Source of the DNA: Taiwanofungus camphoratus
Taxonomy: Eukaryota > Basidiomycota > Agaricomycetes > Polyporales > Taiwanofungaceae
Assembly: GCA_003999685.1 (NCBI GenBank)
Contig: CP021230.1
Span: 930,001 to 994,000, forward strand
Direction: 5' to 3'
DNA: 64,000 nt
Of the stretch, positions 1 to 64,000 are shown one piece after another. The notes under the pieces were generated by a model. That model was not told the origin of the DNA and did not search any database. It saw nothing but the letters and a program-made list of their open reading frames with translations. Every line of letters begins with the position of its first letter. Position 1 is the stretch's first letter. The translations under genes were made by a program, and so were the position numbers.

Positions 1-310
1 CGAGTTCATCGCTGCCGGCAGGCGGATCGCAGATGTCGACGAGGTGAGTGAAACCATCTTCGAGGGACTGTACAGTGTCCTCTCCACTGTCATCGGAGGG
101 CTTGAATGCAAGGGACAGTCCAGGAATGATCTCTTGCAAGTGCCTGCCGTCGGGCTTGGAAAGGTCGCTTGGGGCGACGGGGATCTCCTGGGATTTCACC
201 TCGACTACATGTGCCTCCTCTTTGAGCACGATTCGCCTCTGTCCCTTGCGCCTCCGTGGGAGATGATTGCGGTGCGGCTGGACGTGGCCTTTGTTCGAAC
301 ATGGTGCCAT
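1..310 (-). CDS. N-terminal part of an unrecognised protein gene, cut by the window edge
   Basis: On the minus strand a frame opens with an ATG at 308-310 (MAPCSNKGHVQP...) and stays open for 103 codons to the first base of the window, so the gene continues to the left. The first 30 residues are rich in Arg, Lys and His (PRRRKGQRR), which could act as a nuclear localisation signal. The rest is acidic and polar (VVEVKSQEIPVAPSDLSK, PSDDSGEDTVQSLEDG) and looks disordered. Third-position GC bias and the absence of stops favour this frame over the overlapping plus-strand ORF. I do not recognise a domain. An intron inside the interval is not needed to keep the frame open. Confidence 0.55.
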   Translation of the reverse strand, partial: MAPCSNKGHVQPHRNHLPRRRKGQRRIVLKEEAHVVEVKSQEIPVAPSDLSKPDGRHLQEIIPGLSLAFKPSDDSGEDTVQSLEDGFTHLVDICDPPAGSDEL

Positions 311-1303
311 GTGATCATGCTGTGTGAAAGTTGTCTTGATCTTTAGACTAAAACCGCATCGATCTCTGAGAGTGCGACGAATCGCCGGGACAGGCGGGGG
401 GAATTGAGCAATTGGACTTGATGGGTAGAGGATAGGAGGCGAAAAAGGCGCCGAAGGGATGGAAAGTGATGGCAATACTGCAGCGGTGGCCATCTTGGTG
501 TGTGGATCAATGAACACTGATGATTCCGATGCAGGGAATGAACAAGGGACTCAAATACAGATGTGTGAGTGTTCGTAATAGTTGTGATGATATAAGGAAC
601 TTTATGCAATCAAGGAAAGATCAAGTCACAGACTCGATGGATAGATGAATGATTAGTTTGGGAAGATAAAGATAGCTCGATAGCCAACGGTTTTATATGT
701 GAAGCCACGAGGATAGTGGCACGTACAATGCAGGCCACACGAGGCCAAAGGGTGCTCGGAGACGAATGTAAACGAGGGGCTGTGGCTTTGACTGAGGGAA
801 GGATAGGTTGTTGAAGAAACGCACGGGCAAGCACAAGGCTTTATAGACATGTTTGATGGAAATTCGGAAGTGGAAGTCTCGGGACACGGATGTGTTCTGT
901 GCACGGAACATACTGAGCGAAACTGAGAGCGCAAATCTAGCACTGTTTGCTATTGCGGGACAGCTTGTTCCAATCCCGATTGCGATCGTGACGCGCCGCC
1001 AATTTGGACAAAAATCAGAATGACACAAGCAGCTGGCTGGTCAGAGTCAAAATGGTCCGTGTCACTGGAATTGTTGCATGTACTCAATTGCAACTGGAAC
1101 CAAGTACACTCAAATTATTTGCATATGAAAGATTTCGAAGTTCGCCCAGCGCGGCCCGGGAGCGATCGCATTACAGCCCACAAAGTCACAACCTTTTTCA
1201 ATGAAAAATATAAGAGATTTAGGGTACGGGAGAATCCCTCGCTCGCAGTATTACTGCGGTAAATGTATTTTTATGGAGTTGGGGTTTTACCCTAGCCCAC
1301 ACC
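311..1303. other. Intergenic stretch with no recognisable gene
   Basis: About 1 kb between the 5' end of the edge gene and the tRNA gene. All ORFs here are short and lack coding character. The part next to 310 should hold the promoter of the minus-strand edge gene. I see no repeats or RNA genes in it. Confidence 0.5.
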
Positions 1304-1311
1304 AAAAAAAA
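1304..1311 (-). terminator. Back-up RNA polymerase III terminator of the tRNA gene
   Basis: A run of eight A on the plus strand gives U8 on the tRNA strand, 44 nt past the tRNA 3' end. A shorter U4 lies directly after the tRNA (1351-1354). Pol III stops at U4 or longer; the short first run makes a second, stronger stop sensible. Confidence 0.5.
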
Positions 1312-1354
1312 TATAAGGGGTTCTGTGCCCCCCCGAGTTTGCTAGCTACCAAAA

Positions 1355-1455
1355 TGGACATGTCCGGGATTGAACCGGACCCCTCTCGCACATCAAAGTC
1401 TCCCCAAGTTTCCGCGATGCTAAGCGAGCGTGATAACCAACTACACCACATGCCC
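1355..1455 (-). tRNA. tRNA-Ala (anticodon AGC) with a 27-nt intron
   Basis: Read on the minus strand, the acceptor stem GGGCATG pairs with CATGTCC and leaves discriminator A. The third pair is G3-U70, the identity element for alanyl-tRNA synthetase. The D arm is GTG...CAC. The anticodon stem is CTCGC/GCGAG with loop TTAGCAT, giving anticodon AGC. The T arm is TCCGG/CCGGA with loop TTCAATC, which is also the B box. Removing 27 nt one base 3' of the anticodon, the normal position for eukaryotic tRNA introns cut by the SEN endonuclease, leaves a 74-nt cloverleaf with all stems paired. Pol III termination runs follow at 1351-1354 and 1304-1311. Confidence 0.92.
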
Positions 1456-1833
1456 TGATTTACCGTGCACAATGTTATATCTTCCATTTGCAGAGTGGCT
1501 ATGTCCTGCCTACGCCCAAAATTGCACCGACATGGATACTGTGCCCGACATAGCTAGCCTTAAGCTTGATCAATGATTACTGAGGAAATAACATGAATAG
1601 ATAATGATCTATCCGACGTATCACTCAGATCAGGATCTGACTGAGTGGAGGAAGCGCCTTCGATCATGGATTGCGGGCGGCACCTGTGCGGTGGCACCCA
1701 GGGCGGTGTCGCACTGGGGCTGTGCTTGCAGTTGAACGTTGAACTCATACATATACATCTTGGCATCTAGGCCAAAATCATCGAATCTTGTTCTCTAGCA
1801 GCTTTCCTGCCTCAACTCGAAGCAAAGATCATT

Positions 1834-3068
1834 ATGTCGTATGGTGCCGTACGCGCTATCGGTCTCTCGTTAAAGCGCCTAGTATCAAACTGATTCTGCA
1901 CGCGTGTTTGGCAGCCAGGTGGTGGATATGGCGGACCACCCGCTTATGGGGGCGGATATGAAGGCGGGTATGGCGGGGGCTATGGAGGCCAAGCTGGCGG
2001 GGTATATGGAGGTCAACCTGGAGGAGGATATGGAGGCCCACCTGCCGGCGGCGGATACGGAGGCTACGGGGAACCAGGAGGTTTTGCTGCAAGCGCTCCC
2101 CGCGGACCGCCTCCTGGGGTAGATCCTCAGTAAGTACAGCTGTGCATTCTCGCATTCTCTGGACGGCATTACATATTGGAACCCACAATTGCAGGCTCTG
2201 GAACTGGTTCAATGCTGTGGATACAGATAGATCAGGGCAGATCACTGTCCATGAGCTTCGTAAGCACATCAAGAAGCCTTGATGCCTGCGTGTATCAGTC
2301 GTGCTGATAATACAATCATCCAGAGAAAGCACTGATCAATGGGGATTGGACTCGTATGCATTCTGACTGCTAGTGGTTTGAATGACTCGACGTAATTTGT
2401 ATAATTTACCAGCATTCGATCTCGACACTGTCAAGCTTTTGATGACCATTTTTGTGCGTGCCACTCCTGCCGGGAGCACGCTTCCTTGTTCACGTTCTGA
2501 AAGGATACCGACCGAAGCGGTTCGATTGGCTTCAATGAGGTATGGATATCTTCTGTCGCGCGGGATAATTTCGGCCAATCATTTTATTCTACGAGTTTGC
2601 GGGCCTCTGGAAGTATATAAAGGTACGTCGGACGGACAACCGGCGGACATCTGTTGACGTGCCATTCCAGGACTGGCAAAATGTCTACAGGCACTTCGAT
2701 CGCGATCGCTCCGGGTCGATCGACGTCCAGGAACTGCGAGAGGCCCTGGCGCAATTCGGGTACAGCCTGTCCCCGCAAATGCTCAATCTCGTCGAGCGCA
2801 AATACGGTGTGTGGCTGGCCGACTCTGGCCTGGTCATACAATCATATAATCGATCCGATACTCACTGTTCTACCCGTTCGGGGTAGATGTCTACAAAGGC
2901 ACCGGCGGTCCTGGAGCACCTCCTGGTATCACCTTCGACCGCTTTGTACGCGCGTGCGTCGTCATCAAGCAGCTCACTGAGACCTTTCAGAAGCTGGACA
3001 GCGACCGCGACGGATGGATCCAAGTCAACTACGACCAATTCATGACCACTGTGCTCAGTCTTCCGTAG
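1834..3068 (+). CDS. Penta-EF-hand calcium-binding protein (ALG-2/peflin family)
   Basis: A 248-aa protein in nine exons: 1834-1848, 1915-2129, 2195-2259, 2324-2353, 2413-2453, 2504-2539, 2596-2622, 2671-2806, 2887-3068. All junctions are GT-AG and in frame. The N-terminus (MSYGA then PGGGYGGPPAYGGGYEGGYG) is the Gly/Pro/Tyr-rich low-complexity tail typical of ALG-2, peflin and sorcin. Five EF-hands follow: AVDTDRSGQITVHEL, the weakly split second hand ending DTDRSGSIGFNEF, HFDRDRSGSIDVQEL, a degenerate fourth hand, and KLDSDRDGWIQVNYDQF, the non-canonical dimerising hand. Family members bind Ca2+, dimerise through hand 5 and act as adaptors in ESCRT/ER-exit membrane events; yeast Pef1 is the nearest named relative. 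Several exons are very small (15, 27, 30, 36 and 41 nt), and EF-hand 2 is split between exons 5-7. Confidence 0.9.
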
Positions 3069-3379
3069 TAAACAAATCGCGGGTGTGGACGGAAAGAGAG
3101 ATGTCGGGGCTGATATAGTATGTACGGACTGGTAAAGAGTTAGTGCATTGATGATCTGCTTGTACTAAATGTAACATTAGTCTGCTCATTGCGGCCTGCT
3201 TTTGGCTGCTACAAAGCCACATGGAGACACACGCAAGCACGTGATGAACGCGATCCTCACGGTGGCGCGTCATGAAGTTCATCGTGCCACGACCATCGGT
3301 CGCATTTTTCAATTTGGACGTGTACTTCACTCAGTTTCTATCTCACACTGTGCCTATTCTGCCATACAACTCTGTCAAG

Positions 3380-4905
3380 ATGCTATTTTGGTCACCTCTT
3401 GATTTGGATAGGAAGGCAAAGCAGGAGCTGATCGTGCTCCGCCATGGAGACGAGCGTGTCCTGGTACTCCTACCAGAAACTTACCAGGTGATGCATTTGC
3501 GATCTTCAACCTTTTTTTTACAGTATTGACATCCTCCGAATTACAAGGATGCGCTAGAAGTCAGTGCACAAGAGTTTGGCTTAAGCGGACAGTTGCGCTT
3601 CATGACTGAAGAGCTGCCCGGCTGCGACGGAGTCAAAGTCAAGATCCATAATAGCGCATGGAAAGCCGTCAGTGGGCTTCTGAATTCCGTCATAGTTGAG
3701 CTAGATGAAAAGCCGTCGGCGGGTGCAGGAAAGAGACGCGTTAGCGTCGTCCCTGAGTCAACGTCTCGCGTCGTCGTGCACGAGGAGGGCGCCATGCCGT
3801 CTGTCAGTTACCTGTCCTCCTCAAGAACACGTAGGATGTCAAGGCTCAGTATGGTGCCCTCGTCGCAAGCCGCAGTCGGCCATCCCGTGGTGCCACGGGC
3901 CGGGCCGCTTACTCCAGCTTCGTCAACCTCTTCTATCAAGAACCAGGCAGTAGTGAATGAGAAACAGGCTCGTGCTTCTTCAACGACGCTGGACCTCCAT
4001 GCGGATATGGAAGTAGACATCGAGGACGAACGTATGCCTTCTCCGAAGAAAAGCCAGCGCCGACGCCGGCAAGTGCAGTCGGATAGTGAAGAGCCCGATC
4101 TCGACGTAGAGGAACAGCACGGCATAGAGCCAGGTGAAGATGAAGAGATAGACATTGCGGAAATCAAAGAGCAAGATTGTAATCCGCGCGCTGCAACGTA
4201 TGAACAAGAGCATGCTCCGGGTCCGTCCGTCGAGCAAAAGCGCGCGGTGAATCCGCCGCCTGTGCAATCCTCGAGGGTGTCTGAGAAAAACGGCAGGCCG
4301 GGTCCTGACACGCAGCAGAAGAACGGTACGTCTTCGCGTTCATCATGTCTGTCAATGATATTTGCTTTCTAACATTAGATCAAGACCAATCTACGACCAA
4401 AGTCAAGAAGGAACATTTGTCTGCGGGTTGTGCTCCAAAACCCGAATCTGCGCCCGAGACATCAGCCTCGCAAGCGGATAGTAAGTCGGTCTTTGTCTAT
4501 TTCATCGGTCTCATGGTAAAGCCAGTACCGACAGAGCCCGTTCCTCAACCGCGCAATGATGAGAGCTTTCTGGTAACAATTGAGTACGACGACGGTGTGA
4601 GCGAGGAGACGCAGTCCCTGTTCAAGACGCGTGGTAGACATCAGGTATCGAAAGTCCTGATGCAAGCGTGCCGCACATTTGGGATTCCGGAATTGTTCAG
4701 CAGGTGGGCATGGACGTTATGAGTGTCTCGCTCAGTGCTGACTGATCGCCCATGTCGCAGGGCGCACCTGGTGCTGATAGTGGACGTGGAAGAGGACGAT
4801 GAGATCGTGGAACACCGGTTCTTGTGCGCGAACAACGACACCATGGCTCGAGCTGGTGCAGAGCCCAACTCCAAATTCGTCATTCAGATTGACGAAGATG
4901 AATGA
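3380..4905 (+). CDS. Protein X: unrecognised 433-aa protein with a possible SUMO/ubiquitin-like C-terminus
   Basis: Five in-frame exons: 3380-3487, 3548-4325, 4379-4480, 4535-4703, 4761-4905. The first ~100 residues form a compact block (RHGDERVLVLLPETYQ|DALEVSAQEFGL, then FMTEELPGCDGVKVKIH). A long Ser/Pro/Glu-rich, charged middle follows (KRRVSVVPES, SPKKSQRRRRQVQSDSEEPD) and is probably disordered and nuclear. The last ~90 residues (FLVTIEYDDG...KTRGRHQVSKVLMQACRTFGI...KFVIQIDEDE) have the strand-helix-strand rhythm of SUMO/Rad60-like beta-grasp domains; this is pattern reading, not a database match. The start is uncertain: an upstream ATG at 3272 is in frame and would add 36 residues. The 3' end of this gene was copied twice downstream (8.85 and 13.8 kb). 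Confidence 0.65.
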
Positions 4906-5246
4906 ATAAGTGATTAGAAGAAGATTTTCATTGAAGGGACGGCAAAGTATGCCGTACAAAAATGAGCGTAAAGCACAGCAATAACGCGAGGTCAAGACCG
5001 AATCTTCCGAAGGTCGAGACGCAGATTTACTTGCAGAAGAGGTTATTGATTGTAATTCAATGTTGCATATATATCTAGATGAAACAGCGATCGTGCTAAC
5101 TGTAAATAATGATAGGTATCAAAATTGCTACATAGTCTGAATGTTAAAATAATGGTATGGTTGATTCGAGAATAAGTGTTGTTACTTGACCAATAGGACA
5201 GATTACTAGAGTGGAAGGTTGTGAACAAGCAGATCTCGACTGAACG

Positions 5247-6595
5247 TCATGCTATGAGGCGTTTAAGATGATAGATTCCTTCCCGTGCAACTGCAACAGT
5301 ATCATACATGACTCGCTCAGGTGCTGATTCACTCCTTGATCGTAGCCGCCAACGTAGCAGAGAGCTATTGAGGCAGGAGCGGATCTCCTCGAAATTCGTC
5401 AAGGCAGCTACTGCATTGAGCCTCCGCGCAGGCTGTACATCTTTCATGGCATCAATCAGAGGCTGAAAGATTTCAAGACCGTGGTATTTCTGGTTTAGAT
5501 GTAAGCCGAGTAACCGCGCATAGAGTTAAGCGACGTACCTGAAGAAACTCCTTGTCGTAAAGATTCCCTAGAGCGAAAATATCCACTTTGAACGCGTCGT
5601 ATGGTACATCTTGTGATAGTTCTGGAGCTTCTTTATCTCTTCCTGTCCTACCCACAACGTACGGTGTGACATCCTCTGGAAAATGCACGGATAGTTCGAA
5701 GTCGATGAAATAATATTTGACGGGATGATCGATGCGATACAGAGGAGTCACCTCAAAGATGGCGTCTGTGGAATAATTTCGACGGATAGGATGATGGCCG
5801 TGCGGGTATAGCGCCCGAGCATCCATCATGATATTAGCGGCAGCGCAATCTCTTTTCAAAAGTTGAAAACATAGAACACGAAAGAGTCTGGCAGATGGAG
5901 CTTACCGGTGAGCTACTCTTTGACTATGGAGAAAGTGCAAGCCCTAGGTATTTTGATCACATGAGTACAATGTAGCATTGTGTTGAAGACATACCTCAAG
6001 AGTCTGCCCAATGAAGTCCACAACCTCTCCTATTGCCGTGAATTCAGGATCGTTGAAAGGCCGCAGATAGGGCATTACCATTAGTGACAGACTCTTGTCA
6101 AATGGATCGGCAAGAACGTCCAATATGGGGACACAATGATTATTGGGAAGCTCAAGCTTTTCCGCAGATGTCAGAAAGCGTGCCAACTGGACTTCGTGTG
6201 TGTTGTTCGGGATTCGCTTAATGGACACTCTTGAGCCGTCTTGTGAACGGATCGCATCGATAACATGATAGTACTAGACGTCGGCGGTCGTGTCAATTCT
6301 CCTAGATCTACCTAAGAAGAGCACATACATTTAACATGATAGAATCCTCACAGAACATTGGGTCCAAATTTGTTCCTAACCAAGATGGATGCCAATCAGG
6401 TAAGTAACGAGGCCTTAGATTATACCCAAAGACTTGAAGAAAAGGTTGTCGGTCCCTCCAGAACTTCTCAGCCGTGCTCAGATGGTAATGTCCTTGCCGA
6501 GTAACCTCGGCGTAACGCTTCGCTTCCGCGGGTGAAACTACTGCATAGGAAGGAAGGCGGTGTAGCGCCTTATTGGTTGAACTTCGAGAAGACAT
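5247..6595 (-). CDS. Kinase-like protein A of the amplified module
   Basis: A 379-aa protein in five exons (6329-6595, 5995-6273, 5906-5943, 5539-5851, 5247-5489), with no interruption. An N-terminal signature (AEKFWRDRQPFLQVFGYNLR, then PDWHPSW) is typical of a basidiomycete family of kinase-like proteins. The fold then shows a beta-3 lysine (VSIK), a hinge-like stretch (LMVMPYLRPF), the catalytic loop HRDCAAANIMMD with HRD and N intact, and an APE-like motif (APELS). The Mg-binding motif reads DFE in YFIDFELS where copies B and D have DFG, so activity is less certain here. Exon 3 is only 38 nt and splits the HRD codons. It is divergent from the plus-strand gene at 6937 and probably shares its promoter. 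Substrate unknown. Confidence 0.82.
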
Positions 6596-6936
6596 TTGAG
6601 ATCTGAGCCCTGAGTGTGGGGATGTGGGTGAGTGCTTGTAATCTTGAAATAACTCGCCTCCAAGTTGATCACTTCGCATGTGGCCAACAGTATTACACAC
6701 GCGTCTTGGCCCTGCGGCGTATTGCTTCACGTCCACCATCAGTACTGCACGACTGGGAACATGCAGACGCAGCGTGGTTCTAATAGTCCTGCTGGGACCG
6801 AAGCGTTGTGTATTCGTGTCCTAGCACTGCACATAAGGTCCCTTTGTCGTTTCTGTGCTACTGACTTGATCCTCTGTCCATCGTTCGCCGTCCACCATCT
6901 CTGCGCACCAATCCGACCGGGCGATCTCCCTCTGCC
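6596..6936. promoter_or_regulatory. Divergent (shared) promoter, unit 1
   Basis: 341 bp separate the ATG of kinase A (minus) from the ATG of the plus-strand partner. The same head-to-head spacing recurs in units 2 (315 bp) and 3 (318 bp), which suggests a conserved bidirectional promoter. I see no clear TATA box near either start. Confidence 0.5.
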
Positions 6937-8401
6937 ATGTCGTCTGCAATAGATATATGGGGTGTGGTTGCAGGGGTATTAGGAACTCTCGGTCTTATAC
7001 CCATGGTACTTGCTATGGTCCAAAGCCAATTTCCTTCCACACGATTGAAGGTTCTCGACGACACTTTGACCGAGACTACGTCCTTGTTTCGTACTGTATC
7101 GGAAGAAGGACTTTTGAAGGACGTTGACTACGTATCTCAGACTCGAGACCGATTGTCTTTGTAGGTTATTCCTTCACACTTTCATATAGCTATTTGACAA
7201 CTACTCGCTAGCATGTGCAGGCAAGCAGAGGAATTCCGGACTGCAACTCATTGCGCCACTACCACTCTCAAAGAATTCAAGGAGCTACTGAAAGGACTGT
7301 CTCGCAAAATCTCTCTGCTCTGCGAGGAGGTGAAAGAACTAAGAGCAAGCATATCGGTAAGTTGTCACTACTCGCCGCATGCATTTCTTGAATTTATTTT
7401 ACTTCTTAAGACAACAAGTTCCAAAGAAAGAGAACGACTATTGAATGGGGGTGGCGTCCTGCAGCACTCACCGGTCACTACTACTAATATTGGCCTGTTC
7501 GGGGCTATGAACACTGCCTATAGACCTGCACTTTCACATGATGGTAAGCGTATTGTTGCATGTAGCCCTTTTCGTCAAATTTTCTGACAGTCATTATTGT
7601 CTCAGAGGGCACAGCTTATCCTGCATTAATGCGTCATGAAGTCAATTCTCAATATACACCCTCTGCTTTGGTGAGTTACAGCCCAGATTACCTATATGTA
7701 TCTTTTTTTAGCCTGACAACTACTTTGACAGCTCGTTGCGTTACACATGGCTTATTTACCAACCACATTGCTAAGGGTGCTACTGCTGGACCTAGTCGTT
7801 TGCCGGCTCTATTTACCGATTCATTTTCAAAGCCATCGCACAATGCTACTGTCTCGCTTGATATGGCCTCCTCCATGAAGCCAGACTGCTGCTGTCAATC
7901 GTCTTCAGACAGCACGACGATAGTAATGGACGAATCGAAATTGGGGCAGCAAATGTTGGCCTCTCCTGAATTGACCAGCGATTTGACTCAACACAACGTC
8001 ATTTCGACCAAGACTGGGTATTATACTAATTCTTCAGTCGTTTCCCCTAAAGACATCGGTGGTAGTCCTAATGTCAATGTGCGTGCAGGCTTATTGCCTC
8101 ATTGGTCACCTCCCATGGGCAAACTCCGATCTAGGACCCGTTTGTATTCAACCGGCAGAACATCGTGGCGCCTGCGTCATAAACCCGCATCCCGAAATCG
8201 ATTCTTTCGCAGGGCGGTGCATTTCGCTCGAGACAGTCAACAGCGGGGTCATCTGAGACAACGGCATCCCCTTCTATTGAAATCACAGAAGTGAATTTGA
8301 GGGGTTGCGACAAGTGCCGAATCCAGACAGACGATGGGGACTGGGAAGATGATGAACATTCCGATATTATGTCGATGCCGCAACTTCTCTTCAAGCAGTG
8401 A
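6937..8401 (+). CDS. Module partner protein A: N-terminal hydrophobic helix, coiled region, acidic tail
   Basis: A 387-aa protein from exons 6937-7160, 7212-7356, 7411-7543, 7606-8078, 8213-8401; all phases agree. Exons 1-2 encode a 123-aa unit shared with the genes at 11122 and 16154. It has DIWGVVAGVLGTLGLIPMVL (a Gly-rich hydrophobic helix), PSTRLKVLDDTLTET, SEEGLL, EFRTATHCATTTLKEF and RKISLLCEEVKELRASIS, i.e. several amphipathic helices. The middle is Ser/Thr-rich and diverged. The end is acidic (DDGDWEDDEHSDIMSMPQLL). The N-terminal opening recalls the HeLo domain start of fungal death proteins (GIVAGALNVAGLF in HET-S), but this is a loose resemblance. No other domain is recognised. A possible extra intron near 7671 is left unspliced because removing it breaks the frame. 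Confidence 0.7.
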
Positions 8402-8601
8402 AACATATTGCGATTTCAAGCTCTGTTTTGGTAACTATCAATGGATATCAACGCCGCTTCCACCGTTCTACTGATAGATAGCTGCGTTCATTGCGTTTTG
8501 TGACGTATCATAACCCGGGGATAGGATGCGACCACAAACTTGGACGAAGCTATCACTCACCACTCTGTCTATTACAAATGTTTTCCTAGTGCCGCCATGT
8601 C

Positions 8602-8720
8602 ATTAGAGTGTATATGCAGAGACCTGGGTCATGGCCAAACAGGAAATTTTCTTATGTTCTACCACCCGATTGACTGATGACCAAGACCTATGTCTCTGCA
8701 GTCTGCGGATACACTCTAAT
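8602..8720. repeat. 119-bp inverted-repeat element (foldback or MITE-like)
   Basis: The ends are imperfect inverted repeats of about 30-45 bp: ATTAGAGTGTATATGCAGAG on the left against the complement of the right end (ATTAGAGTGTATCCGCAGAC). Both arms carry a CAGAGAC(C/A)T.GGTC core. I see no clear target duplication. It lies only in unit 1, after gene A, and so arrived after, or was lost from, the other units. Confidence 0.6.
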
Positions 8721-8849
8721 CTTGGCATGCATCGTATGATATTAACCGGGGCAGCACCACTCGAGACAGTTATATAATGATTATAATACAAAATGGCGGG
8801 TAACACGAGTGGGTGCTAGAGCAAGGCTAAACGCAACTACATATCGAAA

Positions 8850-8988
8850 TTCTTGATGTAGGCGTGCCACACATTTGGGATTTCGGAATTGTTCGATAGG
8901 TAGGGCTGACTGATTGCGTCGCAGGGTGCACCTAGTGCTGATAGTGGAACCTTAAATTCGTCATTCAGATTGGTGAAGAGGATCAGTA
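8850..8988 (+). pseudogene. Relic of the 3' end of gene X (copy 2)
   Basis: This matches the last part of exon 4, the last intron and the last exon of gene X (compare 4646-4905). It is shortened: most of the last exon is missing between GTGCTGATAGTGGA and AAATTCGTCATTCAGATTG. It has no start and no upstream exons, so it is passive sequence carried along by the duplication that made unit 2. Confidence 0.75.
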
Positions 8989-9445
8989 AAGCAATGGGTG
9001 CCCATGAAACAACATTGTTGAAGCTGTGTTGTACACGTACGCCGTGATCCTTCCGCTGACCCTATCGCAAATGCTGCATGTGACTGAGTTGCTTGCAGCA
9101 TAGATGATTGACGTTAAAACGATCATCATGCCGACCTAAAGTGTTCTATGCAGCACAGATTAGAAGGTGTGGTAAATGTACCTTGATAAGATGTCCTGGT
9201 TCTACAACCCGTATATGCATGAAGCAACATTGGATGGGCGAGTTCTACACGTGTGTATAGTACAACATATGTGCTGACGGAAATGATGATAGGTATTGAA
9301 ACATGAGTGCAGCAACAAGAGCGGAGACCGAAAACACAAGATGGCATCGATGGATTGAAAATAAGAACAAATGAGAAGATACCCAGTCTGACTTGCAGAT
9401 TATCAGTGAACAGAGGAAAAGAAACCCTAGTAAAAGCAGCTCACG
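8989..9445. other. Duplicated spacer between X-tail relic and kinase B
   Basis: Non-coding. It is colinear with 14047-14483 in unit 3 (shared landmarks: a TTGTACACGTACGCCGTGA-like stretch and an ATGATAGGTATTGAAACA stretch). This pairs units 2 and 3 as sister copies. Confidence 0.6.
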
Positions 9446-10806
9446 TCAAAATACTAGGCGCTTCAGATGATATATTCCTTCACGAGCAGCAGCCATGGTA
9501 TCATAAAGAACGCGTTCAGGTTGCGACTCATCCCGCGATCGCAGTCGCCAGCGGAGAAGTGGACTATTGAGCTGTCGGCGAATGCGCTCAAAAAGCGCGA
9601 ATGCAGTTTCGGCATTTGGTCGTCGATCAGGGTCTTGTTGTTTCATAGCATCTATCAGTGGCTGCAGGAACTCGAGGCCGTGATATTTCTAATCTCTGTT
9701 GTCAGCCTCTGTGATTCATATACAACACAAAGAAGCTCACTTGAACGAATTCTTTGTCGTACAAATTACCCATTGCAAAAATGTCGACCTTGAATGCATC
9801 GTATGCTATCTCCGACGATAGCTCAGGTACTTCTTTGTCCCTGCCTTCTCTCCCAAGGACATAATGAGGAGCTCCAGGTGCAGAGCGGGTCGATAATCCG
9901 AAATCGATGAAAAGATACCGGACAGGATGATCAATGCGCGAGAGGGGTGTCAGTTCGTATACTCCGTCAGCAGAGTAGCTACGTCGAATAGGGTGGTGAC
10001 CATTGGGAAATAAAGGGCGACCATCCATCATGATGTTCGCAGGTGCGCAGTCTCTGTAACATGTAAGGAAATACCTTGAAAAAACACATTACAGCCAGGA
10101 AAATAGCAACAACGAACCGATGCGCAATGCCCTGTTGATGGAGGAACCAGAGGCCCTGTTGCAAGCACAGAAGTCAAGACAAAGTAGATGTAGGAATGAA
10201 ATCAAACCCGCACTTCGAGTGTCTGCTGGACAAAATCCACAACCTCTCCTATCGCGCCAAATCCAGGATCATCGAATGGTCGTAGGTAAGGCATTATTAG
10301 CAGTGACATTCCATTGTCCAATGGATCGGGCAAGACATCCAGTAAAGAGACACAGTGATTTGCAGGATGCTTCATCAATTCGGGAGAAGATAAAAAGCGT
10401 GCTATTGCAATTTCTTCGCTATCATTTGATGTACTCTTGATCGATACAAGTAAGTCGTCTTGGTGTCGTATGGCGTCAATGACATTGTGATTCTTAAGAG
10501 GTATTGTGCTGATCAGCCAGGCGTCACAATTAAAGACGTCTGCCAAGAAATGCGTACATTCAGCATTATGGAGTCCTCACAAAAAATTGGATCCAATTCT
10601 GTATCTAACCATGAAGGAGACCAATCTGGGCGATAGCGAGGTCTCAAACTGTACCCGCAACGCTGTAGGTAAGGTTGACGGTCTCTCCAAAGCTTCTCGG
10701 CAGGACTGAGATCATAGTTTCCTTTCAACGTGGAGATTCTGAAACGTTGAGCTTGCTCCGGTGTAACAAAGACATATGAGGGCAAGCGAGATGTACGATT
10801 GTTCAT
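9446..10806 (-). CDS. Kinase-like protein B of the amplified module
   Basis: A 373-aa protein in five exons (10558-10806, 10214-10492, 10118-10155, 9741-10053, 9446-9688). The exon lengths 279, 38, 313 and 243 are identical to copy A; only exon 1 differs. Key residues are all present: VSIK lysine, HRDCAPANIMMD catalytic loop, FIDFGLS (true DFG) and VPELS in place of APE. The N-terminal tag is AEKLWRDRQPYLQRCGYSLR and DWSPSWLD. It could be an active protein kinase; the family is known in mushrooms, but I know no substrate. It is head-to-head with the gene at 11122. Compared with copy A the phospho-acceptor/activation region (FGLSTRSAPGAPHYVLGREG) is rewritten, whereas copy D is nearly identical to B. 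Confidence 0.85.
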
Positions 10807-11121
10807 ATTTTCCTCGACCAGCCAGGTGGAAGCTGCACAACTTGGAAGTCGCAGGCCGTGAGATTTGCACGTGTTTGTGGAACGGTTAGATCCTTGGCGC
10901 CTGTAGACGCACGGCCGCTGCATGGCCCGGGGCTGTTCTAGTGAGGTTTGAACACGCCTTTGCAACATGCTCGTGGACGAAGAGCCGCACGCTTCATGCC
11001 GATGCTTTGCGTAACGACTCTCAGTACGTTACTCTTCATAAGAGTGCTTTTTCCCTATATTTTCTAGGCAATTGGGTTGCACCCCTGAACAGGCTAAAGC
11101 CAAACTCCTACAAGCTGTGCT
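10807..11121. promoter_or_regulatory. Divergent (shared) promoter, unit 2
   Basis: 315 bp between the start codons of kinase B and the plus-strand partner. The half next to 11121 is similar to the matching part of unit 3 (CAAAGCCAAACTC...GAGCTGTGCTATG-like), so this side of the promoter was duplicated with the gene. Confidence 0.5.
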
Positions 11122-12512
11122 ATGTCTGCTATCACAGGCTATGATGTCTGGGGCACAGTTGCGGGCATCCTTGGGACCCTCGGTTTGATACCTATTCTGT
11201 CGTCTATCATTAACGACCAGTTGCCATCGACGAAATTAAGAATCCTCGACGAGACTTTTTTCGACACAGAATGCCTTCTCCGTTCTGTCTCAGAGGAAGG
11301 GTTGTTTTTGAATAGCAATTTTATTGCAGAGAAAGAGGGTCGTCTATTAGGGTACGTGCCTTTGTCAGAGTCTGATTTGCCGATTTATATTTTTGAGCTT
11401 ATGCTTTGTCTCAGCATTCATCGACAAGCAGAAGAGTATCGCACAGCGACGTATTGCGCCACGACTTTCGTGAAACAATTGAAAGTAATGATGAAAGGGC
11501 TCTCCAAGAAAATATCGCTTCTCTGCGTGGAGGTCAAGGAAGTTCGGGCGAGTATCTCAGTGGGTCCATCTTCAAGTCCGATATTGTTTCGTGCAGCATG
11601 AATCTAATCAAAATTGTCAGTCAACAAGCGCTAAACAAAGAGAAAGACTTCGGGCTGAGGGTCTCTTGCCGACCAGTGGGAATGCAGCTATTCCAAGCTT
11701 TTCTGTTTCATCAGCACAAACCGCTCCAGTAGAGCGTCCTTTTTGCCCAGGTCTGCTTCATCCTGCATTACATTCGAGCGAGTATCAATATCTGATTACG
11801 AGTGAACTAAGCAGGGGCGTTCACTTCTCACGCACTGGGTGCGTCTACCTGCGGAGAACCTTGCACCGCGAACACTTCAGCGCTATTGACCGCTACAAAG
11901 TCATCCGACCATTGCCATGCAGGATGTGGCATTGCAAATGGGTATCGAGCCAGGTCATTACTCGCAGCACCTCTCTCTTCTTCATCTGGGTGTTACCCGT
12001 GCACTGTCACCGCCGTTCCGTCGGGCCTCGTCCCAGCTCAGAGGACCATGTCCTCGCAGCGTATACAGCCAGATGCGCGTCGAATGATGCCTTCATCATC
12101 TGTTCGGACTGTGATGCCACCCCTAACGTTTTTTAGGAAGCCGCGCATGAAATTCTCAGGTAGGACGAGGCACAGGCTTTATCGACGGAATCACTATCGT
12201 CTATGTCGGTACCACCCGTCACCTCCTCAGTCTCTTCGGTCCGAGCACTCGGAAACGCAAACCCTTGGTCTTTCACACCATGCCCATTCACCTTCCGATA
12301 GAATGAGACACTCGACTGAGACTACAATAGACTCAGTGATGGACCAAGGGATCCATATGAAGGTTCTGGACGGAGCAAAAGACGATAATGATTGGGAAGA
12401 TGCAGACGAATGCGACATTGAGACGGACATTCCGCAGCTCTTGTACTCTGCCCCTGAGATACCTGTTCTGGACGATAGACATAGTGTGGAGGTGCAACGT
12501 TACTCGCGCTAG
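11122..12512 (+). CDS. Module partner protein B
   Basis: A 364-aa protein from exons 11122-11351, 11415-11559, 11621-11781, 11954-12512. Exon 2 (145 nt) and the phases match the other two copies. The N-terminal unit is SAITGYDVWGTVAGILGTLG, LIPILSSIINDQLPSTKL, RSVSEEGLF, EEYRTATYCATTFVKQL, KKISLLCVEVKEVRASIS. The middle is Ser/Pro/Arg-rich and probably disordered. The tail is conserved and acidic (DDNDWEDADECDIETDIPQL, then LYSAPEIPVLDD). A ~170-nt segment (11782-11953) absent from copy 3 is best read as an intron, because removing it restores the frame seen in copy 3. Function unknown; see the copy at 6937 for the weak HeLo-like resemblance. Confidence 0.72.
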
Positions 12513-13064
12513 CAGGTAATCGGTGGGTCGAGAGTACTTGATGAACTGTGCGTAGTCCTTCCTTAGTTCTTCCCTTCCTTCTCTATGCAAGTTTGCTGGG
12601 GTACGATTATTTCATCATGTTGTATGCAAAACATGAGGATAGTGAAAATAGATATCATATTTATCATTCTTCTCGATTTCTATTGTGTGGTAAGTTACAA
12701 ACAAGATCCACTGGCCCAACGATGCGTTGAACAGTCGCGATCATGTGGGAGAAGTATTTTTTTGAGCGCTTGCTGTTTGTGGTTCTATATAAATGGGAGC
12801 AAAGTACGGCAATAATGCGGGGTCAGGACCGCGAGACGCGAGCCTACTTGCAGAGGGAAAGCAAACAAATTTCCAAAAGCTGTTGATAAAATGTTTGCAT
12901 GTATCTAGATGAAACAACAATCGTGCGTATCAAAGTTGTTACATAGGCTGGCAAGGGCTCAAAAGCGACATGATATGGCAATGCGTATTCGAGAACAAGT
13001 GTTACTTGATCGATGGGACAGATCAGCCGTAGAAGGTTGTGGACAAGCAGACCTCGACTGAACG

Positions 13065-13790
13065 TCATGCTACCAGGTGTTTTAGATCATAAATCCCTGC
13101 CCGTACAACTGCTACTATGACAGGTGCCGATTCACTTCTTGATCGTAGTCGCCGACGCAGCAAAGAGCTGCTGAGGGGGAAACGATTCTCGAATTGCGTC
13201 AAGGAAGCTACTGCCTTCGGACAGGTTGTACAATTATCATAGCATCAGCCAGAGGCTGAAAGATCTCAAGACCGTGGTATTTCAGACTGAGACATAAGCA
13301 GAATAATTGCAGATAGACCTAAGTAACGTACTTGTAAAGACTCCTTGTCATAGAGGTTTCCTAGGGAAAAAATATCCACTTTGAACATGCCGTATGATAC
13401 ATCTTGTGATAGTTCTGGAGATTCTTTATCTCTTCTTGTCCTGCCCAGGACGTACGGTGTGACATCTTCTGGAAAATGCACGGATAGTTCGAAGTCAATG
13501 AAATAATATTTGACAGGATGATTGATGCGAGACAGAAGTCACCTTAGAGATGGTGTTCGTGGAATAATTTCGACGGATAGGATGATGGCCGTGCGGGTAT
13601 AGCGCCCGAGCATCCATCATGATATCAGCGGCAGCGCAATCTCTTTTCATACGTTGAAAACATAGAACACGAAAGAGTCTGACAGATGAAGCTTACCGGT
13701 GAGCTACTCTTTGACTATGGAGAAAGTGCAAGCCCTGAGTATTCTAATCACATTGGCACAATGTAGCATTGTGTCAAAGACGTATGTATC
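13065..13790 (-). pseudogene. Kinase relic C (3' half only)
   Basis: This is similar to the last three exons of kinase A (5235-5990), including the catalytic-loop exon (CATCATGATATCAGCGGCAG region) and YFIDFELS-type sequence. It lacks the N-terminal exons and has small deletions and frame changes, for example in the YRIDHP-encoding stretch near 13540 and at the start of the last exon near 13200. It carries the same DFE variant as kinase A, so it came from an A-type copy and not from B or D. It ends abruptly at 13790, where an X-tail copy begins. Confidence 0.8.
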
Positions 13791-13794
13791 AAAA

Positions 13795-14046
13795 GTCTTG
13801 GTGCAGGCGTGCTGCATATTTAGGATTCTGAAATTGTCCTACAGGTAGGCATGGACGTTCAACGTTCAGTACTCAGTACTGACAAATCACACATGCAGGG
13901 CGTACCTGGTGCTGATAGTGGAAGTGGAAGATGACGAGGAGATCGAGGAACACCGATTCTTGTGCACCAGCGATGACGCCATGGCTCGAGCTGGTGCAGA
14001 GCCGAACCACAAATTCACCGTTCAGATCGATGAAGAGGATCGATAA
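13795..14046 (+). pseudogene. Relic of the 3' end of gene X (copy 3)
   Basis: Matches 4646-4905. It keeps the last part of exon 4 (VSKVLVQACCIFRI), the intron and the full last exon, which is still open (LVLIVEVEDDEEIEEHRFLC, then MARAGAEPNHKF) and ends with TAA at 14044-14046. It has no start codon context or upstream exons, so it is probably not expressed on its own. Confidence 0.75.
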
Positions 14047-14483
14047 GGCAATCAGTGTCCAGAAAACAGGATTGTCGAAGTTGTGTTGTGCACGTACACC
14101 GTGACCCTTCTGCTGCATGTAATTGAATTTCATGCAGCCATAGATAATTGACAGTTGAAGATCTTCTCACTGACCTCAAGTGTTCCATATAGTACAGATC
14201 AGAGGGTATGTAAATGTAGCTTGATGAGATGCCTTAATTCTACAACCTGTATATGTAACATCGGATGGGCCAGTTCTACATGTGTTTATAGTACAACATA
14301 TGCGTCGATGGAAATAATGATAGGTATTGAAACACGTGTGCAGCAACGAGAGCGAAGACCGAGAACACAATATGACATCGTGATTGAGTGTGAACCGATG
14401 AGAAAATATCCAGTCTGACAGACACTGACTTGCGGATCATCAGTGAACAGAGAAAAGGAAAACTTAAGTAAAAGCAGCTCACG

Positions 14484-15835
14484 TCAAAATACCAGGCGCT
14501 TTAGATGATATATCCCTTCACGAGCAACGGCCACGGTATCATAAAGAACGCGTTCAGGTTGCGACTCATCCCGCGATCGCAGTCGCCAACGAAGAAGCGG
14601 ACTGTTGAGCTGTTGGCGGATACGTTCAAAAAGCGCGAATGCAGTTTCAGCGTTTGGTCGTCGATCCGGGTGTTGTTGTTTCATAGCATCTATCAGTGGC
14701 TGCAGGAACTCGAGGCCGTGATATTTCTGAACTCTGTTATCAACTATATGATTAATAGGCGACAGGAAGAAGCTCACCTGAACAAATTCTTTGTCGTACA
14801 AATTACCCATTGCAAAAATGTCGACCTTGAATGCATCGTATGCTATCTCCGACGATAGCTCGGGCACTTCCTTGTCCCTGCCTTCTCTCCCAAGGACATA
14901 ATGAGGGGCTCCGGGTGCAGAGCGGGTCGATAACCCGAAGTCGATGAAAAGATATCGGACAGGATGATCAATGCGCGACAGGGGTGTTAGTTCATATACT
15001 CCGTCAGCAGAGTAGCCACGTCGAATGGGGTGGTGACCATTAGGAAATAACGGGCGACCATCCATCATGATGTTCGCAGGTGCGCAGTCTCTGTACATGT
15101 AAGGAGATATCTGAACAAAATTACATTATAGCTGGGAGGATAGCAACAACGAACCGATGCGCAATGCCTTGTTGATGGAGGAACCAGAGGCCCTGTTGCG
15201 TATAAGCATAGAAGTTAAGATAAAGTAGATGTAGGAATGAAATCAAACCCGCACTTCAAGTGTCTGCTGGACAAAATCCACCACCTCTCCAATCGCGCCA
15301 AATTTAGGATCATCGAATGGTCGTAGGTAAGGCATTATCAGAAATGACATTCCATTGTCCAATGGGTCGGGTAAGACATCCAGTATAGAGACACAGTGGT
15401 TTGCGGGATGCTTCATCAGTTCGGGAGAGGAGAGAAAGCGTGCTATTGCAATTTCTTCGCTATCATTTGGTGTGCTTTTTATTGATACAAGCAAGCTGTC
15501 TCGGTGTCGTGTGGCATCAATGACATTGTATTTCTTAAGAAATAATGCGTAATTGCGTTCATTAGTCCTGCGGTCACAATCGAAGAGGTGCGTACATTCA
15601 GCATTATAGAGTCCTCACAAAAAACTGGATCCAAATTGGTATCTAACCATGAAGGAGACCAATCTGGGTGATAGCGAGGTCTCAAGCTGTATCCGCAATG
15701 CTCGAAGTACGGTTGGTGATCTCTCCATAGCTTCTCAGCAGGGCTGAGACTGTAGATTCCTTTCAAGGTAGCAACTCGGTGGCGCTGAGCTTGCTCCGGT
15801 GTGACAAAGACGTACGAAGGTAAGCGACTGTTCAT
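14484..15835 (-). CDS. Kinase-like protein D of the amplified module
   Basis: A 370-aa protein in five exons (15596-15835, 15255-15533, 15155-15192, 14778-15090, 14484-14726) with the same internal exon lengths as copies A and B. Motifs: VSIK lysine, HRDCAPANIMMD, FIDFGLS, VPELS. It starts at ATG 15835 (MNSRLPSYVFV), which aligns with copy B. Exon 4 (PLFPNGHHPIRRGYSADGVY, PGAPHYVLGREGRDKEVPEL) is almost residue-for-residue the same as B, while exon 1 differs more. That fits recent duplication or gene conversion between B and D. The gene is head-to-head with the one at 16154. Confidence 0.85.
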
Positions 15836-16153
15836 GTTCCCTTCCACTAGTCAGTTGCTTGTAGGTGACAAGATCTCGAGTTTTGCACATGTTCCTCAAA
15901 ATCGTGCAGCCTTCGTGGCTGCTGGCAAGATTGTTTGGCACTATTGACGGGGACGGCATATTCGGTTTGGCGACTCGCTGCAAACACGCCCTTACAACAT
16001 GTTCGTCGACAGAGGGTCTACATATACCAATGCTTTGTGTAACGACTCTGAGTACGCTGCTCTTCATAAGAGTAGCTATCCCCATATTTTCTAGGCAATT
16101 CTGCTGCATCTGAGCCAGGCCAAAGCCAAACTCAGAACGTCACGAGCTGTGCT
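15836..16153. promoter_or_regulatory. Divergent (shared) promoter, unit 3
   Basis: 318 bp between the start codons of kinase D and its partner. It contains an ACTCTGAGTACGCTGCTCTT-like stretch also found in unit 2 (near 11020), so it is a duplicated bidirectional promoter. No TATA box is obvious. Confidence 0.5.
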
Positions 16154-17325
16154 ATGTCTAGTATCGCAGGCTACGATGTCTGGGGCATTGTTGCAGGCGT
16201 CCTTGGGACTCTTGGTTTAATACCTATCTTGACTTCTATCGTCAACGACCAGATGCCGTCGGCGAAACTAATGGTTCTCGAGGAGACTTTGTTGGATACT
16301 GACTCTCTTCTACAATCTGTCTCAGAAGAAGGACTGTTTACGAATAACAATTTCATCTCGGAAACAGAACATCGCTTAGCCTAGTATGTGCCTTTGTCAA
16401 AGATTTTCTGCCAATGTGTAGTTCCTGAGCTTCTGTTTTGTTCCAGCTTTCATTCAAAAGCTGAAGAGTATCGCACAGCAACGTATTGCGCCACGACTTT
16501 CATGAAACAATTGAAGGAGATGATGAAAGGGCTATCAAAGAGAATATCGCTTCTCTGCAATGACGTCAAGGACGTTCGAGCGGATATCTCAGTAAGTTCA
16601 TCATGTCCTGCAATATTTCGTGCAGCATAGATTTAATGACAACACATCAGTCAACAAGCTCAACACAACGAAAAAGACTTCATGCAGAGGGTCTCTTACC
16701 GACCAGTGGAAATACAGCGATTCCCAGTACTTCTGTTTCATCAGTACGAGCCGCTCTAGCAGAGCGACCTTTTTGCCAAGGTCTGCTTCACCCTGCATTA
16801 TGTTCGAGCCCTTCTTCGACTGGGTGTTACTCGCGTACTGTCACCGCCGTTCCATCGGGCCGCGTCCCAGCTGAGAGGACCATGTCCTCGCAGCGTATAC
16901 TGCCAGATGCGCGCCAAATGATGCCTTCATCACCTGTTCGGTCTGTGACGGCACCCCCGACATTTGTTCGGAAATCTCGCACGAAATTCTTTGGTAGGGT
17001 GAGGTACAGGCTCTATCGACGGAATCGCTATCGTCTATGTCGGTCCCACCTGTCACCTCCTCAGTTTCTTCTGCCCGAGCACTCGGAAACGCAAACTCTT
17101 GGTCTTTCACACCCTGTGCACTCGCCATCGAATAGAATGAGACGCTCGACTGAGACTACAATAGGCTCAGTGAAAGTTCTGGACGGAGCAAAAGACGATA
17201 ATGATTGGGAAGATGCAGACGAATGCGACATTGAGACGGACATTCCGCAGCTCTTGTACTCTGCCCCTGAGATACCTGTTCTGGACGATAGACATAGTGT
17301 GGAGGTGGATCGTTGCTCGCGCTAG
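16154..17325 (+). CDS. Module partner protein C (third copy)
   Basis: A 349-aa protein from exons 16154-16383, 16447-16591 and 16651-17325. The N-terminal unit is SSIAGYDVWGIVAGVLGTLG, LIPILTSIVNDQMPSAKL, QSVSEEGLF, EEYRTATYCATTFMKQL, KRISLLCNDVKDVRADIS. The third exon is one open frame: Ser/Pro/Arg-rich linker, then the tail KVLDGAKDDNDWEDADECDI, ETDIPQLLYSAPEIPVLDD, almost the same as copy B. The conserved ends and freely changing middle suggest that the N-terminal helices and the acidic tail are the working parts. Confidence 0.75.
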
Positions 17326-17800
17326 CAGGTAATCGGTTGAAGGTACTTGATGAACTGTGCGTAGTCCTTTCTTAGTCCTTCCCTTCCTTCCCTACGCAAG
17401 TTTGCTGGGGTACGATTGTTTCATCATGCTGTATGCAAAGCATGCGGATAGTGAAAATAGATATCATATTTATCATTCTTCTCGATTTCTGTCGCGTGGC
17501 AAGTTACAGGCAAAGTCCACTGGCCCGACGACGCGTCGAACAGTCGCGATCACGTGGGTGAGGTTTATTTTGTGAGCGCTTGCTGTTTGCGGCGTTTCTT
17601 GTTCTGTCTCGATCGCAATGCATTTGAGTAGGGTTTCCAGAGGCTCTAAACAAACAGGACCTTGTATTCAGTCTTGTCACTTCCTCATCATAATGAGAAC
17701 ACAAACCACATTGTTGTCCTGGTATCCCTTGTACCGGCGCCCTTATGCTTCAGCCTGGTATGCTACTGCTAAGCAACAGCCAAAGTTTGCGGCGTAATAC

Positions 17801-19150
17801 ATGAAAGTCGAGTTTGCGAACTGTCAACAGAACCTCGAGCCTCCCAACGACCATCCTAACCTCTTCACACTCGTTATGAACTCCTACATATCGTCGATCC
17901 TCAACATATGGGCCTGCGTGAACGCCTTCGTGCGCAGCCCCGCGCGCACCATCGAGCGCTGGATGTATGCTATTCTGTTTTGCATCTTCGACTGCATCAA
18001 CGCCGTCTACCAATACTGCGCACGCAAGCTCACTTCTTGGAAGGAGTATCTGGATTCTTGGAAGGAATATTTCGGACGGCGGCTCGCAGTATTAGCCAAA
18101 ACGCCGGAGGAGTACGCGGAGGAGGCGTTCCGCCGCACGTATGGCTATCGCTACAATAAGGACTTCCCGCCGAAGGGGCTGCGTAAGCTTCCGTATAGCT
18201 CGCTGCCGCGCCCTGGGTGCGTCTGCTCGTGCGTAAGTGACCATCTAGCTGACCACGTCTTCTTTGGCCGAATCGCGGACATTCTGTGTGTGTGATGTCG
18301 GCCATATGCAGGAAAATCCGCGTGAAATGGTTTCACGACATTAAACAGACGCTTCCGGGCCCGTTCGACCCACCGGACCTATGGGCGGACGTCGCGCTCG
18401 AGAAGAACGGGGAGCTTGACCTGAGAGTCATCAAGCGCATGTGGGGGCTCGAGAACGTCTACGTAATCAGTTTCTGGTTGCTGACGTTTAATCCACATTG
18501 ACGCATGGGTATCCGCGCAGCCGATCGACTGGCCACGCCTCAGGGTGTTCGAGCCTACAAACCCGGACAGGCTGTCTGCGGTGGCGGTGACGTTGCTCAT
18601 GGAGGGCCAGCCATTCTTGCGCATTATTGGTAGAGCCTCCTGCCCGTTTCGCCATCTCGAAGTCGACGCTGACCCCAAATCTTCGTTCTGAATAACAGAG
18701 AAGCCGAGCCTCGACAGACAGGACATTCGACAGAGGCGCGCGAGGCTTTTCAAGACGTTAAAATACTACCGAGGGGCACCCCGGAGGTACGTAAAGGCAC
18801 GACTGGCCCGCTGCTGCACGAGCGCAGGCCGCCTTGTGTGGTGGCTGCGCTATCTCTGGAAGACACGAATCAACCCCGGGAGGATCTGGCGGTGCACGTA
18901 CCACTCGCTGAAGCAGGCGCGGGAGGAAGCAGCGTGCGAGGCGTATTTCTGGATCGGGTTGGTGGTCAGTATCATCGGCTGGGCGTTGATATGCGTCGCT
19001 GCTTTCTACGCGCTGAGATATGTCGTGGTGCCGTGTGCGATTTTCGCGGTCCGTAATATCGCATGGGAGTTGGCCAAGATTGGCTCTGCCCTTGTGCTGC
19101 GTGCTGGTGCGACGATGGGGAGGAAGATGACCGAGAAGTTTGTATCGTAA
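17801..19150 (+). CDS. Unrecognised 379-aa membrane-associated protein
   Basis: Four exons with matching phases: 17801-18228, 18312-18462, 18521-18629, 18699-19150. The N-terminal third has a hydrophobic stretch (MYAILFCIFDCINAVYQYC). A basic, Tyr-rich region (RRTYGYRYNKDFPPKGLRKL) follows. The C-terminal part has two adjoining hydrophobic segments (YFWIGLVVSIIGWALICVAA, then FYALRYVVVPCAIFAV). The protein probably sits in a membrane with long charged loops. A second in-frame ATG at 17878 (MNSYISSILNIWACVNAF) is an alternative start. Codon use is GC-rich, unlike the module to its left. I do not recognise the family. Confidence 0.7.
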
Positions 19151-19863
19151 ATTGTACGCTATCGTTTCTTAGGGCGGGGTTTGGACGCTTGGGTGGAGTG
19201 GACTGACTGATTCTTTCTATGTTGTTGTCCTGCCGGATAACGGACTTTGGCTGGATATGTTGTATATGTGATGTATGCCCTATGCTCGCTTTATGCACTC
19301 GTTCTTTTCCGCGTGTCACAAACCCCCAGTCGATGGATCCCTGGTGCAATCTCGGTGCATATATGCGCTTCCCAACGTGCAGTGGTGGCTTTGCGGAGGG
19401 TTCGCGGTGTACGCTCGCCCACGAGACTGTTGCTCGGTTCGACCTCTTCATTACGTCATAATGATCGACGTCAAATTCCCTCGATATCGAATGACGTATG
19501 TGAGCTTACATTGCGTGGTATATAAAAGGCGGCAACCATCGTCCGTCCAGAGCTGGATAACCCTTCCCCTCAACGTTTGACCCCTCAGCCAACACATAGC
19601 GCAAAGCGTTGATAGACACCATATGCTCCATTTGTTGACCACGGGGAACGGCATCAACGATCCCGTCAGTCAAGACTGCTACAAACGATCGGGCTAGAGC
19701 AATCCGCCGTTCCAGAATGTCCTTGAGTACAGTCAGTGTCAGCCGCAGCCCAGTTCTGGCCAACGAATGCGTGTGAATGCCTTGGCCAATCAGAAGACGA
19801 ACGTCGGAGGCTGACGAGCCCGGATCCACCCTTTTGACAGTTAAAAGCTCAACCATCTTGGAA
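19151..19863. other. Gap between convergent genes
   Basis: 3' regions of the plus-strand membrane protein and the minus-strand ABC gene. A 127-codon ORF on minus (19506-19889) overlaps the ABC stop codon in another frame. It shows no recognisable domain and I treat it as chance. Confidence 0.45.
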
Positions 19864-21761
19864 TCAATCCACTTCGTGCCCCTCACCATCCTTCAACAGG
19901 AACCTCCTCACACCATCTTGGCGACTCCAGGGTACTTCGTCCTCCCAATGGCTGATCACTGTACATGCCTGTGTCTCGAGTAAACCCCCACCGCCGTCTG
20001 CCAAGTACCGCCACACGGCTTGTACCATCCCATCATCCATCCCGGACCACACCTCATCGAGCAGGATGAGTGGGGCGCGGCTGACCAGAGCACGCATAAG
20101 AAGAACAATAGACTGCTCTCCAGGCGTTAAATCGACAAAGTGACGTGCAGCAAAGGCCTTGTCCTCGCCCGCCTCGTGGCTTCCATCAACGGTGCGGCCT
20201 CTCCAGGCTCTTGGACCCAACCCCTCAAGGACTTCCCACACTCTGCGGATACGCCACTGCTCGAGGGGTCCTCCAGGCTCTAGTCTTGACCCGTCCTCCG
20301 CGAATCCGACACGCATCTTGCCTTTAGGCACAAACTCGCCGCTGAAGCCGGTGCCGACGACGTCCCACACGGTCAAATTCTGCCTCCTCGGAAACGCGTT
20401 GTGAAGCTCAGGCGACACACGCCCGATTTTCGAGTTGAGCTGCACGGTGGGCCAGCCGGTACGCGGGCGCTCGAAGAGCCGCAGGCGCTCAGACTGGGCA
20501 AATGACTGCGGGTGCTCGCCAGTGAGCATCGCAAGGAGCGTAGTCTTGCCTGCGCCATTCGCACCCATGAGATGCCACCGGGAGTTTTCATGGATTGTCC
20601 AGTGGATCGAGCGGAGCACCTGTCGTGGGCCATAGCTGACGCTGACGTCCGTGAAACGGACGAGCTCTTTGCCCAATGGCCTTTCACGTGGTCCTTTGTT
20701 CGGTGTCAAGATGCTCACATCCCGTTTGAACTTGCCATCCAGTTCCGAGGTAAGTTCTTCTTTGGTGCCTGTGAGCACCGTGCGATCGGGGCGAACGAGA
20801 GCAACATGCGTCACCCACTCCGGCAGAGGATCCTTGGGCCGCACGCCCAAAATTATGTGCGGTGAACGTAGTTCCTGTGACATGTGATAGGAATGCAGGA
20901 CGGATAGCAACAGAGCTCGTGTTTGAACATCCAAGCCAGCTTGAAATTGCAGAAGATTCAAGAACGTCAATCTGAAGCTTCCATGCGCGGGGCCTGCGAT
21001 AACTCACTCAATGGTTCATCCAGGAGCAACACGGACGGCTGCTGAAGTAGCGCCCTGGCGATCCGTGCCCTGCGTGTCTGGCCGTTACTCAATGCGATGA
21101 CGGGTAGATCCAGCAACTCAGTCAAATTCAGCTGCGTCATCAACTTGTCAAACAGCTCCTGCTTTTCCCTTGCCTTATCCGATGTGGAATTGATGTCAAT
21201 CTGCGCGGGCGTATATAGATCAGGCATAGCGAGTGTGTCAAAGGGTTTGGCAGTCTCGGGGAAGTATGTCTCCCGTAGCGTCCTCTTGTCCTCGTCTCGC
21301 ACCGCACCATAGCGCGCAGTGTAGTCCTGGAAGCCCGTTCTGGCGCCACTGTTGTGCCCGAAACCGACCAGTCCGACGTGACGGGTGGGATCGCGAAGCC
21401 CGAGGAAAGGGAACAGGCCTTTTGGTGGTGGAGGGTGTATCCTGCGATGCCCTGTTAGTGCATCAAAGAGGGTTTTTTTGCTGTATCCGAAGCTCAGGAC
21501 GGCCCAGGCTTCGTGCGGCTGGATGGTCCAGGAGACGTCTCGCAGGACTGGTTCTGCGGTGTTTGGGTCTCCAAGGGCGAAGATTGAAGACTTGGGAATG
21601 TGCAGGATGGGCAAAGAAGACGAGGAAGCTTCGGGCGAACCGCTATAGAAGCGCGATAGTGAGGATTTGAGGGGAATGGCGCGCACGGTGCGCCGGCGGG
21701 CGGTCATGGAAAAAGGACAGAGCATGCCGACTTCCGAGCACTCCAGAGTCCTGGAATACAT
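19864..21761 (-). CDS. Soluble ABC protein with two ATPase domains (yeast YDR061W-like)
   Basis: Two exons (21008-21761, 19864-20939) encode ~609 aa. The intron falls after the first Walker B. Domain 1 has a degenerate Walker A (LSFGYSKKTLFDAL), signature LSNGQTRRARIARALL and Walker B VLLLDEPL followed by TGLD. Domain 2 has a full Walker A (GANGAGKTTLL), a weak signature (LTPGEQSIVLLMRAL) and Walker B LILLDEVWSGMDD. There are no membrane segments, so it is not a transporter. The architecture matches the fungal YDR061W group. Later in-frame ATGs at 21725 and 21707 are possible starts. From 21707 the protein would open MTARRRTVRAIPLKSSLSRF, an Arg-rich, acid-free stretch like a mitochondrial presequence. 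Function in yeast is also poorly known. Confidence 0.82.
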
Positions 21762-21915
21762 GCTCTGAGAGTGCAAGTGCAAGATGACAGAGTGCTGCCA
21801 GTCGGTGCTAATCTCACAAGTGACTCAGCAGGTGAATCCACTTTTCGAACGGCATATTCCGATCTCGATCTGCTTGATCGCCGATCGTGATGTGATGAAA
21901 CTGAAACTCACTGAA

Positions 21916-21929
21916 TGATTGTGTACATT
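21916..21929. repeat. Target-site duplication of LINE copy 1 (left)
   Basis: TGATTGTGTACATT; the same 14 bp recurs at 25162-25175, flanking the element at its A-rich 3' end and at its truncated 5' end. Confidence 0.85.
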
Positions 21930-24900
21930 TATTTTTATTTTTATTTTTAATTCCTCGGGTTTATACTCCATACGACGTAGGTACATGTAGAGTAATAATG
22001 ATAGTAAGTGAGCATCCGTGCCCGCATGAGCGGCACACCTACAGTTTTCAGTGGCTTCGTTATGTGGCGTGGGCATGTAATCCAACAAGGCCTGCAAAAG
22101 GAAGGGTACAGTCATCCATAGAAAGCCATACCCGACCCCCGCCCGACCTGCTTTTCACACTCTGTGTGTTTACTCGGCTCGGTAATCCCGTTCCGTCAGT
22201 AAATCACTTAAGGAACTGAGTGTAGCCCTACAGGTTTCAGGCCTCAGTTATCGTTTGGATAAACAGGAGGGTCATCGCGGATACTGGGCTCCGCTATCCC
22301 CTCGTCTATCCAATTATGGTACATTTCAAATGCCTTTGCTTCGGTGTCGTACCACTCACAGAAATTCCGGTACTTTCCACCCAGGGCTGTTGTCATACCG
22401 GGATCTAAATGTCGGTCTGCATGGAACTGCTGCCATGCCGCTTGTCTTCCGACAGTGTGGCACATAAGATGGGCACGAGTGAACGTTCTCGTGTGCGCCG
22501 CTTCAGCTTCAAGCAGAGATTCTGCTAGAATCTCCGCCCAATCAAATGTAGAGACCATCGGGTTGAGCCGAAGGAACTCCATAATGTCATCTGGGGTCCA
22601 TCCCCTTTGTTCAGGGGGCCCCATCAGAAGCGGATCACGAGGACCCTGTTGGCGCTTCGTTCTGATCCAGAATGGACAGTCGAAGAGCACATGTTCCCTG
22701 GTTTCCTCTGCTCCGCATAAACAGAGGTGAGGGCCAGGGATATTGAATCTAGAGCGGTATTCACCGCCTGGAAAATGGTTGGTGAGCACACAACACACAC
22801 GTGCCACCTCCTTGTTGGACTTGCCAGCTGCCTTCAAGACCCACGTGCCCTTAGCCGTGGTTCCATGCAGCGGTAGGGCGTCCTTGGTTACTTTCCATAA
22901 CCGTCGACCGCGATAGTTGGGATTGTCGACTAATGTCCCCCAGTGCTTTTTGACCCTTGCCTTGACACGAGCAAGGGCCATTGATTGTGAGATGAATTCC
23001 GGTTGGGGATCATCCAATGCTTTCTTCGCGAGTTCATCAACGAACTTGTTCTGAAAAATGCCTTTATGGGATGGAACCCAAAAAAGGACAATGCGTCGGC
23101 GTTCATCTGCATCGAGGAACGCTCGGACGTGTTGAGAGGCCATGACCGCCGCCATTTGTGACGGTCCGACCTCCGGCTTGAAAATTCGGTCGAGTGCCGA
23201 TTGGTTATCGGAACAGACTATAAGGGTGGTGATGTGGGCAGGGACGTCACAGACCGCTTCACGCAGCCCACGCGCCAATGCCAGCATCTCTGCATCAAAG
23301 CTCTGGACCTTGCCGGCCCCGAACTTTCCATGGGCAACGTGATCTTCCCCATCAATGACAAGCCACGCGCTACTGGATCTCACTTGTGGTGCATTTGCAT
23401 ATGATCCATCAGTGAATAGCATTCGCCCTTCTGGCTGGGCCAACTGGCGCCAGAATTCTGGCCACCAGGTGAGCTCCAACCAGTCAGCGAATTCAGGAGA
23501 GCGTTTGTTTGGACCTTTTCCGTCCAGGAACACCCGCTCAAATCGATCAATGTACCAATCCACGATCCGATCACCGGGCCGCGCCTCCGGGTGGAGGGGT
23601 GCAAAATCTTCTGATGATTGTTGCCTGATGCGATCTATGAATGTCATGGGGGTGACAGCCTGTTTTTTGCCACGGCGCGAGTTAAGCGGCCATGGCGCAG
23701 TAATATTGGTGACGTTAGTCGCCCAATAAGGTGGGAGAGCGGCCCTCATTGGGTGCCCTTCGTGAACTCGCCGCGCTCTAAGTGCAGTTTTCTCCATGTA
23801 TCGGTCGACCTGAATGTGGATGGGGACCAGCCCACCCAACATCTCTATCGCCCCGATCGGTGTGATCTTAAAACAGCCGGTGATCCACCGAGCTGCTCTC
23901 GACTGGGCGGTCTGCAGTTCTTTTGCAGCCCATTTGAGGCCCTTTCACTGTGGATTCCACCACAGTTGAGCGCTGTATAACATCAGCGGAATGACGTGCG
24001 CTATATAAAGCCGCCGTTTGTTGATGGGATGGAATCCACGTGCCGAATTACCAAGCATGCGAAGTGCATTGCACGTGCTGGCCGCCTTGTTGGCGTAGAA
24101 CCGCACATGTGCATGGAAGCTAAGCTTGGGGTCTAAAAAGAACCCAAGATAGCGCATCGTGTCCTTTGCTCACAAAGTGACGTCATGTCCGTCAGTTCGG
24201 ATAATTAGATCCGGGCCAAGGGGTCGGGACGTCGAATACCCCTTCTGGCGCTTCCAGAAGTGCATCAACTCCAGCTTGTCTCCTTCGACGCCTAAACCTA
24301 AACGGTTCAGATCACCAACGAGATTGTGGAAGACATCCGCTAAAATAGCGTTGTTCTTCAATACAAGGGCTTGCGGGCTGTCATCAACAGCCTTCGGCGA
24401 AGCCACCATGATGAGATCGTCGTCCACGTAGAACTGAGTCCCAGTTCGGCCCGGTTGTACCAAATGGACTGGCGCCCACTTGTGTATGACCGGTGCAATG
24501 TAAATCCCAGATAGAATCGGGGATAAACTCGATCCTTGACCTACTCCGACATCAAAATCGGATGGATCGGTCAAGGTACCATTGAACAAGAATCGGGTTT
24601 TTCGCCCGATCAAGTAATTTGCCATGAAATTACAGAGTTTGCTATTGAAGCCCTGCTTTCGCATGATTCCTACCAGCGCATCATGATTGATGGACGGGTA
24701 GAACTGTGACACATCAAGCAATAGGACTGATGGGATAAGGTTGCACGCCCATGCCTCTTTGACATTGTGCACTAATTGAATACCAGCGTCAGTGGTGCTA
24801 TGCTGCATCGCCCCACCAAACTGGCATGGGTGTAGGATTCCCCACTTCTGGGCATCCCACTGCATTCTTTTGGCGATGATCTTTTCGAACAGTTTGCCAA

Positions 24901-25161
24901 AACAATTTAGCAAGCAGATAGGCCTGTAGGCCTTCGCTAGTGTATAGTCCGGTTTGTTCGGTTTGGGTAAAACCACCATAACAGACCGCTTGAAGACGCT
25001 CGGATAGACCTCAAAATCGAGGCAAGCATTATAGTACGCGCACAGCCATTGCCACACATGTATACCGAGATCGGTCTCGATGCCCTCCTCAGAGCGCTCG
25101 ATCTGGTCTACCATCCATTTTATCCACATCCAGTTCACGTGATCAGGACCGGGTGCGGACG
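21930..25161 (-). mobile_element. 5'-truncated LINE with RT and RNase H (Tad/I-like clade), copy 1
   Basis: A 3.2-kb non-LTR retrotransposon on the minus strand bounded by a 14-bp duplication. The 3' end is (TTTTTA)n-like on plus, i.e. an A-rich tail. It holds the C-terminal half of ORF2. The reverse transcriptase has LLDVSQFYPSINHDALVGIM, GQGSSLSPILSGIY and FYVDD. An RNase H domain (LFTDGSYANAP, AEMLALARGLREA, VCSDNQSALD) and a terminal CCHC-like region (CLCGAEETREHVLFDCPFW) follow. The reading frame is broken at least twice (around 24160 and between 23842 and 23945). The 5' truncation is the normal outcome of incomplete target-primed reverse transcription. It is close in sequence to copy 2 at 41.5-49 kb. 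Confidence 0.9.
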
Positions 25162-25175
25162 TGATTGTGTACATT
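25162..25175. repeat. Target-site duplication of LINE copy 1 (right)
   Basis: Second copy of TGATTGTGTACATT at the truncated 5' end of the LINE. Confidence 0.85.
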
Positions 25176-26241
25176 GGGGATTTGGCACTTATCTTATGTG
25201 ACTCTGGGCAGCACTGACAAGGTCTTACAAGTGCTATAAGATATACAAGCCTTATGTACATTTATATGTATATTGGGTTACAGGTTCATGTAGCAATATA
25301 CTATATCTGTAAAACTTGTGTGATTGCATTAGTGTCTCTGCCTGCTGATCAGCTATCCTCAGTGCCATGTGATCTGACAGCTGTCAACAGGATGGTGCAC
25401 TTTGACAAGTTGTGATGTTGAGTATAATGTCATGTACCTATGGTCATTGTGCATAAGTACAGTCAGCTCTGGATAGCATGTATCATTTTGGTAGCATTTG
25501 ATGAGGCATTATCTGTGAAAACAAGTCTGGTCATGTTGACAATGCCTATTTGGTCATATATTTATTTCTCAGCCAGGTTATACGTCAGACATTTTGGTTT
25601 GTATATAAATTGTGATTCAATGAGAACAATTACAGGTGTGCTGAAATACAAGGGCTAAATAGACAACACTACATTAGCCTGCATAACAGCTGGCATTGCT
25701 ATTTGAGAATCTCTGGCTTTATCCTGTGCAATGGTGAGGGCTTGCTTAGCATCACATAAACACTTCATGTGATTATCATTGCCTCAGAGACAGAGTCAGG
25801 GAAGATCTGACTAGAGTTCACCAAATTTCAATAAGTACTTATAATTTGTACAGTGCAACATGAATATATCTGGCTTATTAGTTTCACCACTCAAATATCT
25901 TTGCAGCCTTCTTATGAAAGTCAGGATTTTTAAAAAATTCACAAATACTCTCATAAAAGATGATACTGTCTGTGTTTTCATCAGACTTACTCATCACATC
26001 TTTAGAACACAGCACAAAGTGTAGCTGCCATTCAATTAATGTGAAAAAAGCACTATTTAAAGGTGTCAATGTTGTATATCTGAGTCACAGTATATTCAAT
26101 GGAGGCTGCATTGACTGGTGTCATGCTGCTCAGGGCAGTGTGTTCAGAGCATGTGCCTCACCCTTTACTATTGCTGCTGGAAGCTGCTGTGGACATAATG
26201 AAAATATGTTTGTATGTTTATGGCACTCAATATGAAGATAT
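25176..26241. other. CpG-depleted, AT-rich non-coding tract (left part)
   Basis: By eye this kilobase holds almost no CG dinucleotides (one near 25582), while TG and CA are very common. No coding frame or known repeat is recognised. It continues at 36654-37640, beyond the Ty3/gypsy element inserted into it. CpG loss of this kind is what long-term cytosine methylation and deamination leave behind, so this is probably an ancient, heavily methylated repeat. Confidence 0.7.
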
Positions 26242-26784
26242 TGATACAATTTCTTTTATCGCATGTCTTATCGGTTGAACCTCGGAACGGTCCTGTGACC
26301 TTTTGCTTCTAGGACAGGCCTCGGATAGGCCCAGCTTCTTTGTGCAGCATCTTGACGCATCGCTGCTTACAGTACGGGCCTCAGTTACTTATGGACACTG
26401 ACTCATATCGGGCCCCACTTACACATTCTGTCTTACGCTTACTGATTGCTAATACGGCCCGATGACTCATATCGTCTTACTTACGCTTACTCATGCTGAT
26501 TCTTAGACCACGTGCCATGGTCCGTGCGCAGGGTAGAATACGTATATAAGGCCCTGTACTTTGTAGGTCGGACCTTAAGTTCGATCTGGTTACCAAGTAG
26601 CTAGTTACCACTAGCAATCTTATACTTGTATCTTGCGACCTCTCGCTTCGTACCTGAGTACTCGCTCGACTCTATCGACTTCGCCCAGGAGGACATATGC
26701 AGTGTCCATAAAGCCTCGCTACTATCTCTCGTAGTCAGGTCCTCACGTTCGAGGCTTCTCAGTCGTTGATACCAGCTTGTATCA
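26242..26784 (+). repeat. Left LTR of the Ty3/gypsy element
   Basis: 543 bp, starting TGATACAA and ending TTGTATCA (perfect 8-bp inverted termini). It contains a TATA-like TATATAAGG near 26542. It is flanked on the left by the 5-bp target duplication GATAT (26237-26241). Confidence 0.92.
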
Positions 26785-27895
26785 AAAGATCGAACTTACG
26801 CTAAGTCGCCCCTAGTCTTATCTAATAGGGCTAACCGTTAGACATCACGTCTACCATCGAGACAGTTGACCCCACCACTTGGGGATTGCCGACTCAAGTA
26901 AACGACGTGCCGCTTCTGTACAATCGTTTTCGTTGGACTTTCGTTGACCAGAACCTCGATCTGATCTATCCGAACTCCCCACTCACGTGGGCAGGGACAA
27001 TTTCGAATCAATGAGCACAGGAGAAATTAGCCTCCTATTTCAGACGTAACCCTCCGCCAGACGGAAGAGACCCAGCTGGTTTCTTTCCCGCATCGATACC
27101 ATCGACACCGTTGATAGCCACCCCGACCACTCCCACCTTCCCATCACTTCCTTCCATACCCGTAACCCCTACCACGATGGCTACTATCGCAACAATGACC
27201 AGGGTGGAGCTCGAGGCGCTTATAGCGCACCTTTCGGCGCAACAGCAACAGGGGAGTCGACCCCTTAAGCTCGACATTCCTGCACCGGAGCCGTTCACCG
27301 GGCAAGGAGAAGATCTGGAGCGTTTCCTCCAGCGGGTGGAGCATTACCTCACTGCCACCAACAATCAGGGGTTAAGCGATGATGCAAAGATCGCTTACAC
27401 AGTCACTCTCATGAAAGGAGGGCAGGACGCACGTATCTGGCGCGATACGTTTTATGAACGGGCCGCGGGAGGGCATGCTCCCTACGCTAGCTGGGACGTA
27501 TTCAAGGCGGGCTTGCGACTTGCGTTTCCTGAGCATGAAGGAGTCCAGAGGGCTCATCAAGTGCTAATGGAGTTGCCAGCCAAGCAACTAAACAAGAAGA
27601 CCAGGGTCAGTACAAAGATGTACGTGGAAAGGTTCTGACTCCTGGCAGAGAAGGCCAAGTTAAAGGATGCCTTCATGGGCCTCCAAGGCCAACGCACCGA
27701 GAATGATTACCCCACGCTGAGGGCGATCTTCATCAAGGGTCTGGACCGCCAGATCTACATGACACTCGCCGGCCGCACCAATACGGAACGACCCAACTCC
27801 ATGGAGAAATGATACGCCGACGTCCTTCACCTTGACGCCGTCTACAGAGGGATCGACCAAACCCTCTCCGCCACCACCGACATCGACTATGGCGA

Positions 27896-30800
27896 TGATA
27901 CGACCTAGGGGACCCTGGTACCTAGGGAGTGCTCCGCGACGTGGCTGTGGGGTAGTGTGATAACTGTGAGGATGTGCGGGTAGGAGCTACAACCTGTATG
28001 ATACCGGGAAACCTGTATGTCTTGTTTTTGTAAGTGGGGGAGTAAGGGGTCAAGGGTCCTGCACAACAGGATCTTGTTCCTAAGTGCTATACTATCCCTA
28101 AGGCCTTGCGAGGCCCTCCGAAGTACGCGAAGTCCTTCGAGATTCTGCGAAGTCCTTCGAAGTTTTAGCTAAATTGTGCTGATGAGTCCCGTAGCCTCCT
28201 GGGCCCTGAATCGCGATTATTAGGAGCTTTCTAATCCCTCAACCGACCACTCTAAGACTCTCCTACAGCCTACGACAGGAGGGATAGGTCCCTATAATAT
28301 TCCTAACGCCCCCTCTCCTTCCTAAACCCTTCTAACACCCTACAAAGTCTTGCGAAGTCACACGAGGTGCTACGAGGTTTCGAATGCTAGACGCGAAGTC
28401 CCTAACTTCTGCTAAGTCCACTATCGGACACTGCCGGCCCTCCCATACTGTTCCATTGGATCTAGGTCCTATCTACTACGTCACTCATCCCGGGCTTAGC
28501 TAAGAAGTCTTGGCTAAGTCTCTCCTAGCTCTTGTGATTGCAGTTACCTCCGATAGGCTCCAAAACGGTCCGAAGTTCCGGAAGTTGGACTTAGGAAGCC
28601 TTGTGCACCCCCATGGGTCTCGATCCTATGCCATAAGGTCATTCTAGGGCGTACCCATATGACCCTCCACCCATTTAGGACACCTCCTGCCCCGATTAGG
28701 CCAAGTCCCGCTGCTAAGAACTTTGTGCGCTCTTAGCCCGCTAAGATAGGTGATCACGGCGCATGGCTGCTCTCGGATAGTCATCCCGCCCTCGTGAATG
28801 AAGTTGGTCACCTTTCTACCGTTCGTAGTTCCCCTGTTTCAGTTCCTAATTAGTTCCTATCCCCCTCGTGTTCACTTCGGAGTCCATGCGTTTTAGTACA
28901 CATTTCGGACTCGTAAGGATCACTTCGCGCAAGATTAGTTCACCTCACACTCCCCTATTTAGTCAGAGGTAGTTTACGATGTACGACAGAGACCCCTCAG
29001 TGCACGCTTCTCTCTTTGGAATACCAGTTCCCCTGTAGCTCCGATCTCAGGAAAGCACCGCGAGTACAACCTTAGGAACGGTCCTAAGGTCCCTAAGTCT
29101 CCACCCCAGCTTCGTTTCAGTACCTTTGAACTACGTCTACGCTTGCGATATATCTACGAACCACGTCTACGCTTCCCGAACTACGTACTACGATCTACGA
29201 AAGTCGCCGTGACTTCGCACCCTTCAGCACCTCTTATAGCACCTATCCGGTGGGCCTCCGCCTTAGTTATACCCTTAGGCTCACATTGCGTCATCCCTAC
29301 GTCCTACGAATAGCCCTACGACTCTCCCATAGCCTTAGTTACAGGCTATAGTACATCTCCCTACGCCCTCGAACTCTCCGACCTCTCCTACAGGTCTCCT
29401 ACGCTAGCCAAACCTCGCCCACCTCGCTCTAACAAACCTCTAAACCTTACACCCTTTAGCTAACTCTAGCTAAAAGGACTTCGCAGCATCTACGAAGTCA
29501 GCTCGCGCAATTTAGCTAAAACTTCGAAGGACTTCGCAAAACCTCGAAGAACTTCGCGTACTTCGGAGGGCCTCGCAAGGCCTTAGAGATAGTATAGCAC
29601 TTAGGAACAAGATCCTGTTGTGCAGGACCCTTGACCCTTTACTCCCCCACTTACAAAAACAAGACATACAGATTTCCCGGTATCATACAGGTTGTAGCTC
29701 CTACCCTCACACCCTCACAGTTATCACACTACCCCCAGCCACGTTGCGGAGCACTCTCTAGGTACCAGGGTCCCCTAGGTCGTATCAGCGTGAGCTGACT
29801 TCGTAGGCTGTATAGAGTTAGGGAGCAATAAGCCAATGGACTATAATTTCTACTAAGCGGCAGAGGGTACGAGACTGCTGCGAAGTCCTTTTAGCTAGAG
29901 TTAGCTAAAGGGTGTAAGGCTTAGAGGTTTGTTAGAGCGAGGTGGGTGAGGTTTGGCTAGCATAGGAGACTTGTAGGAGAGGTCGGATGGTTCAGAGAGC
30001 TAATACTTGGAATAGGAATGGGGGAACAAGGTTGCTGGAAGCTCTGAAGTGTCTGATGACTTTGAGGTGTGGGTCGGAGAGTTCGAGGGCGTAGAGAGAT
30101 GTACTATAGCCTGTAATGAAGGCTATGGGGGAGTCGTAGGGTTATTCGTAGGACGTAGGGATGACGCAACGTGAGCCTAAGGGTATAACTAAGGCGGAGG
30201 CCCACCGAATAGGTGCTATAAGAGGTGCTGAAGGACGCGAAGTCACAGCGACTTCGTAGATTGTAGTGCATAGTTCGGGAAGCGTAGATGTGGTTCGTAG
30301 ATATATCGTGAGCGTAGATGTAGTTCAAAGGTACTGAAACGGAGCTGGGGTGGAGACTTAGGGGCCTTAGGACCGTTCCTAAGGTTGTACTCGCGACGCT
30401 TTCCTGAGATTGGAGCTACAGGGGAACTTGTATTCCACAGAGAGAAGCGTGCACTGAGGGGTCTCTCTCTTACATAGTAAACTACCTCTGACTAAATAGG
30501 GGAGCGCGCGGTGAACTATTCTTGCACAAAGTGAACCTTACGAGTCCGAAATGTGTACTAAAGCGCATGGGCTCTGAAGTGAACACGAGGAGGATAGGAA
30601 CTAAATAGGAACTGAAACAGGGGAACTACGTACGGTAGAAAGGTGACCAACTTCATTCACGAGGGTGGGATGACTATCCGAGAGCAGCCATGCGCCATGA
30701 TCACCTATCTTAGTGGGCTAAGAGCGCACGAAGTTTTTAGCAGCGGGACTTGGCCTAATCGGGGTAGGAGGTGTCCTAACTGGGTGGAGGGCCATATGGA

Positions 30801-31275
30801 TACACCCTAGAATGACCTTATGGCATAGGATCGAGACCCATGGGGTGCGCAAGGCTTCCTAAGTCCAGCTTCCGGAACTTCGGACCATTTTGGAGCCTAT
30901 CGGAGGTAGCTGCAATCACAAGAGCTAGGAGAGACTTAGCTAAGACTTCTTAGCTAAGCCCAGGATGAGTGACATAGTAGGTAGGACCTAGATCCAATGG
31001 AACAGTATGGGAGGGCCGGCAGTGTCCAATAGTGGACTTAGCAGGAGTTAGGGACTTCGCGGCTAGCATTCGAAACCTCGTAGCACCTCGTGTGACCTCG
31101 CAAGACTTTGTAGGGTGTTAGAAGGGTTTAGGAAGGAAAGGGGGCATTAGGAATATTATAGGGACCTATCCCTTCTGTCATAGGCTGTAGAAGAGTCTTA
31201 GAGTGGTCGGTTGGGGGATTAGAAAGCTCCTAATAATCGCGATTCAGGGCCCAGGAGGCTACGGGACTCATCAGC
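27896..31275. repeat. 3.4-kb non-coding insertion built of nested inverted repeats, inside the gypsy fossil
   Basis: Four blocks are visible: A (27896-28176), B (28178-29486), an inverted copy of A (29508-29787), an ~89-bp spacer, and an inverted copy of B (29877-31275). The order A-B-a-b is not a simple palindrome, which would be A-B-b-a. The b arm has about 90 bp more than B. Block ends share GCTGAT(A/G). The sequence is packed with CGAAGT/CTACGA-type short motifs and has no coding frame. If transcribed from the LTR, the 1.3-kb B/b arms would fold into a long double-stranded RNA. The class is unknown; it could be a foldback-type element or two successive insertions. Confidence 0.75.
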
Positions 31276-34200
31276 GAACCCATGGAAGTGGATGCACTTG
31301 TTACCCCGTGTCCCACACCGTTCACCAAGAAGTGGGAAGACAGATGCAGCCTTAGCGAGAAGGAAAGGAAGTATCACATGGACAACCGTCTGTGTTTCTA
31401 CTGCCACAAGGGAGGACACGCGGTGCGCAAGTGTCCGAAGAAGATGGCCACGACAGGCCAAAGGAATACCTCGAAGGAACCAGAGGCACGATCCCCCATG
31501 GATTTCCGCTCGTACATCAAGACACTCTCATCAGATGAGAAGAGAGCAATGTTCGAGGAGTTGGGAATGGAGGATCTTTAAAGGGGCAGGGTGAGCCGAC
31601 GCAACCACTGCCCGTATCCATTTCACTGTCCCGTGTTGTACTTGTAGTCCGGAATGACAGAGCTTTACACATTCCGATTACTGTGGGACGAAAAGCCGTC
31701 AAAGCCCGCGCCTTCATCGATAGTGGCTCATCGGGAATATTTGTGCATCCACGATTTGTTAAAGAACACAAGTTACGGACAAAGGCGATACCACGCCCTA
31801 TACCGGTGTTCAACGTGGACGGCACTGCCAACAAGCAAGCGCTCATTCACAAGCGAGCCTTGCTATCGTACAAAATCGGGAACGAACCCCGGTTTGTCAA
31901 AGCATACGTGGCCAGCATAGGAAACGAAGACATCATCTTCGGACATACCTGGCTCAAACTCGAGAACCCCAGTATCGACTGGAAGGGGGGTCGTGTGGAA
32001 CTGAAGCACCGCATGACCCTGCAAGAATCTCAAGAGTGGAAGAAAGGGATCATCGCGCAACGAGTAGCGTGACTGGAGCTGAAAAAACTAGCTGAATGAG
32101 AACAGGAAGAAGCCCTGGATCCCGTGCTAGACTATGAGGTAGACTGGTCAGCACCCCCTTGTCCACAGGTAGCGGCATTCCTCACTGAATGAGACAAACG
32201 CCTCAAGCAGCAATGGCAGCCCACCATTGAGGAGGTAGAAGACGAAGGAGACTTCGAGGTGATCAACACCATGTCTCCTGTCTTACCGACGACAGAAATG
32301 TCTAGGCAGACGGCACACCGCGACATCCCAGTCGCACCCCCGGTAGAAGAATCGGTCAATGGTATCACACTGGATCAGGCGATGGAAATGATCGACGACG
32401 ATGAACTGGTCATAGCATTCATTGAAGGAGACGATCAAATCACAACATATGGACGGGATTCATATCCAGTGTATCGAGATGCACCTCTTGTGGAAAAGGA
32501 GTACCCTCTCGATGGAGCCTACCATCGTCTCGGAAATGGTCTCATCTGGCAGGTCATGCATGACATTGGTTGACTCACCACGTCCACGGAACTCGCTATC
32601 AAGGAACACGCCAAGAAAGAGGAGAAACCAGTCACGGAACTCATCCCCGAGTATCTCCATGATCTCCTCCCAGTGTTCAACAAGGCCAAGGCAGCGAGAC
32701 TTCCCCGGCATTTGGAGTTCGACCACGAGATAAACCTCAAGCCGGATTTTAAGGACTTCAAGCAGTCGATGTATTCTCTTAACCGGGATCAACGAGCGGA
32801 ACTGGACAAGTTCCTTGAAGAGAATATAGAAAAAGGGTATATCCAACCATCCAAATCACCACTCGCAAGTCCATTCTTCTTTGTGGATAAGAAGGATGGC
32901 AGATACCGACCATGCCAGGACTACAGGAAACTCAACGAGGGAACGATCAAGGACACATACCCTCTTCCCCTCATAACGGAGCTTTTGGAACACCTCAATA
33001 ACGCCACGATCTTCACAAAGATGGACCTTCGTCAAGGATATAACAACCTTCGCAAGGAAGGAGACGAATGGAAGGCGGCTTTCGGTGTTCCAGCAGCGGG
33101 ATAAGGACCTCCTTCATTCTACGAACCCCTGGTAATGTTCTTCGGGATGTGCAACTCACCAGCAACGTTCCAACGGATGATGAACACGGTCTTCGCAGAC
33201 ATGCTCAAGGAAGGATGGTTGGCAATCTATATGGATGACATCCTTATCTACTCGACAGACCCCAAGGAGCATAAGAAGCGAACACGGCGAGTTATCGAGC
33301 AACTTAAAGACACCGACCTGTATCTCAAACCGGAGAAATGCAAATTCGATGTGCAAGAAGTCGAATTCTTAGGCATGATCATCAGACCAGGACAGCTCGC
33401 CATGGACCCCGTCAAGGTAGCCGGCATCAAGGACTGGCCGATACCTAAGAACCTCAGAGAGGTTTGGTCGTTCATCGGATTTGGGAACTTCTACCGCCGG
33501 TTCATACATAGGTTCTCGCACTTGGCTCAACCGTTGGTCTCGCTTACGCGAAAGGACGTCAAATGGCACTGGGACGACGAACAGCAGGAAGCTTTCGAGG
33601 CACTAAAGAAAGCTTTCCTGGAACAACCGGTTTTACAGATGCCCGATCCAGAGAAGCTGTTTGCATTGGAAACAGATGTATCGAAATTCGCCACGGGTGC
33701 CGTCCTCAGGCAAAAGGACGACAACGGTGATTGGCATCCATGCGGCTACATTTCCCAGAGCATGACACCAGCGGAATGAAATTACGACGTCTATGACCGG
33801 GAACTCATGGGCATCATGAGGGGACTTAACGAATGGAGTCACCTTTTTATCGGTAGCCCGTATCCAGTCACGATCTATAGCGACCACAAGAATCTAACGT
33901 ACTGGAAAACGGCATGGAATCTTAATCGAAGGCAAGCGTGATGGGCTCTCCGCTTGTCTGAGTTCGATTATAGGTTAGTTCACGTACTGGGCAAGCAAAT
34001 GGTGCAAAGCGACGCGCTCTCCCAACGCCCCGACCATGATGACGGTTCATCAGACAACCAGGATGTAACCATTCTACCAGACAAGGTTTGGGCAGCAGCA
34101 ATCGACACGAGTCTTAGGGCCTCCATCACGGAAGCATGCGCAAATGACTCGGTGTATATGGAAGGGAAGCGTAATGCACAAAACAGCTCAAATGACCACT

Positions 34201-35582
34201 GGATGATTCGAGACGGTGACCTCCTCTACAATAATCGGGTGTATATTCCCCTAGACGAGGACCTACGACGACAAACGGTCTCGAATTACCACAACCTCCC
34301 CTCCGCCGGCCACCCCGGAATTCAGAAGACTCTCTCGTCTATCCGACGAGATTACTGGTGGCCTGAAATGGCTGATTTCATCACACAATACGTCAAAGGT
34401 TGCGGCACTTGTCAGCAAATGAAAGTTAACACGCACCCCACCTGACCGGCCCTACTCCCAATCAAATCCGCGCAGCACGCCACTCTGTTCAGTACATTCT
34501 GCTGTGATTTCATCACAGATTTGCCGACTTTGGAGGGCTACAATTCAATTCTGGTCGTTGTGGACCACAACTTTACGAAGAGGGTAATTTTCATTCCATG
34601 CAACAAAACGATTGACGCGTCAGGAACAGCCGAGGCATTATATCACGAGGTTTACAAGTGGTTTGGTCTTCCGGACAAGATCATTAGCGATCGAGGACCA
34701 CAATTCGCATCAAAGGTATTCCAGGAGCTCTGCCATATGACCGGAGTCAAGTCAGCTATGAGCACAGCGTTCCACCCTCAAACGGATGGAGAAACGGAAC
34801 GAGTCAACCAGAAGCTGGAAATCTACCTACGATGCTTCACGAGCAACAACCCGGACAACTGGTCATCGCTGCTGGGCTCAGCACAATTCGCTCACAACTC
34901 GCGTGAGCATTCTACGATCAAGGCGTCACCCTTCAAGGTCATGATGGGCTATGAACCTCGAGGGATTCCCATCGTACACCCTGGATCGGACACATCAGGC
35001 ACCGCTTATCGACTGCGGAACCTGCAGAAGATTCGGGAAGATGCACACTCCGCAATGGAGCTAGCACAGGCGGTGTTAGCAAAACGTGTGAAACTCAAAG
35101 GAACGGGTTTCCGCAAAGGACAAAAGGTATGGCTAGACTCACAGAATCTAAAGCTACCATACCTGATGAGGAAGTTGGCTCCCAAACGCAAGGGCCCCTT
35201 CGAAATCACGGATGTTCTAGGACCGGTGTCTTACAAGCTGAAACTCCCGACAACATGGCGAGTGCACCCCATTTTTCACGCCGCACTTCTTTCGCCATAC
35301 ACTGAGATGGACACCCATGGTCCCAACTACACGGAACCACCACCGAAGCTTATCAGCGGCGAAGATAACTACAAAGTCAAAGCTCTGGTCGGACATCGTG
35401 AGAATCGCCAAAGAAACCGCTGCAAATATCGAGTCAGGTGGAAAGGTTACTCATCCACCGATGACTCATGGGAACTGGAAGAGAACCTAGCCGGTACTGC
35501 GGACGAGCTGCTGGACACATATAAGCAGCGCAAGAATTTACGATGAGGAATCAATTGCATTTTCACCCCACTCATCACCCGC

Positions 35583-35813
35583 ATGTCTCAGTCAAACGGT
35601 CCTTCGTCCTCATTCACTCGCTACGGTCCATGCTACCTCTGCGATAGCACTTATCACTCGCACAGGACGTGCCCCGACTACAAATGTCTCCGCTGTAGTC
35701 AACCATTGCCTGGGCATCTCATGCACGAATGCACCGCCGTCCATTATGCATTCGCCTACGACCCGGAACCACTGTACCATCCAGAGTGGTTCCTGCATGT
35801 CACTAAACTGTGA
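35583..35813 (+). other. Extra small zinc-knuckle ORF of the gypsy fossil
   Basis: 76 codons lying between the chromodomain end of pol and the right LTR. It encodes paired cysteine motifs (CYLCDSTYHSHRTC and CLRCSQPLPGHLMHEC) resembling CCHC knuckles. This position is outside the usual gag-pol set. It may be an accessory nucleic-acid-binding protein of this element lineage. It is part of the fossil element and not a host gene. Confidence 0.55.
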
Positions 35814-36110
35814 GGGAACGACCGTGCACGTCGTTAAACTACACCGTACGACCGACATGTCGTAAAACTGTGAAGTTCGAGGTGAAAGGATCCTTGTGGT
35901 TGGAGGGGTCATCCCCTATGGGTTCAAGGGTCATCCCTTACAGGTCGCGGTGAAACACCCGCTCGTCACTTCCAGGAAAGTCTTCAAGTTCGTCCTCGGA
36001 AGTTTGTCAAGTTCGTCGTCGGTCACAAAAAAGTTCAATTCAAGACTCGACGTGTTCCCCATTGGAGTTTAGTTGATTGACCAGGTGTTCAATCATAAGT
36101 AGGGGGGTAA

Positions 36111-36653
36111 TGATACAATTTCTTTTATTGCATGTCTTATCAGTCGGACCTCAGAACGGTCCTGTGACCTTTTGCTTCTAGGACGGGCCTCGGGTAGGCC
36201 CAGCTTCTTTGCGCAGCATCTTGACTCATCGCTGCTTACGGTACGGGCCCCGGTTACTCATGGACACTGACTCATATCGGGCCCCACTTACACATTCCGT
36301 CTTACGCTTACTGATTGCTAATACGGCCCGATGACTCATATCGTCTTACTTACGCTTACTCATGCTGATTCTTAGACCACGTGCCATGGTCCGTGCGCAG
36401 GGTAGAATACATATATAAGGCCCTGTACTTTGTAGGTTGGACCTTAAGTTCGATCTGGTTACCAAGTAGCTAGTTACCACTAGCAATCTTATACTTGTAT
36501 CTTGCGACCTCTCGCTTCGTACCTGAGTACTCGCTCGACTCTATCGACTTCGCCCAGAAGGACATACGCAGTGTCCATAAAGCCTCGCTACTATCTCTCG
36601 TAGTCAGGTCCTCACATTCAAGGCTTCTCGATCGTTGATACCAGCTTGTATCA
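36111..36653 (+). repeat. Right LTR of the Ty3/gypsy element
   Basis: 543 bp with the same TGATACAA/TTGTATCA termini. It is preceded by a polypurine tract (AAGTAGGGGGGTAA) and followed by target duplication GATAT (36654-36658). Confidence 0.92.
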
Positions 36654-37364
36654 GATATGGCTGAAGATTAGAAGTTCATATGGCACATGCACCTGAATAA
36701 GCAATGGACCCTTCAACATATCTTTTCATGGTAGCACAGGATCATATTTACCCATGTATATTGCATTCTGTTGCTATTAAATCCATGTCAATAGCAGGAC
36801 ATTTGTTATCTGCAATGGGGGAGCTAAAAAGCTGAAGGAAGAAGGGGAGATGACTGTGACACTGGTGAAAATGTGTGCATCTTAAAAAGTCCAGTATAAA
36901 TGTTCATCAGTCTAGTTCACTGATATTCCACTCTCATTGATTTTTATTCAACAAGATTGTAATCTGTGCATCAGCACATTATGTGGCAGACATATATCAG
37001 ATTTTGAGACTGATATGGGATAGTGCAGTGATTGTGTGGTGATAAGCACATATAGAGAGACACTCAAGCAGTTTCAGGTTGTAGAGTGATATGAGTGCTC
37101 TGATAGCATAAAATAATTAACACCTCACAGTCAAAGTCAGTTATGAAATCTATGACACAGCCCATCTCATTCAAGTTGTTGTGACACTGCAGTAGCCTGC
37201 TTCACTTTCAGTATTTTCACAGATCTGTAAGGGTGCTCAACATACTGACCTGACCAGGACATCTACCAGTCATCAGTGGTGGATATATTAAATGCATTGC
37301 AAGCATCTGCAGAGTGTGACCATTTGATCAGTCAGATCAATACAGCTGATTGTGGCTGCTGGTT
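36654..37364. other. CpG-depleted non-coding tract (right part)
   Basis: The continuation of the 25176-26241 tract, separated from it by the gypsy insertion. No CG dinucleotide is seen from 36659 until about 37650. No coding frames. TG/CA-rich composition points to deaminated methyl-CpG. Confidence 0.7.
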
Positions 37365-37934
37365 AGTGATGCACCAGGCCCAGCTTGGCTCAATAGCTGG
37401 GGCTTGGGCCCAGCATGACATGGCTCAGGCTTGCTAGACATTCAGGCCATGCCCTTGACCATGACTCAAGCTCAGCTCAGGCTTGGCTTGGCCCAAGCTG
37501 AGGCTTACTGTATCCATATGTAGAAGAATGCAACTCACCTTTCCACTCTTTGTGGATCAATACAGCATGATTGAATTGTCTGGCTGTAGGCAGACATTTG
37601 AATTGAGCATCTGGACAGGCAAGTAAGGCTTAGTAAGCCAGGTGTGTGACGGCCGGCCAGCCCTCTCAGCTGCAGCAGTGGCTTACCTGCCTATTTAGGT
37701 TCTCTATTTAGAAGTCCGCTTAAATCTGTGCAATTTGAGCACGAAAACAATACATATATTTAGTTAATACCGGTGATATATCCCCGGCCCCGGCCCAACG
37801 GCTCGGCTCGGGCTCAGAGAGCATGGGCCGGGCCACAAGCCCTCTCAGCCGCATATGCAGGCCCGGCTTGGCTCGGCCTAAGTAGGCTTGGTCAGGCCCG
37901 GCTGACGGCCCAAAGCCGGGCCTGGCACATCACT
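37365..37934. mobile_element. Probable hAT-like non-autonomous element or remnant (570 bp)
   Basis: The left end reads AGTGATGCACCAGGCCC and the right end, complemented, AGTGATGTGCCAGGCCC. Both lead into long runs of GGCCCRGCTTGGCYC type, the hallmark of many plant and fungal hAT termini. The left arm (37365-37500) has lost its CpGs (CCCAGC, GGCTCAGG) whereas the right arm (37770-37930) keeps them (CCCGGC, GGCTCGGC). I could not find a convincing 8-bp target duplication. There is no transposase in the 570 bp, so it is a MITE-sized derivative at best. Confidence 0.5.
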
Positions 37935-37965
37935 CATTACCAACCAATTACAAGGATATACGACA

Positions 37966-40564
37966 TTACGGCTCCACACCCAACGCCTTCATGAAGGTCT
38001 CATATGTGACCACTTCTTTCCTCGTTTCGATCAGCTGTCGAAGTCGATCAGCTGCCATGGGTTCGCCTGGTTTTCCGGCAGCGTCCGAAAGTTCCTCTCG
38101 CAGATAGTCATAAGTGTCATTCGTCAGATGAAGTTTCCTGAACAGCGATCGCAGGCTAGCCACCCATTCGTTGACGAGTGACTCGAAGCAGGAATCGGCA
38201 CGCCCTATAACCCCCTGATACACCAGCCGCTTCGTGAGAAAGCGATGTTTGGCGTTACCAATCAATGTCAAGTCGTCATTCTGCCAGGACCTTATGAAAC
38301 CGATGTAGCTCCGGGTAGGATCGAATGAAGCACAGAACCAAACCAGGACGTAGAAGAACGATTCAAGATCGAAGCGGTATAAGTGCCGCGGCGTTTTGGT
38401 CTGAGTGAGAAGATCAAGAGCCATAAATGGGCCTGTACCAGTCCTATAGCGCGCTCTGCATTGCTTGACATGGTCGTCATCGTCCTTTCCAGTCCCCTTG
38501 TCGTCCTCATCATCCCCGCCGGCGGAGTTGTTTTGAGACGGCGAACGCTTTGGAATGTCTCCCTCAACTGGCTCTGTGTCGTCAGCTTTGGGCATCTTTG
38601 CTGCAAGGTCCCAGTCGCACAGGACACCGGCAGCATGACCATGCTCCCTGTAGAACATGATATTATTGATGCTGATATCCCTATGCAAGATCTCCGATGT
38701 CTCCCATACATGATGGTGAGCTATGAGATACTTATATATTAGCACCATGACTAGTGGACTAGGAATAACATTGACAGACGTACCACGAACTACGGCAACG
38801 AAAATGTCCTTGAATTCCTCAGGACCGTTCACGAGTTCGAGAGGAGAATAGGCTTTGAGGACGAGTGTTCGACAGACACGCTCTTCCACATCGTCCACAC
38901 CAAAATGCCGAAGATCGCCCATTGATGCTCGAGGTAATTTCATCTCCTGCATTGTGCGCGTGAGTGAACATTTGAGGTCAACAATGTGCTTGAGGTATTC
39001 CGGCCTGAGTTTTTTCCGGACCTTTCTTATGAAACAGTCTTCTGGCTCGCGCATCTTCGACGGCCATGCAATTTTGGCGACTAATTTTTCCTCTCCCCAC
39101 AACTGCTTTGCTTTGCCCACAGCTTTCACAGGCACGACCGTCGTCCCTCGGCCGACAGCACCGTATGCCGTAAACACTCGCCTCTCTTCGTCAACGACAA
39201 CGTCGAACTCCAACTCCTCGGTCTCCTCGTTGTCTAAGTCTCTAGCACTCGGCAGTACGAGCTTCGCTCCTGCGTAGCTGTTATATGTAGGCGAAGGGAA
39301 TCTGAGAAAGCGAGAGATTCCCAGATTCGCATGTTTGGCTGTTCGAATTGCAGCGACCACGAGCAGCAGCAGATACGGCTGATCCAAAAAGTCAAAGTCG
39401 GCCGACTCGACCAGTCCCATCCGGTCAGCATACCACAGATGAACGCGGGTTTTGCGGATCAGAAATCCAGTGGCATAAGAGCGTACTCCATGAGACAGTA
39501 GCTCGTTCAGGTATTTCGTCGCCTGTATATCATATTGTGTTAACGCATTGCCCGTACCAGACTCTGTTTTGGATTTTTTTCCAGTGCCCTCGGATACCCG
39601 TCTGCGCTTCTTAGATGACTCCTCATCAGCGTTTGCATCGTCCCCGGGATGTTTCCGCTTGGGGACACTTGGGTTATTAGGCTAATCATAACAGCGAAAG
39701 AAAGCCTGTGCGTCAGACAAAAGCATGGAGACGGCAACGAAGCCACATACGTTCTTCAGCATTCTCGCATCTACCTTTACATCGGTGTCTTGGGTATATG
39801 TTGGCATTGCCACCTTCTTAACTTCTCCGACTGCACCAAGCCACTCCCAATTCGGCCGGAACTTATCTTTGTTGACAGTGCCATAGGCAAAATCCGGTTT
39901 CAAAGCCGCAGAATTACCACCTACTTTACCGTCCCGCAAGTTGATGAATTCTGCTGACACAGCCGGTTGGTTGAGGGATAACTGCTGGATCAGCTCGTCG
40001 AACATAGCCTTCAGCCATTGGTAGCAGCCTCTTTCTCCCTTGGTGGTCCTCATGTAGTTTACGAGATTCGTATTTGACAGCGAATATATGCTTCTGTGCG
40101 TTGGAAGGTTGCCAGGGGTAAATCCCCACACTTCTCGAACAAAATCGATCACAGGATAATCTCGTGCAATTTTCCCTTGGAATTCCCTCTGCAGGAACCT
40201 CTTGACCCTTTCATCCGTAACTCCACTCTCAGTCTGGAGGCTGGACATGCCTGCTTTGCATGGCGTCGGCCAATCTTGTACCGGATGCGAAACAATGTAA
40301 AAATCATTTCTGTTTACAAGGTCGATTGATTCACTCACCAGATTGTGCATTACGGTCTGGTGGTGGCGTGGCATATCGGGTAGGTTGCTGACCAGCGGAT
40401 ATGGGAACAAACTTGAGAGGAAAGCAGTCTGGAAGATCTCCAACGGTATCTCTCTCTTCGTTTGAAGTGTCGTTGTCGAGCATTGTTACGTCAGAATCCG
40501 AAGAAGAATGTTGATGGGTACAAGGGTAGCAGTAACCGAACCAGAATGGAGGAAGTCTGGCCAT
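37966..40564 (-). CDS. FunK1-type fungal protein kinase
   Basis: An 800-aa protein in four exons (40339-40564, 39751-40274, 38784-39681, 37966-38720), with no interruptions. The N-terminal half carries a conserved FunK1 region ending before a basic, Ser-rich spacer (PKRKHPGDD, SSKKRRRVSEG) that may target the nucleus. The kinase half has KLVAKIAWPSK (ATP-lysine region), catalytic loop LHRDISINNIMFY, VLCDWDLA in place of DFG, an acidic insert (GGDDEDDKGTGKDDDDH), RTGTGPFMALDLL and the signature HLYRFDLESFFYVLVW. These are diagnostic of FunK1, a family expanded in mushrooms and linked to multicellular development; substrates are unknown. The start is the ATG of MARLPPFWFGY. The HRD exon begins after a 63-nt intron (38721-38783). 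Confidence 0.88.
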
Positions 40565-41022
40565 TTTGATAAACAAACGTAGCGTATATATATGTTTTTG
40601 CAGTTATGGCCCGTGGACGGGACAATGACGGTTAGGCGCGCGCCACCAACGCGTACATGGTGAACCACGCTCACGTGATAACTGCCCTTCACATCGCTGC
40701 AATGACTGCGAGTCGGAAGATATCGTTTCAAAGAGGACAACACTGGTGTCAAATCCATGTATTATGATGTACAGAACGAAGTATTCTTGTCAACAAATTT
40801 GAGACTGCTGTTAATGTCGAAAGGCTCCCTTCACTGCAGACTTGTGATGCCGGTGGCCGTAGAACCCAGAAAAGGACTAGGCTCCTCTACCACAAAGGAC
40901 AAGTCGAGCGCGAATTACTCTTTTCAGATAACGCCAAGCGGATTGTAAACATGCGCATAACCGTCGAAAAGACGCCCGAAATTATGGTAAGCCCGTGCAA
41001 GCTTGACTAGTTTCCTGATAAG
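40565..41022. other. Intergenic region between FunK1 gene and F-box pseudogene
   Basis: About 460 bp holding the promoter of the minus-strand FunK1 gene. A TATATATATG stretch near 40587 lies 22-32 bp upstream of the ATG. No other gene is seen. Confidence 0.4.
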
Positions 41023-41463
41023 ATGCGTCGTTGTCCCCTGGTGGCGGAAATTGTCGACTCGATCATTGAATATGCCATTCCCGGATACTGTTCTGCTGCT
41101 TCCCTTGTCGCGCTTGCGCTAACATCTCGTAGTTTTTCCTAACCGGCCTTGAACATTCTGTGGCGTACACAATCGCACCCGGCAAACTTGATAAGAACCC
41201 TATCAGATGATACTTTATATGAGGAGCGCACGGAGATAGCCAATTGGGGCACAAAGCATACGTAGCTAATCAACCTTTAAAGTACTGGCCCATCCATAAA
41301 CTGTTTCTCAGCATCTCGCAAGACCGTTATTTCATCGGATTGGACAAGATTACAGACGTACGCCTCGCGTATCAAACGTCTGGGCTACATGAATTTCGAA
41401 TAAGCGGAGCAAGAATTAGAGAACATGGTGATGTTCTGTGACTGGCCTCCACGCTTTGGTGTA

Positions 41464-41478
41464 GACCGGAGCATACTC
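41464..41478. repeat. Target-site duplication of LINE copy 2 (left)
   Basis: GACCGGAGCATACTC, repeated exactly at 49000-49014. It lies directly beside the poly(A) (T-run on plus) of the LINE. Confidence 0.9.
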
Positions 41479-41785
41479 TTTTTTTTTTTTTTTTAATTCC
41501 TCGGGTTTATACTCCATACGACGTAGGTACATGTAGAGTAATAATGATAGTAAGTGGGCATCCGCGCCCTCATGAGCGGCACACCTACAGTTTTCAGTGG
41601 CCTCGTTATGTGGCGTGGGCATATAATCCAGCAAGGCCTGCAAAAGGAAAGGTACAGTCATCCATAGGAAGCCATACCCATCCCCCGCCCGACCTGCCTT
41701 TCATGCTGTGTTTACTCGGCCCGGTAATCCTGTTCTGTCAGTAAGTCACTTAAGGAACTGAGTGTAGTCCTACAGGTTTCAGGCC

Positions 41786-44700
41786 TCAGTTATCGTTCGG
41801 ATAGACAGGGGGGTCGTCGCGGATACTGGGTTTCGCTATCCCCTCGTCTATCCAATTATGGTACATTTCAAACGCCTTTGCTTCGGCGTCGTACCACTCG
41901 CAGAAATCCCGGTACTTTCCACCTAGGGCTGTGGTCATACCGGGATCTAAATGTCGGTCCACATGGAACTGCTGCCAAGCCGCTTGTCTTCCGACAGTGT
42001 GGCACATAAGATGGGCACGAGTGAACGTTCTCGTGCGCGCAGCTTCAGCTTCAAGCAGAGATTCAGCCAGAATCTCTGCCCAATCAAATGTAGAGACCAT
42101 CGGGTTGAGCCGAAGGAACTCCATAATGTCATCTGGGGTCCATCCCCTTTGTTCAGGGGGCCCCATCAGAAGCGGATCACAAGGACCCTGTTGGCGCTTC
42201 GTCCTGATCCAGAATGGACAGTCGAAGAGCACATGTTCTCTGGTTTCCTCCACTCTGCACAAACAGAGGTGAGGGCCAGGGATATTGAACCTAGAGCGGT
42301 ATTCACCGCCTGGGAAATGGTTGGTGAGCACACGACATACACGTGCCACCTCCTTGTTGGACTTGCCAGCTGCCTTCAAGACCCACGTGCCCTTAGCCAT
42401 GGTCCTGTGCAGCGGTAGAGCGTCCTCAGTTACTTTCCATAACTGTCGACCGCGATAGCTGGGGTTGTCGACTACTGTCCCCCAGCGCTTTTTGACCCTT
42501 GCCTTGACACGAGCAAGGGCCATTGATTGTGAGATGAATTCCGGTTGGGGATCATCCAATGCTTTCTTCGCAAGTTCATCAACGAACTTGTTCTGAAAAA
42601 TGCCTTTATGGGATGGAACCCAAAAAAGGACAATGTGTCGGCGTTCATCTGCATCGAGGAATGCTCAGACATGTTGAGAGGCCATGATCGCCGCCATCTG
42701 CGATGGTCCGACCTCCGGCTTGAAAATTCAGTCGAGTGCCGATTGGTTATCGGAACAGACTATTAGGGTGGTGATGTGGGCAGGGACGTCACGGACCGCT
42801 TCACGCAGCCCGTGCGCCAATGCCAGCATTTCCGCATCGAAGCTCTGGACCTTGCCAGCCCCGAACTTTCCATGGGCAACGTGGTCTTCCCCGTCAATGA
42901 CGAGCCACGCACTACCGGATCTCACTGATGGCGCATTTGCATACGATCCATCAGTGAACAACATTTGCCCTTCTGGCTGGGCCAACTGGCGCCGGAATTC
43001 CGGCCACCAGGTGAACTCCAACCAGTCGGCGAATTCAGGAGAGTGTTTGTTTGGACCTTTTCCGTCCAGGAACACCTGCTCGAATCGATCAATGTACCGA
43101 TCCACGACCCGTTCACCGGGCCGTGCCTCTGGGTGGAGGGGTGCAAAATCTTCTGATGACTGCCGCCCAATGCGATCTATGAACGTCATGGGGGTGACAG
43201 CCTGTTTTTTGCCACGGCACGAGTTAAGCGGCCATGGCGCAGTGATATTGATGACGTTGGTTGCCCAATAAGGTGGAAGAGCGGCCCTCATTGGGTGCCC
43301 TTCATGAACTCGCCGCATTCGAAGCGCAGCTTTTTCCATGTACCGGTCGACCTGGATGCGGATGGGGACCAACCCACCCAACATCTCCATTGCCCCGATC
43401 AGTGTGGTCTTAAAACAGCCGGTGATCCACCGAGCTGCTCTCGACTGGGCGGTCTGCAGTTCTTTTGCAGCCCATTTGAGGCCCTTCCACTGTGGATTCC
43501 ACCACAGTTGAGCGCCATATAGCATCAACAGAACGACATGCGCTATATAGAGCCGCCGTTTGTTGATGGGGTGGAATCCGCGTGCTGAATTGCCGAGCAT
43601 GCGAAGTGCATTGCACGTGCTGGCCACCTTGTTAGCGTAAAACCGCACGTGTGCATGGAAGCTAAGCTTGGGGTCTAAAAAGAACCCAAGATAGCGCATG
43701 ATGTCCTTTGCTCGCAAAGTGACGTCATGTCCATCAGTCCGGATGGTTAGATCCAGACCAAGGGGTCGGGAAGTCGAATACCCCTTCTGGCGCTTCCAGA
43801 AGTGCATCAACTCCAGCTTGTCTCCTTTGACGCCTAAACCTAAACGGTTCAGGTCGACAACTAGATCATGGAAGACATCCGCAAATATAGCATTGTTCTT
43901 CAGGACAAGGGCTTGCGGGCTGTCGTCAACAGCCTTCGGCGAAGCCGCCATGATGAGACCATCGTCCACGTAGAACTGAGTCCCGGTTCTGCCCGGTTGT
44001 ACCAAATGGACTGGCGCCCACTTGTGTATGACCAGTGCAATGTAAACCCCAGATAGAATCAGGGATAAACTCGATCCTTGGCTGACTCCGACATCAAAGT
44101 CAGATGGATTGGTCAAGGTACCATTAAACAGGAATCAGGTTTTTCGCCCGATCAAGTAATTTGCCATGAAATTACAGAGCTTACTGTTGAAGCCCTGCTT
44201 TCGCATGATTCCTACCAGCGCATCATGATTGATGGACGGGTAGAACTGTGACACATCGAGCAGTAGCACCGATGGGATAAGATTGCGCACCCATGCCTCT
44301 TTGACATTGTGCACTAGTTGAATGCCAGCGTCAGTGGTGCTATGTTGCATAGCCCCACCAAACTGGCATGGGTGTAGGATTCCCCACTTTTGGGCATCCC
44401 ACTGCATTCATTTGGCAATGATCTTTTCGAACAATTTGCCAAAACAATTCAGCAAGCAGATAGGCCTATAAGCCTTCGCTAGCGTATAGTCCGGTTTGTT
44501 CGGTTTGGGTAAAACCACCATAACAGACCGCTTGAAGACGCTCGGATAGACCTCGAAATCGAGGCAAGCATTATAGTACGCGTGCAGCCATTGCCGCACA
44601 TGTATACCTAGATCAGTCTCGATGCCCTCTTCAGAGCGCTCGATCTGATCCACCATCCATTTAATCCACATCCAGTTCACGTGATCGGGACCAGGTGTGG

Positions 44701-46285
44701 ACGTATTGCTAGTGGATTTAAGATTCTCGCGAATCTCAAACTCACTAATGTCTGGTAAAGTCAACTCCTCCCATTGAGGAATTTCGTCCACAAATGACAG
44801 ATCCACCGGCCATGGGTTGGCAGGCGTGAACTGAGCTTAAAAAGCACGACTAAGATCAGCCGCACTTTGGACTGGCGCACCGTTAGCTTGCCGCAGCTGA
44901 ATAGTGGCCTCTTGCCATCTCGGCTTTGTCCAGGCGACAAAGTCAGAGATTAATTGAGGATTGGATTCATCCATGATCCGATCAAAGTGTGCGCGCTTTG
45001 CCCGCTTCGTGGCAAGGCGAAGCGTTGCACGTTGTTTATGCCGTTCGGACCGAATTTCGGCGGCAACATCATATGCATCTGCAGTGGCCTGGGCGCCAGG
45101 TCCCAACTGATGACGTATGTAGTGGTACTGTCCAGACGCCGCACTGAGGCGGTGCTGTGTATTCGCCAGCTTGGTGGCCACGCGGGAGCATGCAGCGTCC
45201 CACCACGACTTTGAACGTTTGGATGGGCGTTTTACTGCCGAAAACTCCATCCATAGTCATTGGAGGTCTCGCTCGAGGCGGTCCCCCATTCTTTCAACAC
45301 CTTGAGCGCTGCTGAAATGTGTAGGGTAATCAGCGAACAGTTTTGCCGATGCCGTCACGAATTGTTGAGCCACGTTGCCTGTGCAAGGAATACCCCGCAC
45401 CGGTTCCGGTTCAACCTCAATCGGCATCTCCCACCACAGGACCGCATGGTCGCTGTTGTGGCGATGTGACATAAGTACATGGAGGTCTTGGCCTTCATAG
45501 TACACTGGGTCGATCCACACCAAGTCAATGACTCCAGGCGTGAGAGCGATATTATGGGAACGCCAAGTGACTGGACCGTCCTGGGCGTTCATCAAGACCA
45601 GATCGAGTTTGGCCTGGGCCAACTCAATGAGGCGATTGGAATCAGCGTAGTGCGGAGGCCACACCCGAGATCCCGCAGCTCGTGTATCCCACAATGGGTG
45701 GCGAAGATTGAAATCCCCGCACATACACGCAATGGGTGGAAGTGCATATACACGTGTTTCTAAGTATCTGATAGCATCAAAGGTGGTGCTGTCGTTGTAC
45801 ACGTTCAGGACATTAAAGTCTCCGGACGGAAGCTTGAGCGCTACCAGAAGGCAATCCTTATGAGAGACGCTGTGGGTGACAACTTGCGGAGAGGCCGAGG
45901 CCCACCGCTTGTTGACGTAAACTGCGACCCTGGAATCTTTCGATGCCCCAAGGCACTTAAACGAGGCATGGGCAGACATATTCTCATACGCCTCCCCATC
46001 CTGTGACTTAGCTGAAGCCACATCCTTGATGCGTCCCCAATATATTTCTTGGATGCAGATAATATCCGCATCCCTATGACGTTCCAGCAGAATGCCAGTA
46101 TTTTTCGCTGATTTCTGGACATTTGCACTAATTATAGTGAGAATGGATCGATTATTCGGTTCATTCTCAACTTCTGCACCTACATCCGATGGGCTGGGTG
46201 TACGGTTGGGGTCCGGTGCCTCTATTGGAGACTCAGACCTATCAGGTATAATATTTACAGTCAATCTTTGTGATGTACTATACAT
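41786..46285 (-). pseudogene. LINE copy 2 ORF2: APE endonuclease, reverse transcriptase, RNase H
   Basis: From the 5' end: APE-type endonuclease (ISANVQKS, CIQEIYWG, CGDFNLRHPLWD, SHRHNSDHAVLWW, to about 45257). A linker follows, then reverse transcriptase (PGPDHVNWMW, LLDVSQFYPSINHDALVGIM, SQGSSLSLILSGVY, FYVDDGL). Next comes RNase H (LFTDGSYANAPSVRSGSAWL, AEMLALAHGLREA, VCSDNQSALD) and a C-terminal cysteine motif (CLCRVEETREHVLF). The order EN-RT-RH is that of the I/Tad/R1 group. Open stretches end at 45257, 44837, 44408, 44135, 42728 and 41786, so about five stops or frame changes interrupt it. The catalytic YVDD is kept. Confidence 0.85.
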
Positions 46286-46304
46286 AGGCAACTATAGAAT
46301 TGTC

Positions 46305-48932
46305 CACTTATGTGGCAGACCCTCCAGCACCTCGAGGCCTAGGCGTGCTCGAGTCACTGGAATGAATCTCTCCGCTTTCATGACCAGATACGCCTTCTGC
46401 ATCAGAAGGGTCCGTGATTTCAAATGACTCGCCCGAAGGTCCGGGCCGAGCAGGTTGTTTACCGCGTGCCTTTTCAGATAGGCCACGTAGCTTTCCTCGT
46501 GTAGCAGCTTTTGCTGCTGCCGCCCTTCCTTTGGCAACAGACACCACCGGTGGATGGGCCTTATGCCATTGTTGGTCACGTCGCTTCTTCGCCCACTGGC
46601 ACTTGGGCGAGTCAGCTTAGTGTCCGTCTTCACCAGTTTTGCCACAGTTGGGGCAGCTGGTATGTTCTGGTGGGCATGCAATGGTTTTCACCGACATCGC
46701 AGCCCGTCTTTGCACGCAACACGAAGCTTGTTCTTTGTGTAATGCCAAAATATGAGGTTCGCCACATTTGACGCAACACTCATGAGCTGATTGGCATAAT
46801 GGGGCAATATGGCCCCACCGCCAGCACCGAAGGCAGAGCGGGACGGCTGCAGTCTCGATCCACGGTTGTAAGCGGTACGTCTTGCCGAAAAGATGGACCG
46901 GCTTCTTCATGATCCGGATGGCCGTAGAGCCAGACCGGGTGTCGAAAATGGCAAAAATGAATAAGCCGCTGCCGCCCGAGGCCGATTGATACCGGGCCTT
47001 AGGCGAATGGTGTGGGTGTAGGACTAATTCCTCCGCCCACTCATTGTTTCGCACGAGTTCTTGGAACACTTCAAGCGGTGTATATTCGATCCTAGTTCCG
47101 TCCCGGTACAGCGGGAATGCCTTGATCGCCATCTGGGTGATGATGTGAGCCCAATCGAGCGATAGCCCTACCGGGTTCATTCCATCCGGTGCCACATGAG
47201 GTGCGACTAGTCGTCCCATGCCAGCTCAAAGTGCGCCCAATTCCATTGTGGAGGGGCGTTCACTGCATACCAAATGTACCTCCCCGTTTCCAGGTGGTAC
47301 AATAGCATTTACAAGATAGTTGACGGAGCCTCCCGCTCCAGCCAACAATTGTTGAACGACGACCTTGAGGCTGTCGAGATCTAGGAGATCGCTGAGTTCT
47401 AGTGCTCGGTCGAATCTAAGAACAACAGTCTTTGGGCTTATGCCCCGGGCCGGTTGTGTTGTGTGTTTAATCACAGGAGGGGGGCAGGTGGGTGTGGAAG
47501 CACCGATTGTGATTAATGGACGGGTAGGGTCCCGTGCCATCATTGTGGGGCCTATTCCACGTCCACGTCCTGATCCAGGGCGGAGGCAAGGGTCACGCGT
47601 GTGTCTGCTATCGCCTTGTCGAGCTGACGACTGGGCGGGGGCAGCCATACCTTGTGCAATGCGTAATGCATCTGACAGGGAAATGTTGGGGGCAATTTGT
47701 GCGATCTCAGTCGCTCCCCTAATGTCGTCCCAATTGGGACCATCATCTGCAGTCAAGTCAATTACTTGGGACGTGTTTGACCTTTTTGCCGCTGGAGAAG
47801 CTGCCCTACTCCTAGTTGGAGAGGGTGGTGCCACTCGTTTCTTGCCCTTGTCCGCAGGTGCGGTCTGAGGAACTTCTTTGGGTGGCGATTGGATGTGCAC
47901 CTGCTTGGGCGTCTGTTTGGCAGACGACGAGGCCGTGACAGAGGCGTAACCTGGTGCCGCAGCAGCTAGTCCTTCGACTCTTTTCGACAACGCGCAGAGA
48001 GTGGAGGTGTTGGTAGCGACAGCCTGGATGAGCTTGCCACTATCATTGGTAGTTGAGGTCGCAATGGCCCCAAGCGTTGTGCGTGCTCCTTCAAACCATT
48101 GATCGGATGGTTTGAGGAGCACTGATGTAAGTGCCACCAACATTTCGCCGATGGTTCTTCGTTGTTCAGCAATAGTGGATTCAAGCTCCGTCCTAATGTC
48201 GGTTAGTTCACGAACACGAGTAGCCAGATGGCCTATCCCGTTAAGATCCGCAAGATGTTCTGCTCCGATCAATGTGACCATTTGACTGGCCACTTGAAGA
48301 GCAGCTTGAGCGGTGTCCCGCCACTCAAGCCCATAGGCTTCAGCACGATACTTGTTAACATCCCTCCAAATGATGCATGTGTAAACATCCCGGTCGACGT
48401 GCAGAGTATACGAGATGTGTTGCAGCGATTCCCTGATGGCCGCTAGCAGGGAATCTGGAGTCTCATCTGGTGAGGAACAGGTGTCTTGGAAGACCTGCAC
48501 TTTGGGGGCCGTTGCATACATCGTGGCCTCGGGCAAAGCCGAGACATGCGATGCAGGCCCCCCCTGTGGGAAATCGATAAACGTGTTGTCCTTGATGTCC
48601 CTCTGGGGATTGCTCACCTCTGGTGTAGGGGTGGGCATGAAGGGCTGAGTTGGCATGAAAGCCTCTGCAGCAGCGGAGGGAGGTGGAGACGATTCTGGGA
48701 TCGTTTCCATCTCAAAGGAAGCTCCACGAGCAAGTCGTAGAGCCTCAACTTGAGCTTGGGTTTGAGATCCCCGCACATCAGGCGCAGGATATGGGGCAGG
48801 TTGCCCTGAAGGTGTACCGCCGGACACCCTCGAAGACGACGAGCCAGTTGAGGGCGTCCCAGTGACTTGAGAGTCACCAGCAGTATATTGGGAGCCAGTT
48901 GGATGGGAAGTGGGAGTGAAAGCAGGAGCCAT
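46305..48932 (-). pseudogene. LINE copy 2 ORF1 (nucleic-acid-binding, zinc knuckles)
   Basis: Starts ATG 48932 (MAPAFTPTSHPTGSQYTAGD). A Ser/Pro/Thr-rich N-terminus is followed by a coiled region (RVRELTDIRTELESTIAEQR) and a basic SPTRSRAASPAAKRSN stretch. A domain near the middle (VLRFDRALELSDLLDLDSLK) precedes zinc knuckles: CLRCWRWGHIAPLC, CCVKCGEPHILALH and CPNCGKTGEDGH. One in-frame stop at 47226-47228 interrupts it, with the frame continuing afterwards; a further break lies near 46617. ORF1 proteins bind LINE RNA in the retrotransposition particle. Confidence 0.8.
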
Positions 48933-48999
48933 TTGGACAACTAAGCTAGGGCGTCTAATGGAGATGGTGGTGGTACTGGTTCAAGAAGCGCGTTGCCAT

Positions 49000-49014
49000 G
49001 ACCGGAGCATACTC
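49000..49014. repeat. Target-site duplication of LINE copy 2 (right)
   Basis: Second exact copy of GACCGGAGCATACTC. It fixes the true 5' end of the LINE at 48999. Confidence 0.9.
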
Positions 49015-49170
49015 GAAGCTTTACGTCTGTATCATCCAACCCGTGTAGTTCTCCCTAACCTCCGCGAACTTCGATGGTACACCGAGGAGATGGACGTCTC
49101 GTATGCACCCATCTTCCTCACCCCAAGTTTGACGAGCTTCGCGTTCGTCGTTTCTCGCTCACATGTTACG

Positions 49171-49404
49171 CCCTGTAAAAAGGATAGTCAACCGTAGTCC
49201 CCAAATTGCGCCAGGTGACTATTATTGTGACTAAATCAGGGAGCGTAGTCACTCATTAGTCGCTTGAATTGACCACTCCTTGACTAATGCGTGACTATTT
49301 CCTCCAAATTTGGACAGATGGGGTTGAGAAAAATGACTAGCTAGTCCACTGGCACAATTTGGGGACTAGATTTGTGACTAGGTTGACTATCCTTTTTTAC
49401 AGAG
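49171..49404 (+). mobile_element. MITE family member 1 (234 bp)
   Basis: Terminal inverted repeats of CYCTGTAAAAA(A)GGATAGTC type, with a subterminal inverted TAGTCCCCAAATTG(C/T)GCCA. The interior is dense in TGACTA/TAGTCA motifs. Flanks TGTTACG and TCTCACG agree at five of seven positions, an imperfect 7-bp target duplication. There is no coding capacity. It lies in the F-box pseudogene. Confidence 0.85.
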
Positions 49405-49681
49405 TCTCACGGCTGGTAATCACTAAACTGTTATATCATTCGACGGCCTCTTTCCCGATGTATGATACGCTTCATTTAGACAGAGGTGAAAAGTCCTCGA
49501 TCCATCCACCAAGTCTTTTCATTATGTTTCAATTTTCGTCCTCTCACCGTCTATCAGATCTCTTGCATAGACGACCCTCGACAATCATGGGAATAAATCG
49601 GCTTCTTTGAATGCAACGTCCTCCACGGTATCGTACAAGCACCGGACCAAGGCAGAATTTCAAGATAATATTCCTCAAGCA

Positions 49682-52600
49682 TCATATGGAAAACCTCGCC
49701 CAGGTTTCAACTAGTCCATCTGTCATCTTTGTTGGCAGTGCCCACAGCGGCAAGAATGCTTTCACCTCCTCCAGTGCCGGTATACGTCCGCTGATTACAC
49801 CGGGATTCGTGCCACCAGCAGACCCACTTGCATACTCCGCCCACTCGCATGCTGCTCGTCCTTCCATCACTACAGAATTCGGGGCGTTGGTTGCTTCCCA
49901 TCCCACTTCCACCATAAATTCCCTATCCCAAATTCGGCTCCACAATCTAAGCTCCTTCACACCTTCTTTTGGCATCTCGTATCCAGGCAGTTGGAGGCCT
50001 TCTGCGTCCAGGGAATACGAAGGCACTGGCTGCTCTGCATCATGGACCAGATAATAGGTTATGGGCTTCTCAAAATATAGCCTGCATCCACGCGTATTCT
50101 TCCCCTTCAGTGAAATCAGAGCTCTCGTACTATTGAGGCGGATAGTCTTGACGTTGAGCCAGTCCACAGTCCGCACGGCATGTGATGATACAATTTGCGT
50201 GGTCTCACTGCCCTGAGTCAAATTATTTCCACCAGGTTCAGGCAACAAGCCCCCTTCCCATTTGCAAGTCCAGAGGCCAGGTCTCACCACGGCCTCTTCT
50301 GCACAGATGACATCCTTTCCCCAAGAAGAGGGCATTTCCGGGACGATAAAGCGGTCAATGTACCCGCGTAAGCCTGACAAAGAAGTGACGGCCCGAACGA
50401 TGCTGCCTGGCTGAGTTTGGACCGCATTCCCGATGCCAGCGCTGCCAGATTGAACACTGAACGGCTGTTCATGTGACAGAAAATGTGAGGGCTGGTCAAC
50501 CTCCACTGTCTGCTGGAAGAAGACTTTGAATGGTCTCTCCTGTGAGAATGGGAACATGATCCATGATACTATCAGTGAAAGAGCGAAGATCAACGTCGCC
50601 AGTACAGTGAGCCACGTGTGCAACTTGTGCGCAAACGGTGCAATGGGTATGAATATCAAAAGGGACAGGATGGATAGACCTGCGTATACTACAAGACGAG
50701 GGGATGTATGGTCAAGCCCGCAATCGCGGAGGAGAGCAAGTTTGCTTACCAGTCACTGGATTGCTTCCATCAACCATTGTGTTCATCAGGGAATGGAGAT
50801 GCAGCAATTCGACTTGGAAAAGGAGGAGCGTGATCAGAGGCACTGACACGACCAACTGCAAGAGCCACCACCCATGCTCATCGTATCTGCTGTTTTCTTC
50901 TGCTATGTCAGCTGCTCCACCTCCAGACACCGAACGGTCCTGGTGCATGAGCGGCGTGATTTCGGTGGGTTCCGTTTCCACCACTTCTCCCTGCTCTTCA
51001 TTGCTTTCCTCGGCGTTTGCTTCATTTGCTCCATTCTCTCCACTGCCCTCCCGGACCTCGTACAAAAGGCCCCTGACCAGCCTTTGCCCGACATCATTGC
51101 CTTCCTCAACCTGCTCATCTTCGACAGACAGGTCAAATCCGGCCTTCCTGCCAGCGTCGCCCTCCTTCATCCCTCGGACCACCCCTTCTGCCAAAGAGAT
51201 GCCAGCTGTGATCCATGCGCAGATATTCCATACCGTCACCCAGTAAAGTCCGCCTATGTGCCACTTCTGTATTGCGATGGTGGACAAAAGGAGGAAGAGC
51301 CAGGAGAGGAAGTAGTGTTCTAGCAGGATTACGAGTTTCTGAGAGGAGGAAGATGAAGGGAAGAAAGCCTGCATGATTTGAAGAGGCAAGACGATGGCGA
51401 GATAGGACAATGACAAAAAGGTGAGAAGGACGAGATAAGGACGCGAGTGGACAATCTGTGAACAAGGTGGTCAATATCAATCTGACTACAGGTAGATGAT
51501 GATACTGACATATGGATTCAGGTTGATATAGCCCACCACCAAACAGACGTGCGCTGCAGCCCCTACAGCAACAGCGATCCAAAACCGGCCCCAGCCGTTC
51601 AGGATTCCCAAAACTTGTCTTGCCTTCGCCCACCTTCCGATTGCGTGATTCCGCTCAGAAGCCTGTGGCACTGCATGCACGATATGTCAGTGGCGGATAG
51701 GAAAGGCCCCGTCCAATAACGAATGGATCGGGTTGGCGTACCGGAGGACTTCTTTGGCGCCAGCAAGATCATCGCGAGTAAGACCAATGTGACCACAGGT
51801 CCCACGGACAAGAGAACAACGTTTGTCACGAACAGCGCGCGCAGCGGGAAGAGCACCAGTTTGAGTCTCAGCACTGGGCCAGCCTATCAGCATAACAGTC
51901 CCAAGTTCCAGTAGCGGGACATACAGTCGAAATACACTGCTGCACCTCCATCACCTGTCGTTTGGTCGTCATTGAGTAGCGACAGTCCTGCCCCGTGGGC
52001 AGTTTCCAGCATTGCCCAGAGGGCCTTCCGGCCCTCCTCGTATCCCATTCCAGGAATTGAATCTCGGGGTGTGTGATAGTATGCCCGGTTCTTGTAGAAT
52101 GCGAAATCGAGGCCGGACATGCCACCCCTTTCGCCTGCCAATGGGACACGTCGTTAACGGTAGACCATGCATCTCTCATATCAGGAAATGCCTTTTAGTC
52201 CGCGTGCATACACCTGATAGTCTGTAGCACTCCTGACAACGCCTCGCGCGAATGCGTCTCCGGTCAAGACGTCTGCCTGTGGGTGGGATATGGCGCCCGA
52301 GAGGAATGAACGGGTGGGCGCTATGGACGTAGATCGGAAGAGTATGGGACGACTGGTCGTCAACAGATAAAGTTAAACGATGTCGTGAGATATTAGTGGA
52401 TACAACACCGACCCTCCAGACGCAGCGCCCTCGAGATTCATGAACGTCGATGTCAGATTCGACCACGGGTGCTTCCAAAACACGTAGGCACCATTGAGGC
52501 TGTCCTCTTCTCCGTTATTGAAAAAGAACACCGCCGTCCGGCGGGGCCGCCTGTCCGGGACCGAGAAGTATCGCACGAGCTCGAGGAGCGTGACGACGCC

Positions 52601-53254
52601 CATGCCGTCGTCCGTGGCACCGGGCGCGGTAGACACAGAGTCATAGTGCGCCGAGAAGAGCACGGCGTCCGGCCTCGCGTCTGGGGCGGACAACGGCGAA
52701 TCTGTCCCGTCGATTTTGACGAGGACGTTTGTGCCCTCGAAGTAGACTGCGTGATCACCGACGACGTACGACGCGTTCGAGGTCGTGTCGTCGGAGAGGT
52801 GGACGTGCGAGTGCTGTGCGGCGATGGGACTGAGTTGGGATAGGATATATGCGCGGACATCGTCGTTCGCGTGCGAGATATATGGGTGGGGATGGGTTGT
52901 GATCTGTTCCACGGGCCAATGCATGAGATATTAGTCGACTTGAATTGACAGGAGTTCGTGCTGGATAGGAACTCTGCATTGTAGATAAAACTAGAGTCGA
53001 CAATTCGCCTTATATTCGTGACGACAGCACAATAGCCAAACCTCCCGGTAATGTCAGCCGCTCACCTGATGCAAATCCGCGTATGCGCGATCCAAGTTCA
53101 GGCCCTTTGTGTTCTTCGGAACATCCGACAGCTGGTCAGCATACAACACCAAGGAGAATATCGCAGTATAAAGGGCGACAGTGAGGACAGTGACCGGTAC
53201 CGGCGTGAAGCTGAAGGGTACAGTAAAATACGCGCGTATATTCCTGCGCGTCAT
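49682..53254 (-). CDS. PFF1: Vacuolar membrane M28 metallopeptidase (Pff1/YBR074W-like)
   Basis: A multi-exon gene starting ATG 53254 (MTRRNIRAYFTVPFSF; first exon 53066-53254). Other exons include the one starting at 52903, then ~52181-52363, further small exons to ~51500, one within ~50712-51416, and the last at 49682-~50659. The peptidase lies at the N-terminus after one signal-anchor helix (VTVLTVALYTAIFSLVLYAD). It has FSAHYDSVSTAPGATDDGMG (His and Asp zinc ligands), FFFNNGEEDSLNGAYVF (catalytic Glu-Glu), SGLDFAFYKNRAYYHTPRDS (Asp and final His ligand). Many membrane segments and a large lumenal C-terminal domain follow (DRFIVPEMPSSWG, YLVHDAEQPVPSYSLD). This architecture is that of fungal vacuolar membrane proteases. 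An acidic loop (ANAEESNEEQGEVVETEPTE) separates the membrane blocks. Exact middle exons are not fully resolved. Confidence 0.85.
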
Positions 53255-55055
53255 GCTGCGACTGTGGAAGGTTAGCTCCAGGTGAATGCTACCGGGGCCC
53301 TCAGAGTCTGAGATGGATGGTTGATGAACCTTGCCTGAACATGGACAGCTGGACAGCCTGCGTTCGCGATGCGGGGTTAGTATGAACAAGTGAAACGGTT
53401 CAAGGTAAGTATGCGGGGGGAATACAATTATGTCATGCCGTGCCTGCCGAGCGGAAATATCGAGTCATTTGGATAGAACATTGGAATTTGTCTCGGTAAG
53501 CTTATGTCGATCTGTGGGAAATCCCAAACGCTGTCCGTACATACATGATGAAACACTTTCATTAGAATGAACGCATAGCACAGACTACTAGTATGTACTG
53601 AAAGGAACCGGTGAACATCCGCCGGCGCACTTATGCATCCGTACCAGTCGTCGGCAAGTCTAAGGAATCCGTTCAAGTAGCAGTGAACGTCCGTACCAGT
53701 CGTTGCACTTCTCTCCTGAAGTCCCCGCAGATAACACTAGTGTTATGCTGAGCAGGATCTGGGATCCTATGGGATTCTATCAAGTGTCATTCGAACTCAC
53801 TCATGCTCCACAGCCGCTATGCCTGACAAGTTGGGAAAGAGGCATACGGTCGCATCGCTTCCATATGAGTCCGCCAAGTTGATTGCAGTGAGTCTCCTGT
53901 TGCAAACAGAATTTCTCGCACCATCGTCCCTAACAGTATAACCTCTATTTGCATGATGGCATCCAAGGCCAATCCAAGCTGGGCAAGACGAGGGCAGAGT
54001 CTGACCAGCTATGACAGAACCGAGAATGTGATGCCCGATACTCTTCCCCACCTGTTGGTCGTCCCGATGCCCAGATCGTCTAGCGAAGGCTTAGACAAAG
54101 CCATGTTGACCAACGTTGCGTTGTCGAACTTGCACACTGGTCAGCATCGAATGCTGCGATCAAAGATACATGGTAAGAACCGTGTCGATGACCCTCACCT
54201 TACGAAGGATCAACTGATAAGTGCTTTTGAACCGCAGACACTTACCATGGCATGTGGATGCGTCAAATAGCCACCGGAAAAATATCGATGAGGAAAGAGC
54301 GAGTCCAGAGACGTGAGAGACAAATTCTTGAGACGAAGCGTTGGAGCGGCATCGACACCGTTTCCCGAGAGGTAAAATCTACTGAGCGATACAGCAAACC
54401 TTGACGCTCATGGGGCCCTATGCATAAGAGAAACGCAATAATTGTCAGTATCGGGGGAACCTGAAGAGACGTCATTCTGGCGCCTGATAACAATACATCG
54501 CCGTCTCGAACCTAAAGCGAGAACTGCTAACTTCAGCCATAAGCAGTGTATTCTTGTAAGACTCGCGGCATTGAACATCTTTACTGAACCAAGTACGGGT
54601 CGAGGCAGGCGTCTCCGTCATAGGAAGTGAACCTCCACCAATGAGTAAATACCGAGCTTTCCCTAAGCTCGGGCTTTAGTAAGCATGTAGTCGTTGGCGA
54701 GGCGCAGCGAGTGATGAACGAGCACTAGAACACGGTCAGTTATAGTCAGCTTCGCAGAATGAAAATGCTAGTCCGGCTTACCAGTGTTCTTTATACTTAT
54801 AGTCCATGTGAAGTAACTGCTTGCTGATTACCTTACATGTCCAGGTATATGGCGCCATCCGTATCCTACAAGCTCATCTGAGACTGCTGAACGCGGTCGA
54901 GGCATCCTTTATTGCAAAGACGCGATATGTGGTACCACTGACCATCTCAATAGTTGCCTGACGCAAAGTCCAAGTTGGGTAATGATGATGATGGCTCTGG
55001 CGTCGCAAGTGCTGAGTTTGGAGTGGGGTGGAGGCCTCGGAGGAGGTGGTGCTTT
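53255..55055. other. 1.8-kb stretch with no gene I can support
   Basis: It includes the promoter of the M28 gene. Short ORFs on both strands (for example near 53819-53890 plus and 54263-54493 minus) have no recognisable domain and no supportable exon chain. No repeat is obvious. Confidence 0.4.
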
Positions 55056-55263
55056 GTCCCCAAATTGCGCCAGGAGACTATTATGGTGACTATACCAGGG
55101 AGCATAGTCACGCATTAGTCGCTTGAATCGACTACACCTTGACTGATGCGTGACTATTTTCTCCAAATTTGGACAGCGGCGTTGAAGAAAAATGACTAGT
55201 TAGTCCATTGGCGCAATTTGGGGACTAGGTTTGTGACTAGGTTGACTATCCTTTTTTACAGAG
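55056..55263 (+). mobile_element. MITE family member 2 (left end missing)
   Basis: Same orientation as member 1 and closely similar, but begins at GTCCCCAAATTGCGCCAGGA and lacks the outermost ~26 bp of the left inverted repeat. The right end (GTTGACTATCCTTTTTTACA then GAG) is complete. Confidence 0.82.
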
Positions 55264-55371
55264 GGTGACGGGTGAATGGAATGATTTTCGATCGAAGTAA
55301 GGGACTTAAATAAGTAGCAATAAGTAAAGTTTATAGTCGATTTTTGCCATTGATTCCCCGTGATACTCTTT

Positions 55372-55520
55372 TCTGAGTCCTAAAGCCGATTCATACTGTC
55401 CTTCGCCTTGCCTTGCCTGAATTATACGAGGGCAGATATAAGTACTCTCTTCTCAGTCCTGAAGCTGGTCCGTGCTGTCCTTCGCCTTGCCTGATGAAGG
55501 TACGAGGGCAGATTAAGTTG
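55372..55520. repeat. Imperfect tandem direct repeat, two units of ~70 bp
   Basis: Both units read CTGAGTCCTRAAGCYG-like, then TGCTGTCCTTCGCCTTGCC (first unit TACTGTCC), then a TACGAGGGCAGAT close. Non-coding; no link to a gene is visible. Confidence 0.6.
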
Positions 55521-55869
55521 CCGAAGGTTACGGAGGCTTGCAGTTCGTTGTCGCCCATAGTGTAGGGCCTTCGCATATAGCGGCGGTTAATACTTGGAGA
55601 CTTAGGCTTTCGTACGACCAAGTCAACGATGATATTGTCTTGTTTCTGTGTGTCCGGGATCATCTAATGCTGTTACGGCTGTGCCCTACTCTCCCAGCTT
55701 CCATTTACATTAGCTCCGCACGCTGATTGTGATATATGTACCAGACCTGAGGCCTGAGGTTGCACCTTGCCTTTCAATTGTATGACAGGACACTTTCTGA
55801 AAGAAAGTTGAAATGTGTCACCTCCTGCTGGACTGTTACTCCGGCGTCTCTTTCAGACTTTCTGATCTG

Positions 55870-56575
55870 ATTGCCAAGGAAGCTACAGGTATGGATGGAG
55901 GACCCACAAAAGCCACATGAGTGCACACACTGCGAAGAGCCAAGGAAAAATTCGAACAAGAGTGGATACGCACATGGAAAAGCACACCGTCTACAGGACG
56001 ATACGCTACAGCGAACCAACTCCAGCAACAACTCCACCCAAGAAAACCCTTCCTGACGCTCCCAAGAGAAGTCTTTGGGAGACTTGTACAATGCCGCACA
56101 GGACATGGCTTCATAGGTGAGTACTATGCACAGTTTGTACCATCTGAAACAGTTGACTGCCCATGTGGAGCAAAATGACAGACCCGACAACATATATTGC
56201 AACAATGTCCTAGATACAATCAACACAGGTACATCCTACAGAACGCAAGCAAGACCATCAAACTACCCATCATTCTCGGCACGCAAAACGGTATCAAAGC
56301 ACTAGGGAAGTTCATAAAATAAAGCGGTGCGATGACGAAGAGCGGAGAGAGGAGAGGTGAAGATGGGCAGGAGAAAAATGCGGAGATACTGATAATCAAC
56401 GAAGAAGCTAGGAGAAATAAAAAGGAACACAACGAGAAGATTTCCAATGAGAGACAGAGAGACAATGAAGGATAGAGGCAACAGAGCATAGTGTTTGCTG
56501 CATGGCAACACCACCTACTCCCCCACATGAAATGACATTTGCATACACCAGGGGAACATATACGACTTGCACCCC
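55870..56575 (+). mobile_element. 3' fragment of a second LINE family (RNase H C-terminal region and tail)
   Basis: The frame from 55921 reads EWIRTWKSTPSTGRYATANQ, TLPREVFGRLVQCRTGHGFI, GEYYAQFVPSETVDCPCGA. After a stop it goes on with QTRQHILQQCPRYNQHR and LPIILGTQNGIKALGKFIK. This is the well-known C-terminal motif of basidiomycete RT-RNase H retroposons (CRTGH, FVPSE, CPCG, QTREHIL). It is a different family from copies 1 and 2. A purine-rich 3' region follows. The left end is abrupt: a heavily 5'-truncated, dead copy. Confidence 0.8.
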
Positions 56576-57519
56576 TGGAAGAAGACTGACCTGAATTTTT
56601 TTTTTTACTTTTTCCCTTTTCCCTTTATGAGGCCAATTTTCCCGACCTCACACATGCAGCTAACGAACGAGAGAGAGAGACTAAGTCCCTTTTTCTATCA
56701 CATAATGACTCTTATCAACAGACACACTGTCTCCATTCATGTATCTACTATATCACCCCCACCACCAAACCCGATTTCGCCCACCTACCCCAAAACATTA
56801 CTCTAAAGTAGTATAGATTAGTGGCACATTCTAATGCCCACTGTTTGTATATAACACCGTGTCTTAGCACCAGTTTACTTGTGGCGGTATACAAATGCTG
56901 ATTTCATCATCATCGTCATCGTGACTTTGCAGTGCTGCAGCATCTGATATTCATAAGTACTCGTCCCTCGATAGAACGTGTACATTGATTCGAGGGTTTG
57001 AACGTAATCACAACAAATAGTGAGATCCCGCAGTTGCGGGTATCTGTTAGTTCTGAAAAACAGAGTCTTATCTCAGCTTGCTCTTGGTCTCATCTGTGCT
57101 GGAAAGTATTCCCAAACATTAGAAAGTAGTTTTTGGGACTTGTAGTCTCTGCCTGAAATGACCGTTGAGCTGACTGAATTTGCGGCCGAAATCGATGGAT
57201 CGCCCACGCTTATTTGTTGATCCATGCCTAAGTAGAAATTACCAACTTTCTGATGTCGGTTCCGTCTACTATCTAGTCCCCTCCTGCTTCGACGCGCACG
57301 GCGAAAACCGTCATTTTGCGTATATAAAGCCGTACCCAACTACTCATCATTTTTCAAGCGGGTTTTTCCAACCCCTGTCTATCATCGACCTCCCCCACCT
57401 TGCATGTTCTCTAACCAGCTAGGAAGTCCTCACAATCCCTACAGAGGTTCGAAGCACACTTGCGGCGACGCGTTATATCACCATTAAATTCTTTTTCCCC
57501 GTCGGATTCACTCATCAAT
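56576..57519. other. Upstream region of the inositol-phosphate synthase gene
   Basis: About 0.9 kb without a gene. The distal part is T-rich. The promoter-proximal part carries a TATA box at 57321 and a C/T-rich stretch (ATCGACCTCCCCCACCTTGC) before the start codon. I did not find a clear yeast-type Ino2/Ino4 site close to the gene. Confidence 0.5.
57321..57328 (+). promoter_or_regulatory. TATA box of the inositol-phosphate synthase gene
   Basis: TATATAAA, about 190 bp before the ATG at 57520. The pyrimidine-rich DNA downstream of it is usual around fungal transcription starts. Confidence 0.55.
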
Positions 57520-59465
57520 ATGGCACCTTACACTAACTCGCACTCTTCTGGGCTGAACACCCCCGACTCCGAGCTTGAGTCGGTTCTGCCAATTCACCCT
57601 ACCGCTGTTCGTCGCCCGTATCCTATCGTGGTGCAGTCCGAGCACACCGCATACTCTGACGAATTCATCACCGCCAAGTACACGAATCGCGGTGCCGATG
57701 TCGCTGTCAAGGACGGCCAGTATACGGTCACTCCGACCGTCAAGCAATATGAGTTCCAGACTGCCCGGCAGGTGTCGAAGACTGGGTAAGTCTATAGAAT
57801 GTTTCTGAGCGTGACATTATTGGGCTCCAAACTATCGCTATTGTACTGGTGTAGTAGTCTACATCTACAATGTCTTAGTCTGCAGTTCATTCCCTGGCGC
57901 TCGATGTGATATATGTGTGATTTTTTACTGATCGTGTAATGTTATTTAGGCTCATGATGGTTGGTTGGGGTGGGAACAACGGTACGACCTTATCCGCGAC
58001 CATTTTGGCGAACCGCCACAATATCATCTGGCACACGAAGTCCGGTGTCCAGCGGCCCAACTACATCGGGTCGCTCCTGCGCGCTTCTACCGTGCGCCTA
58101 GGTACGGAACCGGCGACGGGCAAGGATGTCCATGTTCCCGTCTCGGACGTCCTGCCGATGGTACACCCGAACGACCTGGTGCTGGGCGGATGGGACATCT
58201 CTGGCCTGCCGATGGACGAGGCGATGAAGCGTGCGCAGGTCCTGGACTGGGACCTGCAGCGCCAGGTTGCGCCGCACATGGCCGCTCTTGGGAAACCGCT
58301 CCCGTCAATCTATTATCCTGATTTCATCGCGGCGAACCAGGAGGCACGGGCAGACAATGTCGTTCCTGGTACTGACAAGCAGGCCCACCTGGAGCATCTG
58401 CGGGCAGACATTCGGCGGTTCAAGGCGGCGCACAGCCTGGATCGCGTTGTGGTGTTCTGGACGGCGAACACGGAGCGCTACAGCGACATCATTCCCGGCG
58501 TGAACGACACCGCAGACAACCTCCTTGCGTCGATCAAGGCCTCGCACTCTGAAGTGTCCCCTTCTACGCTATATGCTGTCGCAGCTATCCTCGAGGGTGA
58601 GCCCTTCGTCAACGGCGCCCCGCAGAACACGTTTGTCCCTGGTGTCATCGAACTCGCGGAGCGCACCAAGTCGTTCATTGGAGGTGACGACCTCAAGTCT
58701 GGGCAGACGAAGCTCAAGTCGGTGTTTGCGGAGTTCCTTGTGAACGCGGGCATCAAGCCGCTGTCGATCGCGTCGTACAATCACCTCGGGAACAACGACG
58801 GGCACAACCTGTCCGCGGAGCCGCAGTTCAAGAGCAAGGAGATCAGCAAGAGCAGTGTGGTGGACGACATGGTGAACGCGAACGCGCTCCTGTTCAAGCG
58901 TCCCGAGGAGGGCGCTGTGAAGGGCACGAAGGCAGCGAAGGGCGAGCACCCGGATCACATTGTTGTGATCAAGTATGTACCTGCGGTCGGGGACTCGAAA
59001 AGGGCGATCGACGAGTACTACTCGGAGATCTTCTGTGGCGGCCGCTCGACCATCAACATTTTCAACGAATGCGAAGTACGTGCCTGTGATGAGTTTCGTA
59101 GACCTTTATTGACGCGGTCGTGTTGCACAGGATTCGCTCCTGGCCACGCCTCTCATTCTTGACCTGACCATCCTCACTGAGCTGCTCACCCGTGTCAAGT
59201 ACCGTGACGTGTCTGCCCAGCAGGCCAAGTTCGCACCTCTGTACCCGGTGCTCTCCCTGCTCTCCTACATGCTGAAGGCCCCCCTCGTGAAGCCTGGTGT
59301 GTCCGCCGATAGTCTTGTTATAGAGTCGGGCTAATCTGCCTTCTCATAGGTACCGACGTCGTCAACAGTCTCAACAGGCAGCGCAACGCACTGGAGGCGT
59401 TCTTGAAGGCCTGCATCGGCCTCGAGGGCAGCAGCGATCTCCTGCTCGAGACCCGGATTTGGTAG
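57520..59465 (+). CDS. INO1: Inositol-3-phosphate synthase
   Basis: A 557-aa protein in four exons (57520-57785, 57950-59075, 59131-59296, 59350-59465). The enzyme turns glucose-6-phosphate into inositol-3-phosphate with NAD+, the first committed step to inositol and phosphatidylinositol; it is cytosolic and tetrameric. Visible family motifs: the NAD-binding loop [20 protein letters not shown], then [136 protein letters not shown]. Length and order match the family; nothing is missing. The start at 57520 gives [20 protein letters not shown]; an upstream in-frame ATG at 57460 lies in the leader. Codon use is strongly GC-biased, as expected for a highly expressed housekeeping gene. Confidence 0.97.
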
Positions 59466-59743
59466 ATGAAACGGAGAGGACCTTTGGCACGTTGGTTTTC
59501 AACAACCTTCGTTACTGGCACAATAGATGAATGTGCCATTCATCTGGCATGAGATACGCTGTATAGGAGAATGTTCAAATGATGATAGTTTTTGTTGCCC
59601 GCCTTTTCCGACATCGTTGACTCTTGAGACTGCTATGAGGAAGGCACCACAGAACCCTCTACGGTAGCGGTTGCGATTTGTCTTGGCTAACGAATCAAAA
59701 TTGGGATATGTACTTGTATGTACAAACTATGTTCATCGTCAGG

Positions 59744-59750
59744 AGTCACT
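59744..59750. repeat. 7-bp target duplication of MITE 3 (left)
   Basis: AGTCACT, repeated exactly at 59986-59992 directly after the element. Confidence 0.75.
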
Positions 59751-59985
59751 CTCTGTAAAAAAGGATAGTCAACCTAGTCACAAAACTAGTCCCCAAATTG
59801 CGCCAATGGACTAGCTAGTCATTTTTCTTGAATGCCGCCGCCCAAATTTGGAGAGAATAGTCATGCATCAGTCAAGGTGTAGTCGATTCAAGCAACTAAT
59901 GCATGACTATGCTCCCTGATTCAGTCACCATAATAGTCACCTGGCGCAATTTGGGGACTACGGTTGACTATCCTTTTTTACAGAG
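59751..59985 (-). mobile_element. MITE family member 3 (235 bp), complete with target duplication
   Basis: Inverted with respect to members 1 and 2. Ends are CTCTGTAAAAAAGGATAGTC and its complement GACTATCCTTTTTTACAGAG (20-bp near-perfect). The interior has TAGTC/GACTA motifs. AGTCACT flanks both sides. Non-coding and non-autonomous; no matching transposase is in the window. Confidence 0.88.
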
Positions 59986-60139
59986 AGTCACTACCACAGT
60001 CCATTGTTCTATCCGCGGCTATGATCCGCGTATATCAGTATTCCATTGAGGTAATATACGATCATTTTGTTCTTTGGATAATAGAAGATGTATATAAAAA
60101 GTCTAGAGTATTGCGGGTATGCGTGGCAAATATGAGGCT

Positions 60140-61920
60140 TCAAGTCATGTTACATCTTGAGTACAGTGGAATGGTCATCAGTTCAAGTAAGAATATCGGT
60201 GGGTTACACATACCTGACGTTAGCTCTACAGCAGCATCTGCATAAACACGAACCTGTTTCTGCACGTCTTCCCAAAAGGTTTTGGCGACGTCCTTGTGGC
60301 CGTAACCTTCCTTGAATGATTCATGCCACAATGGTCTCCGTGCCCATATCTCTCGCAGATTGGGAAACAAATAAGCGAAGGATCTTGCTGTCACAGTAAC
60401 ATCGCCAATCATAGAGTCGCCAACATCGAGCATTGTGATTCTTTTGCTACAAATATGATCGTCGGCAGCACTGGCCATCCTGAGATCGTCTTGTGATACA
60501 TCAATTGCCATTCCGAGAGACCGCAGATTAGGACAGAGCCTCAACAACTGAGCGACACCCGCAAAAGTCCAGCCCGATATCTGGGACCAGCCATGATTGA
60601 CACCCATGCTGAAAACCTCCAATAAAGGCCAGGAAGACGCCAGCTTGACTAGTGTTGCATTATCCAGTTCATGGCCGCACCAGCAATCGAAGTATACCGA
60701 TCGCAGATTTCTGAATGCAAAGAGCGGATCCAGTGCATATCCGTTTATGCCAAGGTCACCCCGCGGAACATGGTCTCCTGGAACATCAATTATCCTGATC
60801 CCCTGTAACGACTCTTGTGAGCAGTGCGTATACAAATTGGTCAAAAATTCGTGGAGGACTTCAGGTGATTCCAAACGGGTGCTACAAACAGTTAGGTGCC
60901 TCAAGGAGCAACTTTTCATGACTTTGAGTAAGGCACCACATGCTGTTATGGAATCTACATTGATCTCAAGGACCTGCAATGACGGAAACATGGGATGGAT
61001 GCAAGCTTTGGCAAGAAACTGGAAATTGTCATCGTAGATGTGCTTCATGCCAAGTTTGACTGCACGTAGCCTTGGCAAGGACGCCAGGCGAACGATGTCA
61101 TCTTTGGAAAGCCCAAATACCCAGAATCGGCGGAATGATATTGAGTTCGGTGCGTGTAACAACTGCGTCAGAAGATGGGAGCGCCTCTTGAAAGGAACGC
61201 TAAGCATCTCGAAATCGTCCAACGATGAAGATGGACAGATTTTCTCCAGGGACGCCACCATAGAATATGAGTCTTGTGGGAGATCGTTGAAAAAGTGCAG
61301 GCAAAGGCTCTTTAGACACGGCCCGATGAACAGTTGTGCGTAAGACAAAACATTCGCGTCAATATCGCTCGTCGTCCACATCAGTCGATGCACGTTGGGC
61401 AGGAGCAGCGCGGCCTCCCGGTCGCGAATCAGGTGGTCGTATACTCCCTCATCAAAGGTGTGAGTACGCCGGTTGACCCTGATCTTACGCGTTTCAAAGC
61501 CAAGGCTTTTGACACGACTTGCATACATGTCAAATCGTGACCAATCTTGAGGAACAAGTGTCCGCGTAATGCTCTGTGAGTTAAAAATCAGTATGGTTCC
61601 GATGCGAACACAGCAGGACCTACCACAACTCTCTGCATTGTCTTCTCCCGTATCAGTTCTCCTCTGTCCATCTTCCTCTCCTGCGCCACAATATCTCCTT
61701 CAACTTCCGACCATGCGTCCACGGGTAGAGTCTTGACGAGCGGCACCAATGTCTGTTGCTCGTGCCAGAGGCGGTCGAGCGCGGGCTCAAGAAAAGTCTT
61801 GCAAGTCAACGCTAGCGCCACCAGTGTACGCGTTGCAATTACTGGTCTGGAGTCTGGGTCGGAATACGCATGTTCAATGATCACAGTCAAGATCTCGGAG
61901 ATCTTAAGACAGTTATGCAT
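60140..61920 (-). CDS. F-box protein with leucine-rich-repeat-like C-terminus
   Basis: Two exons (61624-61920, 60140-61573) encode ~576 aa. The F-box region is at the N-terminus (MHNCLKISEILTVIIEHAYS, LVALALTCKTFLEPALDRLW). A long, weakly repetitive Leu-rich part follows (LPRLRAVKLGMKHIYDDNFQ, FPSLQVLEINVDSITACGAL, LRLCPNLRSLGMAIDVSQDD, YLFPNLREIWARR). This is the typical layout of the large Agaricomycete F-box family, thought to recruit substrates to SCF ubiquitin ligases through the Skp1-binding F-box. The start at 61920 is the first ATG in frame. A possible donor (GTATGTGTAA) just before 60214 means the last few codons may be spliced differently. Two dead relatives are in this window (41023 and 62690). 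Confidence 0.8.
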
Positions 61921-61962
61921 TCCTTGGTCCTTTCTGGCTTCCGGGCCTAGCAATTCAGGCAA

Positions 61963-62689
61963 TTGTATTCATCGGTCAGTCACCGATACTGCAAGACTGT
62001 AACTGACTGTCAAAGCTCAGATTCTTGGCCTATTTGCTACTAATAAAGCGGCCTTGAACTGCACGCGCCACGATGTCTCTGTACACTGAAATTTAGTGTC
62101 ATTTACATCTTGAAGCCAGAACATGCGGGGAATCTCACTGACCGGTTTCAAAGATACTCAAGTTGGGGAACAACGGTACCACGGGAAGCATACGTATTGC
62201 ACATGATGGCGCTTACAGACCTCTATTTGTAACATGACGGCCGTACAGCTTGTACGCCGAGACAAGATGTAGCGATAGACAAATCAACACCTCCCAGTAT
62301 GGTTCATTACATCAGGAAAAATGCAGGTACATAGCTGGATGTCTACCACCCTGATTTATAGCACGATATAGTATTATAGATGTAGTTGTAGCTGCCTGAT
62401 TTTCCCTGATGTATGCAGGCTAAAGTCACTAAGGCTAAAGCTGGAATGCCGCGAAGATCAGACATCCGCTCGGACAGCACATATTTTCAATGCACTGAGC
62501 GTCGAACACTGAGAAGAATTACTTTCTAAATGTGTCAGGTTACGCCCGAATTGGATGGGCCGCGTGGATGTAGACTAGGATAATCGATCACTGAATTATT
62601 GCTCATCGTGACAGACTACCATGCTCAGAGAACGAGCCTGAAACTAGCCGTTACACACTACACATTGTAATGCGTAAATGCGTAAAAAT
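61963..62689. other. Intergenic region upstream of the F-box gene
   Basis: About 700 bp with no coding frame of substance and no repeat noticed. It holds the promoter of the minus-strand F-box gene near 61963. Confidence 0.4.
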
Positions 62690-64000
62690 CACGCGGAGAT
62701 CTACTAATATTTGGCATCATATATACAAAGACACGCAGTTCCTCTCGCACGTCTTGCCAGAAGGCACCAGTTAGTCCGTCCATTTGTGACGCGCCATAAG
62801 GCCTCTGCCGGAAAGGGATCAATGCCTAGTGGAAACCGCATCAACAGACTTTCGGTGATAATGCATGCAGAGGGGCGAACTGAGGAATCGATGGCTGTGA
62901 GGAAGATAGAGTCGGTCATGTTGATACTTGACATCCTATGATTTATGGACCCGTACATCATACTGTTCTCAAATCCCGATGAGGCATCCAACGCCAGAAC
63001 AGATTAGGGCAGAACTAGATGACCTCGTGCAATCTACAGAAAGTCACTGAGGAGACAGCCTCCCACCCCCAATGCCTGAGTGCTCCCATAATGGTCAGGA
63101 CGATACCATCGTAATCAACGCGGATTTGTCGAAGACCAAACTTGGTAAATTAATCTCTACCGTGCGAAGATTGGTGAAGGCGAGGAGGGGTGCCAATATA
63201 CAGGCATCGATAACTTCATTGTCCACGGAGCACCGACATATGGCAGTGTCGTGCAGTCGGATACTTTCTAAAGTTGACAGCGAGCAGTGACCTCGCGCAC
63301 CTGACACGAAATCTTGGACTAGAGCAGCACTCGGCTGCTCTTGGATACAAACTGTCAAAGTCTCCAACTGCCAGGCCGGCAAAAGTTTCAGCAGGGCGCT
63401 GCAAATGTCCAGCGAGGTCGCCCAAATGTTAAGCACTCGCAATGAGGCGAAACCATGCATAGCAACATTCTCAGGAGAGGGTATGACATCTGCTGATCTC
63501 GTCCAGAGCTGAGCACAGCGCAGGTTTGGCATGACAGACAGAGAAATGAGATCTTCGCTGGTTAGGCTGGGAACCCAAAGTTGGCGAGTGGCTCGCCATT
63601 CGTCCCATCGAGTGTCATGGGGTTGCTCGAAGGGTATGGTGTCCGTCACAAACGACTCCAACAATGGGCTCAATCGCGGTAAAGACATCAACATTGCTGA
63701 GACAGCCTGCTTTTCTTCGATGGTGCACCAGTGATATGTAAAGTCCAGATGAAGGCCTGTAAGAGAGCGCGCGAAGAACAGGTCAGCATAAAGCTGAGAC
63801 TTCGCATTGATATTGTCTACTGTGAATCGTAGGCGACACAGATTGGGCAACAGCGGCATTGATGGATGACTATTACGGAACGAATCCAATATAGTCAAAT
63901 TGAGTTTGTGAGAACGGCCCCATACATGGACAGGTACAGGACCGGTGATGTATGGATTATAGCCAAAGCATTTGACTCGAGATGCATAGACGTTGAATCT
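62690..64000 (-). pseudogene. Decayed F-box family copy, running off the window edge
   Basis: From the edge the frame reads RFNVYASRVKCFGYNPY (compare RFDMYASRVKSLGFETR in the intact gene), LLPNLCRLRFTVDNINA, FFARSLTGLHLDFTYHWC, MPNLRCAQLWTRSADV, FASLRVLNIWATSLDICSAL and LLAFTNLRTVEIN down to about 63095. The family's next ~130 residues are missing. The family's end reappears in another frame near 62710-62770 as FWQDVREELRVFVY (compare FWEDVQKQVRVYADAAVE). The large deletion and frame change suggest a pseudogene, although an intron beginning GTATCG at about 63109 could account for part of it. The F-box itself lies beyond the window. Confidence 0.65.

Follow-up and report, generated by a model that had tools for sequence, protein, structure and literature searches.

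Fungal cell-death pathways are described as often comprising two- or three-gene clusters, with some HeLo-like domains fused to kinase domains (PMC12881547), and the MLKL-like domains of basidiomycetes are characterized as many and poorly annotated (PMC9815663). For HD pairs, divergent transcription, tandem duplication, and variable N-termini are listed (PMC8686365). Here we describe an array in Taiwanofungus camphoratus that recalls both systems and departs from both. Within the window, the whole 64,000-nucleotide stretch of DNA that was analyzed, three divergent pairs of a kinase gene on the minus strand and a partner gene on the plus strand lie at 5247-8401 (pair A), 9446-12512 (pair B), and 14484-17325 (pair C). 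As with the MLKL, HeLo, and HET-S bundles, there is a hydrophobic N-terminus (on the partner) and a kinase nearby, but kinase and helical protein are here two genes, and no profile match was obtained. As with the HD1/HD2 mating-type pairs of mushrooms, the pairs are tandem and divergent, and between B and C the facing ends and promoter appear more diverged than the outer arms; unlike them, kinase and partner have no homeodomain match, and the copies compared are paralogs, not alleles. Our preferred reading, which we hold at a probability of roughly 0.45, is that a lineage-specific kinase and a membrane-anchored orphan partner make up a small signaling module, and that birth and death, together with gene conversion, diversify its copies. 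Both the pairing and the direction from kinase to substrate are guesses. In such a module, the two genes would be expressed together from their shared promoter, the partner would be held at the membrane by its N-terminal helix, and the kinase would bind the partner or phosphorylate its tail, which is rich in Ser, Thr, Pro, and Arg.

Spliced models could be written for all six genes of the three pairs, their exon structures being deduced from sequence. The kinase genes, all on the minus strand, each have five exons: KA (6595-5247; exons 6595-6329, 6273-5995, 5943-5906, 5851-5539, and 5489-5247; 379 aa), KB (10806-9446; exons 10806-10558, 10492-10214, 10155-10118, 10053-9741, and 9688-9446; 373 aa), and KC (15835-14484; exons 15835-15596, 15533-15255, 15192-15155, 15090-14778, and 14726-14484; 370 aa). 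Exons 2 to 5 measure 279, 38, 313, and 243 nt in every one. The partner genes, on the plus strand, are PA (6937-8401; exons 6937-7160, 7221-7356, 7411-7543, 7606-8247, and 8289-8401; 415 aa), PB (11122-12512; exons 11122-11351, 11415-11559, 11621-11781, and 11954-12512; 364 aa), and PC (16154-17325; exons 16154-16383, 16447-16591, and 16651-17325; 349 aa), and their introns 1 and 2 are identical in phase. PA and PB are uncertain in their 3′ halves: the last intron of PA is 41 nt long with a weak donor, and without it the gene stops at 8294 and encodes 393 aa, while the 172-nt third intron of PB was picked to hold the frame. From ATG to ATG, the intergenic promoter regions span 341 bp in pair A (6596-6936), 315 bp in B (10807-11121), and 318 bp in C (15836-16153). 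The models thus bear out an earlier, sequence-only reading of this DNA that had proposed three intact head-to-head pairs with shared promoters of 315 to 341 bp and a preserved splice architecture; its partner length of 349 to 387 aa holds for PB and PC and is exceeded by the spliced model of PA. The B and C promoters differ at 99 of 297 aligned sites and have the dyad CTCTTCATAAGAG in common. In a search for shared words, the A promoter had none of 10 or more bases in common with B or C, and none of 8 or more bases recurred in all three.

Against the Pfam protein kinase family PF00069 (cut-off 31.7 bits), KA scores 38.2 bits (E 1.4e-9) and KB 33.0 bits (E 5.3e-8); KC, at 31.6 bits (E 1.5e-7), falls 0.1 below, so that two of the three pass. 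By eye, all three keep, in common with eukaryotic protein kinases, HRD and a Lys (in VSIK) that we take to be the catalytic one; DFG is present in KB and KC. They differ from such kinases, again by eye, in having no visible glycine-rich loop before VSIK, a catalytic loop HRDCA.AN without the usual Lys, and, in KA, DFE. Kinase activity is uncertain because KC lies under the Pfam cut-off and KA has DFE. When the PDB was searched with KB, ordinary kinases alone appeared among the best 60 of 816 matches (best E 4.4e-5). FunK1 (PF17667) was rejected as an identity for the three proteins, its model being absent among their Pfam matches to E 10; elsewhere in the same genome it matches at least 169 exons. 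In common with fungal lineage-specific kinases, KA, KB, and KC have relatives elsewhere in the genome.

The partner is an orphan protein in which a hydrophobic front is followed by a short stretch of predicted helix or coiled coil and then by a tail of low complexity. A strongly hydrophobic stretch occupies residues 10 to 28 of PA and 12 to 30 of both PB and PC, in agreement with the membrane-type N-terminal segment ascribed to each partner from sequence, and this segment is probably membrane-inserted. All three models share the acidic end DD.DWED....DI....PQLL, with one gap in PA. The Pfam search gave no family at E<0.1 for PA and none over cut-off for PA, PB, or PC, in a setting where HMMER filters discard most matches above E 0.1. 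A scan of viral contigs for partner relatives gave 37 pattern matches, of which none was confirmed as a relative.

Judged from the sequence, the array is a tandem one derived from a single ancestral divergent pair, with at least four units, three of them intact. Units B and C are 80 to 87% alike (KC and KB share 93% amino-acid identity), unit A is older than either, and the likeness is far above chance (blastn E 0 for B-C and 2e-40 for the A-B kinases). Since the duplicated unit is the pair itself, the three pairs count as one association, not three. Kinase copy D (12927-13784, minus strand; 81.6% by blastn to 5116-5993) aligns as A-like and is broken: its front exons are gone, its gaps break the frame, and no partner lies alongside. 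The unit without a partner is in this way also one with a broken kinase. As the junction suggests that D lost its partner and the kinase front together, its decay gives no sign of mutual dependence. The 3′ end of an apparent upstream gene, without a Pfam family, marks the left edge of unit A (4645-4901, plus strand, by blastn); copies on the same strand mark the left edges of unit B (8842-8948, degraded, two blastn pieces at 89% and 85%) and unit C (13786-14039, blastn 80%), the latter directly abutting the broken kinase D. Partial copies, which the sequence-only reading had also listed, therefore exist for the kinase and for this 3′ end, but not for the partner: a profile search of the open frames of the window matched PA, PB, and PC alone.

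Between B and C, both the kinase and partner residues 1 to 139 are under purifying selection, with omega values of 0.13 (95% bootstrap 0.08-0.20) and 0.30 (0.17-0.49), respectively. For the partner tail, omega is 0.63 (0.38-1.03), not clearly under 1. The proposal that both genes are under selection consequently stands for the kinase and the front of the partner, but not for the tail; with this omega and an identity of the B and C tails to A of 25 to 30%, a conserved phosphorylated tail is unsupported. Comparisons of A with B or C gave no usable omega, synonymous sites being saturated or almost so.

The divergence of B from C is mosaic, which is a new observation. A literature search that linked kinases of Agaricomycetes to tandem duplication, to gene conversion, and to bidirectional promoters returned no paper on this subject by title. 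When 4-fold and intron sites were scanned with the interval left free, a central block of raised silent divergence emerged at 10499-11394 of unit B. It takes in kinase exon 1 with the greater part of kinase intron 1, the promoter, and, on the partner side, exon 1 with some of intron 1. Silent differences amount to 68 of 152 sites (0.45) in this block and 93 of 509 (0.18) outside it (p 0.0033 by permutation, the lowest value that 300 shuffles can give). The boundary between center and arms had first been set after inspection of the divergence, and the later free scan let the data place the interval. With 4-fold sites alone, the free scan gave p 0.15 and 0.19, below significance, in a comparison of two paralogs. 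A-D divergence is also mosaic, the kinase core being more alike, although all sites including coding ones enter this comparison, so that it is no silent-site test. Gene conversion that spared the center would explain the B-C mosaic.

We weighed these results against a reading in which kinase and unrelated orphan were chance divergent neighbors when the segment was duplicated, each being kept separately or decaying slowly with no functional link. This explanation is a serious contender, nearly as likely as the signaling pair. The upstream-gene 3′ end, present at three places, also lies inside the repeated unit, which implies that duplication took whatever lay there, and the weak constraint on the partner tail is in keeping with such hitchhiking. 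The genome at large speaks on both sides. Kinase matches at E<=0.01 were found at 13 places outside the window, and the flanks of nine, in eight stretches, were examined; C2:836014, C3:1739845, C7:477579, and C1:379816, each a single weak match, were excluded as likely generic kinases. A recognizable partner was absent at all nine, as hitchhiking would have it, although two of these are slight: C4:447288 is one weak match with three stops that was absent on re-search, and C4:454693 is a single exon. Against hitchhiking, the partner was found in the 33-Mb genome at this array alone, in all three copies beside a kinase and never without one, and both genes are intact in each of the three surviving pairs even though synonymous sites have reached saturation between A and B or C. 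The idea that the two work jointly thus gains from the constant presence of a kinase beside the partner and loses from the single ancestral association and the nine examined kinase places without a recognizable partner.

A two-gene cell-death pair resembling MLKL/RIPK3 or HET-S, in which kinase action would free the hydrophobic front of a membrane-permeabilizing helical bundle, is improbable. The hydrophobic front of all three partners and the adjoining kinase would suit it, as would the helices predicted with low confidence at model residues 9-20, 23-33, 38-58, 67-76, and 86-146 in an AlphaFold2 partner model too weak to judge the fold by (mean pLDDT 51, pTM 0.25), whose input translation retained intron 1 as a 21-aa insert. 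The analogy to MLKL or HeLo proteins raised by the sequence-only reading nevertheless finds no sequence support: neither a HeLo-type nor any other Pfam family exceeded its cut-off for PA, PB, or PC; the five PDB profile matches include no 4HB chain, the best being a coiled coil at E 0.38; and PF14479 (HeLo) was unmatched in an exon-by-exon search of the genome at E<=0.1. A family search with PigL_N (PF17111) gave nothing over cut-off and one match at E 0.063.

We consider equally improbable a recognition locus resembling the basidiomycete HD mating-type locus, in which the outer arms of several divergent pairs are homogenized, differences persist in the facing N-termini and the promoter, and copies or alleles can thereby tell self from non-self. 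The B-C mosaic, with its center at the promoter and the first exons of kinase and partner, and its A-D counterpart would fit; against it, the 4-fold sites alone fall below significance between two copies, and no homeodomain was matched among the Pfam families for KA, KB, KC, PA, PB, or PC. Least probable of all is a non-homeodomain version, in which cognate pairs of kinase and membrane orphan would carry specificity in their facing N-termini, the rest being homogenized by conversion, and mismatches between paralogs or strains would trigger signaling or death.

If kinase and partner are unrelated neighbors, the array is an ordinary tandem duplication. If, as in the signaling module that we prefer, the pair works together, an orphan membrane protein and a lineage-specific fungal kinase of unassigned role would each gain a function. 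Specificity could then be tested directly on the three diverged cognate pairs, and for such a test the mosaic pattern predicts that swaps of the center matter and swaps of the arms do not.

Three divergent pairs, each comprising a kinase gene on the minus strand and an orphan partner gene on the plus strand, stand in tandem in the window (contig C11, 930001–994000) as units A (KA, 5247..6595; PA, 6937..8401), B (KB, 9446..10806; PB, 11122..12512) and C (KC, 14484..15835; PC, 16154..17325). The surrounding genome gives 60 matches to DUF6533, a domain typical of basidiomycetes, and 14 control genomes (all the named ones prokaryotes) give none, which points to a basidiomycete. All three kinase genes have five exons, with exons 2–5 measuring 279, 38, 313, and 243 nt in every copy. 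Introns 1 and 2 of the partner genes have common phases; the PA and PB models are uncertain towards the 3′ end (introns there were picked to keep frame). Start codons within a pair lie 341 (A), 315 (B), and 318 bp (C) apart. The tandem array claimed in the sequence-only reading is sound, a genuine amplification of a gene pair.

By self-comparison of the window, B and C are 80% and 87% alike in two pieces (∼3.7 kb in total), and A is more distant from both (64% in the kinase). The last part of an apparent upstream gene (4645–4901, at the start of unit A) recurs at the starts of B (8842–8948) and C (13786–14039). Between B and C lies a partnerless kinase copy, D (12927–13784, minus strand), 82% like A, which lacks the front exons, is broken in frame by gaps, and directly adjoins unit C's copy of the upstream-gene end. 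The repeated gene ends and D indicate that one pair, together with a fragment of flanking sequence, was amplified into four or more units, one of which has decayed.

Pfam identifies KA and KB as protein kinases, and KC scores 0.1 bit below the kinase cut-off. Read by eye, all three keep the Lys and HRD and show no clear glycine-rich loop; in KA, DFE replaces DFG. FunK1 kinases, described as a fungal expansion of open function (PMC3203195), have at least 169 PF17667 matches in this genome, including equal-score sets on contigs C5 and C9, but the array kinases do not match that model. The model also matches in 4 of the 14 control genomes, 2 over cut-off. One FunK1 open frame (37966–39681, minus strand; 571 aa, E 1.3e-42), with an open frame adjoining it at 39682–40485, has four other full-length copies on the same contig at 93 to 96% identity, a pattern suggestive of mobile or segmental spread.

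Self-comparison also revealed repeats elsewhere in the window. A retroelement occurs twice (21933–25167 and 41479–44708, 93% identical); reverse transcriptase (RVT_1) and RNase H frames in the first copy suggest a non-LTR type. An open frame at 34446–35546 (plus strand) encodes an integrase core, Tf2-type SH3, and chromodomain, the combination seen in chromodomain LTR retroelements. An inverted repeat of ∼1.2 kb (28178–29383/30072–31275, 94% identical) has smaller repeats close by. A 214 to 241 bp element in three copies 88 to 93% alike (49165–49415, 55056–55274, and 59744–59992) may be a small inverted-repeat transposon, as the last copy weakly matches its own reverse complement (64%).

All three partners carry, near the N-terminus, a 19-residue segment of mean Kyte–Doolittle hydropathy 2.0 to 2.35. 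No Pfam family was found at E<0.1, and PDB sequence matches were only to helical or coiled-coil chains (WTAP, PKN, spectrin; E 0.38 and above). AlphaFold2 rendered PB, input as a contiguous translation retaining intron 1, as helical, in a model too weak to judge helix packing or a four-helix fold (mean pLDDT 51). No sequence test here supports membership among MLKL- and HeLo-type death proteins, the analogy drawn in the sequence-only reading. A review (PMC12881547) describes death clusters of two and three genes, as well as fusions of HeLo-like domains to kinases, and a survey (PMC9815663) reports ∼600 MLKL-like sequences in NLRs of basidiomycetes.

Three single-sequence searches of the genome (33.2 Mb, 15 contigs; E up to 10) found no partner beyond this array; only 3, 5, and 8 candidates were scored in them, and distant copies may have been missed. 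Kinase matches occur at 13 places outside the window. A profile search of the flanks of nine of these (eight stretches) found no partner, the best outside-window E being 1.1, on a kinase frame; in a leave-one-out control, a profile of PB and PC recovered PA at E 6e-24. Exon-by-exon identity of the outside kinases to KB is only 29 to 63%, and a partner that had diverged to the same or a greater degree could escape the profile. No look-alike was seen by eye on the divergent side of seven outside stretches. On these searches, the partner was seen only with the kinase (3/3, one lineage), and no partner could be recognised beside most of the kinases. The repetition from which a partnership had been claimed is real, but the step from one to the other is weaker than it appears.

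Between B and C, omega was 0.13 (0.08–0.20) for the kinase, 0.30 (0.17–0.49) for partner residues 1 to 139, and 0.63 (0.38–1.03) for the partner tail. Against A, where synonymous sites are saturated or nearly so, amino-acid identity to B and C was 66 to 67%, 57%, and 25 to 30%, respectively. The tail is therefore weakly constrained; its acidic end is still recognisable in all three models.

Sliding B–C identity was 88 to 95% in the kinase core and 86 to 94% in the partner tail and 3′ flank, intermediate (77–85%) downstream of the kinase, and low (57–81%) across kinase exon 1, the promoter, and partner exon 1. Of the fourfold and intron sites, 99/279 in the centre and 62/382 in the arms differ (Fisher 1.7e-8; fourfold sites alone, 0.015; circular shift, 0.04); this boundary was set after the fact. 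A scan of these sites that was free to choose its own interval picked 10499–11394, where 68/152 sites differ, compared with 93/509 elsewhere; site and block shuffles both gave p 0.0033, the lowest value that 300 shuffles allow. Adding intergenic sites moved the interval to 10500–11695 (p 0.0099, the lowest for 100 shuffles), and fourfold sites alone gave no significant result (p 0.15 and 0.19). Using all sites, A and D share a more-alike block that takes in exon 3 and intron 3 of the kinase and the greater part of exon 4 (24/368 differences versus 114/498; p 0.005, the lowest that 200 shuffles allow). A stretch well conserved between the B (10960–11085) and C (16000–16115) promoters contains the dyad CTCTTCATAAGAG and ATATTTTCTAGGCAATT and may be a regulatory site; it was not found in the A promoter, which has no 10-base word in common with the other two.

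The B–C mosaic, a comparison of two copies, is most simply explained by gene conversion of the arms; selection may also protect the centre. In mosaic and layout, the array resembles HD mating-type pairs, described as divergently transcribed and multiplied, with variable N-termini (PMC8686365), but it has no homeodomain match. The diverged centre is one new, testable feature of the array.
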